Positions 1 to 47,869 of a stretch of 47,869 nucleotides of DNA are shown in pieces. The number at the start of each line of letters is the position of its first letter. Position 1 is the first letter of the stretch. Source of the stretch: Oscillospiraceae bacterium (GTDB taxonomy: Bacteria; Bacillota; Clostridia; Oscillospirales; Ruminococcaceae); NCBI GenBank assembly GCA_017462785.1, contig JAFTQJ010000072.1, forward strand, positions 1 through 47,869. Reading direction: 5' to 3'. The notes beneath the pieces are model-generated. The model worked only from the letters and a program-made list of their open reading frames with translations, was not told the DNA's origin and searched no databases. Position numbers and translations under genes: made by a program.

Positions 1-46
1 GAATTTCAGGCACATTGGGTTTGCCTGCGAGTTCTGCATACTTCAT
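1..46 (-). CDS. 5' end of an unidentified gene (partial)
   Basis: Only the first 15 codons lie in the window (MKYAELAGKPNVPEI). The ATG at 46 is preceded by a good Shine-Dalgarno (GAGGTGA at 60-54) and by a near-consensus sigma-A promoter at 112-140, so a real gene runs off the left edge. The peptide is too short to name a family. No signal peptide is apparent in the visible part. Confidence 0.6.
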   Translation of the reverse strand, partial: MKYAELAGKPNVPEI

Positions 47-111
47 TCTATCATCACCTCTGTATTTTCATAAAATCTCAGCAAGCCGGAAAGCTGGCTA
101 TACACTATAAC

Positions 112-140
112 AGTATAGCATCTTTTTTGGTTTTTGTCAA
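112..140 (-). promoter_or_regulatory. Sigma-A-type promoter for the gene starting at 46
   Basis: Minus-strand TTGACA (140-135), a 17-nt spacer and TATACT (117-112), with a TG extending the -10. The predicted leader is about 60 nt. Confidence 0.75.
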
Positions 141-159
141 GTTTTTTCCGCAGAAACGC

Positions 160-189
160 AAAAACTCCGCCTCGGGGGTGAGGCGGAGT
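160..189 (-). terminator. Intrinsic terminator of the first dockerin gene
   Basis: A perfect 10-bp inverted repeat (ACTCCGCCTC / GAGGCGGAGT) with a 6-nt loop is followed on the minus strand by TTTTT. It lies just past the stop of the gene ending at 195. Confidence 0.8.
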
Positions 190-194
190 CAGAA

Positions 195-1547
195 TCAGGA
201 CTGGAGATTCAGGAGGAAGTCTGCAACGGTATCTGTACCGCCAGTTCCAGCATAAGCGGCATATTGCAGAATGAGTGCAGCATCAGCGGCATCACCGGTG
301 CCGTCGCCGTTGAGATCGGCGGCTTCGTTCTGCACAACGTCCGGCTGTTCTCCTGCACCGGCTTGTGCGGCAGCGGTCAGAAGCAGTGCGGCATCATTGG
401 CATTCACAGCGTTGTCACCATTAAGCTCACCCAGCGTGGGGGCTGCCGTTCCGGCTTCGATCGTCAGCTTCAGAACCGTATGGAATGTACAGCCGCTTAC
501 AAGAACATACATGCTCGCTTCACCCTCTTCGAGTGCGGTCACATAGAAAGTATCGCTGCCCGTTTCGTAGGTGTACGAGATATTGTCCGAAACTGCCTCA
601 AAATATGCCTTGCTTCCTGTTCCGGTCGTCGGGTCATAGAAGCGGACCGCTCTGGTTTCACCGATCTGCATGGGGGAATCATCGTATTCAAGTACACCGG
701 CATAATCCGCATGAACCGGCTCGGTGGTCGTGGTCATCATTTCCTCATAATCTTCCGTAGGAGCTGTTGTACCAGCTTCGACTGTCAGGCGGACATACGA
801 ACCGAATGCACAGCCCTCCGCCATAACATACATTTTTGCGTCACCCTCCGCAAGTGCGGTGACATAAATGGTATCGCTCCCCTCTTCATAAGCATAGGAA
901 AGATTGTCTGAAACCTCATAAATGCTGCCCTTGCCGCCCTTCAGTGTTTCCGGATGATAAAAGCGGATGGCTCTGGTTTCGCCGACCTGCATCGGGGAGG
1001 TGTCATATTCCACCTTTGTCACATAATCAGCCTGAATTTCCATGGTAGTTGTCGTTGTGGTTTCCTCATGCTCTTCCGTGGGTGCTGTTGTTCCGGATGC
1101 GACTGTCAGGTGCAGAACGGAGTAAAATGTACAGCCGCTTACGAGGACATGCATGCTCGCTTCACCCTCTTCGAGTGCGGTCACATAGAAGGTATCGCTG
1201 CCCGTTTCATAGGTGTACGAGATATTGTCCGAAACTGCTTCAAAATACGCCTTGCTTCCTGTTCCGGTCGTCGGGTCATAGAAACGGATCGCCCTTGTTT
1301 CACCGACCTGCATGGGGGAATCATCGTATTCGAGTACACCGGCATAGTCGGCATGAACCGGTGGGGTGGTCGTGGTTTCCATGTACTCCGCTGCCTGTGC
1401 GGCAGTTTCTGTCTGCGTGACGGCAGCAGCCGGAAGATCGTCATCCGTGACTGCAATGGAACCAACCGTACCGAACGCCATGAGCTGGACACAAATTGCA
1501 GCACCTGTGAGGAATGCAAGCGGTCTTTTCCATGTACTTGTTTTCAT
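195..1547 (-). CDS. Secreted dockerin protein with three repeated modules
   Basis: 450 aa. An N-terminal signal peptide (residues ~1-33, MKTSTWKRP then a hydrophobic run) is followed by three homologous ~85-residue modules at about 65-152, 171-256 and 280-365. Each carries the pattern MQVGETRAIRFY ... VTALEEGEA, which resembles a bacterial Ig-like fold. Thr-rich linkers (TTTTTT) separate them. A C-terminal type I dockerin (~375-440) has two calcium-loop repeats, LNGDNAVNANDAALLL and LNGDGTGDAADAALIL. The dockerin would anchor the protein to a cohesin-bearing scaffoldin of a cellulosome-like complex. No catalytic domain is seen, so binding or structural work is likely. Modules 1 and 3 are almost identical, which suggests a recent internal duplication. 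A strong promoter sits at 1619-1647. Confidence 0.85.
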   Translation of the reverse strand: MKTSTWKRPLAFLTGAAICVQLMAFGTVGSIAVTDDDLPAAAVTQTETAAQAAEYMETTTTPPVHADYAGVLEYDDSPMQVGETRAIRFYDPTTGTGSKAYFEAVSDNISYTYETGSDTFYVTALEEGEASMHVLVSGCTFYSVLHLTVASGTTAPTEEHEETTTTTTMEIQADYVTKVEYDTSPMQVGETRAIRFYHPETLKGGKGSIYEVSDNLSYAYEEGSDTIYVTALAEGDAKMYVMAEGCAFGSYVRLTVEAGTTAPTEDYEEMMTTTTEPVHADYAGVLEYDDSPMQIGETRAVRFYDPTTGTGSKAYFEAVSDNISYTYETGSDTFYVTALEEGEASMYVLVSGCTFHTVLKLTIEAGTAAPTLGELNGDNAVNANDAALLLTAAAQAGAGEQPDVVQNEAADLNGDGTGDAADAALILQYAAYAGTGGTDTVADFLLNLQS

Positions 1548-1618
1548 TTGTAATTCATCCTTTCACGTTATGTGTGAATTCACTTCACCTCTGCAGCGGC
1601 TTTAAATTCACCGCCTCC

Positions 1619-1647
1619 ATTATACAACTTTTACAAATAAAAGTCAA
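1619..1647 (-). promoter_or_regulatory. Sigma-A-type promoter of the dockerin gene
   Basis: Minus-strand TTGACT (1647-1642), a 17-nt spacer and a perfect TATAAT (1624-1619). A run of 15 consecutive A residues (T on the plus strand, 1651-1665) lies immediately upstream of the -35 and could act as an UP-like A-tract. Confidence 0.8.
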
Positions 1648-1697
1648 CCGTTTTTTTTTTTTTTTGTAAAGGTGCACAAAATCATGAAAAATCGGAT

Positions 1698-2246
1698 TTA
1701 TAGGCGGGAAATCTCCCTCACCTTCCCCTCCGCCCAGCTGCCCACTCTTGTGAGGTAGAGCTGGTGGTATTCCGCAAAGGTCAGGCTGCATTCATAGCCG
1801 AGCAGCTCCATCTCCACGCCGAACAGGTCGGCATGGACATTCAGCTCCTGCATGCCGTTACGCAGGTAGAAGCGTTTCCTCCGCTGACGCTCGGGGAGAT
1901 CCTCTGCATCCGTAAACGTGGACTCGATCTCCAGAAAGAAACGCTTTCCCTCGTACATCCGCTGGAGCGTCCGCAGAGCCATGCTGCCGATGCCGCCCCC
2001 ACGCACCTTCGGGGATACTGCGAAATAATCCAGCAGGACAAGGTCATCCGCTTTCATAGTGATGGCAAGACCGGAAAATCTGCGTGGCTGCTCGATCACC
2101 CACACATCCGCATACCCCTGCCGGCACATGCGGAGGATCATGGCAAAGGGCTTTCGCTCACACGCCGGAAATGCCTGAAAATAGAGCCGCCATATCCTGC
2201 ACCAGTCACGCAGATGGACTGCCCTGCGAAGTCTGACTTTCTGCAT
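1698..2246 (-). CDS. GNAT-family N-acetyltransferase
   Basis: 182 aa. It has the GNAT core: a beta-strand followed by the acetyl-CoA loop (DYFAVSPKVRGGGIGSMALR, the R/Q-x-x-G-x-G/A region), and later RRKRFYLRNGM, the usual motif B before the last strand. It probably acetylates an amine on a small molecule or protein; the substrate is unknown. Its ATG overlaps the TAA of the phosphoglycerol-transferase-like gene by one base (TAATG), and its Shine-Dalgarno (AAAGGAGGAGG) lies inside that gene. The two are therefore translationally coupled, and a role in modifying the cell envelope is possible but unproven. Confidence 0.8.
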   Translation of the reverse strand: MQKVRLRRAVHLRDWCRIWRLYFQAFPACERKPFAMILRMCRQGYADVWVIEQPRRFSGLAITMKADDLVLLDYFAVSPKVRGGGIGSMALRTLQRMYEGKRFFLEIESTFTDAEDLPERQRRKRFYLRNGMQELNVHADLFGVEMELLGYECSLTFAEYHQLYLTRVGSWAEGKVREISRL

Positions 2247-3826
2247 TAGTCCTCCTCCTTTGCAAACCGCATGGATTCCGGAAGAAGCGTTTCCAGCGGC
2301 TCCTCCATATCCAGAAACTGTTCATTATAGAACGCAGAATTTTTCTGCAATTCCTCATCCAGTACCGCATAGCCGTACTGCTCGGTCAGGGTTTTCTCCG
2401 CCGAAAAGAGGTTCGTGCCAAGTCCCAGACGATCGTCCGTGATCTCTGCACCCAACGCTGCGAGGGTCGTGGGGAACATGTCGAACGCTGCAAATTCCCT
2501 CCCCTTCTCCTGCACGGGGGTCACGGGTGCGTTGATAATGCAGTTATAGGTCGTGCGGACATAGTTCTGGTCGATGTCCTCCAGAAACAGGGGATCCATG
2601 GTCAGGTGGTCGCCGCTGATGACAATGGTGGTATTGTCATAGAACGGCTGCTCCTGCACCCATGCCACGAACTTTGCCACCTGTTTTGCGGAGCATGCAA
2701 GCACATTGGCGTACTGCTCCTCGTATGTATGACCGCAGAGGCGGCATTCGTAGCCGTCCGGAAAATGCGTATCCGCTGTCAGCATGGTGAGGTTGAACGG
2801 CTCACCGCTTTCTGCAAGCTCCGTCAGCTCTTCCTTGGCAAAGGCAAAGAGCTTTTCATCCTCGAAGCCCCACCATTCATCGTAGTCCTCCGGCAGTCTG
2901 CCCTCCTCCTTGAGGGAATTGATGTCCACGATCTCATAGCTGCCGTGCTGCATGAAATACGGCTCTCTGCCGTGGAATTCCGCATCCGAACCAACCAGCA
3001 GGGTCTGGCGGTAGCCCTGAGCTTTGAGCAGCTCACCGATGGAAACAACACCGGGCATGTAGCCATTCTCCGCACCGTAGGCATCCGCTGCAAGCGGAAC
3101 CTTGACGATCAGACCGGAGGTCTGTGCCACCATTGCAGATGCCGTCCATGTGGCACCGGAATAGGAATAGGCACCGCCGATACCGGAGGTATGCGAAAAA
3201 TTGACATTTTCCTCCGCAAGGGACGAAAGCTCGCTGATGAAATCATCCGTAATGGAGCCGCCTGCGGACACATCGGCAAAGGTATTTTCCATGGATTCGA
3301 GGAAAATATAGATCAGGTTCCGCTTTTTCTCCGGAAAACGGATGGGGGTGGCTTCGGGGTCTGCATAGTGCTCCTCGATGAAATCGGATTCAGTGGAAAC
3401 GGTGTCCACATAGGCAAGCACGTCGAACTTGCGGATGAACACGGACAGGCAGAGGATGAACACCGACAATGCAAGCGGCAGGGCACGCCGCATAAAAAAG
3501 CGGCTGACCTTAGCGATGCCGCCGGAGATCCTGTGATGCTTTCCGGCACATCTGCGGCGGAGCTTACGGGCGGTCACGGGGCAGAGGATCACCTCTGCGA
3601 GCGTCAGCCCGACAGCGAACACGCCGACCCGTACAGCGGCACTGGAAACGAGGGAACCCTGTGCACCCTCGGCAGGGGCTTTGAGCTGGTAGAGCAGCTG
3701 GTCGAAGTACACATGGTCATACTTTTGCAGCAGCCAGATGGTCAGGAACAGCAGGATATTGCCGAGCAGCAGAAGCACGGCGGTGATGGTGAAAATTCTC
3801 CTTCTTCTTTTTCTTTCTTCTAACAC
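2246..3826 (-). CDS. LtaS/MdoB-type phosphoglycerol transferase (sulfatase fold)
   Basis: 526 aa from the GTG at 3826, which has a GGAGGA Shine-Dalgarno 6 nt upstream; a longer frame from GTG 3865 lacks one. The N-terminus has about three membrane segments, then an extracytoplasmic alkaline-phosphatase/sulfatase-type domain. Visible landmarks are NLIYIFLESMENTF (metal-binding E), SGATWTASAMVAQTSG (catalytic Thr region, like MdoB WTIAGMVASQ), LLVGSDAEFHGR, LTADTHFPDGYEC and IVISGDHLTMD (metal ligands D and H). The family transfers phosphoglycerol from phosphatidylglycerol to teichoic acids or glycans at the outer face of the membrane. Whether this one makes lipoteichoic acid or decorates another glycan cannot be told. 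It is the first gene of an operon with the downstream GNAT. Confidence 0.85.
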   Translation of the reverse strand: MLEERKRRRRIFTITAVLLLLGNILLFLTIWLLQKYDHVYFDQLLYQLKAPAEGAQGSLVSSAAVRVGVFAVGLTLAEVILCPVTARKLRRRCAGKHHRISGGIAKVSRFFMRRALPLALSVFILCLSVFIRKFDVLAYVDTVSTESDFIEEHYADPEATPIRFPEKKRNLIYIFLESMENTFADVSAGGSITDDFISELSSLAEENVNFSHTSGIGGAYSYSGATWTASAMVAQTSGLIVKVPLAADAYGAENGYMPGVVSIGELLKAQGYRQTLLVGSDAEFHGREPYFMQHGSYEIVDINSLKEEGRLPEDYDEWWGFEDEKLFAFAKEELTELAESGEPFNLTMLTADTHFPDGYECRLCGHTYEEQYANVLACSAKQVAKFVAWVQEQPFYDNTTIVISGDHLTMDPLFLEDIDQNYVRTTYNCIINAPVTPVQEKGREFAAFDMFPTTLAALGAEITDDRLGLGTNLFSAEKTLTEQYGYAVLDEELQKNSAFYNEQFLDMEEPLETLLPESMRFAKEED

Positions 3827-3864
3827 AAATATTCCTCCCAAGCGGCGTAATGCCGCCAATTTCA

Positions 3865-4033
3865 CTGGAGCCTGTTCACATTAAAATCTCATACGCATCT
3901 TTTCGGCAAAATTTCACGCAGTCTGCGTTAAAAAGCCTTGCCATACATACAGTATGCCAGCGGCTTTTTGCCTTGCCTGCGTAAAATTGATGCTCGAAAA
4001 TCTGCATATTCATTTTATGTAAACAGGCTCTGG
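3865..4033. repeat. Imperfect ~169-bp palindrome (MITE-like) in a 5' leader
   Basis: The two ends are inverted copies (CTGGAGCCTGTTCACAT at the left, ATGTAAACAGGCTCTGG at the right). Pairing continues inwards through TTTCGG / CGAAAA and CACGCAG / TGCGTAA to a central hairpin at 3930-3969 (AAAAAGCC ... GGCTTTTT). It lies between a consensus promoter (4075-4103) and the GTG start at 3826, so the minus-strand mRNA leader would fold into one long hairpin. The centre resembles a bidirectional terminator. A miniature inverted-repeat element or a REP-like repeat are both possible. No clear target-site duplication was found. Confidence 0.6.
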
Positions 4034-4074
4034 AATGCCTTCTCTTTTTTGTCTATGAAGTATGTCAGGTATTT

Positions 4075-4103
4075 ATTATAGCGAAAAAGTCCGAAAATGT
4101 CAA
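4075..4103 (-). promoter_or_regulatory. Consensus sigma-A promoter upstream of the palindrome
   Basis: Minus-strand TTGACA (4103-4098), a 17-nt spacer and TATAAT (4080-4075). It would drive the phosphoglycerol-transferase/GNAT operon through the palindrome. Confidence 0.8.
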
Positions 4104-4131
4104 TCCTTGGGGGGTTGGGGGAATCTGGAAA

Positions 4132-4196
4132 ACCGCCGCCCTGTTTTTCGGGATTTCTCCGATATTCGGAGAAAAATCCGGATGCAGGACGGCGGT
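4132..4196 (-). terminator. Compound hairpin downstream of the KAP NTPase gene
   Basis: Outer arms ACCGCCGCCCTG / CAGGACGGCGGT enclose an inner stem GGATTTCTCCGA / TTCGGAGAAAAATCC. It lies 35 nt past the stop of the KAP gene and upstream of the next promoter. The T-run after it is weak (GGTTTTCC), so termination may be partial. Confidence 0.5.
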
Positions 4197-4230
4197 GGAT
4201 CGGGATTTATTAAATATTTTTTAAGGGGGA

Positions 4231-5940
4231 TCAGGTGATGATGCCGGCGTTGCGGAGGACTTTATAAATGGGGGCATCAGGAGAGGAGGTGTCTCGGATG
4301 TTCCAGATTTCGTAATGTGGACCATATGTTTTATAGATTAATCCATCCGGAAATAAAGGTCTTGTAACCTCGTTTCTATATTTTTTTACTCCGGCAAATA
4401 ACTCTTCATCGCTACATGGGCAATTATAAATAAATACAACCAATGGGGTCCCCCCTATTTCGGTTGGTTGATCATTACAAATCAACTTAATAGGCATATT
4501 ATTTCTCCGCAAATCATAACGAAATTTTCCGTCTTTTTCAATACTTAATGCTATTTCAGTTACAGATTCCTTCAATTTAGAACCAATAATCATGCTCGAT
4601 ATGTCTATAAACATTTGTGCATACGAAATATACTTTTCCAAATTAATGTTGGATGGCGTGGAATTTATTAATAAATAGGCAAACAAACAAATGCCTTCAA
4701 TGGAATTTTTTCTTCCGATATCAAAAACTTGATTCACAGCATCCAATATTTTTTTTGATGCTTCACTGCGTTCTCTACTTACATATTCCAAAAACCATTC
4801 CTTCAATCCGACATAATCTTCACCCATTTCTATCGCCTTTGCAAGCAGCTGCCAATATAATTCCTCCTGTTCCAGTTCTAGCATTTTTAGAGCAAATCGC
4901 TGCAAGTCCGTTTTTGAATCCTCCTCATTAGTCTTACTTTGTTGATCCATACACTTGTAAAGCAGACAGAAATTAACACATCTCTTGATGGTACGAGGAT
5001 TACGAACACCCGCATTGCATAAAAAATTCACATACTTTAATATAATTTGCCCATCATAATTTTTAAGCACATCTTCCATGTAAACTTGCAAGTCGTAATT
5101 ATGTACTGGTAATTTATATGGAATCTGAATAATTTTATCGAAGAAGCGGCTCTGTTTTACATCTCGCATGTTCTCACCATATTTTTGGCGGAGTCCTTCT
5201 TTTATAATGTTTGTATCAACAGCAATTAAAAATACACACCTTGGAATATCTAAAAAATTCTTGATTCCCTCCAGAAGCTCCACCGCACGGACTGGCTCAA
5301 GGCGATCAAGATCATCTATAAAAAAATAAAGACGCTGCTCCAGATCTTCTCCAAGATATGAATTAATAAGCTTTGTCAGATCTTCACGCATCCCGCTGAT
5401 AAGCACAGGATAGCTGACATAATCTCCATTTCTTTTCCTATCGAGTTCTTTAAATTGGTTTACGATATACTGGAAAACATTCGGAAAATCAACCGTTGTT
5501 GCTGCTTTGGCGGTTTCAGCAGTTAAATACAAAGCTGACATTGCCAGTACACGTCTTATTCGTTTGGCACTTCGTTTTATTTCTGCTCGCCCATTTTTTG
5601 ATTTAGACTTTAATATATCCGAAAGGCTTTCCTCTAATTTATGATATAACATCTCAATCAAATCCATCAACAGCCTGTCCTGTTCCCCGAGCACCGCAAA
5701 CTGCCATGTATCAAACCACAGAGTACAGCCGAAATGTTTCTGTTTCAATTCGTCCTCTAGCTGTTTCATAAGCGAAGTTTTTCCCGTCCCCCAGTCACCC
5801 TGCACTGCAATAGTCATAGGCGTACTGCATTCACTCATAAATTTCAAAAGACCTTGTCGATGCTTTTCCGTTCCCAATCTATCCTCTACCGCAGGCAAAT
5901 CAGAATTTCTGAACTTACTGCCATCCACGTTCATTTTCAT
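4231..5940 (-). CDS. KAP-family P-loop NTPase
   Basis: 569 aa. Walker A is GDWGTGKTS at residues 48-56. An aromatic FDTWQF follows at ~76-81, as in KAP NTPases. Walker B is YFFIDDLDRLEP at ~205-216, and a sensor-like FLIAVDTNII follows. KAP ATPases of bacteria are STAND-like, often membrane-associated, and several occur in antiphage loci. This copy shows only a weak hydrophobic stretch (~130-150) instead of clear transmembrane insertions. The C-terminal ~100 residues are unrecognised. The gene stands alone with its own promoter and is visibly more AT-rich than its neighbours, suggesting acquisition by transfer. An antiphage role is inference only. Confidence 0.8.
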   Translation of the reverse strand: MKMNVDGSKFRNSDLPAVEDRLGTEKHRQGLLKFMSECSTPMTIAVQGDWGTGKTSLMKQLEDELKQKHFGCTLWFDTWQFAVLGEQDRLLMDLIEMLYHKLEESLSDILKSKSKNGRAEIKRSAKRIRRVLAMSALYLTAETAKAATTVDFPNVFQYIVNQFKELDRKRNGDYVSYPVLISGMREDLTKLINSYLGEDLEQRLYFFIDDLDRLEPVRAVELLEGIKNFLDIPRCVFLIAVDTNIIKEGLRQKYGENMRDVKQSRFFDKIIQIPYKLPVHNYDLQVYMEDVLKNYDGQIILKYVNFLCNAGVRNPRTIKRCVNFCLLYKCMDQQSKTNEEDSKTDLQRFALKMLELEQEELYWQLLAKAIEMGEDYVGLKEWFLEYVSRERSEASKKILDAVNQVFDIGRKNSIEGICLFAYLLINSTPSNINLEKYISYAQMFIDISSMIIGSKLKESVTEIALSIEKDGKFRYDLRRNNMPIKLICNDQPTEIGGTPLVVFIYNCPCSDEELFAGVKKYRNEVTRPLFPDGLIYKTYGPHYEIWNIRDTSSPDAPIYKVLRNAGIIT

Positions 5941-5975
5941 TCATCCCCTTCCAGCAAAATTCGACACTTTACTTT

Positions 5976-6004
5976 ATTATAACTGATTTTCTGCACAAAT
6001 GCAA
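5976..6004 (-). promoter_or_regulatory. Promoter of the KAP NTPase gene
   Basis: Minus-strand TTGCAT (6004-5999), a 17-nt spacer and TATAAT (5981-5976). The leader is about 30 nt and a purine-rich Shine-Dalgarno (GGAAGGGG) precedes the ATG at 5940. Confidence 0.75.
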
Positions 6005-6037
6005 GGGGGATTTTGAAAAATCTGCCAGAACAACAAC

Positions 6038-6061
6038 TGCCGCCCTGTTTGCAAGGCGGCA
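6038..6061 (-). terminator. Hairpin after the solute-binding lipoprotein gene
   Basis: Stem TGCCGCC / GGCGGCA with a 10-nt loop, immediately downstream of the stop at 6072. It is followed on the minus strand by a T/G-rich stretch (GTTGTTGTTC), so it is a moderate terminator. Confidence 0.55.
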
Positions 6062-6071
6062 TTGTTTTGTG

Positions 6072-8486
6072 TCAGCTCTGCTCACTCACCAGAATCTCCG
6101 CCCTGCTCTGAATCCGCTGGGCGGCGGCTTCGGCGGTGAGGTCGCCGGCGAAATACATTCCGGCTTCTTCAAGGGCGATGTTCAGAATCGCATCATTCAT
6201 GCTCAGTACTGTGTCACAGGAACGGACATATTCCTCCAGATCGTCACGCTCCTCCTGCGTCAGCGGGTAGACCGTGCCGTCATCCTCCAGAGATTCCTCA
6301 TCCGTGCGTTCACCGAACATCATGACATACATCTCATCATCGAGCTTCGTTTCAAACAGCTCCTCGACCACCGGATAGCCGTTGTCGTTGATGTCACCGT
6401 CCCCTGTCAGCATGGCTTTCACAAACTCCCATGCCTCCTCCCTGTTCTCGCAGGCGGACGAGATCGCAAGCTCTCCCCGAAAGGTCAGCTTACCGCCCTC
6501 GCCGTTGTCGGAGGGGTAGCCCACAAGGGTCATTTCTTCGCCGAGGTCGTTGTATCGGGTGTAGGAATACTGCCCGACTGCCAGCCCCCTCTCACCGACC
6601 AGCTCAAAGGCACAGAGGTAGTCCTCATCACGCTTATATCTCATGTACTTGTTGTAGTAGTAATTCTGGTGTTTTTCCATTGCTGCCGGATCGTCATAGT
6701 TTTTCGGAGGCGGATCCGCACTCTCCGGATAGCGGCTGCAAAATTCGAGGATCTTCAGGAAATCCGGTGAATCAAAGCTGCATGTCCCCTCTTCAAAATC
6801 CACGAAATCCGTGCCGTACAGGAGCATTTCGAGGGCTTGTGCCTGTGACATCCACTGGAACTGCTTGTCCGTTGCACCGTCATAAAGGGCGATCATGTCA
6901 TCGACCGTCCAGTTCTCCTTGTCACAGTAGCGTGACTTGACGGCGATGGTTGCCACATTGAACTGCTGCGGCAGGGAGTAGAGTGCACCGTTTTCCGATT
7001 CCATTGCAGTGCAGATGTTCGGGAGCACAGTATCCCTGTTCACCTCCGCATCCCCCTCCATCAGCTCATAGAGATCGAGGAATGCACCACGCCTGCCAAG
7101 CTGCATAATAGATTCGTGGCTGTTATACATGACGATGATGTCCGGTGCATCGCCGCTGATGATGTCGAGCTTGAAATTCCGGAGGGCATCGTTGGCACCG
7201 TTCTCGTCACCGATATAGCTGCCGTCCGAATTGCGGTAGCGGACGATCTTCACACGGAATGCGTTCTGTGAGCCGTTGAATTCACGCACAAAATCCGCAA
7301 TGCCCTCACCCTCACCGAGTACGCCGAGGGTGATCTCCTTTTTCTCCTGTTTGGTTTCCGAAAGGGTCATGCGTGTCAGGTGGTACCAGTTTTTGTCACC
7401 GTTATACATGGAATAGCCACGGAAGCTGCCGTCCGGCATGGGGATGACCTCCAGCCTTGAAAGGTCGGAGTCCTCCCAGTTGACGACCTCCTCCAGCGTA
7501 CCGTCATCACGGATGCCGAACAGGGAGATCTCCGTGCTGACAAACAGCCGGTAATCGCCGCCGCCGCCGGAGTAGACGCTCGGATCAAAACTATTCCAAT
7601 ACTCCTCCACGATCACGCTGAACGGTTCGGAAACACGTCCCGTTCCGGGGTCAAATTCGCAGAGGGCAAGTTTGCTGATCGAACTCCCATCAGAAGGGCT
7701 GACACCACTAATTTGCATGGCATAAACAGGTTTTCCGTCACGGTCATGGACAATACTGCTGCGGTGAACATGGTCCTCCCCCTCCATCTCAGGAACATAG
7801 GCTTCCTCCAGTGCACCGTCCGGCGTGATCTTCAGGATCCTGCCGTCCCACAGGAGGAGCCAGAACACGCCGTCACCGGCATAGAGCTGGCTGAACTGGT
7901 CATAGCCCTGTGACTGGCGGTAATCCTCCAGCCCCTCGATGGTGACTTTCTCCGTCAGGGTGCCGTCCTGTGCATAGCTGCAAAGGAGGTATTCGCTCTC
8001 CCATGCTCCATGGTAGGCATCCCAGTCATACTCCTCCATGCCCTCCTTGTACGGCTCCATATTGCTGTGGTTTTCCAGAACTGCCAAGCTGTAGTAAGCC
8101 GTTTCGCCGATGGCATACAGACCGCCGCAGTAGTAGTAGCCATCATGGGAGGCAGGCGGCACGAACATGCGGTCAGAGGTGGGGGTGAAATTCGTATCAA
8201 ATTCATAGAGGTGCATCACCATGTCATCATCCTGCGAGAAAACACGGAAGCCGTTTTCGGTGGGTTCGGGGTGGTCATACATGCCGATCATCTCGGGCAT
8301 GGTGATCTTCTGCCGCTTTGCTGTAGTCGTGAGGGGATCGTCCGCAAGGGGCGTGACCGCTCCGGTTTCCTCGGTGGCAAGGGTTTCCTGTACCGTGCCG
8401 GAATCCTCCGGCTGTTCGGTTGTCTGACAGCCGCAGAGGAGCAGTGAAAATGCAGTCACTGCGGCAAAAATCCGTTTGTATTTCAT
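6072..8486 (-). CDS. Large extracellular solute-binding lipoprotein
   Basis: 804 aa. A lipoprotein signal (MKYKRIFAAVT ... LLLCGC, lipobox Cys at residue 20) anchors it outside the membrane. Residues ~50-390 look like a repetitive beta-rich sensor or propeller-like region (recurring GDGVFWLLLWDGRILKI-type strands). From ~395 onward it resembles a type 1 extracellular solute-binding protein (EITLGVLGEGEGIADFVREF near the start, later LAISSACENREEAWEFVKAM). It is about twice the usual solute-binding-protein length because of the N-terminal extension, and no permease genes are adjacent. It follows the anti-sigma gene by 45 nt, so it is probably in the same operon, and may act as a sensor or ligand binder rather than a transport component. 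Confidence 0.75.
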   Translation of the reverse strand: MKYKRIFAAVTAFSLLLCGCQTTEQPEDSGTVQETLATEETGAVTPLADDPLTTTAKRQKITMPEMIGMYDHPEPTENGFRVFSQDDDMVMHLYEFDTNFTPTSDRMFVPPASHDGYYYCGGLYAIGETAYYSLAVLENHSNMEPYKEGMEEYDWDAYHGAWESEYLLCSYAQDGTLTEKVTIEGLEDYRQSQGYDQFSQLYAGDGVFWLLLWDGRILKITPDGALEEAYVPEMEGEDHVHRSSIVHDRDGKPVYAMQISGVSPSDGSSISKLALCEFDPGTGRVSEPFSVIVEEYWNSFDPSVYSGGGGDYRLFVSTEISLFGIRDDGTLEEVVNWEDSDLSRLEVIPMPDGSFRGYSMYNGDKNWYHLTRMTLSETKQEKKEITLGVLGEGEGIADFVREFNGSQNAFRVKIVRYRNSDGSYIGDENGANDALRNFKLDIISGDAPDIIVMYNSHESIMQLGRRGAFLDLYELMEGDAEVNRDTVLPNICTAMESENGALYSLPQQFNVATIAVKSRYCDKENWTVDDMIALYDGATDKQFQWMSQAQALEMLLYGTDFVDFEEGTCSFDSPDFLKILEFCSRYPESADPPPKNYDDPAAMEKHQNYYYNKYMRYKRDEDYLCAFELVGERGLAVGQYSYTRYNDLGEEMTLVGYPSDNGEGGKLTFRGELAISSACENREEAWEFVKAMLTGDGDINDNGYPVVEELFETKLDDEMYVMMFGERTDEESLEDDGTVYPLTQEERDDLEEYVRSCDTVLSMNDAILNIALEEAGMYFAGDLTAEAAAQRIQSRAEILVSEQS

Positions 8487-8531
8487 GTTCGGTTCTCCTT
8501 TTGCTGAATTGGGAACGGCAGCGTTCTGTGC

Positions 8532-9284
8532 CTATTCCATTTCGGGATCGGGTTTCTCCGCAAGCACAGTAAAGGGCTGTTTTGCACAGTAGCTTGTGAC
8601 AAAGAACATCTCCTCCGGCGGCTGCTCCAGCGGATAATAGAGTGTCAGCTCGATTGTCTTACCGGATTCGAGGGTGAAGGCATAGGGGCATGCCTCGTCT
8701 TTGTCTGTGCGGATACCGCAGGGGCGGATGGTATTCCAAAGCTCGCCCTCCTGCCCGACTGCAAGCATAAAATTATCCGCCTGAAACAGTGTGGAGCTGC
8801 TCCGTGCATGGGATCGTGCATGCCGGCTTTCGAGTTTGATGCGGACGCAGTAAAGCTGCTCCTGCATCATGCCTGCCTCCTCGACGGTCAGCCAGAGGGT
8901 GCCGGAGCTTGTGAGGTTCACGGCGGCATAGCGTTCACCGATGCGATGGGAGGGCGTACTGTGCACGGCGGCTTCCGTTGCTTCGTACTGCTCGGGCGGC
9001 TGGGGCATCTGGGTTTTCAGCCAGAACAAGCCGCCGAATGTACCGCAGAGCATGAGCAGGCAGGCGGCAGCGGAAACAATGCGGCGAAGCTCCTGCACAT
9101 GGGACACCCTGCTGATGACAAGCGTTTCCTCCGGCAGCTCCTGCTGCATTTCCACGCTTTCCTTGATCCGCCGGAAAATGCGTTCATTTTCCCGTTCCGA
9201 AAAGGGAGGGAATTCCTCAGCGATCCGGATGGCAGTTTCTTCGTCCTCGCTATGGAGCAAGCCGATCAGATCTGTTTTTCGCAT
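8532..9284 (-). CDS. Membrane anti-sigma-factor-like protein
   Basis: 250 aa from ATG 9284, which has GGAGGTAGG just upstream. The longer TTG start at 9305 would bury that Shine-Dalgarno. The N-terminal ~85 residues are cytoplasmic and charged. One transmembrane segment follows (~IVSAAACLLMLCGTFGGLFWL), then an extracytoplasmic domain of ~140 residues. No HxxxCxxC zinc anti-sigma motif is present. The assignment rests on topology and on its place 4 nt after an ECF sigma gene. It probably holds the sigma factor at the membrane until a signal arrives. Confidence 0.6.
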   Translation of the reverse strand: MRKTDLIGLLHSEDEETAIRIAEEFPPFSERENERIFRRIKESVEMQQELPEETLVISRVSHVQELRRIVSAAACLLMLCGTFGGLFWLKTQMPQPPEQYEATEAAVHSTPSHRIGERYAAVNLTSSGTLWLTVEEAGMMQEQLYCVRIKLESRHARSHARSSSTLFQADNFMLAVGQEGELWNTIRPCGIRTDKDEACPYAFTLESGKTIELTLYYPLEQPPEEMFFVTSYCAKQPFTVLAEKPDPEME

Positions 9285-9288
9285 ATTC

Positions 9289-9831
9289 CTACCTCCAATC
9301 TGCAAGTTCTTTTTGCAGCCGCTTCAAGGCTCTGCTGCATCGTACCTGTGCTGCATTGGCAGTCAGTCCGACGAGCTTCCCGATCTCGGACATTTTTCTG
9401 CCGTAATAGTATTTCTGTATGAGGATGGTCGCATCCGGTTCCCCGAGTGCTTTGATCCGCTGTAACAGCTGATTCCGCAGTTCTTTCTGTTCCAGCTCCT
9501 CCTGCACATGCAGGACGGAGGGTTCCGCTATTTCTTCCGCCGGAATGGTATGCTCTTTCTGTCTGCGGAGCACGTTGTAATAATTGAGTGCCCTGTTCCG
9601 TGCGGACTGCCCGATATACGATTTGTACTGTCCGCCCTCGATGGATCCGAGGTGCAGTATCACATCGCTGAAGGTTTCGACAAGGCAGTCCTCGATGTCC
9701 TCCGGACTGCCGATCTCCCGCAGAATGCGGAAGATGATGGCGTAGACATATTTCACATAGGTTTCATACAGGGCTTTGTGCCCCTGTTCCGGATCGGTCT
9801 GAATGAGTTTGCAAAGCTCACTGTCCGTCAT
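9289..9831 (-). CDS. ECF-type RNA polymerase sigma factor
   Basis: 180 aa from ATG 9831, chosen because AAAGGAGG lies 6 nt upstream; an in-frame ATG at 9870 lacks one. Region 2 is visible as LYETYVKYVYAIIFRIL ... EDIEDCLVETFSDVI. Region 4 is IQKYYYGRKMSEIGKLVGL followed by TANAAQVRCSRALKRLQKEL, the helix-turn-helix for the -35. It would direct polymerase to a small regulon, probably including its own operon with the anti-sigma and the lipoprotein. Confidence 0.88.
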   Translation of the reverse strand: MTDSELCKLIQTDPEQGHKALYETYVKYVYAIIFRILREIGSPEDIEDCLVETFSDVILHLGSIEGGQYKSYIGQSARNRALNYYNVLRRQKEHTIPAEEIAEPSVLHVQEELEQKELRNQLLQRIKALGEPDATILIQKYYYGRKMSEIGKLVGLTANAAQVRCSRALKRLQKELADWR

Positions 9832-9878
9832 GGACTGCCTCCTTTCTTCAAAGCTTCCATGGTGCTTCATCCTATACA

Positions 9879-9904
9879 GACAAACGAAAATGGAAAACCT
9901 TACA
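9879..9904 (-). promoter_or_regulatory. Possible autoregulated ECF promoter
   Basis: Minus-strand TGTAAG (9904-9899), then about 17 nt to GTC (9881-9879) followed by TGTATA. It resembles the TGWAAC-N16-CGTC type recognised by Firmicute ECF factors, and a comparable site precedes the second sigma gene at 21463. The match is weak. Confidence 0.3.
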
Positions 9905-9923
9905 GTTTTTTCAAAAAAATTGA

Positions 9924-9954
9924 CAGCAATGCCCGAACGGTTCAGGCATTGCTG
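9924..9954 (-). terminator. Strong intrinsic terminator after the YjjB-type gene
   Basis: A 10-bp perfect stem CAGCAATGCC / GGCATTGCTG with an 11-nt loop. The minus strand continues TCAATTTTTTTG, and the plus strand GTTTTTTC, so it could work in both directions. Confidence 0.75.
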
Positions 9955-9972
9955 GTTTTTTCTGAAAAATCA

Positions 9973-10455
9973 TTATTTTTTAGAGCCGGTGCTCCGCAGC
10001 TTGATACCCGTTCTCTGCGTATTCCACCGCCGAAAAATGAGCTGTGAGAGGGCGGTGACGGCAAGGATGCCAAGGGCGAGGGCGGAGGCGAGTTTGAGAG
10101 TGGAAACGGCTTTGGCAAGGAATTTGCTGAAGTCACTCTCGAACGCATACGCCATTGTGTAGTAGAGCGAACCGCCCGGGATCAGAGGAATGAGGGAGGT
10201 CGTCACGATGGGGGTGGCAGGTGTCCGCAGAAGCCGTGCCATGACCTCGGAGTAGAGGGAAACGACCACCGCCACGATGAAATAATTCACCGGCTCATTG
10301 TCGATCACACGCCCGAGCAGAAGGAACAGCCCCCACGAGAGAATACTCCCGAATGCCGAAGCGAGGAGCTTTTTTCCTTTGAGGTTGAACAGCGTGCCGA
10401 AGCAGAATGCACCGATAAGTACGGCTCCAAGCTGGATGATCTCGATTTGTTTCAT
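9973..10455 (-). CDS. yjjB: YjjB-type subunit of a ThrE-family exporter
   Basis: 160 aa from ATG 10455, which overlaps the stop of the preceding gene by ATGA and has GGGGGAG upstream. It is almost entirely hydrophobic, with about four to five transmembrane helices (e.g. IIQLGAVLIGAFCFGTLFNL). The sequence TSLIPLIPGGSLYYTMAYAF carries the characteristic PGG of the ThrE_2/DUF3815 family. Paired with the larger YjjP-type protein it forms an inner-membrane exporter. Characterised relatives export threonine, serine or succinate; the substrate here is unknown. Confidence 0.8.
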   Translation of the reverse strand: MKQIEIIQLGAVLIGAFCFGTLFNLKGKKLLASAFGSILSWGLFLLLGRVIDNEPVNYFIVAVVVSLYSEVMARLLRTPATPIVTTSLIPLIPGGSLYYTMAYAFESDFSKFLAKAVSTLKLASALALGILAVTALSQLIFRRWNTQRTGIKLRSTGSKK

Positions 10456-11222
10456 GTGATGCTCCCCCCTGCCAGAAATACAACGGCGAAATATCCGGCA
10501 GCAATGGCAAGTGCCGTAATGCATGCCTCGATCGTTCGTAAAAGTCCTGCGATGCTGTCCCCGACAAACAGATCCTTTAATGCATTGGTCAGACCGATGC
10601 CGGGGATCATGGTCATGATATTGCCGATGATGACATTATCGACTGTCGGGATCAGTCCGGTGTGCATTGCCAGTGCAGCGAGTGCGGTCGCCATCATGGA
10701 GGACATGAATTTTGCAAAGATCTTGTTGTGCACTGTGCGGTCACAGACCAGCAGCATCAGCCGGATGAGAGCACCGATCACAAAGCCGGTGAGCGTTTCC
10801 GCAATGCCGCCCCCGAAAAACATGGTGAAGATCGCTGCAATGACGGCGTAGCAGATGAACTCCTGCCAGAGCGGGCAGGTTTTGCCTGTGTTGATCTCGT
10901 CAAGCTGTCTGCGGATCTCGGAGGGGGCACACCTGGACTGGCAGATGCTGCGTGAAAGCTCATTGAGGCGGTGCAGTTTTTCATAATCCGCCGCCGTTTC
11001 GGTGATGCGTCTTGTCTGGGTGAATACCTTTCCGTCCGTTGTATGGATCGTCACCACCATGCTGCTGGTGATGATGAACACATCCGTCCGCTTGGTGCCG
11101 TAGGCGGCGAAGATCCGCTGCAGACTGTCCTCGGCTCTGTGCACCTCTGCACCGCTGATGAGCATCTGTTCACCGATGTCCATGATACAGTCGAGGAGGT
11201 GTTCCATATTGGTGTGGTTCAT
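10452..11222 (-). CDS. yjjP: YjjP-type subunit of a ThrE-family exporter
   Basis: 256 aa. The cytoplasmic N-terminal ThrE/DUF1212 domain carries the family signature LLDCIMDIGEQMLISGAEVH and RAEDSLQRI ... AYGTKRTDVFIITSSM. About five transmembrane helices follow, with MTMIPGIGLTNALKDLFVGD near the end, the conserved PG segment of the family. The start has AAAGGAG 7 nt upstream. It is co-transcribed with the YjjB-type gene (4-nt overlap) and lies head-to-head with the radical SAM operon, so sharing the 327-bp spacer could link the two, though nothing else ties them. Confidence 0.82.
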   Translation of the reverse strand: MNHTNMEHLLDCIMDIGEQMLISGAEVHRAEDSLQRIFAAYGTKRTDVFIITSSMVVTIHTTDGKVFTQTRRITETAADYEKLHRLNELSRSICQSRCAPSEIRRQLDEINTGKTCPLWQEFICYAVIAAIFTMFFGGGIAETLTGFVIGALIRLMLLVCDRTVHNKIFAKFMSSMMATALAALAMHTGLIPTVDNVIIGNIMTMIPGIGLTNALKDLFVGDSIAGLLRTIEACITALAIAAGYFAVVFLAGGSIT

Positions 11223-11549
11223 GCTTTCAGCTCCTTTCGGAAGATACGTTTTGATCTTGTGCTTATGGGAGAATTTTCAGCAGTTTTAGAAAAGATATGC
11301 AGAAATTCCCCCACCCCAACCCCTCCCCTTGGGGAGGGGCTATCCTCAGAGGGTACTGCGTGCCCTCCGCCCGCCAAAGGGCTTCGCCCTTTGAACCCCT
11401 TTTTGTTTTATTATACCATGTTTTACAGCACATGTCTTTACCGGAAAATGTCACAAAATGCGGTGGTGTTTTTTGTGCAGGATTCTCCGTAATTTTATTA
11501 CATTAAAATGCACTAACTTTTATAACTGTCGAATAAGGAGATGATCTTT
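11223..11549. other. 327-bp divergent intergenic region with GC-rich hairpins
   Basis: This spacer separates the exporter operon from the radical SAM operon. It contains a CCCCTCCCC / GGGGAGGGG hairpin (about 11320-11339) and a second stem CAAAGGGC / GCCCTTTG (about 11384-11401) followed by CCCCTTTTTG. These are reminiscent of a degenerate repeat or plus-strand terminator. No open frame and no cobalamin or SAM riboswitch consensus was recognised. The last ~90 bp are AT-rich and should hold the radical SAM promoter. Confidence 0.5.
11498..11526 (+). promoter_or_regulatory. Tentative promoter of the radical SAM operon
   Basis: TTACAT, 17 nt, TATAAC just upstream of the AAGGAG Shine-Dalgarno. 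This is a poor match to sigma-A consensus; an alternative-sigma promoter is equally possible. Confidence 0.3.
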
Positions 11550-12851
11550 ATGAATCTTCTGCTGATCCATGCATGGAATGAGAAGGAAGTCGCTTACAGA
11601 GGAAAATTCTCTGCATTGCTCTCCTACCCATCCCTTACCCTTGCGGTCATATATTCTCTGATTCCGGAGGGAATGTTCGAGAAGATCGACGTGGTGGATG
11701 AGAATTCCCAGAAGGTGAAATATGACAAAGAGCACTATGATATTGTGATGGTTTCCTTTGAAACCTCTTCGAGCCTGTCCGCATACAAGCACTGCGATGC
11801 TTTCCGCAAGCGTGGTTCCTATGTGGTCTGCGGCGGCTACCATGCAACGGCTCTGCCCGACGAAGCTTTGCAGCACTGCGATACCGTGATCTGCGGCCCT
11901 GCGGAACGCTCTCTGCCGGCATTCCTCACGGATTACCAGAACGGCAGACCGAAAACGCTGTACCGTGATTTCAACGTCTGTCCGACGGATTTCACCGTTC
12001 CTGCCCGTGACAAGATGACAAAGCACAAAAAGCTCAATATCCCCGGCATCACCGCTGACCGTGGCTGCTTCAATGCCTGCAAATACTGTTCCATGCGGAC
12101 GATGTGGAAGAGCTGTCCCCGTCCGGTGGCAGATGTGGTCGCTGAGATCCGATCCCTGAAAACGAAGATGCTCATTTTCTACGACCCGAATTTCTTCGGC
12201 AAACGTGAATATGCCCTGGAACTGATGGCTGCTCTCAAACCGCTGAAAATTCTCTGGGTGTCCAATGCGACCGCCGATTTCGGTTATGACCATGAGCTGA
12301 TGCAGGCAGCCTACGACAGTGGATGCAGGGGTGTACTCATCGGTCTGGAATCCCTCAGTGCCCAATCGCTGACCGGCGTGGGGAAACGCTTCCGTGAAAC
12401 GGACAAATACAAGGAAGTGATCCGGAACATCCACAGCCACGGCATTGCAGTCAACGGCTGCTTTGTGCTGGGCTTTGACAGTGACACGGAGGAAGAACTT
12501 CTGGCTCTGCCGGAGCGAGTGGCGGATCTGGGGCTGGATCTCTGCCGCTTTGCGGTGCTTACGCCCTATCCGGGCACAAAGCTTTTCGAGGAATACGACC
12601 GTGACAACAGGATTCTGACAAGGAACTGGGGACGCTACACGCAGCACGAGGCGGTGTTCCGTCCTGCGAACCTTACGCCGGAACGCCTGAACGAGATCTA
12701 TCGTGATGTCTGGAAGAGAGCCTACAGCTGGAAGCATGTATTCCGGCGGACATTCTCCTCCCCGTGGCGGAAGAACGCCTACATCTTCATCCTGCTCGGT
12801 GCGAACATCGGCTTCAAATTCCTTGGCATTGACAAGAGGTACAGAAAATGA
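11550..12851 (+). CDS. B12-binding-type radical SAM enzyme 1
   Basis: 433 aa from ATG 11550, which sits 9 nt after AAGGAG; the in-frame ATG at 11541 abuts the Shine-Dalgarno. The N-terminal ~130 residues have the Rossmann-like fold of B12-binding domains (VVCGGYHATALPDEALQHCD). The radical SAM core follows with C173-x3-C177-x2-C180 (RGCFNACKYC), the 4Fe-4S/SAM site. Later VLIGLESLS and AVLTPYPGTKLFEEY match BchE/HpnP-like methylases and cyclases. The DxHxxG cobalamin motif is absent, so B12 use is uncertain. The C-terminal ~90 residues match the other four paralogues. It is the first gene of an eight-gene operon; its substrate is unknown. Confidence 0.85.
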   Translation: MNLLLIHAWNEKEVAYRGKFSALLSYPSLTLAVIYSLIPEGMFEKIDVVDENSQKVKYDKEHYDIVMVSFETSSSLSAYKHCDAFRKRGSYVVCGGYHATALPDEALQHCDTVICGPAERSLPAFLTDYQNGRPKTLYRDFNVCPTDFTVPARDKMTKHKKLNIPGITADRGCFNACKYCSMRTMWKSCPRPVADVVAEIRSLKTKMLIFYDPNFFGKREYALELMAALKPLKILWVSNATADFGYDHELMQAAYDSGCRGVLIGLESLSAQSLTGVGKRFRETDKYKEVIRNIHSHGIAVNGCFVLGFDSDTEEELLALPERVADLGLDLCRFAVLTPYPGTKLFEEYDRDNRILTRNWGRYTQHEAVFRPANLTPERLNEIYRDVWKRAYSWKHVFRRTFSSPWRKNAYIFILLGANIGFKFLGIDKRYRK

Positions 12852-14164
12852 AGATTGCATTGATCCGGCTCAACATGTTTGAGCACATCAGCTCGGATGC
12901 CATGAAGCCTCTGCTGTTCGGCATCATCAAAAGCCTCACGCCCGAGAAGCATGAAATTACATTTCTCGACGAACGCACCGATCCCCTCCCCGATACGATC
13001 GATGCGGATGTGATCGCATTTTCAGTCGAAACCTACACGGCAAAACGGGCATACATCCACGCCAAAAAATACCGCACGGACAGGAACATCATCGTCATGG
13101 GCGGATTCCATGCAAGCGTCATGCCCGATGAAATGCTGAAGTACGCCGATTCCGTCATCATCGGGGATGCGGAGGATACATGGGGCAGATTCCTTCAGGA
13201 CTGCGAAAACGGTACACCGCAGAAGAAGTACATCTCCAATGAAAATACGCCGCTTCGGGTGCTGCATGATGATCCGTCCATTTACAAGCATCGCTATTAT
13301 GGCATCGGAGTGTACCAGATCTCACGGGGCTGCAAATTCAACTGCGATTTCTGCTCCATCAAGACCATGTACAAATGCGTCAGAAGCAAAACGCCGGAGA
13401 TGGTTGCAGAAGAATTGTCGAAAGCAAGAGAAAAGATCATTTTCTTTGTGGATGATAATATTTTCACCGACCGCACCGCCGCCCTTGCACTCTTCCGGAA
13501 GATCGCACCGCTGAAAAAGAAATGGGCGTGTCAGATCAGCATGGATGCCGCAAGGGATGATGAGCTTTTATCTGAAATGAAAAAGGCGGGCTGTTTTCTG
13601 GTGCTGATGGGATTTGAGTCCCTCAATCCGGAAAGCCTTGGGGAGATGCACAAGGCGGCGAATGCGGCAGCGGACTATGAAGCGATCATCAGAAGGATCT
13701 ACAGGCACGGGCTGCTGATCTACGGGACATTTGTGCTCGGCTGTGACGGGGATGATCCGGATGTGTTCGGACGCACCTTTGATTTTGCGGTGAAAAATCA
13801 CATTGCCGTGACCAATTTCAACCCCCTCATCCCGATGCCGGGCACGGGGGTCTACCGCCGCATGGAAGCGGAGGGGCGGATGCTCTACAAAAAATGGTGG
13901 CTCTCCGATACCTACCGCTACGGTGAAACCGCCTATCGCCCGAAACGCATGACACCGGAGGAGCTGCGGGACGGATGCCTGAAAATGCGGACGGACTTCT
14001 ATTCCGTGGGCTGTATTTTCAAGCGGCTGTTCGGGAATCCGGTGCATCTCAAACCGATCAATGCCTTTGTCTTTCTGCTGGCAAATTTCATTTCCAGACG
14101 GGAAATTCACAAAAAACAAGGACAGCTTCTGGGAGGAATTCTGAATGAAACTGACACTGATTAA
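12848..14164 (+). CDS. B12-binding-type radical SAM enzyme 2
   Basis: 438 aa, start overlapping the previous stop by ATGA. The N-terminal Rossmann-type domain includes SVETYTAKRAYIHAKKYR and VMGGFHASVMPDEMLKYAD. Radical SAM cysteines are C162-x3-C166-x2-C169 (GCKFNCDFCS), followed by FFVDDNIFTDR and MGFESLNPESLGEMHKAAN. NPLIPMPGTGVYRRMEAEGR is the conserved late strand. The ending YKKWWLSDTYRYGETAYRPK is shared with enzymes 3 and 5. The family abstracts hydrogen from unactivated carbons for methylation, cyclisation or C-C coupling. Which reaction occurs here cannot be read from the sequence. Confidence 0.85.
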   Translation: MKIALIRLNMFEHISSDAMKPLLFGIIKSLTPEKHEITFLDERTDPLPDTIDADVIAFSVETYTAKRAYIHAKKYRTDRNIIVMGGFHASVMPDEMLKYADSVIIGDAEDTWGRFLQDCENGTPQKKYISNENTPLRVLHDDPSIYKHRYYGIGVYQISRGCKFNCDFCSIKTMYKCVRSKTPEMVAEELSKAREKIIFFVDDNIFTDRTAALALFRKIAPLKKKWACQISMDAARDDELLSEMKKAGCFLVLMGFESLNPESLGEMHKAANAAADYEAIIRRIYRHGLLIYGTFVLGCDGDDPDVFGRTFDFAVKNHIAVTNFNPLIPMPGTGVYRRMEAEGRMLYKKWWLSDTYRYGETAYRPKRMTPEELRDGCLKMRTDFYSVGCIFKRLFGNPVHLKPINAFVFLLANFISRREIHKKQGQLLGGILNETDTD

Positions 14165-15506
14165 ACCGAATATCGGCAGACGGGAGCACAGCCTGTATGT
14201 CGATGAAGCAAGAATGGAGCCGCTGCAGCTGGGCATTCTGGCGGCACTCACGCCGCAGGATGTGGAAGTAGTGCTCTATGACGACCGTATGGAGAAGATC
14301 CCCTACGACGAGCCGACCGACCTTGTGGCGATCACCGTGGAAACCTTTACCGCACGCAGAGCCTACGAGATCAGTGCGGAATTCCGCCGCAGAGGAGTGA
14401 AAACCGTGATGGGCGGCATGCATGCCATGCTGATTCCGGAGGAGGTGGCGGAGCACTGCGACTGCGTGATCGTCGGGGATGCGGAGCCTGTCTGGGAGCA
14501 GATGATCGAGGATCACCGGAACGGAAAACTCCAGCCGAGATATGATGCCGTACAGCCGCCGTATCCGCAGAAGAATGTCATCACAAGGCGTGATATTTTC
14601 GAGGGGAAGGGCTATCTGCCCATCACGCTCCTGCAATTCTCCAGAGGATGCAGCCACAAATGCAGCTTCTGTGCGTCCTCCGTCTATTTCAAGGCTCACC
14701 ATTACTGCCGTCCGGTGGAGGATGTCATCAAGGAAATCAAGGCACAGAAACGAAAGCTCCTCTTCTTTGTGGATGATAACATCGTGTGCAACCGTGAAAA
14801 GGCAAAAGAGCTGTTCCGTGCCCTCATTCCGCTGAAGATCCATTGGGTAAGTCAGGGCAGCATCGATATGCTGCTTGACAGGGAGCTGATGCAGCTGATG
14901 GTGAAAAGCGGCTGTTTAGGGCTTGTCATCGGCTTTGAGTCGATCTCGCCGGACTGCATTTCCGAGATGAACAAGGGCACGAACCGCAAGGGTTCGGGGG
15001 ATATGTACGCTTCCGAGATCGAACAGCTCCGCAGATGGGGCTTGCAGACATGGGCGGCATTCACGGTCGGGCATGACGGCGACACGGTGGAATCCATCCG
15101 TGCGACCTGTGATTTTGCCATCCGGAACAAATTCACCTTTGCGGCGTTCAACATCCTCATGCCCTACCCGAATACGCCCCTCTATGAAAAAATGGAACGG
15201 GAGGGGCGGCTGCTCTATGACGGCAAATGGTGGCTGCACGAGGACTACCGCTTCAATTATTGCAGCATCGTCCCGAAGAATATGACACCGGACGAGCTGA
15301 CGGAAATTTCCTTTGACTGCCGCCGCAGATTCAACAGCCCCATGTCCATTTTCAAACGTGCACTCGAACCACGCACCAACATGCGGACACCGTACCGCTT
15401 CGGAACCTACCTGATCTACAACCCCCTGTTCCGCAAGGAGGTATTCAAAAAGCAGGGCATGCGGTTCGGACTGAAAACAGGAAAGGAGGAGCAGGAACAA
15501 TGCTGA
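14145..15506 (+). CDS. B12-binding-type radical SAM enzyme 3
   Basis: 453 aa, overlapping enzyme 2 by 20 nt. The N-terminus (TLIKPNIGRREHSLYVDEAR) leads to the B12-binding-like domain with TVETFTARRAYEISAEFRRR and VMGGMHAMLIPEEVAEHCD. The 4Fe-4S cysteines are C169-x3-C173-x2-C176 (RGCSHKCSFC). FFVDDNIVCNREKAKELF and IGFESISPDCISEMNKGTN follow. It is closest by eye to enzyme 5 (shared IFEGKGYLP before the cluster motif and MNK after it). The pattern is typical of HpnP-like C-methylases, but the target is unknown. Confidence 0.85.
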   Translation: MKLTLIKPNIGRREHSLYVDEARMEPLQLGILAALTPQDVEVVLYDDRMEKIPYDEPTDLVAITVETFTARRAYEISAEFRRRGVKTVMGGMHAMLIPEEVAEHCDCVIVGDAEPVWEQMIEDHRNGKLQPRYDAVQPPYPQKNVITRRDIFEGKGYLPITLLQFSRGCSHKCSFCASSVYFKAHHYCRPVEDVIKEIKAQKRKLLFFVDDNIVCNREKAKELFRALIPLKIHWVSQGSIDMLLDRELMQLMVKSGCLGLVIGFESISPDCISEMNKGTNRKGSGDMYASEIEQLRRWGLQTWAAFTVGHDGDTVESIRATCDFAIRNKFTFAAFNILMPYPNTPLYEKMEREGRLLYDGKWWLHEDYRFNYCSIVPKNMTPDELTEISFDCRRRFNSPMSIFKRALEPRTNMRTPYRFGTYLIYNPLFRKEVFKKQGMRFGLKTGKEEQEQC

Positions 15507-16198
15507 AAGGAATCGTAAAACCCATCTCCGCCTACACGGAGGAGGAAATTCAGGCGATGTACCGCATTATGGCACAGTTCTATGACGATACGGAGGAAGC
15601 AGTATTCCGGCGTGATTTCTTTGACAAGGACTACTGCCTCGCTCTCTACCACGAAACGGAGGGCATTGTGGGATTCACCACGCAGAAGGTGCTTGCACTG
15701 GATGTGGACGGCAAAACCGTGCACGGTATGTTCTCCGGTGATACCATCATCCGCAAGGATCATTGGGGGGATCTGGAATTGTTCCGCACATGGGCAAAAT
15801 TCTGGTTTCCCTTCGCCGAGCAGTACGAGGAATTCTACTGGTTCCTCATCTGCAAGGGGTACAAGACCTACCGCATCATGCCGCTGTTCTGGTCGGAATT
15901 CTACCCGAATCACCGCAGTGCAACGCCGGAGTATGAGCAGAAGATCATGGATGCCTATGCCCATGCTCTCTATCCGGATGAATACAATCCAGAAACCGGC
16001 GTGATCGAATACAGGGGCATCAAGGACAAGCTGAAATCGGGCGTTGCCGATGTGGGGACAAAGGAGCTGCGGAACAAGGACATTGCCTATTTCTGTGAAC
16101 GGAATCCCAGACATGTAGAGGGCTGTGATCTGGTCTGTCTGGCAAAAATTGACCGGAAGCTCCTGAAAAAACGAGCCGCAGAGCTGGTGTTCCAATGA
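15500..16198 (+). CDS. GNAT-fold acyltransferase-like protein 1
   Basis: 232 aa, overlapping enzyme 3 by 7 nt and the GH3 gene by 4 nt (ATGA). The N-terminal half reads like an acyl-CoA N-acyltransferase fold: YTEEEIQAMYRIMAQFYD, then YCLALYHETEGIVGFTT and HGMFSGDTIIRKDHWGDLEL as the central strands. The acetyl-CoA loop is not a clean R-x-x-G-x-G, so the donor could be another acyl carrier. The C-terminal half (GIKDKLKSGVADVGTKELRN) is unrecognised. Its position directly before an adenylating amide synthetase suggests a step that acylates or prepares the amine partner. This is inference from context. Confidence 0.55.
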   Translation: MLKGIVKPISAYTEEEIQAMYRIMAQFYDDTEEAVFRRDFFDKDYCLALYHETEGIVGFTTQKVLALDVDGKTVHGMFSGDTIIRKDHWGDLELFRTWAKFWFPFAEQYEEFYWFLICKGYKTYRIMPLFWSEFYPNHRSATPEYEQKIMDAYAHALYPDEYNPETGVIEYRGIKDKLKSGVADVGTKELRNKDIAYFCERNPRHVEGCDLVCLAKIDRKLLKKRAAELVFQ

Positions 16199-17712
16199 GC
16201 CTGCGGTGCAGAATGCTCAACACCCTCTGCCGGACGCTGTACCGGAGGGAGTACCGCAAATTCACAGCCCCCTGTGATGTGACGCAGGTGCAATGGCAGT
16301 ACCTGCAAGCCCTCCTGCAAAGGAATGCAGACACGGTTTACGGCAGAAAATACGGCTTTTCCGGCATCCGCAGCTATGCGGATTTTGCGGAGAGGGTGCC
16401 GCTGTCGGTCTATGAGGATTATGAACCCTATATCGCAGAAATGGCGGCAGGGAGCGAAAAAGTGCTGACAGCGGAACGCATCCGGCTGTTTGAGCTGACA
16501 AGCGGCTCCTCGGGCGGAAAAAAGCTGATCCCCTACACCGATTCGCTCAAAGCGGAATTCCAGAGGGGCATCCGTCCGTGGCTCTGCGATATTTACACAA
16601 AAATGCCGGAGGTCTGCAAGGGCAAAAGCTACTGGTCGATCACGCCCGTGACCGCCGGAAAAAGCTTCACAGAATCCGGCATTCCGGTCGGATTTGAGGA
16701 GGATGCGGAGTACTTCGGAAAGCTCGAACAGCACATCATGCGGATGATCTTTGCCGTGGACGGATCCGTGAAATTTCCCGAAAACATAGAGGATTTCTAT
16801 TTCTCCACTGCAAAGCAGCTCCTCACCTGCGGAGAACTTACGCTGATCTCTGTCTGGAATCCGACATTCCTGAGCATCCTCAGCGATTTCATCCGTGACA
16901 ATGCGGAAAAACTCTCCTCCGCTTTGCCGGAGGGACAACGCACCGCATTCCTTGCCGCTGCAAGGGCGGAACGCTTCGACCGTATTTTCCCCGACCTGAA
17001 AATCATCAGCTGCTGGGCGGACGGACGGGCGGCGGAGCATGTGGAGGAAATACGCCGCCGGTTTCCGGAGGTGCACCTCCAGCCGAAAGGCTTGCTTGCG
17101 ACCGAATGCTTCATCTCGTTCCCCCTCTGCGGTGAGGTGGGCAGCCGCCTGAGCATCCATTCCCATTTCTTTGAATTCCGGCGGCTTCCGGACGGGAAGA
17201 TCGTAACCGCCGGAGAGCTGGAACGGGGGGAATATGAGGTCATTGTGACCACGGGCGGCGGCTTTTACCGCTACTGCATCGGGGATGTGATCGAGGTGCT
17301 GGAAACCTTTCCCGACCATCCCCCGAGGATCCGTTTTCTCCGGCGAAAGGGCGTTTTCTCCGACCTGTTCGGTGAGAAGCTCTCGGAGGAATTCGTGCAC
17401 AGCGTTCTTGTGACGCTTGGCACTGCACAGAGCTTCTGTCTGCTCGCACCGGAGGGGAAACGCTACTGTCTTTACACGACTGCCCCGCACATCACTGCCG
17501 AGGCACTCGATGCGGCATTGTGCGAAAGCTACCATTATGCCTACTGCCGGAGTCTTGGACAGCTGGAATGTGCTGCGGTCATGCAGGTTTCCGGCGATCC
17601 GGCACAGGATTATCTTCGCCGCCATACCGCTGAGGGAATGCGGCTCGGCGATATTAAACCAGCCGTTCTGAGCCGGAAAAGCGGATGGAATGAATGGTTC
17701 ACACTGAGATAG
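16195..17712 (+). CDS. GH3-family acyl-adenylating amide synthetase
   Basis: 505 aa, the usual length for bacterial GH3 proteins. It has the GH3 N-terminal signature LLQRNADTVYGRKYGFSGI, then FAERVPLSVYEDYEPYI. The ATP-binding TSGSSGGKK lies at 102-110. IISCWADGRAAEHVEEIRR and the LLATECFISFPL strand match the carboxylate pocket region. VTTGGGFYRYCIGDVIEV is the conserved late motif. Family members activate a carboxylic acid as the acyl-AMP and pass it to an amine, classically making amino-acid conjugates of plant hormones. In this operon it probably joins an acid altered by the radical SAM enzymes to an amine or amino acid. The substrates are unknown. Confidence 0.85.
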   Translation: MSLRCRMLNTLCRTLYRREYRKFTAPCDVTQVQWQYLQALLQRNADTVYGRKYGFSGIRSYADFAERVPLSVYEDYEPYIAEMAAGSEKVLTAERIRLFELTSGSSGGKKLIPYTDSLKAEFQRGIRPWLCDIYTKMPEVCKGKSYWSITPVTAGKSFTESGIPVGFEEDAEYFGKLEQHIMRMIFAVDGSVKFPENIEDFYFSTAKQLLTCGELTLISVWNPTFLSILSDFIRDNAEKLSSALPEGQRTAFLAAARAERFDRIFPDLKIISCWADGRAAEHVEEIRRRFPEVHLQPKGLLATECFISFPLCGEVGSRLSIHSHFFEFRRLPDGKIVTAGELERGEYEVIVTTGGGFYRYCIGDVIEVLETFPDHPPRIRFLRRKGVFSDLFGEKLSEEFVHSVLVTLGTAQSFCLLAPEGKRYCLYTTAPHITAEALDAALCESYHYAYCRSLGQLECAAVMQVSGDPAQDYLRRHTAEGMRLGDIKPAVLSRKSGWNEWFTLR

Positions 17713-17727
17713 AAAGGACTTGAAACT

Positions 17728-19062
17728 ATGCTGAAAATTGCACTGCTTGCTCCCGCCGGAGCGATGCACAGATATTCGGGGAGCTTCGGAAAATCGCTCC
17801 ACTACGCCCCCCTGACACTCACGACCCTTGCGGCACTGATTCCGGAGGACATTGATGCAGAGGTGAGGATCTATGACGAAACTGCCGAGAAAATTCCGCT
17901 GGACATTGATGCGGAGCTAATCGGCATTACCTGCATCACCGGTACTGCTCCGAGATGCTATGCCTATGCGGATTATTTCCGAAAAAAGGGAAAGACCGTA
18001 TTCATGGGCGGTGTGCATCCGTCCATGCTGCCCGATGAAGCGGCACAGCATGCGGATGTGGTATTCACGGGATTTTCGGAGCAGACCTTTCCGCAGTTCC
18101 TGCATGATTATGTCAAGGGCGAGCACCGCAGCCTTTACCGCCAGAATGCGGATTTCACCATCGAGGGCAGACCGTTCCCAAGGCGTGAACTGCTGAAAAA
18201 GAACCGCTACATCACGACCAAAACCGTTGAGGCGATCCGTGGCTGCTGCCACACATGCAGCTTCTGTGCCTATCCTGCGGCATTCGGAAAGCCCGTGCAC
18301 AAGCGTCCGGTGAAGGAGGTCGTGGCGGAGATCGAAGCTTTGCACACAAAGCATGTGCTCTTCCCCGATGTGAACCTCATCACGGACAGAGCCTATGCCA
18401 TTGAGCTTTTCAATGCCCTGATCCCGCTGAAAATCATCTGGCTGGGACTGGTGACATCCTCCGTCGGCATTGACGATGAGCTGATGACCGTGTTCCGCAA
18501 AAGCGGATGCAGGGGTCTGCTGATCGGCTTTGAATCCATCACGCAGGAATCCCAGAAGTACATCCACAAGGGCGTGAACCGTGTGGACAGCTATGTGGAG
18601 CTGATGGAAAAGCTGCATGACAACGGCATTCTGGTACAGGGATGCTTTGCATTCGGCGGTGACGAGGAGGATGAGAGCGTCTTTGACCGTACTGTCGAAA
18701 TGATCATCAAGGCGAAGATCGACCTGCCGAGGTACTCCATCCTGACACCCTTTCCGCAGACGGCGTACTATCGCCAGCTGGAGGAGGAAGGACGCATTAT
18801 TGAGAGAAACTGGGCAATGTACGATGTACAGCACTGTGTATTCCAGCCCAAGCTCATGACCAAGGAACAGCTCGAAGCCGGCACTGACCGTGCATGGCGT
18901 GCGACCTATTCCAACGCCAATATCATGAAGCGGCTTGCACCGTTCAATCATAGTCCGTGGCTGTCCATTCCGCTGAATCTGGGCTACAAGGGCTATGCGG
19001 ACAAGTGGCACAAATTCACCCGAGAGGTGATGTGCGACAATTCGGATATTCCGGTACTGTAA
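17728..19062 (+). CDS. B12-binding-type radical SAM enzyme 4
   Basis: 444 aa, starting 15 nt after the GH3 stop with AAAGGA upstream. The N-terminus keeps the Rossmann-type domain (CITGTAPRCYAYADYFRKKG, VFMGGVHPSMLPDEAAQHAD). The cluster motif is C173-x3-C177-x2-C180 within RGCCHTCSFC, giving an extra adjacent Cys174. LFPDVNLITDRAYAIELFNA and LLIGFESITQESQKYIHKG follow. The C-terminus (NWAMYDVQHCVFQPKLMT) resembles enzyme 1 more than enzymes 2, 3 and 5, so the five seem to form two subgroups. The reaction is not assignable from sequence. Confidence 0.85.
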   Translation: MLKIALLAPAGAMHRYSGSFGKSLHYAPLTLTTLAALIPEDIDAEVRIYDETAEKIPLDIDAELIGITCITGTAPRCYAYADYFRKKGKTVFMGGVHPSMLPDEAAQHADVVFTGFSEQTFPQFLHDYVKGEHRSLYRQNADFTIEGRPFPRRELLKKNRYITTKTVEAIRGCCHTCSFCAYPAAFGKPVHKRPVKEVVAEIEALHTKHVLFPDVNLITDRAYAIELFNALIPLKIIWLGLVTSSVGIDDELMTVFRKSGCRGLLIGFESITQESQKYIHKGVNRVDSYVELMEKLHDNGILVQGCFAFGGDEEDESVFDRTVEMIIKAKIDLPRYSILTPFPQTAYYRQLEEEGRIIERNWAMYDVQHCVFQPKLMTKEQLEAGTDRAWRATYSNANIMKRLAPFNHSPWLSIPLNLGYKGYADKWHKFTREVMCDNSDIPVL

Positions 19063-19072
19063 GGGGGCAGCT

Positions 19073-20404
19073 ATGAAAATTACCTTCATTCTGCCGGCGA
19101 TCGGCAAGAAACCCGGCAAAAAATACATCGGCACATGGAAAATGGAGCCGCTGACCATTGCGGTGCTCAAAGCTCTGACACCGCCGGAAATCGAAACGGA
19201 GCTGTTCGATGACCGACTGGAGCTGATCGACTACGACACCCGAACCGACCTTGTATGCATCACAGTGGAGAGCTACACGGCAAAGCGGAGCTACCGGATC
19301 GCACAGCGGTTCCGTGAGCGTGGGATTCCGGTCGTCATGGGCGGCTATCATGTGACGCTCTGCCCAGAGGAAGCGGCGGAATACTGCGACAGTGTGATCG
19401 CCGGCAATGCGGAATCCGTCTGGCTGGAGATGCTCACGGATGCAAAGGGCGGCACACTCAAACCCCTTTACAGGGGATCGGTCGGGGCATATGATGTACA
19501 GCCGGACAAGAGCATTTTCGAGGGCAAGGGGTACCTGCCCGTATCCCTCGTGGAAACCGGACGGGGATGCTGCCACAGCTGTGAATTCTGCTCGATCTCC
19601 CGTTTCTATTGCAGCAAATACTATTGCCGTGACCATGCACTGATCGTGGATGACATCCGGAAATCCAAGCACAGATATACATTTCTGGTGGATGACAACC
19701 TCGTTGCAGACCGCCGCAATGCAATGAAGCTGTTCGAGGACATCACGCCGCTGGGCATCAAATGGGCTGGACAGGGAACGCTTTCCATGGCAAAGGACGA
19801 AAACCTCCTGAAAACCATGAAGAAAAGCGGCTGCGAGATCATCCTCATCGGCTTTGAGAGCCTGAACAAGGAGAATTTGCAGCAGATGAACAAGTCCTTC
19901 AATTACGCCCTCGGTGAGCGTGACGAACTGGTGAAACGCATCCATGATGCAGGCATCGGCATCTATGCAACGTTCGTATTCGGCTATGACAATGATGATG
20001 AACGCACCATTCACGATGCATTGGAATTTGCAAAGAAGCATAATTTCTACACCGCCGCTTTCAACCACCTCCTGCCGTTTCCGAACACCGCCCTCTATGA
20101 CCGCCTGAAAGCGGACAACCGTCTGATCTATGATAAATGGTGGCTGGCGGATGGGTACAATTACGGAGAGCTTGCATTCCATCCGAAGCTTGTCACAGCG
20201 GAGAAAATGAGCCAGCTCTGCCGTGATGCACGCAAGGAATTCTCCGCCCCGAAAACGGTTCTCAGCCGTGGCTTTGCATCCCTCGGCAGAACCAGTCCTC
20301 TGCTCTGGGGGCTGTTCTGGGGCATGAACCTGCGTCTTGGGGAAGAGGTCGATCAGAAAATGCATGTACCGATCGGAGAGAATCTTGATGAACTTCCAAA
20401 ATAA
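19073..20404 (+). CDS. B12-binding-type radical SAM enzyme 5
   Basis: 443 aa, 10 nt after enzyme 4, with AAGGGGG upstream. It has TVESYTAKRSYRIAQRFR and VMGGYHVTLCPEEAAEYCD, strongly like hopanoid methylase-type sequences. The cluster cysteines are C166-x3-C170-x2-C173 (RGCCHSCEFC, extra Cys167). FLVDDNLVADRRNAMKLF, LIGFESLNKENLQQMNKSF and NHLLPFPNTALYDRLKADNR complete the core. It is nearest to enzyme 3 in the N-terminal half. The last gene of the operon starts 17 nt before its stop. Confidence 0.85.
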   Translation: MKITFILPAIGKKPGKKYIGTWKMEPLTIAVLKALTPPEIETELFDDRLELIDYDTRTDLVCITVESYTAKRSYRIAQRFRERGIPVVMGGYHVTLCPEEAAEYCDSVIAGNAESVWLEMLTDAKGGTLKPLYRGSVGAYDVQPDKSIFEGKGYLPVSLVETGRGCCHSCEFCSISRFYCSKYYCRDHALIVDDIRKSKHRYTFLVDDNLVADRRNAMKLFEDITPLGIKWAGQGTLSMAKDENLLKTMKKSGCEIILIGFESLNKENLQQMNKSFNYALGERDELVKRIHDAGIGIYATFVFGYDNDDERTIHDALEFAKKHNFYTAAFNHLLPFPNTALYDRLKADNRLIYDKWWLADGYNYGELAFHPKLVTAEKMSQLCRDARKEFSAPKTVLSRGFASLGRTSPLLWGLFWGMNLRLGEEVDQKMHVPIGENLDELPK

Positions 20405-21422
20405 CCGCTATACGCTGAAATTTGCGGATGCTTCGGACAATGCCGGCATTTGTGAGATCTTTGCGGCATCGGGTTTTTCCGGAGGGCTGAGCGTGCAGTA
20501 TCTGCGGGGGGATACGCCCTATGAATCCTTTTCCGCAGACGGGGACGAGAGCCGCATTCTGGTGATCCTCGACAACGAACAGCACCGCACGGCGGCGGTG
20601 GGCGGTGCGGTCGTGCGTGAGGAATATGTCAGCGGTGAGAGGGCGAAATGTGCCTATCTGACGGGGCTGAAGATCCATCCGGACTACCAGAAGCGGATCG
20701 GCTTCATTGCCAAGGCATATGCCTTTCTGCACGAGGGCATTGCGGACTGCCGCTATTGCTACACGACCATCCTTGACGACAATGCTCCGGCGATCGCCAT
20801 GCTCGAAAAGAAGCACCGGAACATGCCGGAATACCGTTATCTGGGGCATTACACGACCTACTGCTTCCACGGAGGGAAACGCCTCCTGAAGCTGGAACAG
20901 AACCGCATGGACGGCTTTGCCGATCTCATGCAAACGCATTTTGCAGAGCAGAGCCTTGTGCCGTGTGATCCGGATTATGCAGGCTTCGGGGAGAAAATAT
21001 TCTATTCCTACCGTGAAAACGGCGAACTGAAAGCCTGCTGTTTCATCGGGGATCAGACGGCGTTCAAGCAGTACAGAATGTGCTCCTACGGGGGGATCTA
21101 CCGGCTTTTGTCCCATCTGCCAACGCAGCTTTTCGGCTATCCGGCATTCCCGAAGCCCGACAGCATCATCCGGCATGGGGTGGTGTCGTACCTGTATGTG
21201 AAGGACAACGACCGGCGGCTCTGTGCGGATTTCCTGCGTTCTGCGGCGGCGGAAACGGATTTCTCCCTGCTTTTGTGGGGGGGATTTGAGAATGATCCGC
21301 TTTGCACAGCAATGGATCACATGAAAGCCGTCCGCTACGGAAGCAGGCTCTATTCGGTGCATTGGGATGCGGATTCGCCCGAAATTTCCGGCGTGATCGG
21401 GATGGAGGCGGCACTGCTGTAG
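20388..21422 (+). CDS. GNAT-fold acyltransferase-like protein 2
   Basis: 344 aa from ATG 20388, after GGAGAG and inside the end of enzyme 5; a longer in-frame start at 20337 lacks a Shine-Dalgarno. The first half is GNAT-like: YTLKFADASDNAGICEIFAA, then AYLTGLKIHPDYQKRIGFIA (acyl-CoA loop region) and CYTTILDDNAPAIAMLEKKH (motif B-like). The second half may be a degenerate second GNAT lobe (YLYVKDNDRRLCADFLRSAA). It is the last gene of the radical SAM operon, so it could install an acyl group on the final or an intermediate product. Substrate and acyl donor are unknown. Confidence 0.65.
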   Translation: MNFQNNRYTLKFADASDNAGICEIFAASGFSGGLSVQYLRGDTPYESFSADGDESRILVILDNEQHRTAAVGGAVVREEYVSGERAKCAYLTGLKIHPDYQKRIGFIAKAYAFLHEGIADCRYCYTTILDDNAPAIAMLEKKHRNMPEYRYLGHYTTYCFHGGKRLLKLEQNRMDGFADLMQTHFAEQSLVPCDPDYAGFGEKIFYSYRENGELKACCFIGDQTAFKQYRMCSYGGIYRLLSHLPTQLFGYPAFPKPDSIIRHGVVSYLYVKDNDRRLCADFLRSAAAETDFSLLLWGGFENDPLCTAMDHMKAVRYGSRLYSVHWDADSPEISGVIGMEAALL

Positions 21423-21462
21423 TGCTTGATACAGATTCTTCCAAATTTTTACGATCAATCCC

Positions 21463-21488
21463 GTTACCCACACCACCCATTTTCCGTC
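21463..21488 (+). promoter_or_regulatory. Possible ECF-type promoter upstream of the second sigma gene
   Basis: GTTACC, 16 nt, CGTC, in the 90-bp spacer before the ECF gene. The layout fits autoregulated Firmicute ECF promoters. No sigma-A match was seen here. Confidence 0.4.
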
Positions 21489-21512
21489 CATATGAGTGAG
21501 AGGAGGTGCATC

Positions 21513-22064
21513 ATGAACGATGAACAGATCATAGAGCTTTACTGGCAGAGGGACGAAACGGCGATCGAGGAAAGCCGGACGAAATACGGTTCCTACTGCA
21601 CCACCATCGCTCACAATATCCTCCGCCGGACGGAGGACGAGGAGGAGTGCGTGAATGACACATGGCTGCATGCATGGAATGCCATGCCGCCGCAGAAACC
21701 AAGCAGACTTGCGGTGTTTCTGGGACGGATCACACGCAACCTCGCCATTGACAGATACCGGATGCACAGAGCACAGAAATACGGCGGCGGTCAGACTGCA
21801 CTCTGTCTGGAAGAGCTGGGCGAATGCATCAGTGAAAGCAGACCCATTGAGGACAGGCTCGCTCTGCGTGAACTGCTGCACCTGTTTTTCAGCGGACTTC
21901 CCCCCAAAAAACGGGATATTTTTCTGCTCCGGTACTGGTACATGCTCCCCGTTGCCGAAATCGCACAGCGTTACGGCATGACGGAGGGTGCGGTCAAAAT
22001 GACCTTACAGCGAGTCCGGAACAAGCTGAAAGATTACCTCGAACAGGAAGGAGTGGGCATATGA
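21513..22064 (+). CDS. ECF-type RNA polymerase sigma factor (second)
   Basis: 183 aa from ATG 21513, which has AGGAGGTG 7 nt upstream. Region 2 is seen in RTEDEEECVNDTWLHAWNAM and RITRNLAIDRYRMHRAQKYG. Region 4 is LPPKKRDIFLLRYWYMLPVA followed by EIAQRYGMTEGAVKMTLQRV. It is followed by a membrane protein with a 4-nt overlap, the normal sigma/anti-sigma arrangement. It starts 90 nt after the radical SAM operon on the same strand. Whether it controls that operon is unknown. Confidence 0.9.
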   Translation: MNDEQIIELYWQRDETAIEESRTKYGSYCTTIAHNILRRTEDEEECVNDTWLHAWNAMPPQKPSRLAVFLGRITRNLAIDRYRMHRAQKYGGGQTALCLEELGECISESRPIEDRLALRELLHLFFSGLPPKKRDIFLLRYWYMLPVAEIAQRYGMTEGAVKMTLQRVRNKLKDYLEQEGVGI

Positions 22065-23299
22065 CGAACAAGGAAATACTGCTGGAAGAGATCGGGGAAA
22101 CCAAGGAAGAGCTGATTCCGGAGCTTTCCCGCACGAAAAAAAGAAAGCCCCTGCGATGGGCTTTGACCTGCGGTGCATGTGCGGCGGCGGTGCTTGTGGG
22201 TGTAATGCTCCTGCCGTCCGGAAACACGTCCATCTACGGTGCTCTGCCCCACACCGCCGAACGGGAGATCGCCGCAGGAACACAGCCGCTGCGTTCCGAG
22301 ATCGTACCCGGCAGCATGGGCTTTGAGGGGATGATGGCGTATGACATTTCTGAGCTGGACAATGCCAACCCGTGGAATGCAGAAATGGAGATTGACGCAC
22401 TGCCGGTGTACCGGAATCTGTGCTGTATTCCGGAATATCCCTCCCTCAGCGGCATGGCATACCTGCCGCAGGAACGGATGGAGGAGATCCTGCAAAATAC
22501 AGCGGATGCACTGAACGTGATGATCACCTCCACCAAACTGACCCTCATCAAGGATATGGTCGGCGGTGACTATCCGCAGGAGCTGATGAAGGGCGTATGG
22601 AGCATTGAGGCGGTTTGCAGCGGCGGTATCAGCATTTCCGTCTATGGGGACGGTGAGATCTGCCTGAGATTCCGGAACAAAAAGCTTCCCTCCGGTTACA
22701 GCTTCACCTATGATGACACGACCGCAGAGGAAGCGGATGAAGTACTTTCCTATCTGACGGAGGAATATGCTGCATTTTTGCAGATGGAGGATCCTGTCTG
22801 CTGGTCGTATGCGGACAGAAGCTATGCAGGCGGGGAAAACCGTTCCTACTATGCCTATGACCGGACGGGGGATCCGGTGCAGGATATTCTGCACTACAAT
22901 CTTGCCAGTGTACAGTTTGCACCGGATGATTTCGGCAGTCTGATGCTCATCCGGCGGAACAATGCGTTCTGTGCAGCGGAATATCTGGGGGATTATCCCA
23001 TCATTACGGCAGAAACAGCACAGCAGGCACTGCTCTCCGGCAGCTATTACACCACGGTGCCGGAGGAATACCTCAAAGGCGGTGTGATCGCAGAAGAGGA
23101 CATTGCCAGAACCGAGCTGATCTACCGGAACCGGAGCAATGAAGAGTTTTTCCAGCCGTACTATCGTTTCTATGTAGAGCTGGATACCTCGCATTTTGTG
23201 GATGTTCCCGAGGGTTTGAAGGATTTTGGGCTGTTCTATGTTCCGGCGGTAAGTCCGGAGTATCTCAGTGATTTTGAGATGGAACTGACGTTTAATTAA
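22061..23299 (+). CDS. Membrane anti-sigma-like protein
   Basis: 412 aa, overlapping the sigma gene by ATGA. A short basic cytoplasmic N-terminus (LSRTKKRKPL) is followed by one transmembrane helix (~WALTCGACAAAVLVGVMLL) and a ~350-residue extracytoplasmic domain without recognised motifs. The predicted role is restraint of the ECF factor and extracytoplasmic sensing, based on position and topology. No zinc-binding anti-sigma motif is present. Confidence 0.6.
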   Translation: MTNKEILLEEIGETKEELIPELSRTKKRKPLRWALTCGACAAAVLVGVMLLPSGNTSIYGALPHTAEREIAAGTQPLRSEIVPGSMGFEGMMAYDISELDNANPWNAEMEIDALPVYRNLCCIPEYPSLSGMAYLPQERMEEILQNTADALNVMITSTKLTLIKDMVGGDYPQELMKGVWSIEAVCSGGISISVYGDGEICLRFRNKKLPSGYSFTYDDTTAEEADEVLSYLTEEYAAFLQMEDPVCWSYADRSYAGGENRSYYAYDRTGDPVQDILHYNLASVQFAPDDFGSLMLIRRNNAFCAAEYLGDYPIITAETAQQALLSGSYYTTVPEEYLKGGVIAEEDIARTELIYRNRSNEEFFQPYYRFYVELDTSHFVDVPEGLKDFGLFYVPAVSPEYLSDFEMELTFN

Positions 23300-23314
23300 T
23301 CGCACAAAACTAAG

Positions 23315-23340
23315 CGGCTCAGGAAAAATTTCCTGAGCCG
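23315..23340. terminator. Bidirectional-position terminator hairpin
   Basis: Perfect stem CGGCTCAGGAAA / TTTCCTGAGCCG with a 2-nt loop, between the convergent ends of the anti-sigma-like gene and rubrerythrin. No long T-run follows on either strand (TCATGTTGTT plus, CTTAGTTTTG minus), but the stem is very strong. Confidence 0.65.
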
Positions 23341-23354
23341 TCATGTTGTTCAGA

Positions 23355-24011
23355 TCAATAATTTTCAGCGTGAAGCTCAAAATAGCTCTGCGGATGTGCA
23401 CAGGTCGGGCAGATCTCAGGGGCATTGGTGCCCACTACGATATGACCGCAGTTGCGGCATTCCCATACCTTCACTTCGCTCTTTGCAAATACCTGAGCCA
23501 TTTCCACATTCTTCAGCAGTGCACGGTAACGTTCCTCGTGATGCTTTTCGATCGCAGCCACCAGACGGAACTTCTGTGCCAGCTCATGGAAGCCCTCTTC
23601 ATCCGCAGTCTTTGCGAATTCCTCATACATATCCGTCCACTCATAGTTCTCACCATCAGCGGCAGCTTCGAGGTTCTCCGCAGTTGTGCCGATGCCGTTC
23701 AGCTCCTTGAACCACAGCTTTGCATGCTCCTTTTCGTTGTCCGCAGTCTTGAGGAAGAGTGCAGCGATCTGCTCAAAGCCCTCCTTCTTTGCCTTGGATG
23801 CGAAATAGGTGTACTTGTTTCTTGCCTGAGATTCACCTGCAAAGGCAGCTTCCAGATTCTTCTCGGTCTGTGTGCCGGAATAGGGATTCTTGGGAGCCTC
23901 TGCAATGACCTCCAGCTTATCGCCGCTTACGCCGCAGCGGGGACATACCGCCGGTGTTCCCTCCGGTACCTCAAAAACCTCACCGCAGACCAGACATTTG
24001 TACTTTTTCAT
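23355..24011 (-). CDS. rbr: Rubrerythrin with rubredoxin-like domains at both ends
   Basis: 218 aa. An N-terminal rubredoxin-like domain ([15 protein letters not shown] with CPRCG) comes first. A ferritin-like diiron domain follows (~45-180; [18 protein letters not shown] supplies an E ligand, [15 protein letters not shown] the E-x-x-H, and [10 protein letters not shown] the second E-x-x-H). A C-terminal rubredoxin domain ([20 protein letters not shown]) closes the protein. The two terminal iron sites are an uncommon arrangement. The enzyme reduces hydrogen peroxide using electrons from rubredoxin in the cytoplasm of anaerobes. It is the last gene of the flavodiiron-rubredoxin-rubrerythrin operon. 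Confidence 0.93.
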
Positions 24012-24034
24012 AGCATATCACCCTTTCAGTTGAC

Positions 24035-24196
24035 TCAAGCCTCTTCGCTGAACATATCCTTGCCGACACTACACAGCGGGCATTCAAAATCATCCGGCAG
24101 ATCCTCGAACTTGGTACCCGGTGCGATACCGAGATCCGGTGCACCTTGCTCCTCATCGTAAACCCAGCCGCAAGCGTCGCATACATACTTCTTCAT
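24035..24196 (-). CDS. Rubredoxin
   Basis: 53 aa from ATG 24196, with GGAGGT 7 nt upstream; a longer in-frame start has no Shine-Dalgarno. Two CxxC pairs ligate one iron ([20 protein letters not shown] and [13 protein letters not shown]), with the family's [12 protein letters not shown] between them. It is full length for a rubredoxin. It carries electrons to the flavodiiron protein and rubrerythrin encoded on either side in the same operon. Confidence 0.97.
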
Positions 24197-24252
24197 AATG
24201 ATTACCTCCATTGTATTTTTGAACAGTTTTCTTGATATGCAGAAACTGTATT

Positions 24253-26043
24253 TCACTTGATCTCTTCAAAATCTGCTGCACCGTGCTTGCAGAGCGGACA
24301 GATGAAGTCATCGGGGAGTGTATCGCCCTCATGCACATAGCCGCAGATCTTGCATACAAAGCCCTTCTTGCCGTCCGTTTCCGGCTTGGGCTTGACATTC
24401 TCATGATAATAGGTGTAGGTCATGGTTTCCTTGTCGGAGATCACTCTCGCCTCTGTCACGGTGCAGATGAACATGCCATGTGTTTCCAGATCCACATACT
24501 GCTCCACCTTCAGGGACATGAAGGAGTTGATATATCGTGGCAGGAACGCAAGCCCGTTGTCGGAGCGAAGCGGTTCGCATTCTGCAAACTTGTCCGTATT
24601 TCTGCCGCTCTGGAAACCGAATTTCTCGAACACTGCAAACGGTGCATCCACAGTCAGACAATTGATGTTCATCTTCTCCGTCTGCTTGATGACATGGTGG
24701 GAATAATTTTCCTTGTTGATGGTCACAGCGATGCGGTTCGGGGTGTTGGTGACCTGCGTCACGGTGTTGACGATCAGACCATTGTCCTTCTTGCCGTCAT
24801 TCGAGGTGACAACATACAGACCATAGCCGATGTTGAACAGTGCGGTCAGGTCATTCTTGTCCGCTTTGCTGCCCTGCTGTGCAATATACTCCCTGCAAAG
24901 CTCGTCCGCAAGTGCATTGAGCTGTGTGGTGCTGTCCTCGTTCAGAGCTGAGAGGATCTTCACTGTATTTTCTGCAAAAGTGAGGTTTTTACTCTTTGCA
25001 AACATTCCCTGCATCACCTTTGCCGCCATCGGTGCCCAGCTGCCGTTCTCGATCAATGCAACTGTGCGGTTCTGGTAATTACGCTCCGTCAGGTGGGTGA
25101 TGAATTCACGCATGAACGGGAAAATTTCTGCATTATAGGTGGTGGTTGCCAGCACAAGCTTGCTGTAGCGGAAAGCATCCTCCACAGCCTCCGCCATATC
25201 GCATCTTGCAAGGTCATTGACAACGACCTTCGGGCAGCCGTTTGCCTCCAGACGTTCTGCAAGCTGCATCACTGCCTTTTTGGTATTGCCGTAAACGGAT
25301 GTATAGGCGATCACGATGCCCTCTTCTTCGGGCTGATAGCTTGACCATGTATTGTAAAGATCGAGGTAATAGCCGAGATTTTCCGTCAGGATGGGACCGT
25401 GCAGGGGACAGATGATCTGAATGTCCAGACCTGCCGCTTTTTTCAGCAGAGCCTGCACCTGTGCACCGTATTTGCCCACGATGCCGATATAATAGCGTCT
25501 TGCTTCGCATGCCCAGTCCTCTTCCGCATCAAGTGCACCGAACTTGCCGAAGCCGTCCGCAGAGAAGAGCACCTTGTCCGTGCTGTCATAGGTCACGATG
25601 ACCTCCGGCCAGTGCACCATGGGGGCAGTGACAAAGGTCAGTGTATGCCTGCCGAGGGCGAGGGTATCCCCTTCACCTACGACCACCTGACGGTCAGCAA
25701 AATCCGTGCCGAAGAAGTTTTTCATCATGGCAAAAGCCTTGGCAGAGGAAACGATCTCTGCATCGGGATAGGCTTTGACAAAGCTTGCAATATTGGCAGA
25801 ATGATCCGGCTCCATATGCTGTACGATCAGATAATCCGGCGTTCTGCCGCCGAGTGCATTCTGGAGATTATCGAGCCATTCATGAGTAAATGCTGCATCA
25901 ACTGTGTCCATGACTGCGATCTTTTCGTCCATGATGACATAGGAATTATACGCCATGCCGTTGGGAACGATATACTGTCCCTCAAACAGGTCGATCCGGC
26001 GGTCATTGACACCAATGTACTGAATGTCGTTTGTAATATTCAT
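24253..26043 (-). CDS. Flavodiiron protein with flavin reductase and rubredoxin domains
   Basis: 596 aa, four domains. A metallo-beta-lactamase-like diiron domain has H76-M-E78-P-D80-H81, H144, D163 and H215 as metal ligands. A flavodoxin domain follows with the FMN loop AYTSVYGNT (~246-254). A flavin-reductase-like domain spans ~395-555 ([17 protein letters not shown]-type strand). A C-terminal rubredoxin has CKICG and CPLCKHG. Such proteins reduce O2 to water or NO to N2O in anaerobes; the added domains should let it take electrons with fewer separate partners. Shine-Dalgarno AGGAGG precedes the ATG. It leads an operon with rubredoxin and rubrerythrin under a consensus promoter. Confidence 0.93.
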
Positions 26044-26100
26044 AGTATCCTCCTCTTTTTGTGATTCATGCTGTCATTTTTGTTCTTCCGGTCATTGTTG

Positions 26101-26129
26101 ATTATAACATATTCCCCATAAAAAGTCAA
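26101..26129 (-). promoter_or_regulatory. Sigma-A promoter of the oxygen-defence operon
   Basis: Minus-strand TTGACT (26129-26124), a 17-nt spacer and TATAAT (26106-26101). The leader is about 50 nt. No obvious PerR-box palindrome was seen. Confidence 0.82.
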
Positions 26130-26213
26130 TATGCTTATGTGCAAAAACACGAAAAACATTTTTTGTTCAAGGATATTCTGTGCAAAACAGAGGGATTTAT
26201 GCCCGTGTCACTG

Positions 26214-27203
26214 TCATTGCAGGATCTCGCCCCAGTCCGGTGCATCGCCGGAGCCGTCGATCGCTGCGTACTGCAAAATCGCACTGGCATCCTTGGCATC
26301 AATTTCGTCCGCCGTGCCCATGTAGGCGGTCACGTTTGCATTGAAGCAGGAAAGCTCCTCCTGTCCCTGCACCAGCACCGGAGAGCCGCCGGCACCCTTG
26401 GCAGCGGCATAGATCAGCACGGCTGCCGCATCCGCTGCATCCGTTACGCCGTCAAGATTGGCATCACCGCCGCTGACGGCTGTGATTTTCAGATTTTTGA
26501 AAGCCGGAATGAAATCCGCATAAATGGTTTTATCCGCTGTGCTTTCATCGCTGGTGATGAAGGTGTTGCCGTAGGGGTCATCCGCTGTCGGCTCGGAATG
26601 GAAGTACACACTGTACTCCCCTGCTGCGGTTTCAGGGGCAACGGCGAGATCCATTTCAATGAAACTGAACTCGTCGGAGCGATTGCCGAAGAATGCCGCC
26701 TCACGGCTGATGGAGGCATACCACATCATCTTAAAACCGTCGTTGGTTTCGTTGAAATTGCCGTAGGAACCGGCACTGGAATGCACATAGACATCGGAGC
26801 TGTTGACATAGCCGAAGCAGTAGGGCTTGAGTCTTGTGGAGAACTCCAGACCATCCTCGGTGACATAGGTCGTCTTGTCCGCTGTATAGTTATCGGTCGG
26901 ATTGTGGAAGCTTTCCGGCACAAAGGTCACAGCGGGACTTGTGGAGCAAAGCTCCATTTCAATGATGGAAAAATCGGCATATTCCGCCTCAATGAACATG
27001 CCCATGCGGACATTGGTGCCCTCCTTGGCAGCGATCGGGGAAAGGTAGACGGTATTCCCCTGTGCAAGGTAGCCGCAGTTTTCGGTTTCCATACCCCTCA
27101 GGGCGAATGCGATCTCGTCCTGACTCTGGTAAACGGCATTTGCCGGCAGTGCCTGCATCATGAGTACTGCGGCAAATGCGGCGGTGATTTTCTGGATTTT
27201 CAT
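26214..27203 (-). CDS. Secreted dockerin protein of unknown binding role
   Basis: 329 aa. It has a signal peptide (MKIQKITAAFAAVLMMQALP, cleavage near PANA-V). Residues ~25-245 are beta-rich with repeated IEMEL/FIEMDLAV strands and NxT-rich loops, and no catalytic motif was recognised. The C-terminal dockerin (~247-329) has one good calcium loop, ANLDGVTDAADAAAVLIYAA, and a degenerate second one (GTADEIDAKDASAILQYAA lacks the usual start). It would attach to a scaffoldin of the same complex as the other dockerin protein. GGAGGT precedes the start. Confidence 0.78.
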   Translation of the reverse strand: MKIQKITAAFAAVLMMQALPANAVYQSQDEIAFALRGMETENCGYLAQGNTVYLSPIAAKEGTNVRMGMFIEAEYADFSIIEMELCSTSPAVTFVPESFHNPTDNYTADKTTYVTEDGLEFSTRLKPYCFGYVNSSDVYVHSSAGSYGNFNETNDGFKMMWYASISREAAFFGNRSDEFSFIEMDLAVAPETAAGEYSVYFHSEPTADDPYGNTFITSDESTADKTIYADFIPAFKNLKITAVSGGDANLDGVTDAADAAAVLIYAAAKGAGGSPVLVQGQEELSCFNANVTAYMGTADEIDAKDASAILQYAAIDGSGDAPDWGEILQ

Positions 27204-27295
27204 GTTGTACCTCCTAAATGTGTAAAATGCTGGTATTCATATCACAACGCAGCTGCCAAAAGATTGGATGGCTTCGGTAATTTTCCGCTGTCCGC

Positions 27296-28597
27296 TTATG
27301 AGATCACCTTATACAGCAGCGGAGCAGGAACGGGCTGTTCTGCGGTGATGCGGATGTTTTGCAGGATGCGTGCAGCGGCTTTCCGGCAAAGCTCCTGCGT
27401 TTTTCCATGCACGGTGAACAGCGGCTGTCCCTTTTGTACGGCATCGCCCACAAAGGCATGCAGCTCCACGCCGGCACCGTAGTCGATCTCGCTGGAGGAT
27501 GAAGTTCTTCCGGCTCCCAGCTCCAGACAGGCAAGCCCCACTTCCTCGCTCTGGATGGACGAAATATAGCCGTTTTCCGGAGCCTCGGCGGTATAGCTTT
27601 CCGCTGCCTGCGGAAGCAGTGCGGGATCCTCCGTGATCCTCGGATCGCCGCCCTGTGCTGCGGTCATGGCTGCGAATTTCTCCAGTGCCTTTCCGGAATC
27701 GAGGGCTTCCTGTGCCTGTGCATAGCATGCCTCGACCGTGCCCCTGCCGGAGAGGGAGAGCATGTGTGCGGCAAGGGTGAGGGAAAGTCTTGACAGGTCA
27801 TTTCTGACCTCGCCCCTGAGAATGCGGATGACTTCGAGCACTTCGAGGGCATTGCCGATATTCGCACCGAGGGGAGCGTTCATATCCGTCAGGACGGCTC
27901 TGCACTGTCTGCCGGCACGTTTGCCGACCTCGACCATGGCAGCAGCAAGGTGTTCGGCATCCTCGGGGGTTTTCATGAATGCACCGTGCCCGAATTTCAC
28001 ATCGAGCAGAATGCAGTCCGCACCGAGGGCAAGCTTCTTGCTCATGATGCTTGCACAGATCAGCGGAATGCTGTCCACGGTGGCAGTGAGATTCCGCAGT
28101 GCGTACATCTTTTTATCCGCCGGCACAAGGTTGCCGCTTTGTGCAATGACGCAGCAGCCGACCTCCTTGGTGATCCGCATAAATTCCTCCATTTGCAGGC
28201 TGGTGCAAAAACCGGGAATGCTTTCGAGCTTGTCGATCGTGCCGCCCGTGAAGCCCAGTCCCCTGCCGGACATCTTCGGGACAAAGCCGCCGCAGGCTGC
28301 CGCAATGGGTGCAAGGAGGAGGGTCGTTTTGTCACCGATGCCGCCGGTGCTGTGCTTATCCACGGTCACGCCGCCGATGGGTGCCATCGACAGGCATTCG
28401 CCGGAATCACGCATGGCAAGGGTCAGCACGGCAGTTTCCGCCGCTGTCAGCCCCTGACAGCAGACTGCCATGAGCCATGCGGACATCATATAATCGGGGA
28501 TCTCGCCGGAGCAGAAGCCCCGCACGATCCACTGGATCTGTTCCTCGGTCAGCGGCTCACGCCGTCTTGTTTTCTGAATGAGGTCGTACATTTGCAT
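27296..28597 (-). CDS. pdp: Pyrimidine-nucleoside phosphorylase
   Basis: 433 aa, matching the family length. The phosphate-binding signature KHSTGGIGDKTTL is at 81-93, followed by KMSGRGLGFTGGTIDKLESI. The N-terminal helical domain (MYDLIQKTRRREPLTEEQI) and C-terminal alpha/beta lobe (HAFVGDAVQKGQPLFTVHGK) complete it. It cleaves uridine, thymidine or deoxyuridine with phosphate to give the free base and (deoxy)ribose-1-phosphate, in the cytosol, for nucleoside salvage. Thymidine phosphorylase (DeoA) is close in sequence; gut Firmicutes usually have the Pdp type. It is monocistronic, divergent from spoIIR, under a sigma-A promoter. Confidence 0.92.
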   Translation of the reverse strand: MQMYDLIQKTRRREPLTEEQIQWIVRGFCSGEIPDYMMSAWLMAVCCQGLTAAETAVLTLAMRDSGECLSMAPIGGVTVDKHSTGGIGDKTTLLLAPIAAACGGFVPKMSGRGLGFTGGTIDKLESIPGFCTSLQMEEFMRITKEVGCCVIAQSGNLVPADKKMYALRNLTATVDSIPLICASIMSKKLALGADCILLDVKFGHGAFMKTPEDAEHLAAAMVEVGKRAGRQCRAVLTDMNAPLGANIGNALEVLEVIRILRGEVRNDLSRLSLTLAAHMLSLSGRGTVEACYAQAQEALDSGKALEKFAAMTAAQGGDPRITEDPALLPQAAESYTAEAPENGYISSIQSEEVGLACLELGAGRTSSSSEIDYGAGVELHAFVGDAVQKGQPLFTVHGKTQELCRKAAARILQNIRITAEQPVPAPLLYKVIS

Positions 28598-28643
28598 AGG
28601 GATACCGCCTTTCTGTATGGTATATAGTATGCTCCATATTTAC

Positions 28644-28672
28644 ATGATACAATATTTCACAAAGGATTGCAA
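28644..28672 (-). promoter_or_regulatory. Promoter of the nucleoside phosphorylase gene
   Basis: Minus-strand TTGCAA (28672-28667), a 17-nt spacer and TATCAT (28649-28644). Confidence 0.6.
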
Positions 28673-28745
28673 GTAGTTTTACAAAAATCAGCACTGCCTG
28701 TATAAAATTTCCTCCGCTGCCCATGCTTCTGCTGAGGTGATTTTG

Positions 28746-29360
28746 ATGAGAAAATTTGAAATTGCAGTGGTGATCGGAATTGCGGCGGCGATCTTCTGCG
28801 GAAACATTTCGGAATTTGCGGACTGCATTGACGGGCTGGAGGAAAATGTCCTGCGGCTGCATATCCTTGCCAACTCGGATTCTGCCGAGGATCAGGCACT
28901 CAAGCTGAAAGTGCGTGACGCACTTCTGGAGCAGTCCGAAGCACTGTTTTCCGGCTGTGATACGCCGGAGGAGATCCGTGAGCGTGCGGTGGAGGAGCAG
29001 GAAACCATCCGGCTTCTGGCACAGGCGGTCGTGGAGGAAAACGGCAGCGATGACATTGTGAATGTCCAGCTTGTACAGATGGAATTTGATGACAAGCAGT
29101 ACGAGGAGATCACCATGCCTGCCGGCACCTATGATGCACTCCGCATTCTGATCGGGGAAGCGGAGGGACAGAACTGGTGGTGTGTGATGTATCCTCCGCT
29201 TTGCATTCCGGCGGCTGCCGGAGTTGCGGCGGATGCGGATGCTGCGGAGGTTTTTTTCGACAGTGAAACGGTGGAGATCCTCGAAAATCCTCCGAAATAT
29301 GAGGTAAAGTTCAAATGTCTGGAGCTTTGGAAGGAATTAAAGGAATTCTTTGCGGCGTGA
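28746..29360 (+). CDS. spoIIR: Stage II sporulation protein R
   Basis: 204 aa from ATG 28746, 6 nt after GAGGTG. An N-terminal hydrophobic segment (FEIAVVIGIAAAIFCG) exports it, and the family signature LRLHILANSDSAEDQALKLK is intact, with VRDALLE following. PAGTYDALRILIGEAEGQNW WCVMYPPLC (two adjoining stretches) matches the conserved C-terminal half. In spore formers SpoIIR is secreted from the forespore under sigma-F and triggers SpoIIGA to process pro-sigma-E. Its presence argues that this lineage keeps a sporulation programme or a remnant of it. No convincing sigma-F promoter was seen. Confidence 0.92.
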   Translation: MRKFEIAVVIGIAAAIFCGNISEFADCIDGLEENVLRLHILANSDSAEDQALKLKVRDALLEQSEALFSGCDTPEEIRERAVEEQETIRLLAQAVVEENGSDDIVNVQLVQMEFDDKQYEEITMPAGTYDALRILIGEAEGQNWWCVMYPPLCIPAAAGVAADADAAEVFFDSETVEILENPPKYEVKFKCLELWKELKEFFAA

Positions 29361-29470
29361 TTTCTGCAAGAATTTAGAAAGATTTCACATGATTTCCACA
29401 GAAAAAAGGTATTCTGTCAGCAGAGAGAAACACACCGGAATTGGGAAAACAACAAAGAAAGGTGTTTGCA

Positions 29471-31564
29471 ATGAATCAGAATATGCGTAAATTTTGCAGT
29501 GCGGCGGCGGCGTTTGCACTGCTGACGGCAGGATGCAGCGATCAGGAAACAAATTCCTCCGCAGACCCGACAGGAACCGCTTCCGTACAGGAGCAGAAGC
29601 CGTCGGAAACCGCCAAGGAGAACAGAGCCGAGGAACAAAGCGTTCCCCTCTCGCAGGAGATCCCCACGGTGCTCCTCTCCGATCCTGCCCCCTCCCCCTC
29701 CTGTGACATCTCCGATCTCTTCACGGACAGGGATAAGCGGAATACCTACGACACACCCCTTGCGGTGATCACCTGCACGGGGGATGCGGTATCCGTCGAG
29801 GGTATGGGAGCATCCGCCAAGGGAACGGATGTGACCATCACGGAGGAGGGTGTCTACCTCATCTCCGGCACCCTGAATGACGGGCAGATCCTTGTCAATT
29901 CCAGCGGAAAGGTGCAGCTCGTCCTTGACGGTGCATCCCTCTCCTGCTCCGATTCTGCCCCGATCTATGTGCAGCAGGCAAAGAAATGCTTTCTGACGCT
30001 TGCGGACGGTACGGAAAATTCCATTTCCGACGGCACCGCCTATGTCTACGCACAGGAGGGCGAAAATGAGCCGGATGCAGCCATTTTCAGTGCGGACTCC
30101 CTGACTGTGAACGGCACCGGAGCACTGACCGTTTCGGGCAATTACAACGAGGGTATCACCTGCAAGGATGACCTCGTGATCACATCCGGCACACTCCGCA
30201 TTACCTCCGTCGGGAACGGCATCAAGGGCAGGGACTATGTTGCCATTGCCGGAGGGGATGTCACTGTGACCGCCGGTGCGGACGGCATCAAATCAAACAA
30301 TGCCACGGATGCCGGTATGGGCTTTGTGTACATCGAGGGCGGCACGGTGACGGTCGATGCACAGGAGGATGCTGTGCAGGCGGAATCCGAATGCATCCTC
30401 ACGGGCGGCACCCTGCACCTCAAAGCCGGCGGCGGTGCGGAGAATGCACAGCCACAGATGAACAATGATTTCGGAAATTTCAACATGCACGGCGGTTTTG
30501 ACAAGAGCTGGTCCGAGGATGCCGCCGAAACAGCGAAGGACACGGCAGTCAGCACAAAGGCACTCAAAGCAGGTACGCTCCTGCACATCACGGGCGGTAC
30601 ATGCACCATTGATTCTGCGGATGACGGACTGCATTCCAACGGGAGCCTTTTCATCGGCGGCGGCTCTCTGGAAATCGCCGCAGGCGGTGACGGCATCCAT
30701 GCCGATATGCTGGCAGATCTTGCAGACGGTGAGATCAGGATCACTCGCTCGAATGAGGGCATTGAAGCGGCAGGCATCCGCATTTCCGGCGGTACGGTCG
30801 AGGTCAATGCATCGGATGATGGTCTGAATGCCAGTGACGGAACATCACAGGGCGGAATGGGCACCTATTCCTCGGGTGCGGTACTGGAAATTACGGGCGG
30901 TGAGCTGTATGTGAATGCAAACGGTGACGGTCTGGATTCCAATGGCGACATGCTCATCAGCGGCGGCACGGTGATCGTGGACGGTCCCACCAATGACGGC
31001 AACGGTGCACTTGACGGCAACGGCGGTATGTACTGCACGGGCGGTACACTCATTGCATCGGGCAGCTCCGGTATGGCGGAGTACCCGAGGGGTTCACAGA
31101 ATACCGTTGTGCTCACGCTCGGCAGCTATCAGGCGGCTGATTCTGAGGTCGTGCTCATGGATGCCTCCGGTACAAAGCTGCTCACCCATACTCCGGCGAA
31201 GCAATTCAGCTCCGTCATTTTCAGCAGTCCGGAGATCATGGACGGCGAAACCCTCACCGCTTCCGTCAGCGGTACGGAATGCGGCTCCTGCACGATCGGA
31301 TCCGTTCTTTCCTACATCGGTGAAGCCGGCGGCATGATGGGTGGTTTTCACGGCGGCGGCTGGGGTCACGGCATGGGCGGCGGACGTGGCAATCGTCAGG
31401 ACATGCAGCTGCCCACGGATGAAAACGGCGAACTGACGCTCCCTGAGGGCATGGAGATCCCCGAAAGGATGGAACCGCCGCAGGATATGACGATGCCCGA
31501 GGGCATGGAACCGCCGCCAGGCGGCTTCGGCGGCATGATGCCGGAGGATATGCAGATTTCATAA
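29471..31564 (+). CDS. Carbohydrate-binding beta-helix lipoprotein (DUF4353-like)
   Basis: 697 aa from ATG 29471, 6 nt after AAAGGTG. It has a lipoprotein signal (lipobox LTAGC). From ~130 to ~590 the protein is a run of short strands with repeated GG[TD]VTV, GGTLRI and GDGLDSNG units, a right-handed beta-helix typical of the carbohydrate-binding-domain-containing (DUF4353) family. The last ~75 residues are Gly/Met/Pro-rich (MMGGFHGGGWGHGMGGGRG, then PEGMEIPERMEPP repeats). Relatives often sit near CotH-type kinases, none of which is seen here. It is likely exposed on the cell surface and binds polysaccharide. A strong terminator follows. Confidence 0.78.
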   Translation: MNQNMRKFCSAAAAFALLTAGCSDQETNSSADPTGTASVQEQKPSETAKENRAEEQSVPLSQEIPTVLLSDPAPSPSCDISDLFTDRDKRNTYDTPLAVITCTGDAVSVEGMGASAKGTDVTITEEGVYLISGTLNDGQILVNSSGKVQLVLDGASLSCSDSAPIYVQQAKKCFLTLADGTENSISDGTAYVYAQEGENEPDAAIFSADSLTVNGTGALTVSGNYNEGITCKDDLVITSGTLRITSVGNGIKGRDYVAIAGGDVTVTAGADGIKSNNATDAGMGFVYIEGGTVTVDAQEDAVQAESECILTGGTLHLKAGGGAENAQPQMNNDFGNFNMHGGFDKSWSEDAAETAKDTAVSTKALKAGTLLHITGGTCTIDSADDGLHSNGSLFIGGGSLEIAAGGDGIHADMLADLADGEIRITRSNEGIEAAGIRISGGTVEVNASDDGLNASDGTSQGGMGTYSSGAVLEITGGELYVNANGDGLDSNGDMLISGGTVIVDGPTNDGNGALDGNGGMYCTGGTLIASGSSGMAEYPRGSQNTVVLTLGSYQAADSEVVLMDASGTKLLTHTPAKQFSSVIFSSPEIMDGETLTASVSGTECGSCTIGSVLSYIGEAGGMMGGFHGGGWGHGMGGGRGNRQDMQLPTDENGELTLPEGMEIPERMEPPQDMTMPEGMEPPPGGFGGMMPEDMQIS

Positions 31565-31568
31565 AAAT

Positions 31569-31596
31569 GAGCTTCTGCACCAACGTGCAGAAGCTC
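31569..31596. terminator. Terminator between convergent genes
   Basis: Perfect 12-bp stem GAGCTTCTGCAC / GTGCAGAAGCTC with a 4-nt loop, between the stops at 31564 and 31602. On the minus strand it is followed by ATTTTTAT, and on the plus strand by TCCATTTATAC, so it works best for the FIST-EAL gene. Confidence 0.75.
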
Positions 31597-31601
31597 TCCA
31601 T

Positions 31602-34127
31602 TTATACTTCATCAAACATGATCAGCTGCTTCGGCTTCGAGAAGAGATAACCCTGTGAATAGTCAATATGATATGCACAGAGCAGCTTCTGGATCGCATC
31701 GTTCTCCACAAACTCCGCAATGATCTTCTTGTCCGTCATGCGGCACCACAGAGAAAGCATCTCCAGCAGGCGTCGGCAGTTGGAATCATCACAGATCTTC
31801 TTGACGATCTCACCGTCCACCTTGAGGAAATCCAGCTCCAGCGAGATCACACGGACCAGATTCGAGAAGCCGCTGCCGAAATCATCCAGTGCGATCTTGC
31901 CGCCGTATTCGTGGATCCGCTTGACAAATTCCGCCATTGCCTCCGGATCACTGATCTCCTCGGTTTCCACGACCTCAAATACATAGTTCTCCGGATGTGC
32001 AGAATTTTTCATATTCGTGTAGATCAGCTCCGTCATCATGGGGTCGAGCGTATCACGCACGGAAATATTCATCGTCACAAGGACATTCTTCTCCTCAATG
32101 TACGCCATGACCTTTGCGATCATCTGACGGGAAAGCTGGTTGTAAAGTCCGTACTTCTTCGCCACCGGAATGAAATCCCCCGGCGAATACATGTTGCCGT
32201 CCGTGTCACGCAGACGCATCAGGGCTTCATACATCACAATGCGGTTGGACTGGTTGTCGTGGATACCCTGATAGTACGGCATGACACCGCCGTTTGCAAT
32301 CGCATCATTGATAACATGCACCATATGTACATCCCTGACGCTCTTTTCCTCCATGCCCATTTCCTTGGAGTACACAAGGAAATGCTGATCCATGCGGTCA
32401 TGCAGATGGGTCTGCACTACCTTTGCACAGCGGAGGAGATTCTTTTCATTCAGTACCAGACTGAAATCATAAATGGGCTGGATACGGTAATAATCCGCAT
32501 TCACCAGATGACGGTAGAGCTTGTGCATGAGCTGCTCGAATTCCTCGCCCGTCACATCATCATTTGCCGAAACCATCAGCTCGCCCTGATCGGAAAGATA
32601 GTACCAGAAATGGTAGTCCTTCAGGAAATCCTGCATCCGTTCCAGCACATCGGAGGTCAGACGGTCATAGGCACGATACCCTGCATAGGCGATCATCTCG
32701 CTGCAGTTGCGGGGATAGATCAGACAAAGCTTGTTGATCTTGTGCACCTGAATGTCATAGATCAGCTTCGTCAGTCTGCCAAGCCGCTGCTCCTTGTTGT
32801 TATAGAGTCGGGACTTCATCTCCCGATAGAAGAAATTCTCTTCCTTGTTGGACTGTGCGGCACTCATGGTCAGGAAGTCGATCAGATGCTCATTGTCATG
32901 GTACAGACTGTGGGTAACAGTCAGCGTCTGCATGTCGAGTACGATCGGTTCATCCGATACCGCAAGGGATGACACCACAAAGGTGCAGTTGCCGAAACGG
33001 TTATGACTGCCGTCGTAGAAAAATTCACCGCCGAGGAATGCTCCCGATGCCGTGGTGTGCTTGAGGGGCTTCTGCTCCCATTCGGAACAGTTCTGCATGA
33101 TCTCTGCACGGAGCGTACAGCTGTATGCAAAGACCGTTTCACTCGGTTCCTTTTTCATATTGCGGTAGAGGCGGTTGACATCGTCCACCACGTTGCTCGG
33201 ACTCAGATAGCCCAGTGCAACCTCCTCACCTTCCTCAATATCATCCATGATCATGACTGCATCCTGCTTTTTTGCACCGCCGCAGAATGCCATCGGCCAT
33301 GCACAAACCTCGTTCTTCTTCCGCACCAGAGGGAAAATTCGGATCACGTCCAGATTGGCTGTGTCGAGATTATCACCGCCCAGTGCCTGAAGCCATCCAT
33401 ACGGTGTGCGTCCTGCTGCGGAATAGATGATATTCCCCTTGCAGCTTGTGATCTTTCCATAGCCGCTGATCTTCTCCATACCGAGTGCATAGCCTTCAAA
33501 GCAACGCATTTTCGGAGAAGAAAGCACCGCAGCCGCAAGATAACCGGAGCAGCATCTGTTCGTGGAAATCGTGAATTTCATTTCGGTGATTCTTCCCTCT
33601 TCGCTGAACTGCACCTGCTGGTCATTGGCAATGCCGCCAATGATGCGGATGTCCGGACAGAGCTTGTCGATGGTTTCTGCAAATCTGCTCGCCTGAAAAT
33701 AATTCTCCGGCATGAATACCAGCAGCTGTCCCTTTCGTTCTCTCAGAGAAAGGGCATCCACCACCTGCATTGCCAGCTCATCACCGGCAACAGGCATCCG
33801 CTCCTCACCTTCCGCACCGGTCACAAAACAGGGAATGCTTGCACTCGCCATGCTGCACTCCTCCGCCTCTGTGAAGGTCGTCACGGAAATCATGCAGACC
33901 TCAGTCAGCTTTCTGCCGTTCAGAATCACGGCAGGACTGCTGCATCCGATGAATTCCGCCTGCGGGAGAAGCAGCTTCAGCTCCTTCAGAAGCTCACGCA
34001 TACCGTCCGCATCGTGCACCGCTGTGTGGATCCTCACAAACATCGGTGCAGTGCAGTCGATCACGTTTTCTTCCAGAAACTCTCTGAACTGCGGCACTGT
34101 CGAATAGATATGATTACAGGTCCTCAT
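31602..34127 (-). CDS. FIST sensor / GGDEF-like / EAL c-di-GMP phosphodiesterase
   Basis: 841 aa from ATG 34127 (GGTGGAG upstream); a longer frame begins in the leader. The N-terminal ~390 residues are a FIST N/C ligand-binding pair (PQAEFIGCSSPAVI, later IIGGIANDQQVQFSEEGR). Residues ~430-590 are a degenerate GGDEF-like or linker region with no GGDEF motif. The C-terminal EAL domain (~600-841) keeps YEALMRL, NISVRD, VVETEE, ALDDFGSGFSNL, LKVDGEIV and an Glu-containing AEFVEN, so phosphodiesterase activity is expected. It should be cytoplasmic, as no membrane segment is seen. FIST domains are thought to bind small ligands such as amino acids. A strong promoter and a ~127-nt leader precede it. 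Confidence 0.85.
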   Translation of the reverse strand: MRTCNHIYSTVPQFREFLEENVIDCTAPMFVRIHTAVHDADGMRELLKELKLLLPQAEFIGCSSPAVILNGRKLTEVCMISVTTFTEAEECSMASASIPCFVTGAEGEERMPVAGDELAMQVVDALSLRERKGQLLVFMPENYFQASRFAETIDKLCPDIRIIGGIANDQQVQFSEEGRITEMKFTISTNRCCSGYLAAAVLSSPKMRCFEGYALGMEKISGYGKITSCKGNIIYSAAGRTPYGWLQALGGDNLDTANLDVIRIFPLVRKKNEVCAWPMAFCGGAKKQDAVMIMDDIEEGEEVALGYLSPSNVVDDVNRLYRNMKKEPSETVFAYSCTLRAEIMQNCSEWEQKPLKHTTASGAFLGGEFFYDGSHNRFGNCTFVVSSLAVSDEPIVLDMQTLTVTHSLYHDNEHLIDFLTMSAAQSNKEENFFYREMKSRLYNNKEQRLGRLTKLIYDIQVHKINKLCLIYPRNCSEMIAYAGYRAYDRLTSDVLERMQDFLKDYHFWYYLSDQGELMVSANDDVTGEEFEQLMHKLYRHLVNADYYRIQPIYDFSLVLNEKNLLRCAKVVQTHLHDRMDQHFLVYSKEMGMEEKSVRDVHMVHVINDAIANGGVMPYYQGIHDNQSNRIVMYEALMRLRDTDGNMYSPGDFIPVAKKYGLYNQLSRQMIAKVMAYIEEKNVLVTMNISVRDTLDPMMTELIYTNMKNSAHPENYVFEVVETEEISDPEAMAEFVKRIHEYGGKIALDDFGSGFSNLVRVISLELDFLKVDGEIVKKICDDSNCRRLLEMLSLWCRMTDKKIIAEFVENDAIQKLLCAYHIDYSQGYLFSKPKQLIMFDEV

Positions 34128-34254
34128 GTCTCCACCCCCACAATGGATGATTGCGGTAATACCGCCCAAAGACCGCCTGTCGGCTATGTGCGGTATTGCC
34201 ATAGATAAAATTGTTTGTTATTTCTCCGTCAACTTAAACGATTTCGGTTGACCT
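34128..34254 (-). promoter_or_regulatory. Structured 127-nt leader of the FIST-EAL gene
   Basis: Two stems are visible on the minus strand: GTCAAC / GTTGAC near the 5' end, and AATACCGC / GCGGTATT enclosing ~25 nt near 34155-34200. It was compared by eye with c-di-GMP-I and -II riboswitch consensus elements and did not fit. It could be a regulator site or a plain leader. Confidence 0.3.
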
Positions 34255-34260
34255 ATTTAC

Positions 34261-34289
34261 AGTATAGCATATTTTGAGGCAAAATGCAA
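34261..34289 (-). promoter_or_regulatory. Promoter of the FIST-EAL gene
   Basis: Minus-strand TTGCAT (34289-34284), a 17-nt spacer and TATACT (34266-34261), with an extended TGC before the -10. Confidence 0.72.
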
Positions 34290-34340
34290 TAGGTTTTGTG
34301 AAATTTATCCAATTTTTTTATCAAAGTAGTTTTAACCCTA

Positions 34341-35216
34341 TTAATAAAGCACAAACCAATCAAGGGAACTGTGCACCCAAGCGGCTGCCGGAGCACAATT
34401 TTCATCGGAATAATTGGAATTTTCAAGAAAATCTGCGGCACCGACAAAGACAATGGAAGCGTTGGCGAGGGTTTCATTTCGGGCGAAACCCATTACAGAG
34501 AGTGCTGTATCCTCATAAGTCAGGGGATCATCCTCCTGACCTCCATAAGGTTCACCCACTACGGAAGCGGCTGTTTTCAGTATGACATCCTGCTTGACGG
34601 TGCTGAAATGATCCTGATAGAGGTAGTGGAAGCTGCGTGCATCACGGAAATGCACGATGCCGGCATCCTGTGCGGAGGAATAGAGGGGCATGTTGTCGGG
34701 GCGGCTGATGTAATCCGTCTGCACATAGTACATGTCCCCGTTCAGGGTACGGGATGCATCCGTTTCAGCGATGCGGTTATAATCGAAAGCAATGCAGTAG
34801 GGTTCAAGGAACTGTGAGAGGTACTTGAACTCAGTGTCCTCCTCATAGGCAGGCAGGAGCAGGAGCATGTGTCCGCCCTCGTTCATATAGGCATTGAGGG
34901 AGTTCATTTCTTCCTTTGTGATGTCCTGTGTGGGGGCATTCACGATGATGGCATCCGCATCTGCCGGAATGTCGGACAGGGTGGTTTCGTGCCAGACATA
35001 ACCGTCCGTTTCAAGCTGTGCACGGAAATCCGAAACGTCAGCGGCAGCGGTCGTGCCGTTTCCGGTGATATAATATAGCTCCTTGGAAACCGGCTTTGCC
35101 TCGGTGACAGCCTGTGTTTCGGCTGTACTATCCGCCGGAGCCGGTGTTTCACTGCATCCTCCGGAAACGCCTGCAAGCAGGGCAAGGATGCAGAACAATG
35201 CTGTTTTACGGTACAT
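34341..35216 (-). CDS. GldG-like lipoprotein (ABC-transport-auxiliary type)
   Basis: 291 aa. It has a lipoprotein signal with lipobox SGGC, a Thr/Ala-rich linker, then an alpha/beta domain of the GldG / ABC_transp_aux kind. Typical pieces are ISGN-type LYYITGNGTTAAADVSDFRA, DAIIVNAPTQDITKEEMNSL, AYMNEGGHMLLLLPAY and SIVFVGAADFLENS. In full-length systems this domain accompanies an ABC ATPase and permease of gliding or export complexes, but no such genes are adjacent. It is monocistronic and expressed from its own promoter, so the partner must lie elsewhere. The assignment is moderate. Confidence 0.65.
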   Translation of the reverse strand: MYRKTALFCILALLAGVSGGCSETPAPADSTAETQAVTEAKPVSKELYYITGNGTTAAADVSDFRAQLETDGYVWHETTLSDIPADADAIIVNAPTQDITKEEMNSLNAYMNEGGHMLLLLPAYEEDTEFKYLSQFLEPYCIAFDYNRIAETDASRTLNGDMYYVQTDYISRPDNMPLYSSAQDAGIVHFRDARSFHYLYQDHFSTVKQDVILKTAASVVGEPYGGQEDDPLTYEDTALSVMGFARNETLANASIVFVGAADFLENSNYSDENCAPAAAWVHSSLDWFVLY

Positions 35217-35294
35217 AGGTTTCTCCTTTTCCGCAGTCGCTGCGGTCGTGTATTTCCCGATTCATGGTCTGGGGAGAGCAAAGGCTCCATTTTT

Positions 35295-35323
35295 ATTATA
35301 GCATATTATGGGGCTGGTTGCAA
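35295..35323 (-). promoter_or_regulatory. Promoter of the GldG-like gene
   Basis: Minus-strand TTGCAA (35323-35318), a 17-nt spacer and TATAAT (35300-35295), with TGC extending the -10. Confidence 0.75.
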
Positions 35324-35429
35324 GGGGCTGTGAGTTTTTTAAACACAAAAATCCATTCCTTTCCTGTACAGCTATGACGCTCTGCGTAGCAAGCGTCATG
35401 CGGCAAACCGCACTGTTCCGCAAAAAAGA

Positions 35430-35453
35430 AAGCCCCCGATCAATCGGGAGCTT
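35430..35453 (-). terminator. Terminator of repeat unit A
   Basis: Stem AAGC..CCCGAT / ATCGGG..GCTT, followed on the minus strand by TTCTTTTTTG. Confidence 0.65.
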
Positions 35454-35597
35454 CCAAATGCGTCTGCCCGTGCGGGCTCCGCACCTGTCATGGTGTGACA
35501 AAATAGATGACATGCTTTTCAGTTCTAAAACTCCCAATAGCTATGACGCTCTGCGTAGCAAGCGTCATGCGACAAACCGCACTGTTCCGCAAAAAAG

Positions 35598-35624
35598 AAA
35601 AGCCCCTCTAAAAAGAGAAGCTTT
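35598..35624 (-). terminator. Terminator of repeat unit B
   Basis: Stem AAAGC..CTCT / AGAG..GCTTT, followed on the minus strand by TTTCTTTTTTG. The loop differs from units A and C. Confidence 0.65.
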
Positions 35625-35664
35625 CAAATGCGTCTGCCCGTGCGGGCTCCGCACCGCAAAAAAG

Positions 35665-35689
35665 AAAGCCTTCCTGATCGGAAAGCTTT
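35665..35689 (-). terminator. Terminator of repeat unit C, after the Gabija-like operon
   Basis: Stem AAAGC..TTCC / GGAA..GCTTT, followed on the minus strand by TTTCTTTTTTG. It is the first of the three reached by transcription from the Gabija-like genes. Confidence 0.72.
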
Positions 35690-35815
35690 CAAATGCGTCT
35701 GCCTGTGCGGGCTCCGCACCTGTCAAGGTGTGACAAAATAGATGACATTGTTACAATCCCGATTTTCATGTATTCTGTATAAATTCTAAGCATGTTTGTA
35801 CTTTATAGTATCTTG

Positions 35816-37777
35816 TTAATTATCCACTACTTCAAATCCCACATGCTCTGCTCTTTCTACAAATGCGTCTTTAAAATCATGTATCTTATTTTCATCCACC
35901 AAAATCGTTAGATTCTTTCTCGCTCTAGAACACCCAACATAGAATAGTTTGTATGCATTCAAAATTGCAATCGCATCTTTTCCTCTAAAACATTTTTTCA
36001 AATTAGCAATTGTCTGCTTTGCGATATAATTTTCATAAGCCTCTTTAAAAGACAAATCAAAAAAAGAATATTCTCTAAACCGCTCAAGAATTTCTCTGCA
36101 TTTACCAAGGAGACTCTCTTTTTTCGATTCGTGAATTGGCTGCTTGATTTCTGATATTTTGGTTCCTAAATCCGACTCAACTTGTTTGCAAAATACTGCA
36201 TATTTCAAGCAAAAATCTTCGAATTGGTTTAATGAAAACTCCGTCAATGACCACAACTTAAAAAAAGCGTACATATGAGCCATTGGTTCGATCTTGCTAT
36301 CTTCTGCTACAAAAACAACCGAATCATGACTCTCACCCTTTACGCCATGTTGTGTTGATACATTTGCAAAAAATATGCTTTTTTCCAATGCTTTCAGCTC
36401 GGATAAACTAACTTTCATCACTCCATCATATAATTGTTCTTCATATATCATATCAACATACTTTGAAGTCAATAAAGATTTGACCACAAGTAGCCTCACC
36501 AAATCCCCTATCGTTGCTTCATCGGAATCAAACAATGAAAAAACGTCTGTCCATATCGTTTTAAGAGTGTTCTTATCCTCTGTACAGTTAAGTTTCAAAT
36601 ACTTGCTATCGAAAATTGTTTTATGGCTTCTGCACAATTGCAAAAATGAACCGTAATTATGTTCACACCACAATCTTTTGGATTTGAGCATTATGATGAG
36701 CATTTTCATTAAATCGTCAGGATTATCTTTTTCACCCCAGGTCAAAAGCACATCTTTAGCAGTATATCGATTTCCATGCCCGTATTTTGGAATTTTCCCA
36801 TACATTTTAAAAAGATTTGCTGCACCAATCCTTTCAAATCTTTGACTGTTAAAAATGTAGAGCGTTAATGTATTTTGATCTTGCTGTGTAAGCTCGTCAA
36901 TGACAGTATCAAATTCATTGCTGCCCCGAAGCAAAATTTGAGGATTATGTTCTGGAGCAACTTCTCTGAGAGCATCATAATACTCTTGTACAAGATCCTC
37001 ATTATTGTAGAGCTTGTTCAAAATATCAACGATTACCGGAATTGACCGATGGTTTACGATCTTTCCCTCGTCATGCTCTAACTGCAGAAGTGTGTTATTA
37101 AAGTCCTCATCATATAATTTATAAATTTGCTGCATTCTATCTCCATACAGAAATAATTTCACATCTGTATCACGAACAGCTCGAAAGAATATTTTAAACA
37201 CTTCTGGAGAGGTATCTTGATACTCATCTATGATTATTCTTTTATACTTACGGTTAATTCTCTGATATAATTTTGGAAAGCGATCAAACACCTTAAATGA
37301 GAACTCCAGCAATTTGTCGTGAGAAAGTCCACCATAATATAGTGAATCAAACTGCGTTTCGGTATAAAATATGTTCCTAACATTTTCTTTTACTACTTCC
37401 AAAGTCAGATCGTCTGGTGCAACACCAAACTTATCAGCACACTTTTCCTTTGTTGTTTCTTTCGCTGGATCTGATAAATTTCCTAAAATGTCATTTTCAT
37501 AGAATTCAAAATATAAAGAGACGATTTCTTTTTTGCTGTACAGCGAGCTCATTAAAGCATTTATATAAGCGTGAATCGTGCTTATATATACGTTTTCCGA
37601 ATCTATATCTCTTAATAGTTCTTCAGCGGCTCTGTTAGTGTAGGTAATACATAAAATTTTATCCTTTGGATTTTCAAGTATATATCTGCGTATTTCTTCC
37701 TTAATTCGATAGGTTTTTCCGCTTCCTGCTGGTGCATTTATAAGAATAATGTTATCACTCATTCTTTCATCAGCCAT
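35816..37777 (-). CDS. gajB: Gabija-like GajB: UvrD/Rep-type helicase
   Basis: 653 aa from ATG 37777, with AAGGAGG 7 nt upstream and inside the end of the gajA-like gene. Superfamily 1 motifs are visible: Walker A NAPAGSGKT (14-22), CITYTNRAAEELL (Ia), IIIDEYQDTSPE (181-192, motif II), LYGDRMQQIY (III), NHRSIPVIVDI (IV), STQHGVKGESHDSV (V) and YVGCSRARKN (VI). In Gabija, GajB works with GajA in antiphage defence, sensing or processing DNA ends. It is longer than the ~500-residue GajB of the founding system. A generic OLD/UvrD pair outside canonical Gabija is the alternative. Confidence 0.8.
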   Translation of the reverse strand: MADERMSDNIILINAPAGSGKTYRIKEEIRRYILENPKDKILCITYTNRAAEELLRDIDSENVYISTIHAYINALMSSLYSKKEIVSLYFEFYENDILGNLSDPAKETTKEKCADKFGVAPDDLTLEVVKENVRNIFYTETQFDSLYYGGLSHDKLLEFSFKVFDRFPKLYQRINRKYKRIIIDEYQDTSPEVFKIFFRAVRDTDVKLFLYGDRMQQIYKLYDEDFNNTLLQLEHDEGKIVNHRSIPVIVDILNKLYNNEDLVQEYYDALREVAPEHNPQILLRGSNEFDTVIDELTQQDQNTLTLYIFNSQRFERIGAANLFKMYGKIPKYGHGNRYTAKDVLLTWGEKDNPDDLMKMLIIMLKSKRLWCEHNYGSFLQLCRSHKTIFDSKYLKLNCTEDKNTLKTIWTDVFSLFDSDEATIGDLVRLLVVKSLLTSKYVDMIYEEQLYDGVMKVSLSELKALEKSIFFANVSTQHGVKGESHDSVVFVAEDSKIEPMAHMYAFFKLWSLTEFSLNQFEDFCLKYAVFCKQVESDLGTKISEIKQPIHESKKESLLGKCREILERFREYSFFDLSFKEAYENYIAKQTIANLKKCFRGKDAIAILNAYKLFYVGCSRARKNLTILVDENKIHDFKDAFVERAEHVGFEVVDN

Positions 37778-39942
37778 TCCAAGCCCTCCTTAATGTAATT
37801 GGGAAGCATTTCTTCTGCACATTTATTTAAAATAACAGAAAACATAAAATCAGTTTTATTATTGGATGTAGACTGTAAAATGTCTATAAGTGTAAACTCA
37901 CTCTCTTTGCCAGCATCACTATCGTCCTTTTTGTTATTTGGCAAGGAAAACTTTAGCTTAGAATCTTTTTTCCAATTTTTCCATACACTTCTATTTTTCT
38001 TAGTACACCCATCTATGTCAAACTTTCTACATAGCATTGCAGCTTCTAAAGTTCTGCTATAGCCATCTGCTTCTGTCTGAGTTGCAAGATAGATGAGATC
38101 ATTCTCCGTTTCAGTGCCATCTAATGCAGTCTTTTTTGTTTTTATAACAATATGATTGATGGAGGCAACCCAATTATATACATCTTCAACTGTCATTGAT
38201 GACATTTGACGTTCTGCTTCACGCCCAAATGCTAAATCATCATGCAATTTATTTATGGTAGAGTTGGTTGTTGAACTTGAAAGAATATCTTGTTTGTCAT
38301 TTGGATTCTTCACATTATAATCGATATCAGTTATAATCAAAGTTCTGATCTTCAAAAACTCCAACAAGGATTTGAAATTATATGCATATGCACCACCAAC
38401 CTGAATATATGCAATGTATTTCTGTTGGAGTTTCTCATAAGCAGGCAATGAAATGATTTTTCTGATATACATTCTTTCTGTATCGCCTTCATACAAGATC
38501 GCTGCATCGGAAAAAATCAGTTCACTGATTCCAATTTCTTCAAAGAATGTGCGAAAATCTATAGTGTCACTTTCTTCATCATCAGGATCAAATAATGGGC
38601 TTGCAAAAGAGGATAAATCACATATCCTGGTATTAAATAAGGTTTCTTCTCGCATTACACGCAGTTTATCAAAAGAGACTCCTCTGACAATTTCAGAAGA
38701 ATGTGTTGAGATTAATCCTTGAAGTCGCTTATCATCATACTGTTTTAACAGCTTTCTCGAAAAAACATATTGCATTTGAGGGTGCATATGTGATTCTGGT
38801 TCTTCAATGATGAGCAGATTGACCTTTGAATCATCCCTCAGCTTAATGTAACTTTCTATTTGGGTATGCATATAAATCAAATTACTAAATCCCAGTCCTT
38901 GTGAAGTTTCACTAAGCAAAAATGACTGACCAGGGTTTTGGCATACTTCAAAAGATGCATTTGTGGTATTTTTTATAAATCTTTGCAAATCTTCTTCACT
39001 TACATCAAGACCTAAATGTACTGTTCCAGTGTGTCCGCCACTTGTTTGTGAAACAGAAGAAATCACGTCATTCAATGCAATAGCTGACACATTTTCTATT
39101 GTCTTGCTTATTTGAGCATTATTTAGTGTTTTCAAGACATCAAATGGTAAATCTGTTAATGCAGCCTTCCACTCAGGATTTGATGATGCATGATCTATAA
39201 GGACATTACTTAATTCATGATTCTCTTTTTCAAAAGAATCACGAACCGGTCTTGCCGCAGCAATATATTGAAAATTGAATAATTTTCTGAAAGAACTGCT
39301 TTCTTTTATCTCGGAACGACATGCATAGGTTTCATCTGTAAAATAATACTTCACTGTCAAATGAGCGGAATAAATATCCGTAAGAAGGCTTATAATTGTT
39401 ATTTTGCTGCTGTCATTTTCATTTCTTTTTAACAGATCGTATAGTTTACCAGAATTTTCATTGATACCCTTTATATATGACTCCTTATCCAATTCCGTTT
39501 GTATCTGAAAATAAAAGGAGTGATGTTCCTCATCAAGATCCATGATATAATCTGCAAAATTAGATATGTCATCAGTATCGTTATAATCGACCTGAATTTC
39601 CATACTGAAGTTGCAAATAGATTCAGCAGATAAGCCTCCTTCGACAATCAAATTATCCATCAATACTTTTTTAAACTGCTCATCATCTATATCTTCTATA
39701 GTTTCAAAAAGCTCTTTTAATCTGCTGTACACTTCATCTGCCCAATTTGTCAAATCGTATATATTAAAATCATTTTTTCCATATGAAAAGCCTTTTTCAG
39801 ATAATACACGATTAAGGAGTTGTATTAATGAAGTCTTTCCACTATTATTCGGACCTGCTAAAATTGTTGTTCGTTCTTGAAGATTAAGTTCTACATCTTT
39901 TAGTTGCTTAAAATTTTTGATTCTTAATTTACTTATGAACAT
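37759..39942 (-). CDS. gajA: Gabija-like GajA: OLD-family ATPase / TOPRIM nuclease
   Basis: 727 aa from ATG 39942 (GCAGGTG upstream). Residues 30-38 hold an ABC-type Walker A, GPNNSGKTS. The ATPase is split by a long insertion; later TSQGLGFSNLIYM and LLIIEEPESHMHPQMQ give the signature and Walker B regions, with ISTHSSEIV as the switch His. The TOPRIM nuclease follows (AAILYEGDTERMYI supplies the Glu, LIITDIDYN the DxD). The family cleaves DNA under nucleotide control; in Gabija it pairs with a GajB helicase to block phage. It is longer than typical GajA (~580). The AT-rich codon use sets the pair apart from the chromosome. A promoter and hairpin lie upstream. Confidence 0.82.
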   Translation of the reverse strand: MFISKLRIKNFKQLKDVELNLQERTTILAGPNNSGKTSLIQLLNRVLSEKGFSYGKNDFNIYDLTNWADEVYSRLKELFETIEDIDDEQFKKVLMDNLIVEGGLSAESICNFSMEIQVDYNDTDDISNFADYIMDLDEEHHSFYFQIQTELDKESYIKGINENSGKLYDLLKRNENDSSKITIISLLTDIYSAHLTVKYYFTDETYACRSEIKESSSFRKLFNFQYIAAARPVRDSFEKENHELSNVLIDHASSNPEWKAALTDLPFDVLKTLNNAQISKTIENVSAIALNDVISSVSQTSGGHTGTVHLGLDVSEEDLQRFIKNTTNASFEVCQNPGQSFLLSETSQGLGFSNLIYMHTQIESYIKLRDDSKVNLLIIEEPESHMHPQMQYVFSRKLLKQYDDKRLQGLISTHSSEIVRGVSFDKLRVMREETLFNTRICDLSSFASPLFDPDDEESDTIDFRTFFEEIGISELIFSDAAILYEGDTERMYIRKIISLPAYEKLQQKYIAYIQVGGAYAYNFKSLLEFLKIRTLIITDIDYNVKNPNDKQDILSSSTTNSTINKLHDDLAFGREAERQMSSMTVEDVYNWVASINHIVIKTKKTALDGTETENDLIYLATQTEADGYSRTLEAAMLCRKFDIDGCTKKNRSVWKNWKKDSKLKFSLPNNKKDDSDAGKESEFTLIDILQSTSNNKTDFMFSVILNKCAEEMLPNYIKEGLEWLMKE

Positions 39943-39987
39943 ATGACACCTGCTTTCCACTATTCGGTAACAATTGCAAAATAACAC

Positions 39988-40020
39988 ATCTCTTGCTGAC
40001 ATCATACATCAGCAAGAGAT
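39988..40020 (-). promoter_or_regulatory. 12-bp perfect inverted repeat in the Gabija-like leader
   Basis: ATCTCTTGCTGA / TCAGCAAGAGAT separated by 9 nt, starting just after the predicted transcription start. No T-run follows, so an operator for a dimeric repressor or a protective 5' hairpin is more likely than a terminator. Confidence 0.55.
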
Positions 40021-40034
40021 AATTCTCATGTATA

Positions 40035-40063
40035 ATTATACCACATATAAAAGCGAAAAACAA
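40035..40063 (-). promoter_or_regulatory. Promoter of the Gabija-like operon
   Basis: Minus-strand TTGTTT (40063-40058), a 17-nt spacer and TATAAT (40040-40035), with TGG extending the -10. Confidence 0.7.
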
Positions 40064-40164
40064 GTTATTTAGTCAAATTTGTTCCATCCTTCTTAGCTTC
40101 TGAAATGTAATGCTAACCCAATCATTAATATGCTACTTCGTTTGCTCAATGGACATAATAGTTA

Positions 40165-40422
40165 TCACTTATCTTGCATTTCTTTCTCAAAGTATTTCAC
40201 CTCCGAATCGATATAATCCTTCACAAACTGCTCCGCCTCTGCCACACTGGGTTCGAGCAACTCAAAATCCACCGCCGCCGAAATCCTGTCCAGCGGAATA
40301 GCCGACCGTTCGTTCTCGAATATCTCCATCATAAACCCAGCACACTGCACCTCGTTGCCGTCCTTATCTACTCTGGAAACAGATTCCTGCGAAATCTTCA
40401 CATAAAATCCTCTGTACTTCAT
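40165..40422 (-). CDS. Small protein of the amidoligase operon
   Basis: 85 aa from ATG 40422. It starts six bases past the preceding stop with GGAGTGAGAG as Shine-Dalgarno. It has a short beta-rich N-terminus (MKYRGFYVKISQESVSRVDK) and an acidic helical C-terminus. No motif was recognised. It follows the gamma-glutamylcyclotransferase-like gene in the amidoligase operon and might be the modified substrate or an accessory, but nothing proves it. Confidence 0.6.
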   Translation of the reverse strand: MKYRGFYVKISQESVSRVDKDGNEVQCAGFMMEIFENERSAIPLDRISAAVDFELLEPSVAEAEQFVKDYIDSEVKYFEKEMQDK

Positions 40423-40427
40423 TGCTC

Positions 40428-40916
40428 TCACTCCAATCCCATGACAAAATCTTCTTCCTCGTCCAGTTCCTCCTGCCGGATACGCTCCTCCTGCTCCGTC
40501 ATCGCCTGTGTCAAGGCTCGTTCCAGATAACGCTCATCCATGCCGTTTGCACGGTAACCGTTCAGAATCGTCTGGTAATACTGGTGACTTGGTGGGGCGA
40601 TTTCACCTCGGTTCATGACATATGCCATGCACTCACGCATTTTTCCATTGACCTCCATCTCAAAGATCTCTTTCCGATATAAACTGGGGAAGCCCTCGTA
40701 GCGATCTAATGCGATCTCATCCCTCTCACCGATCTCCCAGATCAGCACGGGAACCTCTGCACCTTTCTTCGGCACAATGGTTGCGACACCTCGGAATTCC
40801 AGCTCATGCCCCTGCAATGTCTTGCTCTCAAGAACTTTCTCCGTCGGACAACGCCGTGCCATCTGGTCGAGGTTGATGTTGCTGCCATAGGCAAGGTAAA
40901 TTCGTCTATATTTCAT
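40428..40916 (-). CDS. Gamma-glutamylcyclotransferase-like (GGCT/AIG2) protein
   Basis: 162 aa from ATG 40916 after GGAGGA. The N-terminal YLAYGSNINLDQM is the glycine-rich substrate loop of the family, and DRYEGFPSLYRKE carries the likely catalytic Glu. The acidic tail (EELDEEEDFVMGLE) is unusual. Family enzymes cleave gamma-glutamyl-amines or peptides by forming 5-oxoproline. Next to a GS-like amidoligase it could trim or reverse an isopeptide-type glutamyl linkage. It sits 12 nt from the amidoligase stop, in one operon. Confidence 0.8.
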   Translation of the reverse strand: MKYRRIYLAYGSNINLDQMARRCPTEKVLESKTLQGHELEFRGVATIVPKKGAEVPVLIWEIGERDEIALDRYEGFPSLYRKEIFEMEVNGKMRECMAYVMNRGEIAPPSHQYYQTILNGYRANGMDERYLERALTQAMTEQEERIRQEELDEEEDFVMGLE

Positions 40917-40928
40917 CACTTTTCCTCC

Positions 40929-42035
40929 TCACATCGTCATACTCATTTCTTCGCTTTCGTCAAACTCCTCACAATCGCTCACAACGCCCTGCAAGTTTTC
41001 ATGGGCTGTTCCCCTCACTTCCTCCTGGACGTCGCACACGGCGGCGACAGCAGGCTCACAAGGGGCTTGCCGTTCTCTCTGCTGACTTCTGGCGGCAATC
41101 CGTTCCTGTTTTAATCGTTCTCTCTGTGCAATCGCATCCTCCGGATGCAGCCATGCGATATTGCCCTCCAAATGAGAAAGCAGGTGTTTCCGGCAATTCT
41201 TGAACTCCTCGCCGATCAAACCGAGCCGTAAAAGCCACGTCCGAAAAGTATATTTCTGATTCGGCGAATGCATCGGTTTCCATTGTGCAGATTTCTGCGA
41301 TAGTGCCTGATTGCTTATCGCAAGGCAAAAAACAAGATAACTGCGGATCACACCGGCATGTAGCGTAGAATTGAACGCCCGAAACTCAACCGTTCCCTTT
41401 GAAAAGACGCTGTGGAGGTTCAGCAAATGATACCGGCTGTCGTGGTAGTGATAGTTTGAACCATCCCGTCCGTTGTACCAGATGTCTTTAATTTCGTCCA
41501 CAGTGCGTGGTTTTGCATCGTTTAGTTTTTGTAAAAAGCTTCTGTCCACCTTCTTGCAGTAGTGAGCCCTGCTCATGCCAACCTGCAGTGCATCGTAGAT
41601 CATGTCCTCCTTGCTCGCCACGATATTGACCAGATTTCGCAGTTTCTGTGCGTTGTACGGCTCGGCATTGATATGAATGTGGATTCCGGTTGAACTGTTA
41701 CACACGCCGCCAGCCGCCCGAAGATCACGCACAAGCTGCTGAATCACCGGAATATCGCCGTAAGTGCAGATCGGACTGACAAACTCGACACTGTAGCTGC
41801 GGCTTGCCGCTGCACCATTTTTGTGAGTGCAAGCGATACTGGAATCCGACATCAGCGTCCATTTCCTGCCCGTACCATCGGTCACAACGTATTTGTCATA
41901 GCAGCCGCCCTCATGCCACGGATGGGTTTCGAAAAATTTAGCAACGACCTTTGCAGCCATTGCCCGTGTCAGACCGGTCATTTCGATTTCAATGCCGAAT
42001 TTCTGGTTCTTGATGCCCTCAATATTATTTGGCAT
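40929..42035 (-). CDS. Putative amidoligase (GS/GCS-like fold)
   Basis: 368 aa from ATG 42035, after GGGGTGAT; a slightly longer frame is unsupported. The core signature is KFGIEIEMTGLTRAMAAKVV, then GIHIHINAEPYNAQKLRNLV and KGTVEFRAFNSTLHAGVIRS, the E-x-E, H-x-H and ExR metal/ATP and substrate motifs of the glutamine-synthetase-like amidoligases. The C-terminal ~100 residues are helical and charged. Aravind-group analyses predicted that these enzymes make amide bonds on small molecules or proteins, with GGCT-like partners, often in mobile elements. This locus has that layout. The substrate is unknown. Confidence 0.82.
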   Translation of the reverse strand: MPNNIEGIKNQKFGIEIEMTGLTRAMAAKVVAKFFETHPWHEGGCYDKYVVTDGTGRKWTLMSDSSIACTHKNGAAASRSYSVEFVSPICTYGDIPVIQQLVRDLRAAGGVCNSSTGIHIHINAEPYNAQKLRNLVNIVASKEDMIYDALQVGMSRAHYCKKVDRSFLQKLNDAKPRTVDEIKDIWYNGRDGSNYHYHDSRYHLLNLHSVFSKGTVEFRAFNSTLHAGVIRSYLVFCLAISNQALSQKSAQWKPMHSPNQKYTFRTWLLRLGLIGEEFKNCRKHLLSHLEGNIAWLHPEDAIAQRERLKQERIAARSQQRERQAPCEPAVAAVCDVQEEVRGTAHENLQGVVSDCEEFDESEEMSMTM

Positions 42036-42081
42036 ATGATCACCCCCAAAAGAAAAGCGGCTCATTCAAGCCGCTTTTGGT

Positions 42082-42543
42082 TTATTTTTCGATTTGTACT
42101 CTGATTTCCTGACCGCCCTTGAAAATGATCAGTATCTCCGTTTTCGTCAGAACCTTCACACACTCCAGCACCTTCCGGATCAGAATGTCATCAAATTCTG
42201 TCAGTACAAATTGCGTTTGTTCTATTTCCTGCAATGCTGTTTCTGCCTGTTTCTGACCCTTTACATCCGCTGGACTCTGGGATTTTAACGCCGTCAGACG
42301 TTCATTCAGCCCCTGCTCCTCTGCATATAATTTCGCAAATTCCGCATCCAGTGCGTCCTCGTCCGCACCGCCGCTGGCGATCAGGGAAATGTAGGAATTT
42401 CGGGCGTTATCGATCTCCGTAAGCCGATTTTCAATCGCCTGCATTTCTTTCTGATTGTTCGCCAGAAGTGACGATTCTACGGTATTTTTCAGCAGTTGTC
42501 GCAGTTCCTTGTTGCAGTCGAAATACTCGTTCACCGCCCCCAC
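42082..42543 (-). pseudogene. C-terminal part of a large serine recombinase
   Basis: The open frame encodes ~153 aa: the coiled-coil (LLANNQKEMQAIENRLTEID) and C-terminal strand (TEILIIFKGGQEIRV) usual in large serine integrases. The sequence GAVNEYFDCNKELRQLL should follow the zinc-ribbon LHRAI helix. In-frame codons just upstream read EPLHRAIV, but they are cut off by a stop in the unrelated stretch 42545-42730. It therefore belongs to the recombinase at 42637-43722. A GTG at 42543 might allow independent expression, without a clear Shine-Dalgarno. Confidence 0.7.
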
Positions 42544-42544
42544 A

Positions 42545-42730
42545 ATTGCCCTGTGCAGGGGTTCTTGCGGGGAGCCCCCGCTGGCAATCGCCTCCCAATG
42601 CGGCTATGCCGCAAAGGTCGGCACGTTCTTCTCAAATCAACATAAAATTGCTTTGCAAAACACTGGTTGCCGCTTGCACGAAGTGCAAAGGCAACGATCA
42701 CCAGCGGCGGTTCGCCGCCCGCAAATCATG
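42545..42730. repeat. Hairpin-rich insertion replacing the recombinase zinc-ribbon region
   Basis: About 185 bp with several short palindromes (GGCGGTTCGCCGCC, TGCACGAAGTGCA, GCGGCTATGCCGC, GGGGAGCCCC). It begins right after the codons for SELMICG and ends where the LHRAI helix resumes. It replaces the ~45 codons expected for the cysteine-rich ribbon. The exact limits are uncertain. It resembles a REP/MITE-type element. Confidence 0.5.
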
Positions 42731-43722
42731 AGTTCTGAAAGGGCGAATTTGCTGGAATACTTGCCCTGCTCTGTTGTTGTGCGGTCGGATATTTTACGCT
42801 TGGATTTCCGCCGTGCAAGCTCCTGCTGTGCAAGGTTGAATGTGTCACGGTCGATGATCGCATCATGGCAATCAGTCACCAGAAACATTGCTCTATCGCC
42901 GTTATTCTTGACCTGCTTATGGGTGATGCAGTCGGCGGTATAGGTTTTCTGGAGCAGACAGTCACCGGAGTACTTTTCATTTTCCAGAATCCGTTTCACC
43001 GCTTCACGATGCCATTTCGCAATCTTGTCGCTTGTAAAATGCTGGTTTTCCAGCACATCTGCAATTGTTTGCAGTGAATGCCCGTCCAGAAAAAGCCTGA
43101 AGATCAGCCGCACGATCTCCGCCTCCTCCGGCACAATCTCCGGTTTCCCGTTCGCCCCTTTCCGATACCCCAGCCAGTATTTGTACTGATACCGCACTCT
43201 GCCCTCTCGGAATGCCTTTTCCACGCCCCAGCTGACATTCTTGGAAATGGATTCGGATTCCGCCTGTGCAAAACTGCCGTAGAGGGCAATCATAAATTCA
43301 GAAGTCAAGGTTAAGGTGTTGATATTTTCCTTTTCGAATATCACCCCGATCCCAAGATCTTTCAGCTGCCGCACATATTCCAGACAATCCACCGTATTTC
43401 GGGCAAAACGGCTGATCGACTTTGTGATCACAAGATCAATTTTCTTCCGCTTGCACATACGGATCATGCGATTAAACTCGGTACGTTTCTTGGTCTGCGT
43501 ACCCGAAATTCCCTCATCCGCAAAGATTCCGGCAAGCGTCCATTCTCTGTTTTTGTTGATTAAGTCCGAATAATAGGCAATCTGCACCTGATAGCTGTTC
43601 TGCTGTTCCTCCTGCTCGGTCGAAACACGACAGTAGGCGGCGACTCGCAGCTGGTGGTATTGCCGATTCTCTGCGGTTTGTGGTCGTGCTGGAATGACGG
43701 TTACGTTTGGGGCGTTTGTCAT
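42637..43722 (-). pseudogene. Large serine recombinase, N-terminal catalytic part (zinc ribbon lost)
   Basis: 361-residue frame. The resolvase-type domain has VAAYCRVSTEQEEQ (nucleophile Ser), DEGISGTQTKKRTEF and ITKSISRFARNT. A recombinase domain (~165-330) follows. The frame then leaves the family at SELMICG and continues into RRTAAGDRCLCTSCKRQ, which is insertion-derived. Without the zinc ribbon and coiled-coil, DNA end recognition should fail, so it is probably dead. Its start overlaps the upstream accessory gene by ATGA. It would have integrated or excised the element. Confidence 0.75.
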
Positions 43723-44573
43723 GTGATATTACTCCTCTCTGTGGTATTTTTGATGGTCACACCGTTGATCAATTCCACCTCAACGGTGCAAAAATGGCTC
43801 ACAGAAATTCGTGCAGCACAGGATTTCAGCAAGCCAGTATCAAGCGTATTGAGTTGTTCTCGGAAACCAAGAATATCCCGCAGAACTGCGGTTTTCTGCG
43901 GTGTATCGCTATAGGCACATCGGCTGTATTTCAGCTGTGCAAGCTCCAGAATTTCGTTTCTTGTGCGGTCGTAATCGGGATTGGCGGCATCCATCTTTTG
44001 CCTGATCTCATTCTCTTTGCGGATGATCTCTGCATCGGGCGAATATTTTCCCACTTCACCACCATTTTCCAACAAGCTGGGGTTGGCGATTGCTGAATTA
44101 AGTACCGTCAGCACAGCACCCGTCAGCATCTGGTCGGTCAGCTGGAACTGAAAACGATAGCAATTGGAATTTCGGCAGTCCCACAATTCGTTCTTGCGGA
44201 ACAGCCTGCCACCGCACTCCTTGCAGACAGCAAGATTCCGCACAATTTTCATGTCCTCCGGCAGCACACAGAGAGAAGTCGCCTTCCGGCTTTTCTTCTC
44301 ATTCACCGCACGGAACATCTCCTCGGAAATAAGCTGCGGAAATTTGTCCGTGCCGAGATACTTCTCATTTTCGAGAATCCGCTTGACCATGTTCTTATTC
44401 CATACAGCACCTTCACTGTAGGGGACTTCCATGCGTTTTGCGATGTCCAACAGGCTGTGACCTGCCAGATAATCGCTGAAAATCGTGACAACTGCGAGTA
44501 CTTCAGTCGGATTTGTTGTGATTTCGCCGTTCTGCATCATGTAACCGAAGGGGATTGTTCTGTTCTTTGCCAT
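43719..44573 (-). CDS. Recombinase-family protein lacking the catalytic domain
   Basis: 284 aa from ATG 44573, 6 nt after GTAGGTG. It starts directly in the Recombinase domain (IPFGYMMQNGEITTNPTEVL, VKRILENEKYLGTDKFPQL) and keeps the zinc ribbon (VCKECGGRLFRKNELWDCRN), coiled-coil and a C-terminal strand, but has no resolvase Ser domain. Such truncated paralogues are common next to full recombinases of Clostridia elements, and may bind att sites or set directionality. It overlaps the next recombinase by 4 nt. No frameshift or upstream remnant of a catalytic domain is seen. Confidence 0.75.
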   Translation of the reverse strand: MAKNRTIPFGYMMQNGEITTNPTEVLAVVTIFSDYLAGHSLLDIAKRMEVPYSEGAVWNKNMVKRILENEKYLGTDKFPQLISEEMFRAVNEKKSRKATSLCVLPEDMKIVRNLAVCKECGGRLFRKNELWDCRNSNCYRFQFQLTDQMLTGAVLTVLNSAIANPSLLENGGEVGKYSPDAEIIRKENEIRQKMDAANPDYDRTRNEILELAQLKYSRCAYSDTPQKTAVLRDILGFREQLNTLDTGLLKSCAARISVSHFCTVEVELINGVTIKNTTERSNIT

Positions 44574-44650
44574 TTTCTTCACCTACCTGTTTTTACTCAC
44601 ATCATATCACATTTTTCCGCAGAAGTCCATTCATCAACACCAACAAAAAA

Positions 44651-44675
44651 GCTCTGTGATTTTTAGTCACAGAGC
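44651..44675 (-). terminator. Terminator of the toxin-antitoxin module
   Basis: Perfect 9-bp stem GCTCTGTGA / TCACAGAGC, followed on the minus strand by TTTTTTGTTG, just past the toxin stop at 44683. Confidence 0.82.
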
Positions 44676-44682
44676 ATCATAA

Positions 44683-45003
44683 TTATCTTTCATCAAGTAA
44701 TTTTTCATAATCCCGTCCGCCGTAAATAACACGGGCAACTGTAATTCGTTTTTTCTCCTCGTCCACCCAGTAGAACAGGATGTATTTCTTTACTATCAGC
44801 TTGCGGTATTCATGTTTCAGCGGTCGAAGCGGCGTATAGACTGCACATCTGTACGGCATATCTGCAAGGGCATCCGCTGCCGTTACCATTTCCTCCGCAA
44901 GTGCTTCTGCCGCATCCGGATTAGCAAGCTTTACGCCGATATACGATGCAATTTCAATCATATCACGCATAGCGATCGGCAAATACTCCAATGTATACAT
45001 CAT
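44683..45003 (-). CDS. RelE/ParE-family toxin
   Basis: 106 aa, overlapping the antitoxin by ATGA. It reads as the family fold: YTLEYLPIAMRDMIEIASYI (first strand and helix), LADMPYRCAVYTPLRPLKHE, then YRKLIVKKYILFYWVDEEKK and VARVIYGGRDYEKLL, the terminal strand. ParE-type members poison gyrase; RelE-type cut mRNA on the ribosome, and the sequence alone does not decide. It lies among recombinase genes, where such modules stabilise elements. Confidence 0.88.
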   Translation of the reverse strand: MMYTLEYLPIAMRDMIEIASYIGVKLANPDAAEALAEEMVTAADALADMPYRCAVYTPLRPLKHEYRKLIVKKYILFYWVDEEKKRITVARVIYGGRDYEKLLDER

Positions 45004-45269
45004 TCACCTCGTGCTGCGGCTTTCATCGCCATCAGAACATCCTTGGATGAAAAACGTTCATTGGTTGCCTCTGCTTCTCGCTCTGCTTCAACAAGCTTTG
45101 CATAAACATCGCTCTCAAATTGCATTTTTTCGTAAGCCTCCATGCTCATCACCACCATATCTCCGTAGCCATTCTTGGTCAGAAAAACGGGCTGTGCTGT
45201 TTCATGCACAGTTCTGGAAATATCTGCAAAATTATTTCTCAGATCTGAAACCGGTCGAATCATATTCAT
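45000..45269 (-). CDS. Phd/YefM-family antitoxin
   Basis: 89 aa from ATG 45269 after AGGAGGT. The N-terminal DNA-binding part (IRPVSDLRNNFADISRTVHE) and the VFLTKNGYGDMVVMSMEAYE strand-helix are typical of Phd/YefM. The C-terminal helix (~ 55-89) should wrap the toxin. It neutralises the following ParE/RelE toxin and probably represses the shared promoter at 45292-45320. Confidence 0.88.
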   Translation of the reverse strand: MNMIRPVSDLRNNFADISRTVHETAQPVFLTKNGYGDMVVMSMEAYEKMQFESDVYAKLVEAEREAEATNERFSSKDVLMAMKAAARGE

Positions 45270-45291
45270 AGCCGCACCTCCTATTACTCAT

Positions 45292-45320
45292 ATTTTATCA
45301 TAATTATGCTAAAATGTCAA
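45292..45320 (-). promoter_or_regulatory. Promoter of the toxin-antitoxin operon
   Basis: Minus-strand TTGACA (45320-45315), a 17-nt spacer and TAAAAT (45297-45292). Confidence 0.75.
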
Positions 45321-45326
45321 TAGCAA

Positions 45327-46862
45327 TTATATCCTTTCCGTCAATTTCAGTCCGCCGATCAGATGAAATTCCAGCTCGTTCCGGCTATGCACTACAATCT
45401 TTTCCACGATACTTTCAAATGCCTCCGGTTCGAAGTATACCATCAGATCCTGCCGCTTTGCGAAGAAATCCGTCAGCATCTCGATCTGGTCAAGGGTTTC
45501 ATCCTCGTCATCCGATTGCGTGAGTCGTTTCAATTCTCGCTGTAAACGAGAAATTTTTGTGTTCAGTTCAGCAGTCTGCGACTGGAACTTTGCTTCATCG
45601 AGAAAGCCTTTGGTTTTCAGTCGGGTGAGGACGTGCTGTTGCTCTCGCAGTTTGGCGATTTCTTTGCGGATGTCCATGATCTGGAGGTTGCCGGTGTATT
45701 TTTTGAGTTTGAGTTCCTGTAATGCGGATTGCAGAGGAAGAAGAATATCCTGATAATTCGCTGAAAGTTTGTTGTAAAGCCGGATAAATGCTTCATGTAT
45801 TTTTATTTCAGAAATGCGATGCATTTCACAGAGTGAAGCACTTTCATAGTGCTTTCGGCATCCCCAGTATATTTCAGAAATCCGTACTTGTCTTTTAAAA
45901 CTTGAACCGCAGTTTTGACAATAAATTCTTTTGCTTAATGTATGTGTTTGGTCGGCTGGTGTAAAATAACAACTGCGTTCCGATATGATTTTCTGCACCG
46001 CTTCAAAATCATTTCGGCAAATAATCGGTTCATGTGTATTAGTTAAATAGAATTGCTCTTTCTCTCCTTTATTTCGTCTTTTTTGAAATGGAAGTGAAAC
46101 ATTATAGCTTTTTTGCCATAAAGAATCACCGATATATTTTTCGTTTGTCAGAATATATTGAATCGCCGAAATTCTCCACAGAGAACTGCGTTCGTTTTTG
46201 GATGTAAAATCTCTGTTTAATTCTTGACAAATAGCTGAATATCCGTATCCTTTTAAAAAAAGATTAAAGATTCTTTGAACAATCGCTGCTTCTTTTGGTT
46301 CTACCACAAGTTTTCCATCCGCAATGCGATACCCATAAGGTGCAGAGTGTGGACAAATTGTGCCATCATGCATTTGCTTTTGATAAGCCCATTTGATATT
46401 CTGCGAAATCGACACCGATTCCTCCTGTGCCAGTCCCCCCATAATCGTAATCATCATCTCATCCGTCATGTTCGCCGTGTCGATATTCTCTTTCTCAAAA
46501 AGCAACGTAATTCCGAGCGATTTCAGCTCTCGAACATTCTTCAGACATTCCTTTGTGTTTCTCGCAAATCGGCTGATCGACTTCGTATAGATCCGGTCGA
46601 TTTCCCCCCTGCGGCAGTCCTGCATGAGCCGTTGGAACTCGTCACGCTTGTCCTCACGAGTACCGGTGATGCCTTCGTCGGCGTACACATCAACGAGAAT
46701 TTCCGTTTCGGAATCCTCGAATTAATGGCTGTAATAGGTCACCTGTGCCATGTAGGAATTGAGCTGATCCTCACTGCTGGAACTGACACGGCAGTACGCC
46801 GCTGCTCGGGTCTTCGCCGTGTTTTCGACCAAAGTTGGTTGGATTACGGTTACAGTTGGCAT
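45327..46862 (-). pseudogene. Large serine recombinase with an in-frame stop
   Basis: The full frame runs 512 codons from ATG 46862 (GGGGGTGG upstream). It opens with TRAAAYCRVSSSSEDQLNSY, the catalytic Ser motif, then meets TAA at 46724-46722, in the same frame as the rest (VDVYADEGITGTREDKRDEF, IYTKSISRFARNTKECLKNV). The remainder is intact: Recombinase domain, zinc ribbon (IYCQNCGSSFKRQ ... WGCRKHYES), coiled-coil and C-terminus. A GTG at 46688 could restart a 453-aa protein without the nucleophile. Either it is a dead gene or the stop is a sequencing error. Its termini are otherwise normal. Confidence 0.82.
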
Positions 46863-46931
46863 GTTGCCACCCCCTTTATGAATCGTTTCTATCACCATAC
46901 CACATTTTCGTGCAGAATGGAATCACCATAG

Positions 46932-47060
46932 TCAACAAATTTCATCCTTATTTTCTGTGCATTCCATCCCACGGTCAGCCCCTCCTGCCGTCACACAGCA
47001 GCAGGTGAACAGCATACCGCCGACTCCACCAAGCATTAAGCCGATAATAAATCCGATCAT
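46932..47060 (-). CDS. Small membrane protein, DUF3789-like
   Basis: 42 aa. The N-terminus MIGFIIGLMLGGVGGMLFTC is a single transmembrane helix with glycine spacing, then a Cys-rich turn and a short charged tail. It matches the tiny DUF3789-type proteins that recur in Firmicute integrative elements. Its ATG overlaps the preceding stop by ATGA. The function is not known. Confidence 0.7.
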   Translation of the reverse strand: MIGFIIGLMLGGVGGMLFTCCCVTAGGADRGMECTENKDEIC

Positions 47061-47224
47061 CCGCCCACCTCCAATTCTCTTGCGGATGGAAAGCAGAAAA
47101 TTACTTGTTCACGCAGTTTCTTCATGCATAGTTCCTTCTGCTCCGCAGTCAGTCCTGCCAGTTTTTCCTGCACAAATTTTTCAAGCAAATGACACGCATA
47201 TTCCGCTTGTCCGTATTTTTTCAT
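47057..47224 (-). CDS. Small helical element protein
   Basis: 55 aa. The ATG overlaps the MazF-type gene's stop (ATGA) and its own stop overlaps the DUF3789-like gene's start. The sequence is helical and charged (QEKLAGLTAEQKELCMKKLR). No family was recognised. Tight coupling on both sides supports it as real. Confidence 0.6.
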   Translation of the reverse strand: MKKYGQAEYACHLLEKFVQEKLAGLTAEQKELCMKKLREQVIFCFPSARELEVGG

Positions 47225-47562
47225 AAGCTCACTCCCAAACTGATTTTAATTGCATTGTCAATTTTTCGCATGATTTCGCCGTCTAACGTTCCCACATAAT
47301 GCCGGATTCGCTGGCGGTCAATCGTGCGGATCTGTTCCAATAAAACAGTGGAATTTCTCGAAAGTCCGCCGCTTTTGCCAATGCGGATATGTACCGGCAG
47401 ATAATGCTTTCCGGCTGTAGAAATCGGGGCGATGATGATGGTGGGACTGTGGAAATTTCCCACATCATTCTGCACCACCAGCACCGGACGAGTGCCGCCC
47501 TGCTCGCTGCCGATCGTTCCTGACAGATCAGCATAAAATATATCGCCCCGCTTCACGGTCAA
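47221..47562 (-). CDS. MazF/PemK-family endoribonuclease toxin
   Basis: 113 aa from TTG 47562, placed just after the preceding stop; the frame stays open further upstream to 47775, but those codons are shared with another reading frame. It opens TVKRGDIFYADLSGTIGSEQ, the hallmark of MazF/PemK, with GGTRPVLVVQNDVGNFHSPT and IIAPIST strands following. The family cuts single-stranded mRNA at short motifs. No MazE/PemI antitoxin is evident next to it; such solitary copies are usual in these element operons. The weak start codon suggests low expression or coupling. Confidence 0.85.
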   Translation of the reverse strand: MTVKRGDIFYADLSGTIGSEQGGTRPVLVVQNDVGNFHSPTIIIAPISTAGKHYLPVHIRIGKSGGLSRNSTVLLEQIRTIDRQRIRHYVGTLDGEIMRKIDNAIKISLGVSL

Positions 47563-47563
47563 T

Positions 47564-47749
47564 TTACCGCACAGTGAAGCCTTTTTTGTGTCTAACACAA
47601 CTTCTGAACGGGCAGAACAGCACATTGTTGTTCCTATCGTACCAGACACAGCCGTGGCATGGGTGATGCGGCGGCAGTCGGATCGTCGGCTGGGGGATGC
47701 TGCTGCCTTCACCGCAGATGATCGGCTTCCATCCATTATTTTTACGCAT
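47564..47749 (-). CDS. Small Cys-rich element protein
   Basis: 61 aa from ATG 47749, overlapping the end of the frame before it; a GTG at 47773 in the same frame has a stronger Shine-Dalgarno (GGAGGAGG), so the start is unsure. The sequence WKPIICGEGSSIPQPTIRLP, PPHHPCHGCVWYDRNNNVLF and CPFRSCVRHKKGF has four spaced cysteines that could bind zinc. Its place before the MazF-type gene is typical for small element proteins. The function is unknown. Confidence 0.55.
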   Translation of the reverse strand: MRKNNGWKPIICGEGSSIPQPTIRLPPHHPCHGCVWYDRNNNVLFCPFRSCVRHKKGFTVR

Positions 47750-47869
47750 TTTCTTTTCGCTTTGGATCTCCACATCGTTTCGCCTCCTCCAGTCTATGTA
47801 AACGGCGGCAGAAATCGCCGCCGTATTGTCGTTTCTTCCTCCGTTTGATGCACAAATCTCGCTGTAATC
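47742..47869 (-). CDS. Possible 3' end of an upstream element gene (partial)
   Basis: An open frame enters from the right edge and ends at TAA 47744-47742, eight bases inside the next gene, in the coupled style of this operon. The visible 41 residues are very basic (LCIKRRKKRQYGGDFCRRLH then RLEEAKRCGDPKRKENA). Without its start it cannot be confirmed. A strong hairpin at 47802-47824 lies within it. Confidence 0.35.
   Translation of the reverse strand, partial: LQRDLCIKRRKKRQYGGDFCRRLHRLEEAKRCGDPKRKENA

Follow-up and report, generated by a model that had tools for sequence, protein, structure and literature searches.

An inherited set of eight radical SAM, GH3 and GNAT-fold genes in Bacillota that may encode a modular acyl-amide pathway

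Here we show that eight genes of an Oscillospiraceae bacterium, encoding five B12-type radical SAM proteins (rS1 to rS5), a GH3 enzyme and two GNAT-fold proteins (GN1 and GN2), are one inherited unit, and we see about an even chance that they specify a modular biosynthetic route to a small acyl amide, self-contained and portable. According to the list of open reading frames, the genes occupy positions 11541-21422 on the plus strand of the window (the whole stretch of DNA analysed, 47,869 nucleotides), in the order rS1-rS2-rS3-GN1-GH3-rS4-rS5-GN2. This order, and the mostly 4-20 nt overlaps described in an earlier note on this DNA, are borne out: counted from rS1 to GN2, the first four junctions overlap by 4, 20, 7 and 4 nt, the next two are gaps of 15 and 10 nt, and the last overlaps by 17 nt, so that five of the seven overlap. 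The start of GN2 was set at the ATG at 20388 and not at the listed start at 20337, because the alignment of its relatives begins there. The G+C content of the cassette does not depart from that of its surroundings, and the window contains no Rfam match at gathering score.

The evidence for a single unit comes from a comparison across GTDB species, in which 24 of 25 GH3 relatives carry the set, and the order is kept, as far as the contigs reach, in 23 of these 24, the one exception (L015) having rS5-GN2 sited elsewhere. The sets are truly split in two genomes, one of which (G1184) retains all eight kinds and the other (G743) the seven that were sought, rS2 to GN2; in both, rS5-GN2 moved jointly. 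Outside the set the loci have nothing specific in common: no flanking family occurs in more than 3 of them, and no short ORF, of 672 compared, is shared, which likewise speaks for a unit. The earlier note had inferred one pathway and had named a dispersal of the genes in relatives as evidence against it; the unbroken order, the parts kept by the split sets and a distant cluster with the same kinds of genes (see below) all support that inference. They also bear on a rival in which tandem-amplified paralogous radical SAM genes simply lie beside unrelated neighbours and serve separate functions. The radical SAM trees do separate rS1+rS4 from rS2+rS3+rS5, two deep groups of paralogues that show old duplications, but with the order kept in 23 of 24 cassettes, parts retained after splitting and the eight kinds recurring reshuffled in another phylum, this rival is already strongly disfavoured, and we give it hardly any credence.

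The radical SAM proteins, all encoded on the plus strand, are rS1 (11541-12851, 436 aa), rS2 (12848-14164, 438 aa), rS3 (14145-15506, 453 aa), rS4 (17728-19062, 444 aa, one of the best conserved proteins of the set) and rS5 (19073-20404, 443 aa). As claimed from the first reading of the sequence, there are five such genes: the Pfam domain PF04055 is above cut-off in 5/5, and the B12-binding domain PF02310 matches all five (E 1.5e-6 to 2.2e-8), with its curated cut-off exceeded only by rS2 and rS4. Among complete copies, window included, the CX3CX2C motif is intact in 16/16 rS1, 22/22 rS2, 22/22 rS3, 24/24 rS4 and 22/22 rS5, and GGxH is present in every complete copy counted. Each of the five proteins thus represents an old subfamily of its own in which the cluster motif is intact, and rS1, which is missing from several otherwise complete sets, is a dispensable member.

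The top curated model for four of the five proteins, and the second for rS3, is HpnJ (TIGR03471), at 79-94 bits against a cut-off of 577.6; rS3 resembles the PhpK-type P-methyltransferases (TIGR04479) as its best model only, at 96.1 bits against a cut-off of 600. With the HpnJ, BchE (TIGR02026) and ladderane-type (TIGR04072) cobalamin radical SAM enzymes, rS1-rS5 appear to share the two-domain type, whereas their gene context differs and their scores lie far under the curated cut-offs of all three equivalogs. Passages of one paper (PMC13142503) count HpnJ, BchE and ladderane synthase among the non-methylases. We did not adopt a reading of the set as a methylation cassette, because the best model of four radical SAM proteins is a non-methylase and every score is sub-threshold.

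The GH3 gene (16195-17712, plus strand) encodes a putative acyl-acid amido synthetase of 505 aa with intact nucleotide-binding motifs. It matches the GH3 N-terminal and middle domains PF03321 (143.9 bits, E 8.4e-42) and PF23571 (48.7 bits), the cut-offs of both being 23.6, and the C-terminal domain PF23572 is under cut-off at 15.2 bits. Residues T102, S103, G104, S105 and K110, T303, E304 and C305, and Y358-D364 are invariant in 23/23 aligned copies, and in distant copies the three nucleotide-binding motifs are still recognisable, with substitutions. The GH3 profile and aligned motifs match plant acyl-acid amido synthetases (PDB 7dk8, 4epm and 4epl; E 4.3e-23 to 2.4e-20), yet these are very distant, and the plant substrates (auxin, jasmonate, benzoates) are not expected. 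A bacterial precedent is OlsH, from the OlsH/OlsI ornithine lipid pathway of Singulisphaera acidiphila, a GH3 enzyme that, according to part of the paper describing it, makes N-acyl ornithine with ATP (PMC12493201). Like OlsH as presented there, the window enzyme is a bacterial GH3 protein with three corresponding motifs; unlike it, OlsH has an alpha/beta-hydrolase and an N-methyltransferase as partners, not GNATs and radical SAM proteins, the word 'radical' does not occur in the main text (PMC12493201), and the window GH3 reaches 53.3 bits against a cut-off of 620 in the NCBIfam equivalog for OlsH lyso-ornithine lipid synthetase. The amide evidence consists of the plant profile match, the kept ATP motifs and the OlsH precedent. 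That this GH3 would form an amide follows from its family and motifs only.

GN1 (15500-16198, plus strand, 232 aa) belongs to a family without Pfam match and itself has none, and no GNAT is among its matches to PDB sequences. Its AlphaFold2 model (mean pLDDT 93.1, pTM 0.89) is closest to acetyltransferase folds, the best Foldseek match being AAC(2')-Ia (E 6.0e-6, TM-score over query 0.43). GN2 (20388-21422, plus strand, 344 aa), which has an additional C-terminal half, is barely above the cut-off for Acetyltransf_1 (21.1 vs 20.7 bits); a GNAT domain is matched by 6/14 members of its family (E no higher than 0.1; the best match has E 5.3e-8), and an amino-acid N-acyltransferase domain by 1/14 (E 5.1e-4). 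Since the GN1 model matches GNAT structures, the label of two GNAT-fold proteins holds for both, by domain in GN2 and by predicted fold in GN1. A profile comparison between the two is weak (hhalign probability 16%). GN1 is the immediate neighbour of GH3 in the sets seen from Bacillota, Citrobacter and Acinetobacter, and lies on the same stretch, non-adjacent, in Burkholderia; both GNAT-fold proteins accompany this GH3 clade. GN1-like proteins occur in 8 Azospirillum records, 3 of which were inspected over about 8 kb around the gene and showed no recognisable GH3.

To judge from the sequences, the pathway would be modular, with the GNATs and GH3 probably assembling an acyl amide based on an amino acid. 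GN2, GN1 or both would first acylate the nitrogen of an amino acid or close derivative. The core pair rS4 and rS5, followed by rS2-rS3 and, where the set is longest, by rS1, would rework the carbon skeleton, each radical SAM protein carrying out one 5'-deoxyadenosyl-radical reaction, possibly ring closure, carbon-carbon bond formation, oxidation or methylation. GH3 would finally adenylate a carboxylate with ATP and join it to an amine to form the amide. As product class we favour an N-acyl amino-acid amide (lipo-amino acid) that is either released or membrane-associated. We lean slightly against, while taking seriously, the broader reading that this is a new class of natural product, in which a dedicated GN1-GH3-GN2 trio assembles amides independently of NRPS, PKS and ribosomal precursors, and up to five B12-type radical SAM proteins, likewise dedicated, rebuild the carbon skeleton in nested steps.

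Smaller and reshuffled sets in other bacteria bear on this scheme. Nested versions comprise permease-rS4-rS5-GN2, GN1-GH3-rS4-rS5-GN2 and seven-gene sets. Four loci (L031-L034) have the rS4-rS5-GN2 core without GN1-GH3 in the fetched stretch, while Burkholderia and Acinetobacter have the GN1, GH3 and GN2 trio without radical SAM genes; the two halves may therefore make different products in different hosts. An IncF-type plasmid of Citrobacter portucalensis carries all eight kinds in reshuffled order, plus a PAP2 phosphatase and a fatty acid desaturase. Four of its radical SAM proteins fall in the rS1, rS2, rS3 and rS5 clades (bootstrap/SH-aLRT 100/100, 100/99, 100/100 and 98/93, respectively), its rS3 copy being 58% identical to that of the window; the fifth is placed inside the rS1+rS4 group, its exact position not settled by the tree. 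A search of E. coli genomes gave nothing close to this set. The pathway extends beyond Firmicutes. That its sharing by Bacillota and Enterobacteriaceae makes it old, and its presence on a plasmid makes it mobile, is a view we hold jointly with that of a new amide class, at the same strength just under even. Carriage as phage cargo was considered and rejected: rS4 was unmatched in phage records, and a single scan of viral contigs, made with the Citrobacter rS3, was also empty.

Two proteobacterial loci supply the lipid hints, the Citrobacter set with desaturase and PAP2 and the Burkholderia stretch, which holds a fatty acid desaturase. Both would suit a structural membrane lipid, in which the radical SAM proteins would join or cyclise alkyl chains in the manner proposed for ladderane and tetraether lipids and GH3 and the GNATs would build an amide headgroup. 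The weak NCBIfam matches of the radical SAM proteins, which include ladderane-type and hopanoid models, point the same way, as does the placing, in part of PMC13142503, of ladderane synthase and HpnJ among ring-forming or rearranging non-methylases. However, the relevant HMM scores are all far under cut-offs, no flanking gene family is present in more than three Bacillota loci, the patchiness of the set (5/38 genomes of the window's genus, own included) is unlike that of a structural lipid, and the Acinetobacter trio sits with an exporter (adaptor, MFS pump and outer-membrane factor), so that we consider such a lipid unlikely.

We rate equally low a diffusible amino-acid-derived metabolite, a signal or antibiotic with no long acyl chain, in which the GNATs would merely acetylate, as the acetyltransferase folds nearest to GN1 would allow. 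In all four loci with the bare core a permease gene precedes rS4-rS5-GN2 (Trp_Tyr_perm match in the one tested), at L065 the lysine-fermentation genes KDD, KCE and KAL and an amino acid permease lie immediately upstream, and an amidase accompanies the exporter near the Acinetobacter trio. Against it stand the desaturase and PAP2 genes beside the proteobacterial sets and the finding of no transporter conserved next to the Bacillota cassettes. The earlier note had reported no NRPS, PKS, precursor peptide or transporter, which is correct for the eight genes but not for these relatives, which do have transport genes. The amino-acid hints in general come from the permease before the core, the L065 lysine genes and the N-acyltransferase match of one GN2 relative, that is, from four related loci, with no GN1-GH3 in the fetched stretch, and one other genome; among three genomes of the order and class of L065, the other two had no match.

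The flanks also bear on a RiPP-type pathway with a precursor peptide that has escaped notice. B12-type radical SAM proteins occur in RiPP clusters, and those of the window have weak matches to RiPP models such as ApyD. Nevertheless, the window's cassette has no internal gap above 15 nt, and the 672 short ORFs (20-120 aa) lying within 1.5 kb, from 17 flanks on the upstream side and 18 on the downstream side, include no family shared between loci. A neighbouring precursor was rejected on this test, and we consider a RiPP of any kind very improbable. Cassette-specific regulation was likewise set aside, there being no Rfam match and no counterpart beside other cassettes to the ECF sigma pair downstream.

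Consistent with the earlier note, which knew of no described cluster of this composition, none appeared in our searches of the open-access literature. If the preferred reading of an N-acyl amino-acid amide pathway is true, five paralogous radical SAM proteins act on one molecule in a so far undescribed pathway of scattered gut bacteria, whose core, five-, seven- and eight-gene versions would allow the radical steps to be assigned block by block. The GH3 family would gain a further bacterial role besides ornithine lipids, and the set would test the role of cobalamin in radical SAM proteins resembling the non-methylating HpnJ and BchE.

A recent transfer into the window's genus is hinted at by the patchiness of the set and by rS4, which shares 90% identity with a copy from a different genus of the family vs 80-86% with the four own-genus copies; a tree test fails to reject a single genus clade (p-AU 0.742), and we therefore do not claim such a transfer. 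The host bacteria are scattered, and many come from animal guts.

Of the 25 loci that one scan of GTDB species genomes returned with the window GH3 as query, 24 carry the cassette rS1-rS2-rS3-GN1-GH3-rS4-rS5-GN2 (window 11541-21422, + strand), which encodes five B12-type radical SAM (rSAM) proteins (rS1-rS5), an acyl-acid amido synthetase (GH3) and two GNAT-fold proteins (GN1 and GN2); the sole exception, L026, has a GH3 only 28% identical to that of the window. Within the 24 cassettes GH3 and rS4 were found in all and GN1 in 23, the remaining genes being absent mainly at contig ends. Because rS4 (82-93%), rS3 (84-92%) and rS5 (77-90%) show the highest identity to the window, they are the most constrained parts of the cassette; the values for the others are rS2 70-78%, rS1 62-79%, GN1 59-75%, GH3 53-71% and GN2 49-75%.

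Departures from this order were of several kinds. (i) rS1 is missing from the L021 and L022 cassettes, and whole-genome searches of both genomes gave only 35-36% matches, at the sites of other members of the set. (ii) In L015 (genome G1184) other genes follow rS4, and rS5-GN2 lies elsewhere with different neighbours; rS1 and rS2, with the first part of rS3, are on a third contig, a separation that may reflect a contig break only. (iii) The ORF is split for rS5 in L005 and for rS3 in L017. (iv) L013 has an inserted GNAT gene, L023 an insert of 108 aa and L025 an inserted gene for an EAL/GGDEF protein, and insertions are also present in L083 and L086. Four further entries (L084, L085, L087 and L088) appear to repeat the contigs of L015, L023, L010 and L016 and were not counted again. 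Directly before rS5, three genomes from the same genus as the window have an ORF of ~340-360 aa with no Pfam match and, by eye, a hydrophobic N-terminus (L083 6080-7105, - strand; L086 5630-6706, - strand; L106 4503-5534, + strand).

The window ORFs bear out the eight genes in the order and of the kinds proposed in the earlier note. Five of the seven junctions overlap (by 4, 20, 7, 4 and 17 nt) and the other two are gaps of 15 and 10 nt, with the start of GN2 placed by alignment of relatives at 20388, as against 20337 for the ORF. Pfam placed the radical SAM domain above cut-off in 5/5 window rSAMs, whereas the B12-binding domain passed its cut-off in two of them, rS2 and rS4, and scored under it in rS1, rS3 and rS5; Pfam assigned GH3 clearly to its family, and GN2, both the window copy and family members, to the GNATs. 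The window GN1 had no Pfam match, a set of 13 relatives yielded just isolated weak GNAT matches, the profile comparison with GN2 was weak (probability 16%), and a sequence search of the PDB returned no GNAT among its matches. Its AlphaFold2 model is confident (pLDDT 93.1, pTM 0.89), and GNAT acetyltransferases make up nearly all of the best 50 Foldseek rows listed (lowest E 6.0e-6; query-normalised TM-score ~0.4). By predicted fold GN1 is a GNAT, and with it the gene labels hold. An Rfam scan of the window at gathering score gave no match. Nor did the listings from literature searches over open-access papers yield a cluster of this make-up, in agreement with the earlier note, which knew of none. 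The enzyme families are known; their assembly into one cluster is not. We place it under GH3-dependent acyl-amide biosynthesis; to call it a new category of system would require a known product.

Smaller gene sets were turned up in Bacillota by searches with the GN2 profile (E up to 1e-8; 4/391 genomes of the class), rS4 (E up to 1e-150; 5/394 of the order) and the GH3 family (13/398 of the phylum), the window's own genome being included in each count. Four loci have a permease before the core rS4-rS5-GN2, with an rS1-type gene between in two; Pfam identified the permease of L031 alone (PF03222, 41.2 bits), the other three being recognised by plain likeness, and neither GN1 nor GH3 was found in the fetched stretches. 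GN1-GH3-rS4-rS5-GN2 occurs in L039 and L066, rS4-rS5-GN2-GN1-GH3 in L065, and rS2-rS3-GN1-GH3-rS4-rS5-GN2 in L040, which L067 matches up to its contig end. Two genomes have the set on separate contigs: rS1-GN1-GH3-rS4 and rS5-GN2 (L068 and L107), and rS2-rS3-GN1-GH3-rS4 and rS5-GN2, each with different neighbours (G743). GH3 adjoins GN1 in 5 of the 13 GH3-bearing phylum genomes (G000, G875, G995, G1069 and G919), and no GN1 was seen around GH3 in the short loci of the other 8. L065 also carries the lysine-fermentation genes KDD, KCE and KAL with an amino acid permease (1067-5105), ending ~290 bases before the rS4 gene of this divergent set. In L068 a radical SAM protein (269-1540), nearest below cut-off to NirJ2 and other SPASM-type models, precedes rS1-GN1-GH3-rS4.

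Related sets also occur outside Bacillota. A tblastn search of plasmids with rS4 gave 9 records, the best being a 159-kb mobilizable IncFIB/IncFII plasmid of Citrobacter portucalensis from a gull cloaca, with five matching places. One strand carries GN1-GH3-rS4-rS5-GN2-rS2-rS3-PAP2-hypothetical, and the other an rS1-type gene (assigned from trees) and a fatty acid desaturase; from this single record it is clear that a plasmid can carry the set. A search of the collection of E. coli genomes gave no near match to the Citrobacter cluster. With the Citrobacter GH3, tblastn gave 5 plasmid records. The fetched Burkholderia arboris stretch holds GN1, GN2, a GH3 not next to GN1 and a desaturase match, and an amidase, adaptor, MFS pump, GN1, GH3, outer-membrane factor and GN2 are encoded in two records from Acinetobacter baumannii; in L112 (1988-11783) the amidase gene comes first and the trio GN1, GH3 and GN2 is interleaved with the other three. 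One Acinetobacter record has a shortened adaptor ORF and, judged by eye, ORFs that resemble transposases; the Pfam assignments come from the other. rS4 had no match in these three records at E up to 1e-30. The window-family profiles matched the trio in Burkholderia and Acinetobacter with E-values, all from a small ORF set, of 4.8e-64 and 4.7e-55 (GN1), 4.4e-29 and 2.8e-36 (GN2) and 1.5e-90 and 5.3e-68 (GH3). On a Streptomyces sp. SGAir0924 plasmid, P450 and aminotransferase genes separate a GH3 gene (L111 7767-9437) from the polyketide synthase gene upstream of it.

The rSAM trees (59 and 56 rows) sampled 4 of the 24 cassettes beside the window and the divergent sets; they contain long branches and, in the 56-row tree, an outgroup of one row, so that the root is weak. 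In that tree rS1, rS2, rS3 and rS5 form clades that each include a Citrobacter copy (bootstrap/SH-aLRT 100/100, 100/99, 100/100 and 98/93), and therefore the paralogues arose before these clusters diverged; the rS4 copies of Citrobacter and L065 fall within an rS1+rS4 group, where the trees do not resolve their placement. The GH3 tree, which samples the window, 5 of the 24 cassettes, the divergent sets and other sequences, unites all 16 rows associated with GN1 in a single clade (SH-aLRT 100) that excludes the remaining 15. The distribution of rS4 is patchy (5/38 genomes of the genus and 3/297 sampled genomes of the family, each count including the window's own genome), with the caveat that many of the genomes are incomplete. 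We do not claim transfer into the window's genus, since a single genus clade was not rejected by the tree test.

The flanks of 26 loci (the window, L002-L025 and L083), several of them short or lacking, gave 169 ORFs, in which families were common to three loci at most, the most widely shared by eye being sensor kinases, response regulators and ABC ATPases, and none of 672 short ORFs adjoining the cassette was common to different loci; thus nothing conserved, whether transporter, regulator or precursor peptide, is seen beside the Bacillota version. Directly 3' of the window cassette lie an ECF sigma factor and a 412-aa protein without Pfam match (21426-23299, + strand), a pair with no counterpart adjoining other cassettes. 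Farther off are a Gabija anti-phage pair (35816-40005, - strand; GajB-like and GajA-like, 711 and 737 bits by PADLOC) at ~34% G+C, against 52-55% around the cassette, and a KAP-family P-loop NTPase (4231-5940, - strand) in a stretch of 38% G+C, with partial matches to the defence models PDC-S20, PifA and QatA.

As to chemistry, three nucleotide motifs are kept in GH3, from which carboxylate activation and amide formation would be its expected reaction; a bacterial GH3, OlsH, produces N-acyl ornithine (PMC12493201). All complete cassette rSAM copies counted keep CX3CX2C and the GGxH loop. The nearest NCBIfam model is HpnJ for four of the five window rSAMs and PhpK for rS3, with scores far under the cut-offs. 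The preprint PMC13142503 lists HpnJ, BchE and ladderane synthase as ring-forming or ring-rearranging non-methylases, and PMC13331322 describes what cobalamin does in enzymes of this sort as often unclear. The permease before the core and the lysine-fermentation genes of L065 point to an amino acid, and the desaturase and PAP2 genes to a lipid part. We infer the whole scheme, and hold with moderate confidence that the product would be an N-acyl amino-acid amide, which fits both hints. An Acetoanaerobium noterae record has a different multi-rSAM cluster (L076 4550-10559), in which four distant B12-type rSAM genes follow one another and one ORF among them looks, by eye, like a methyltransferase.
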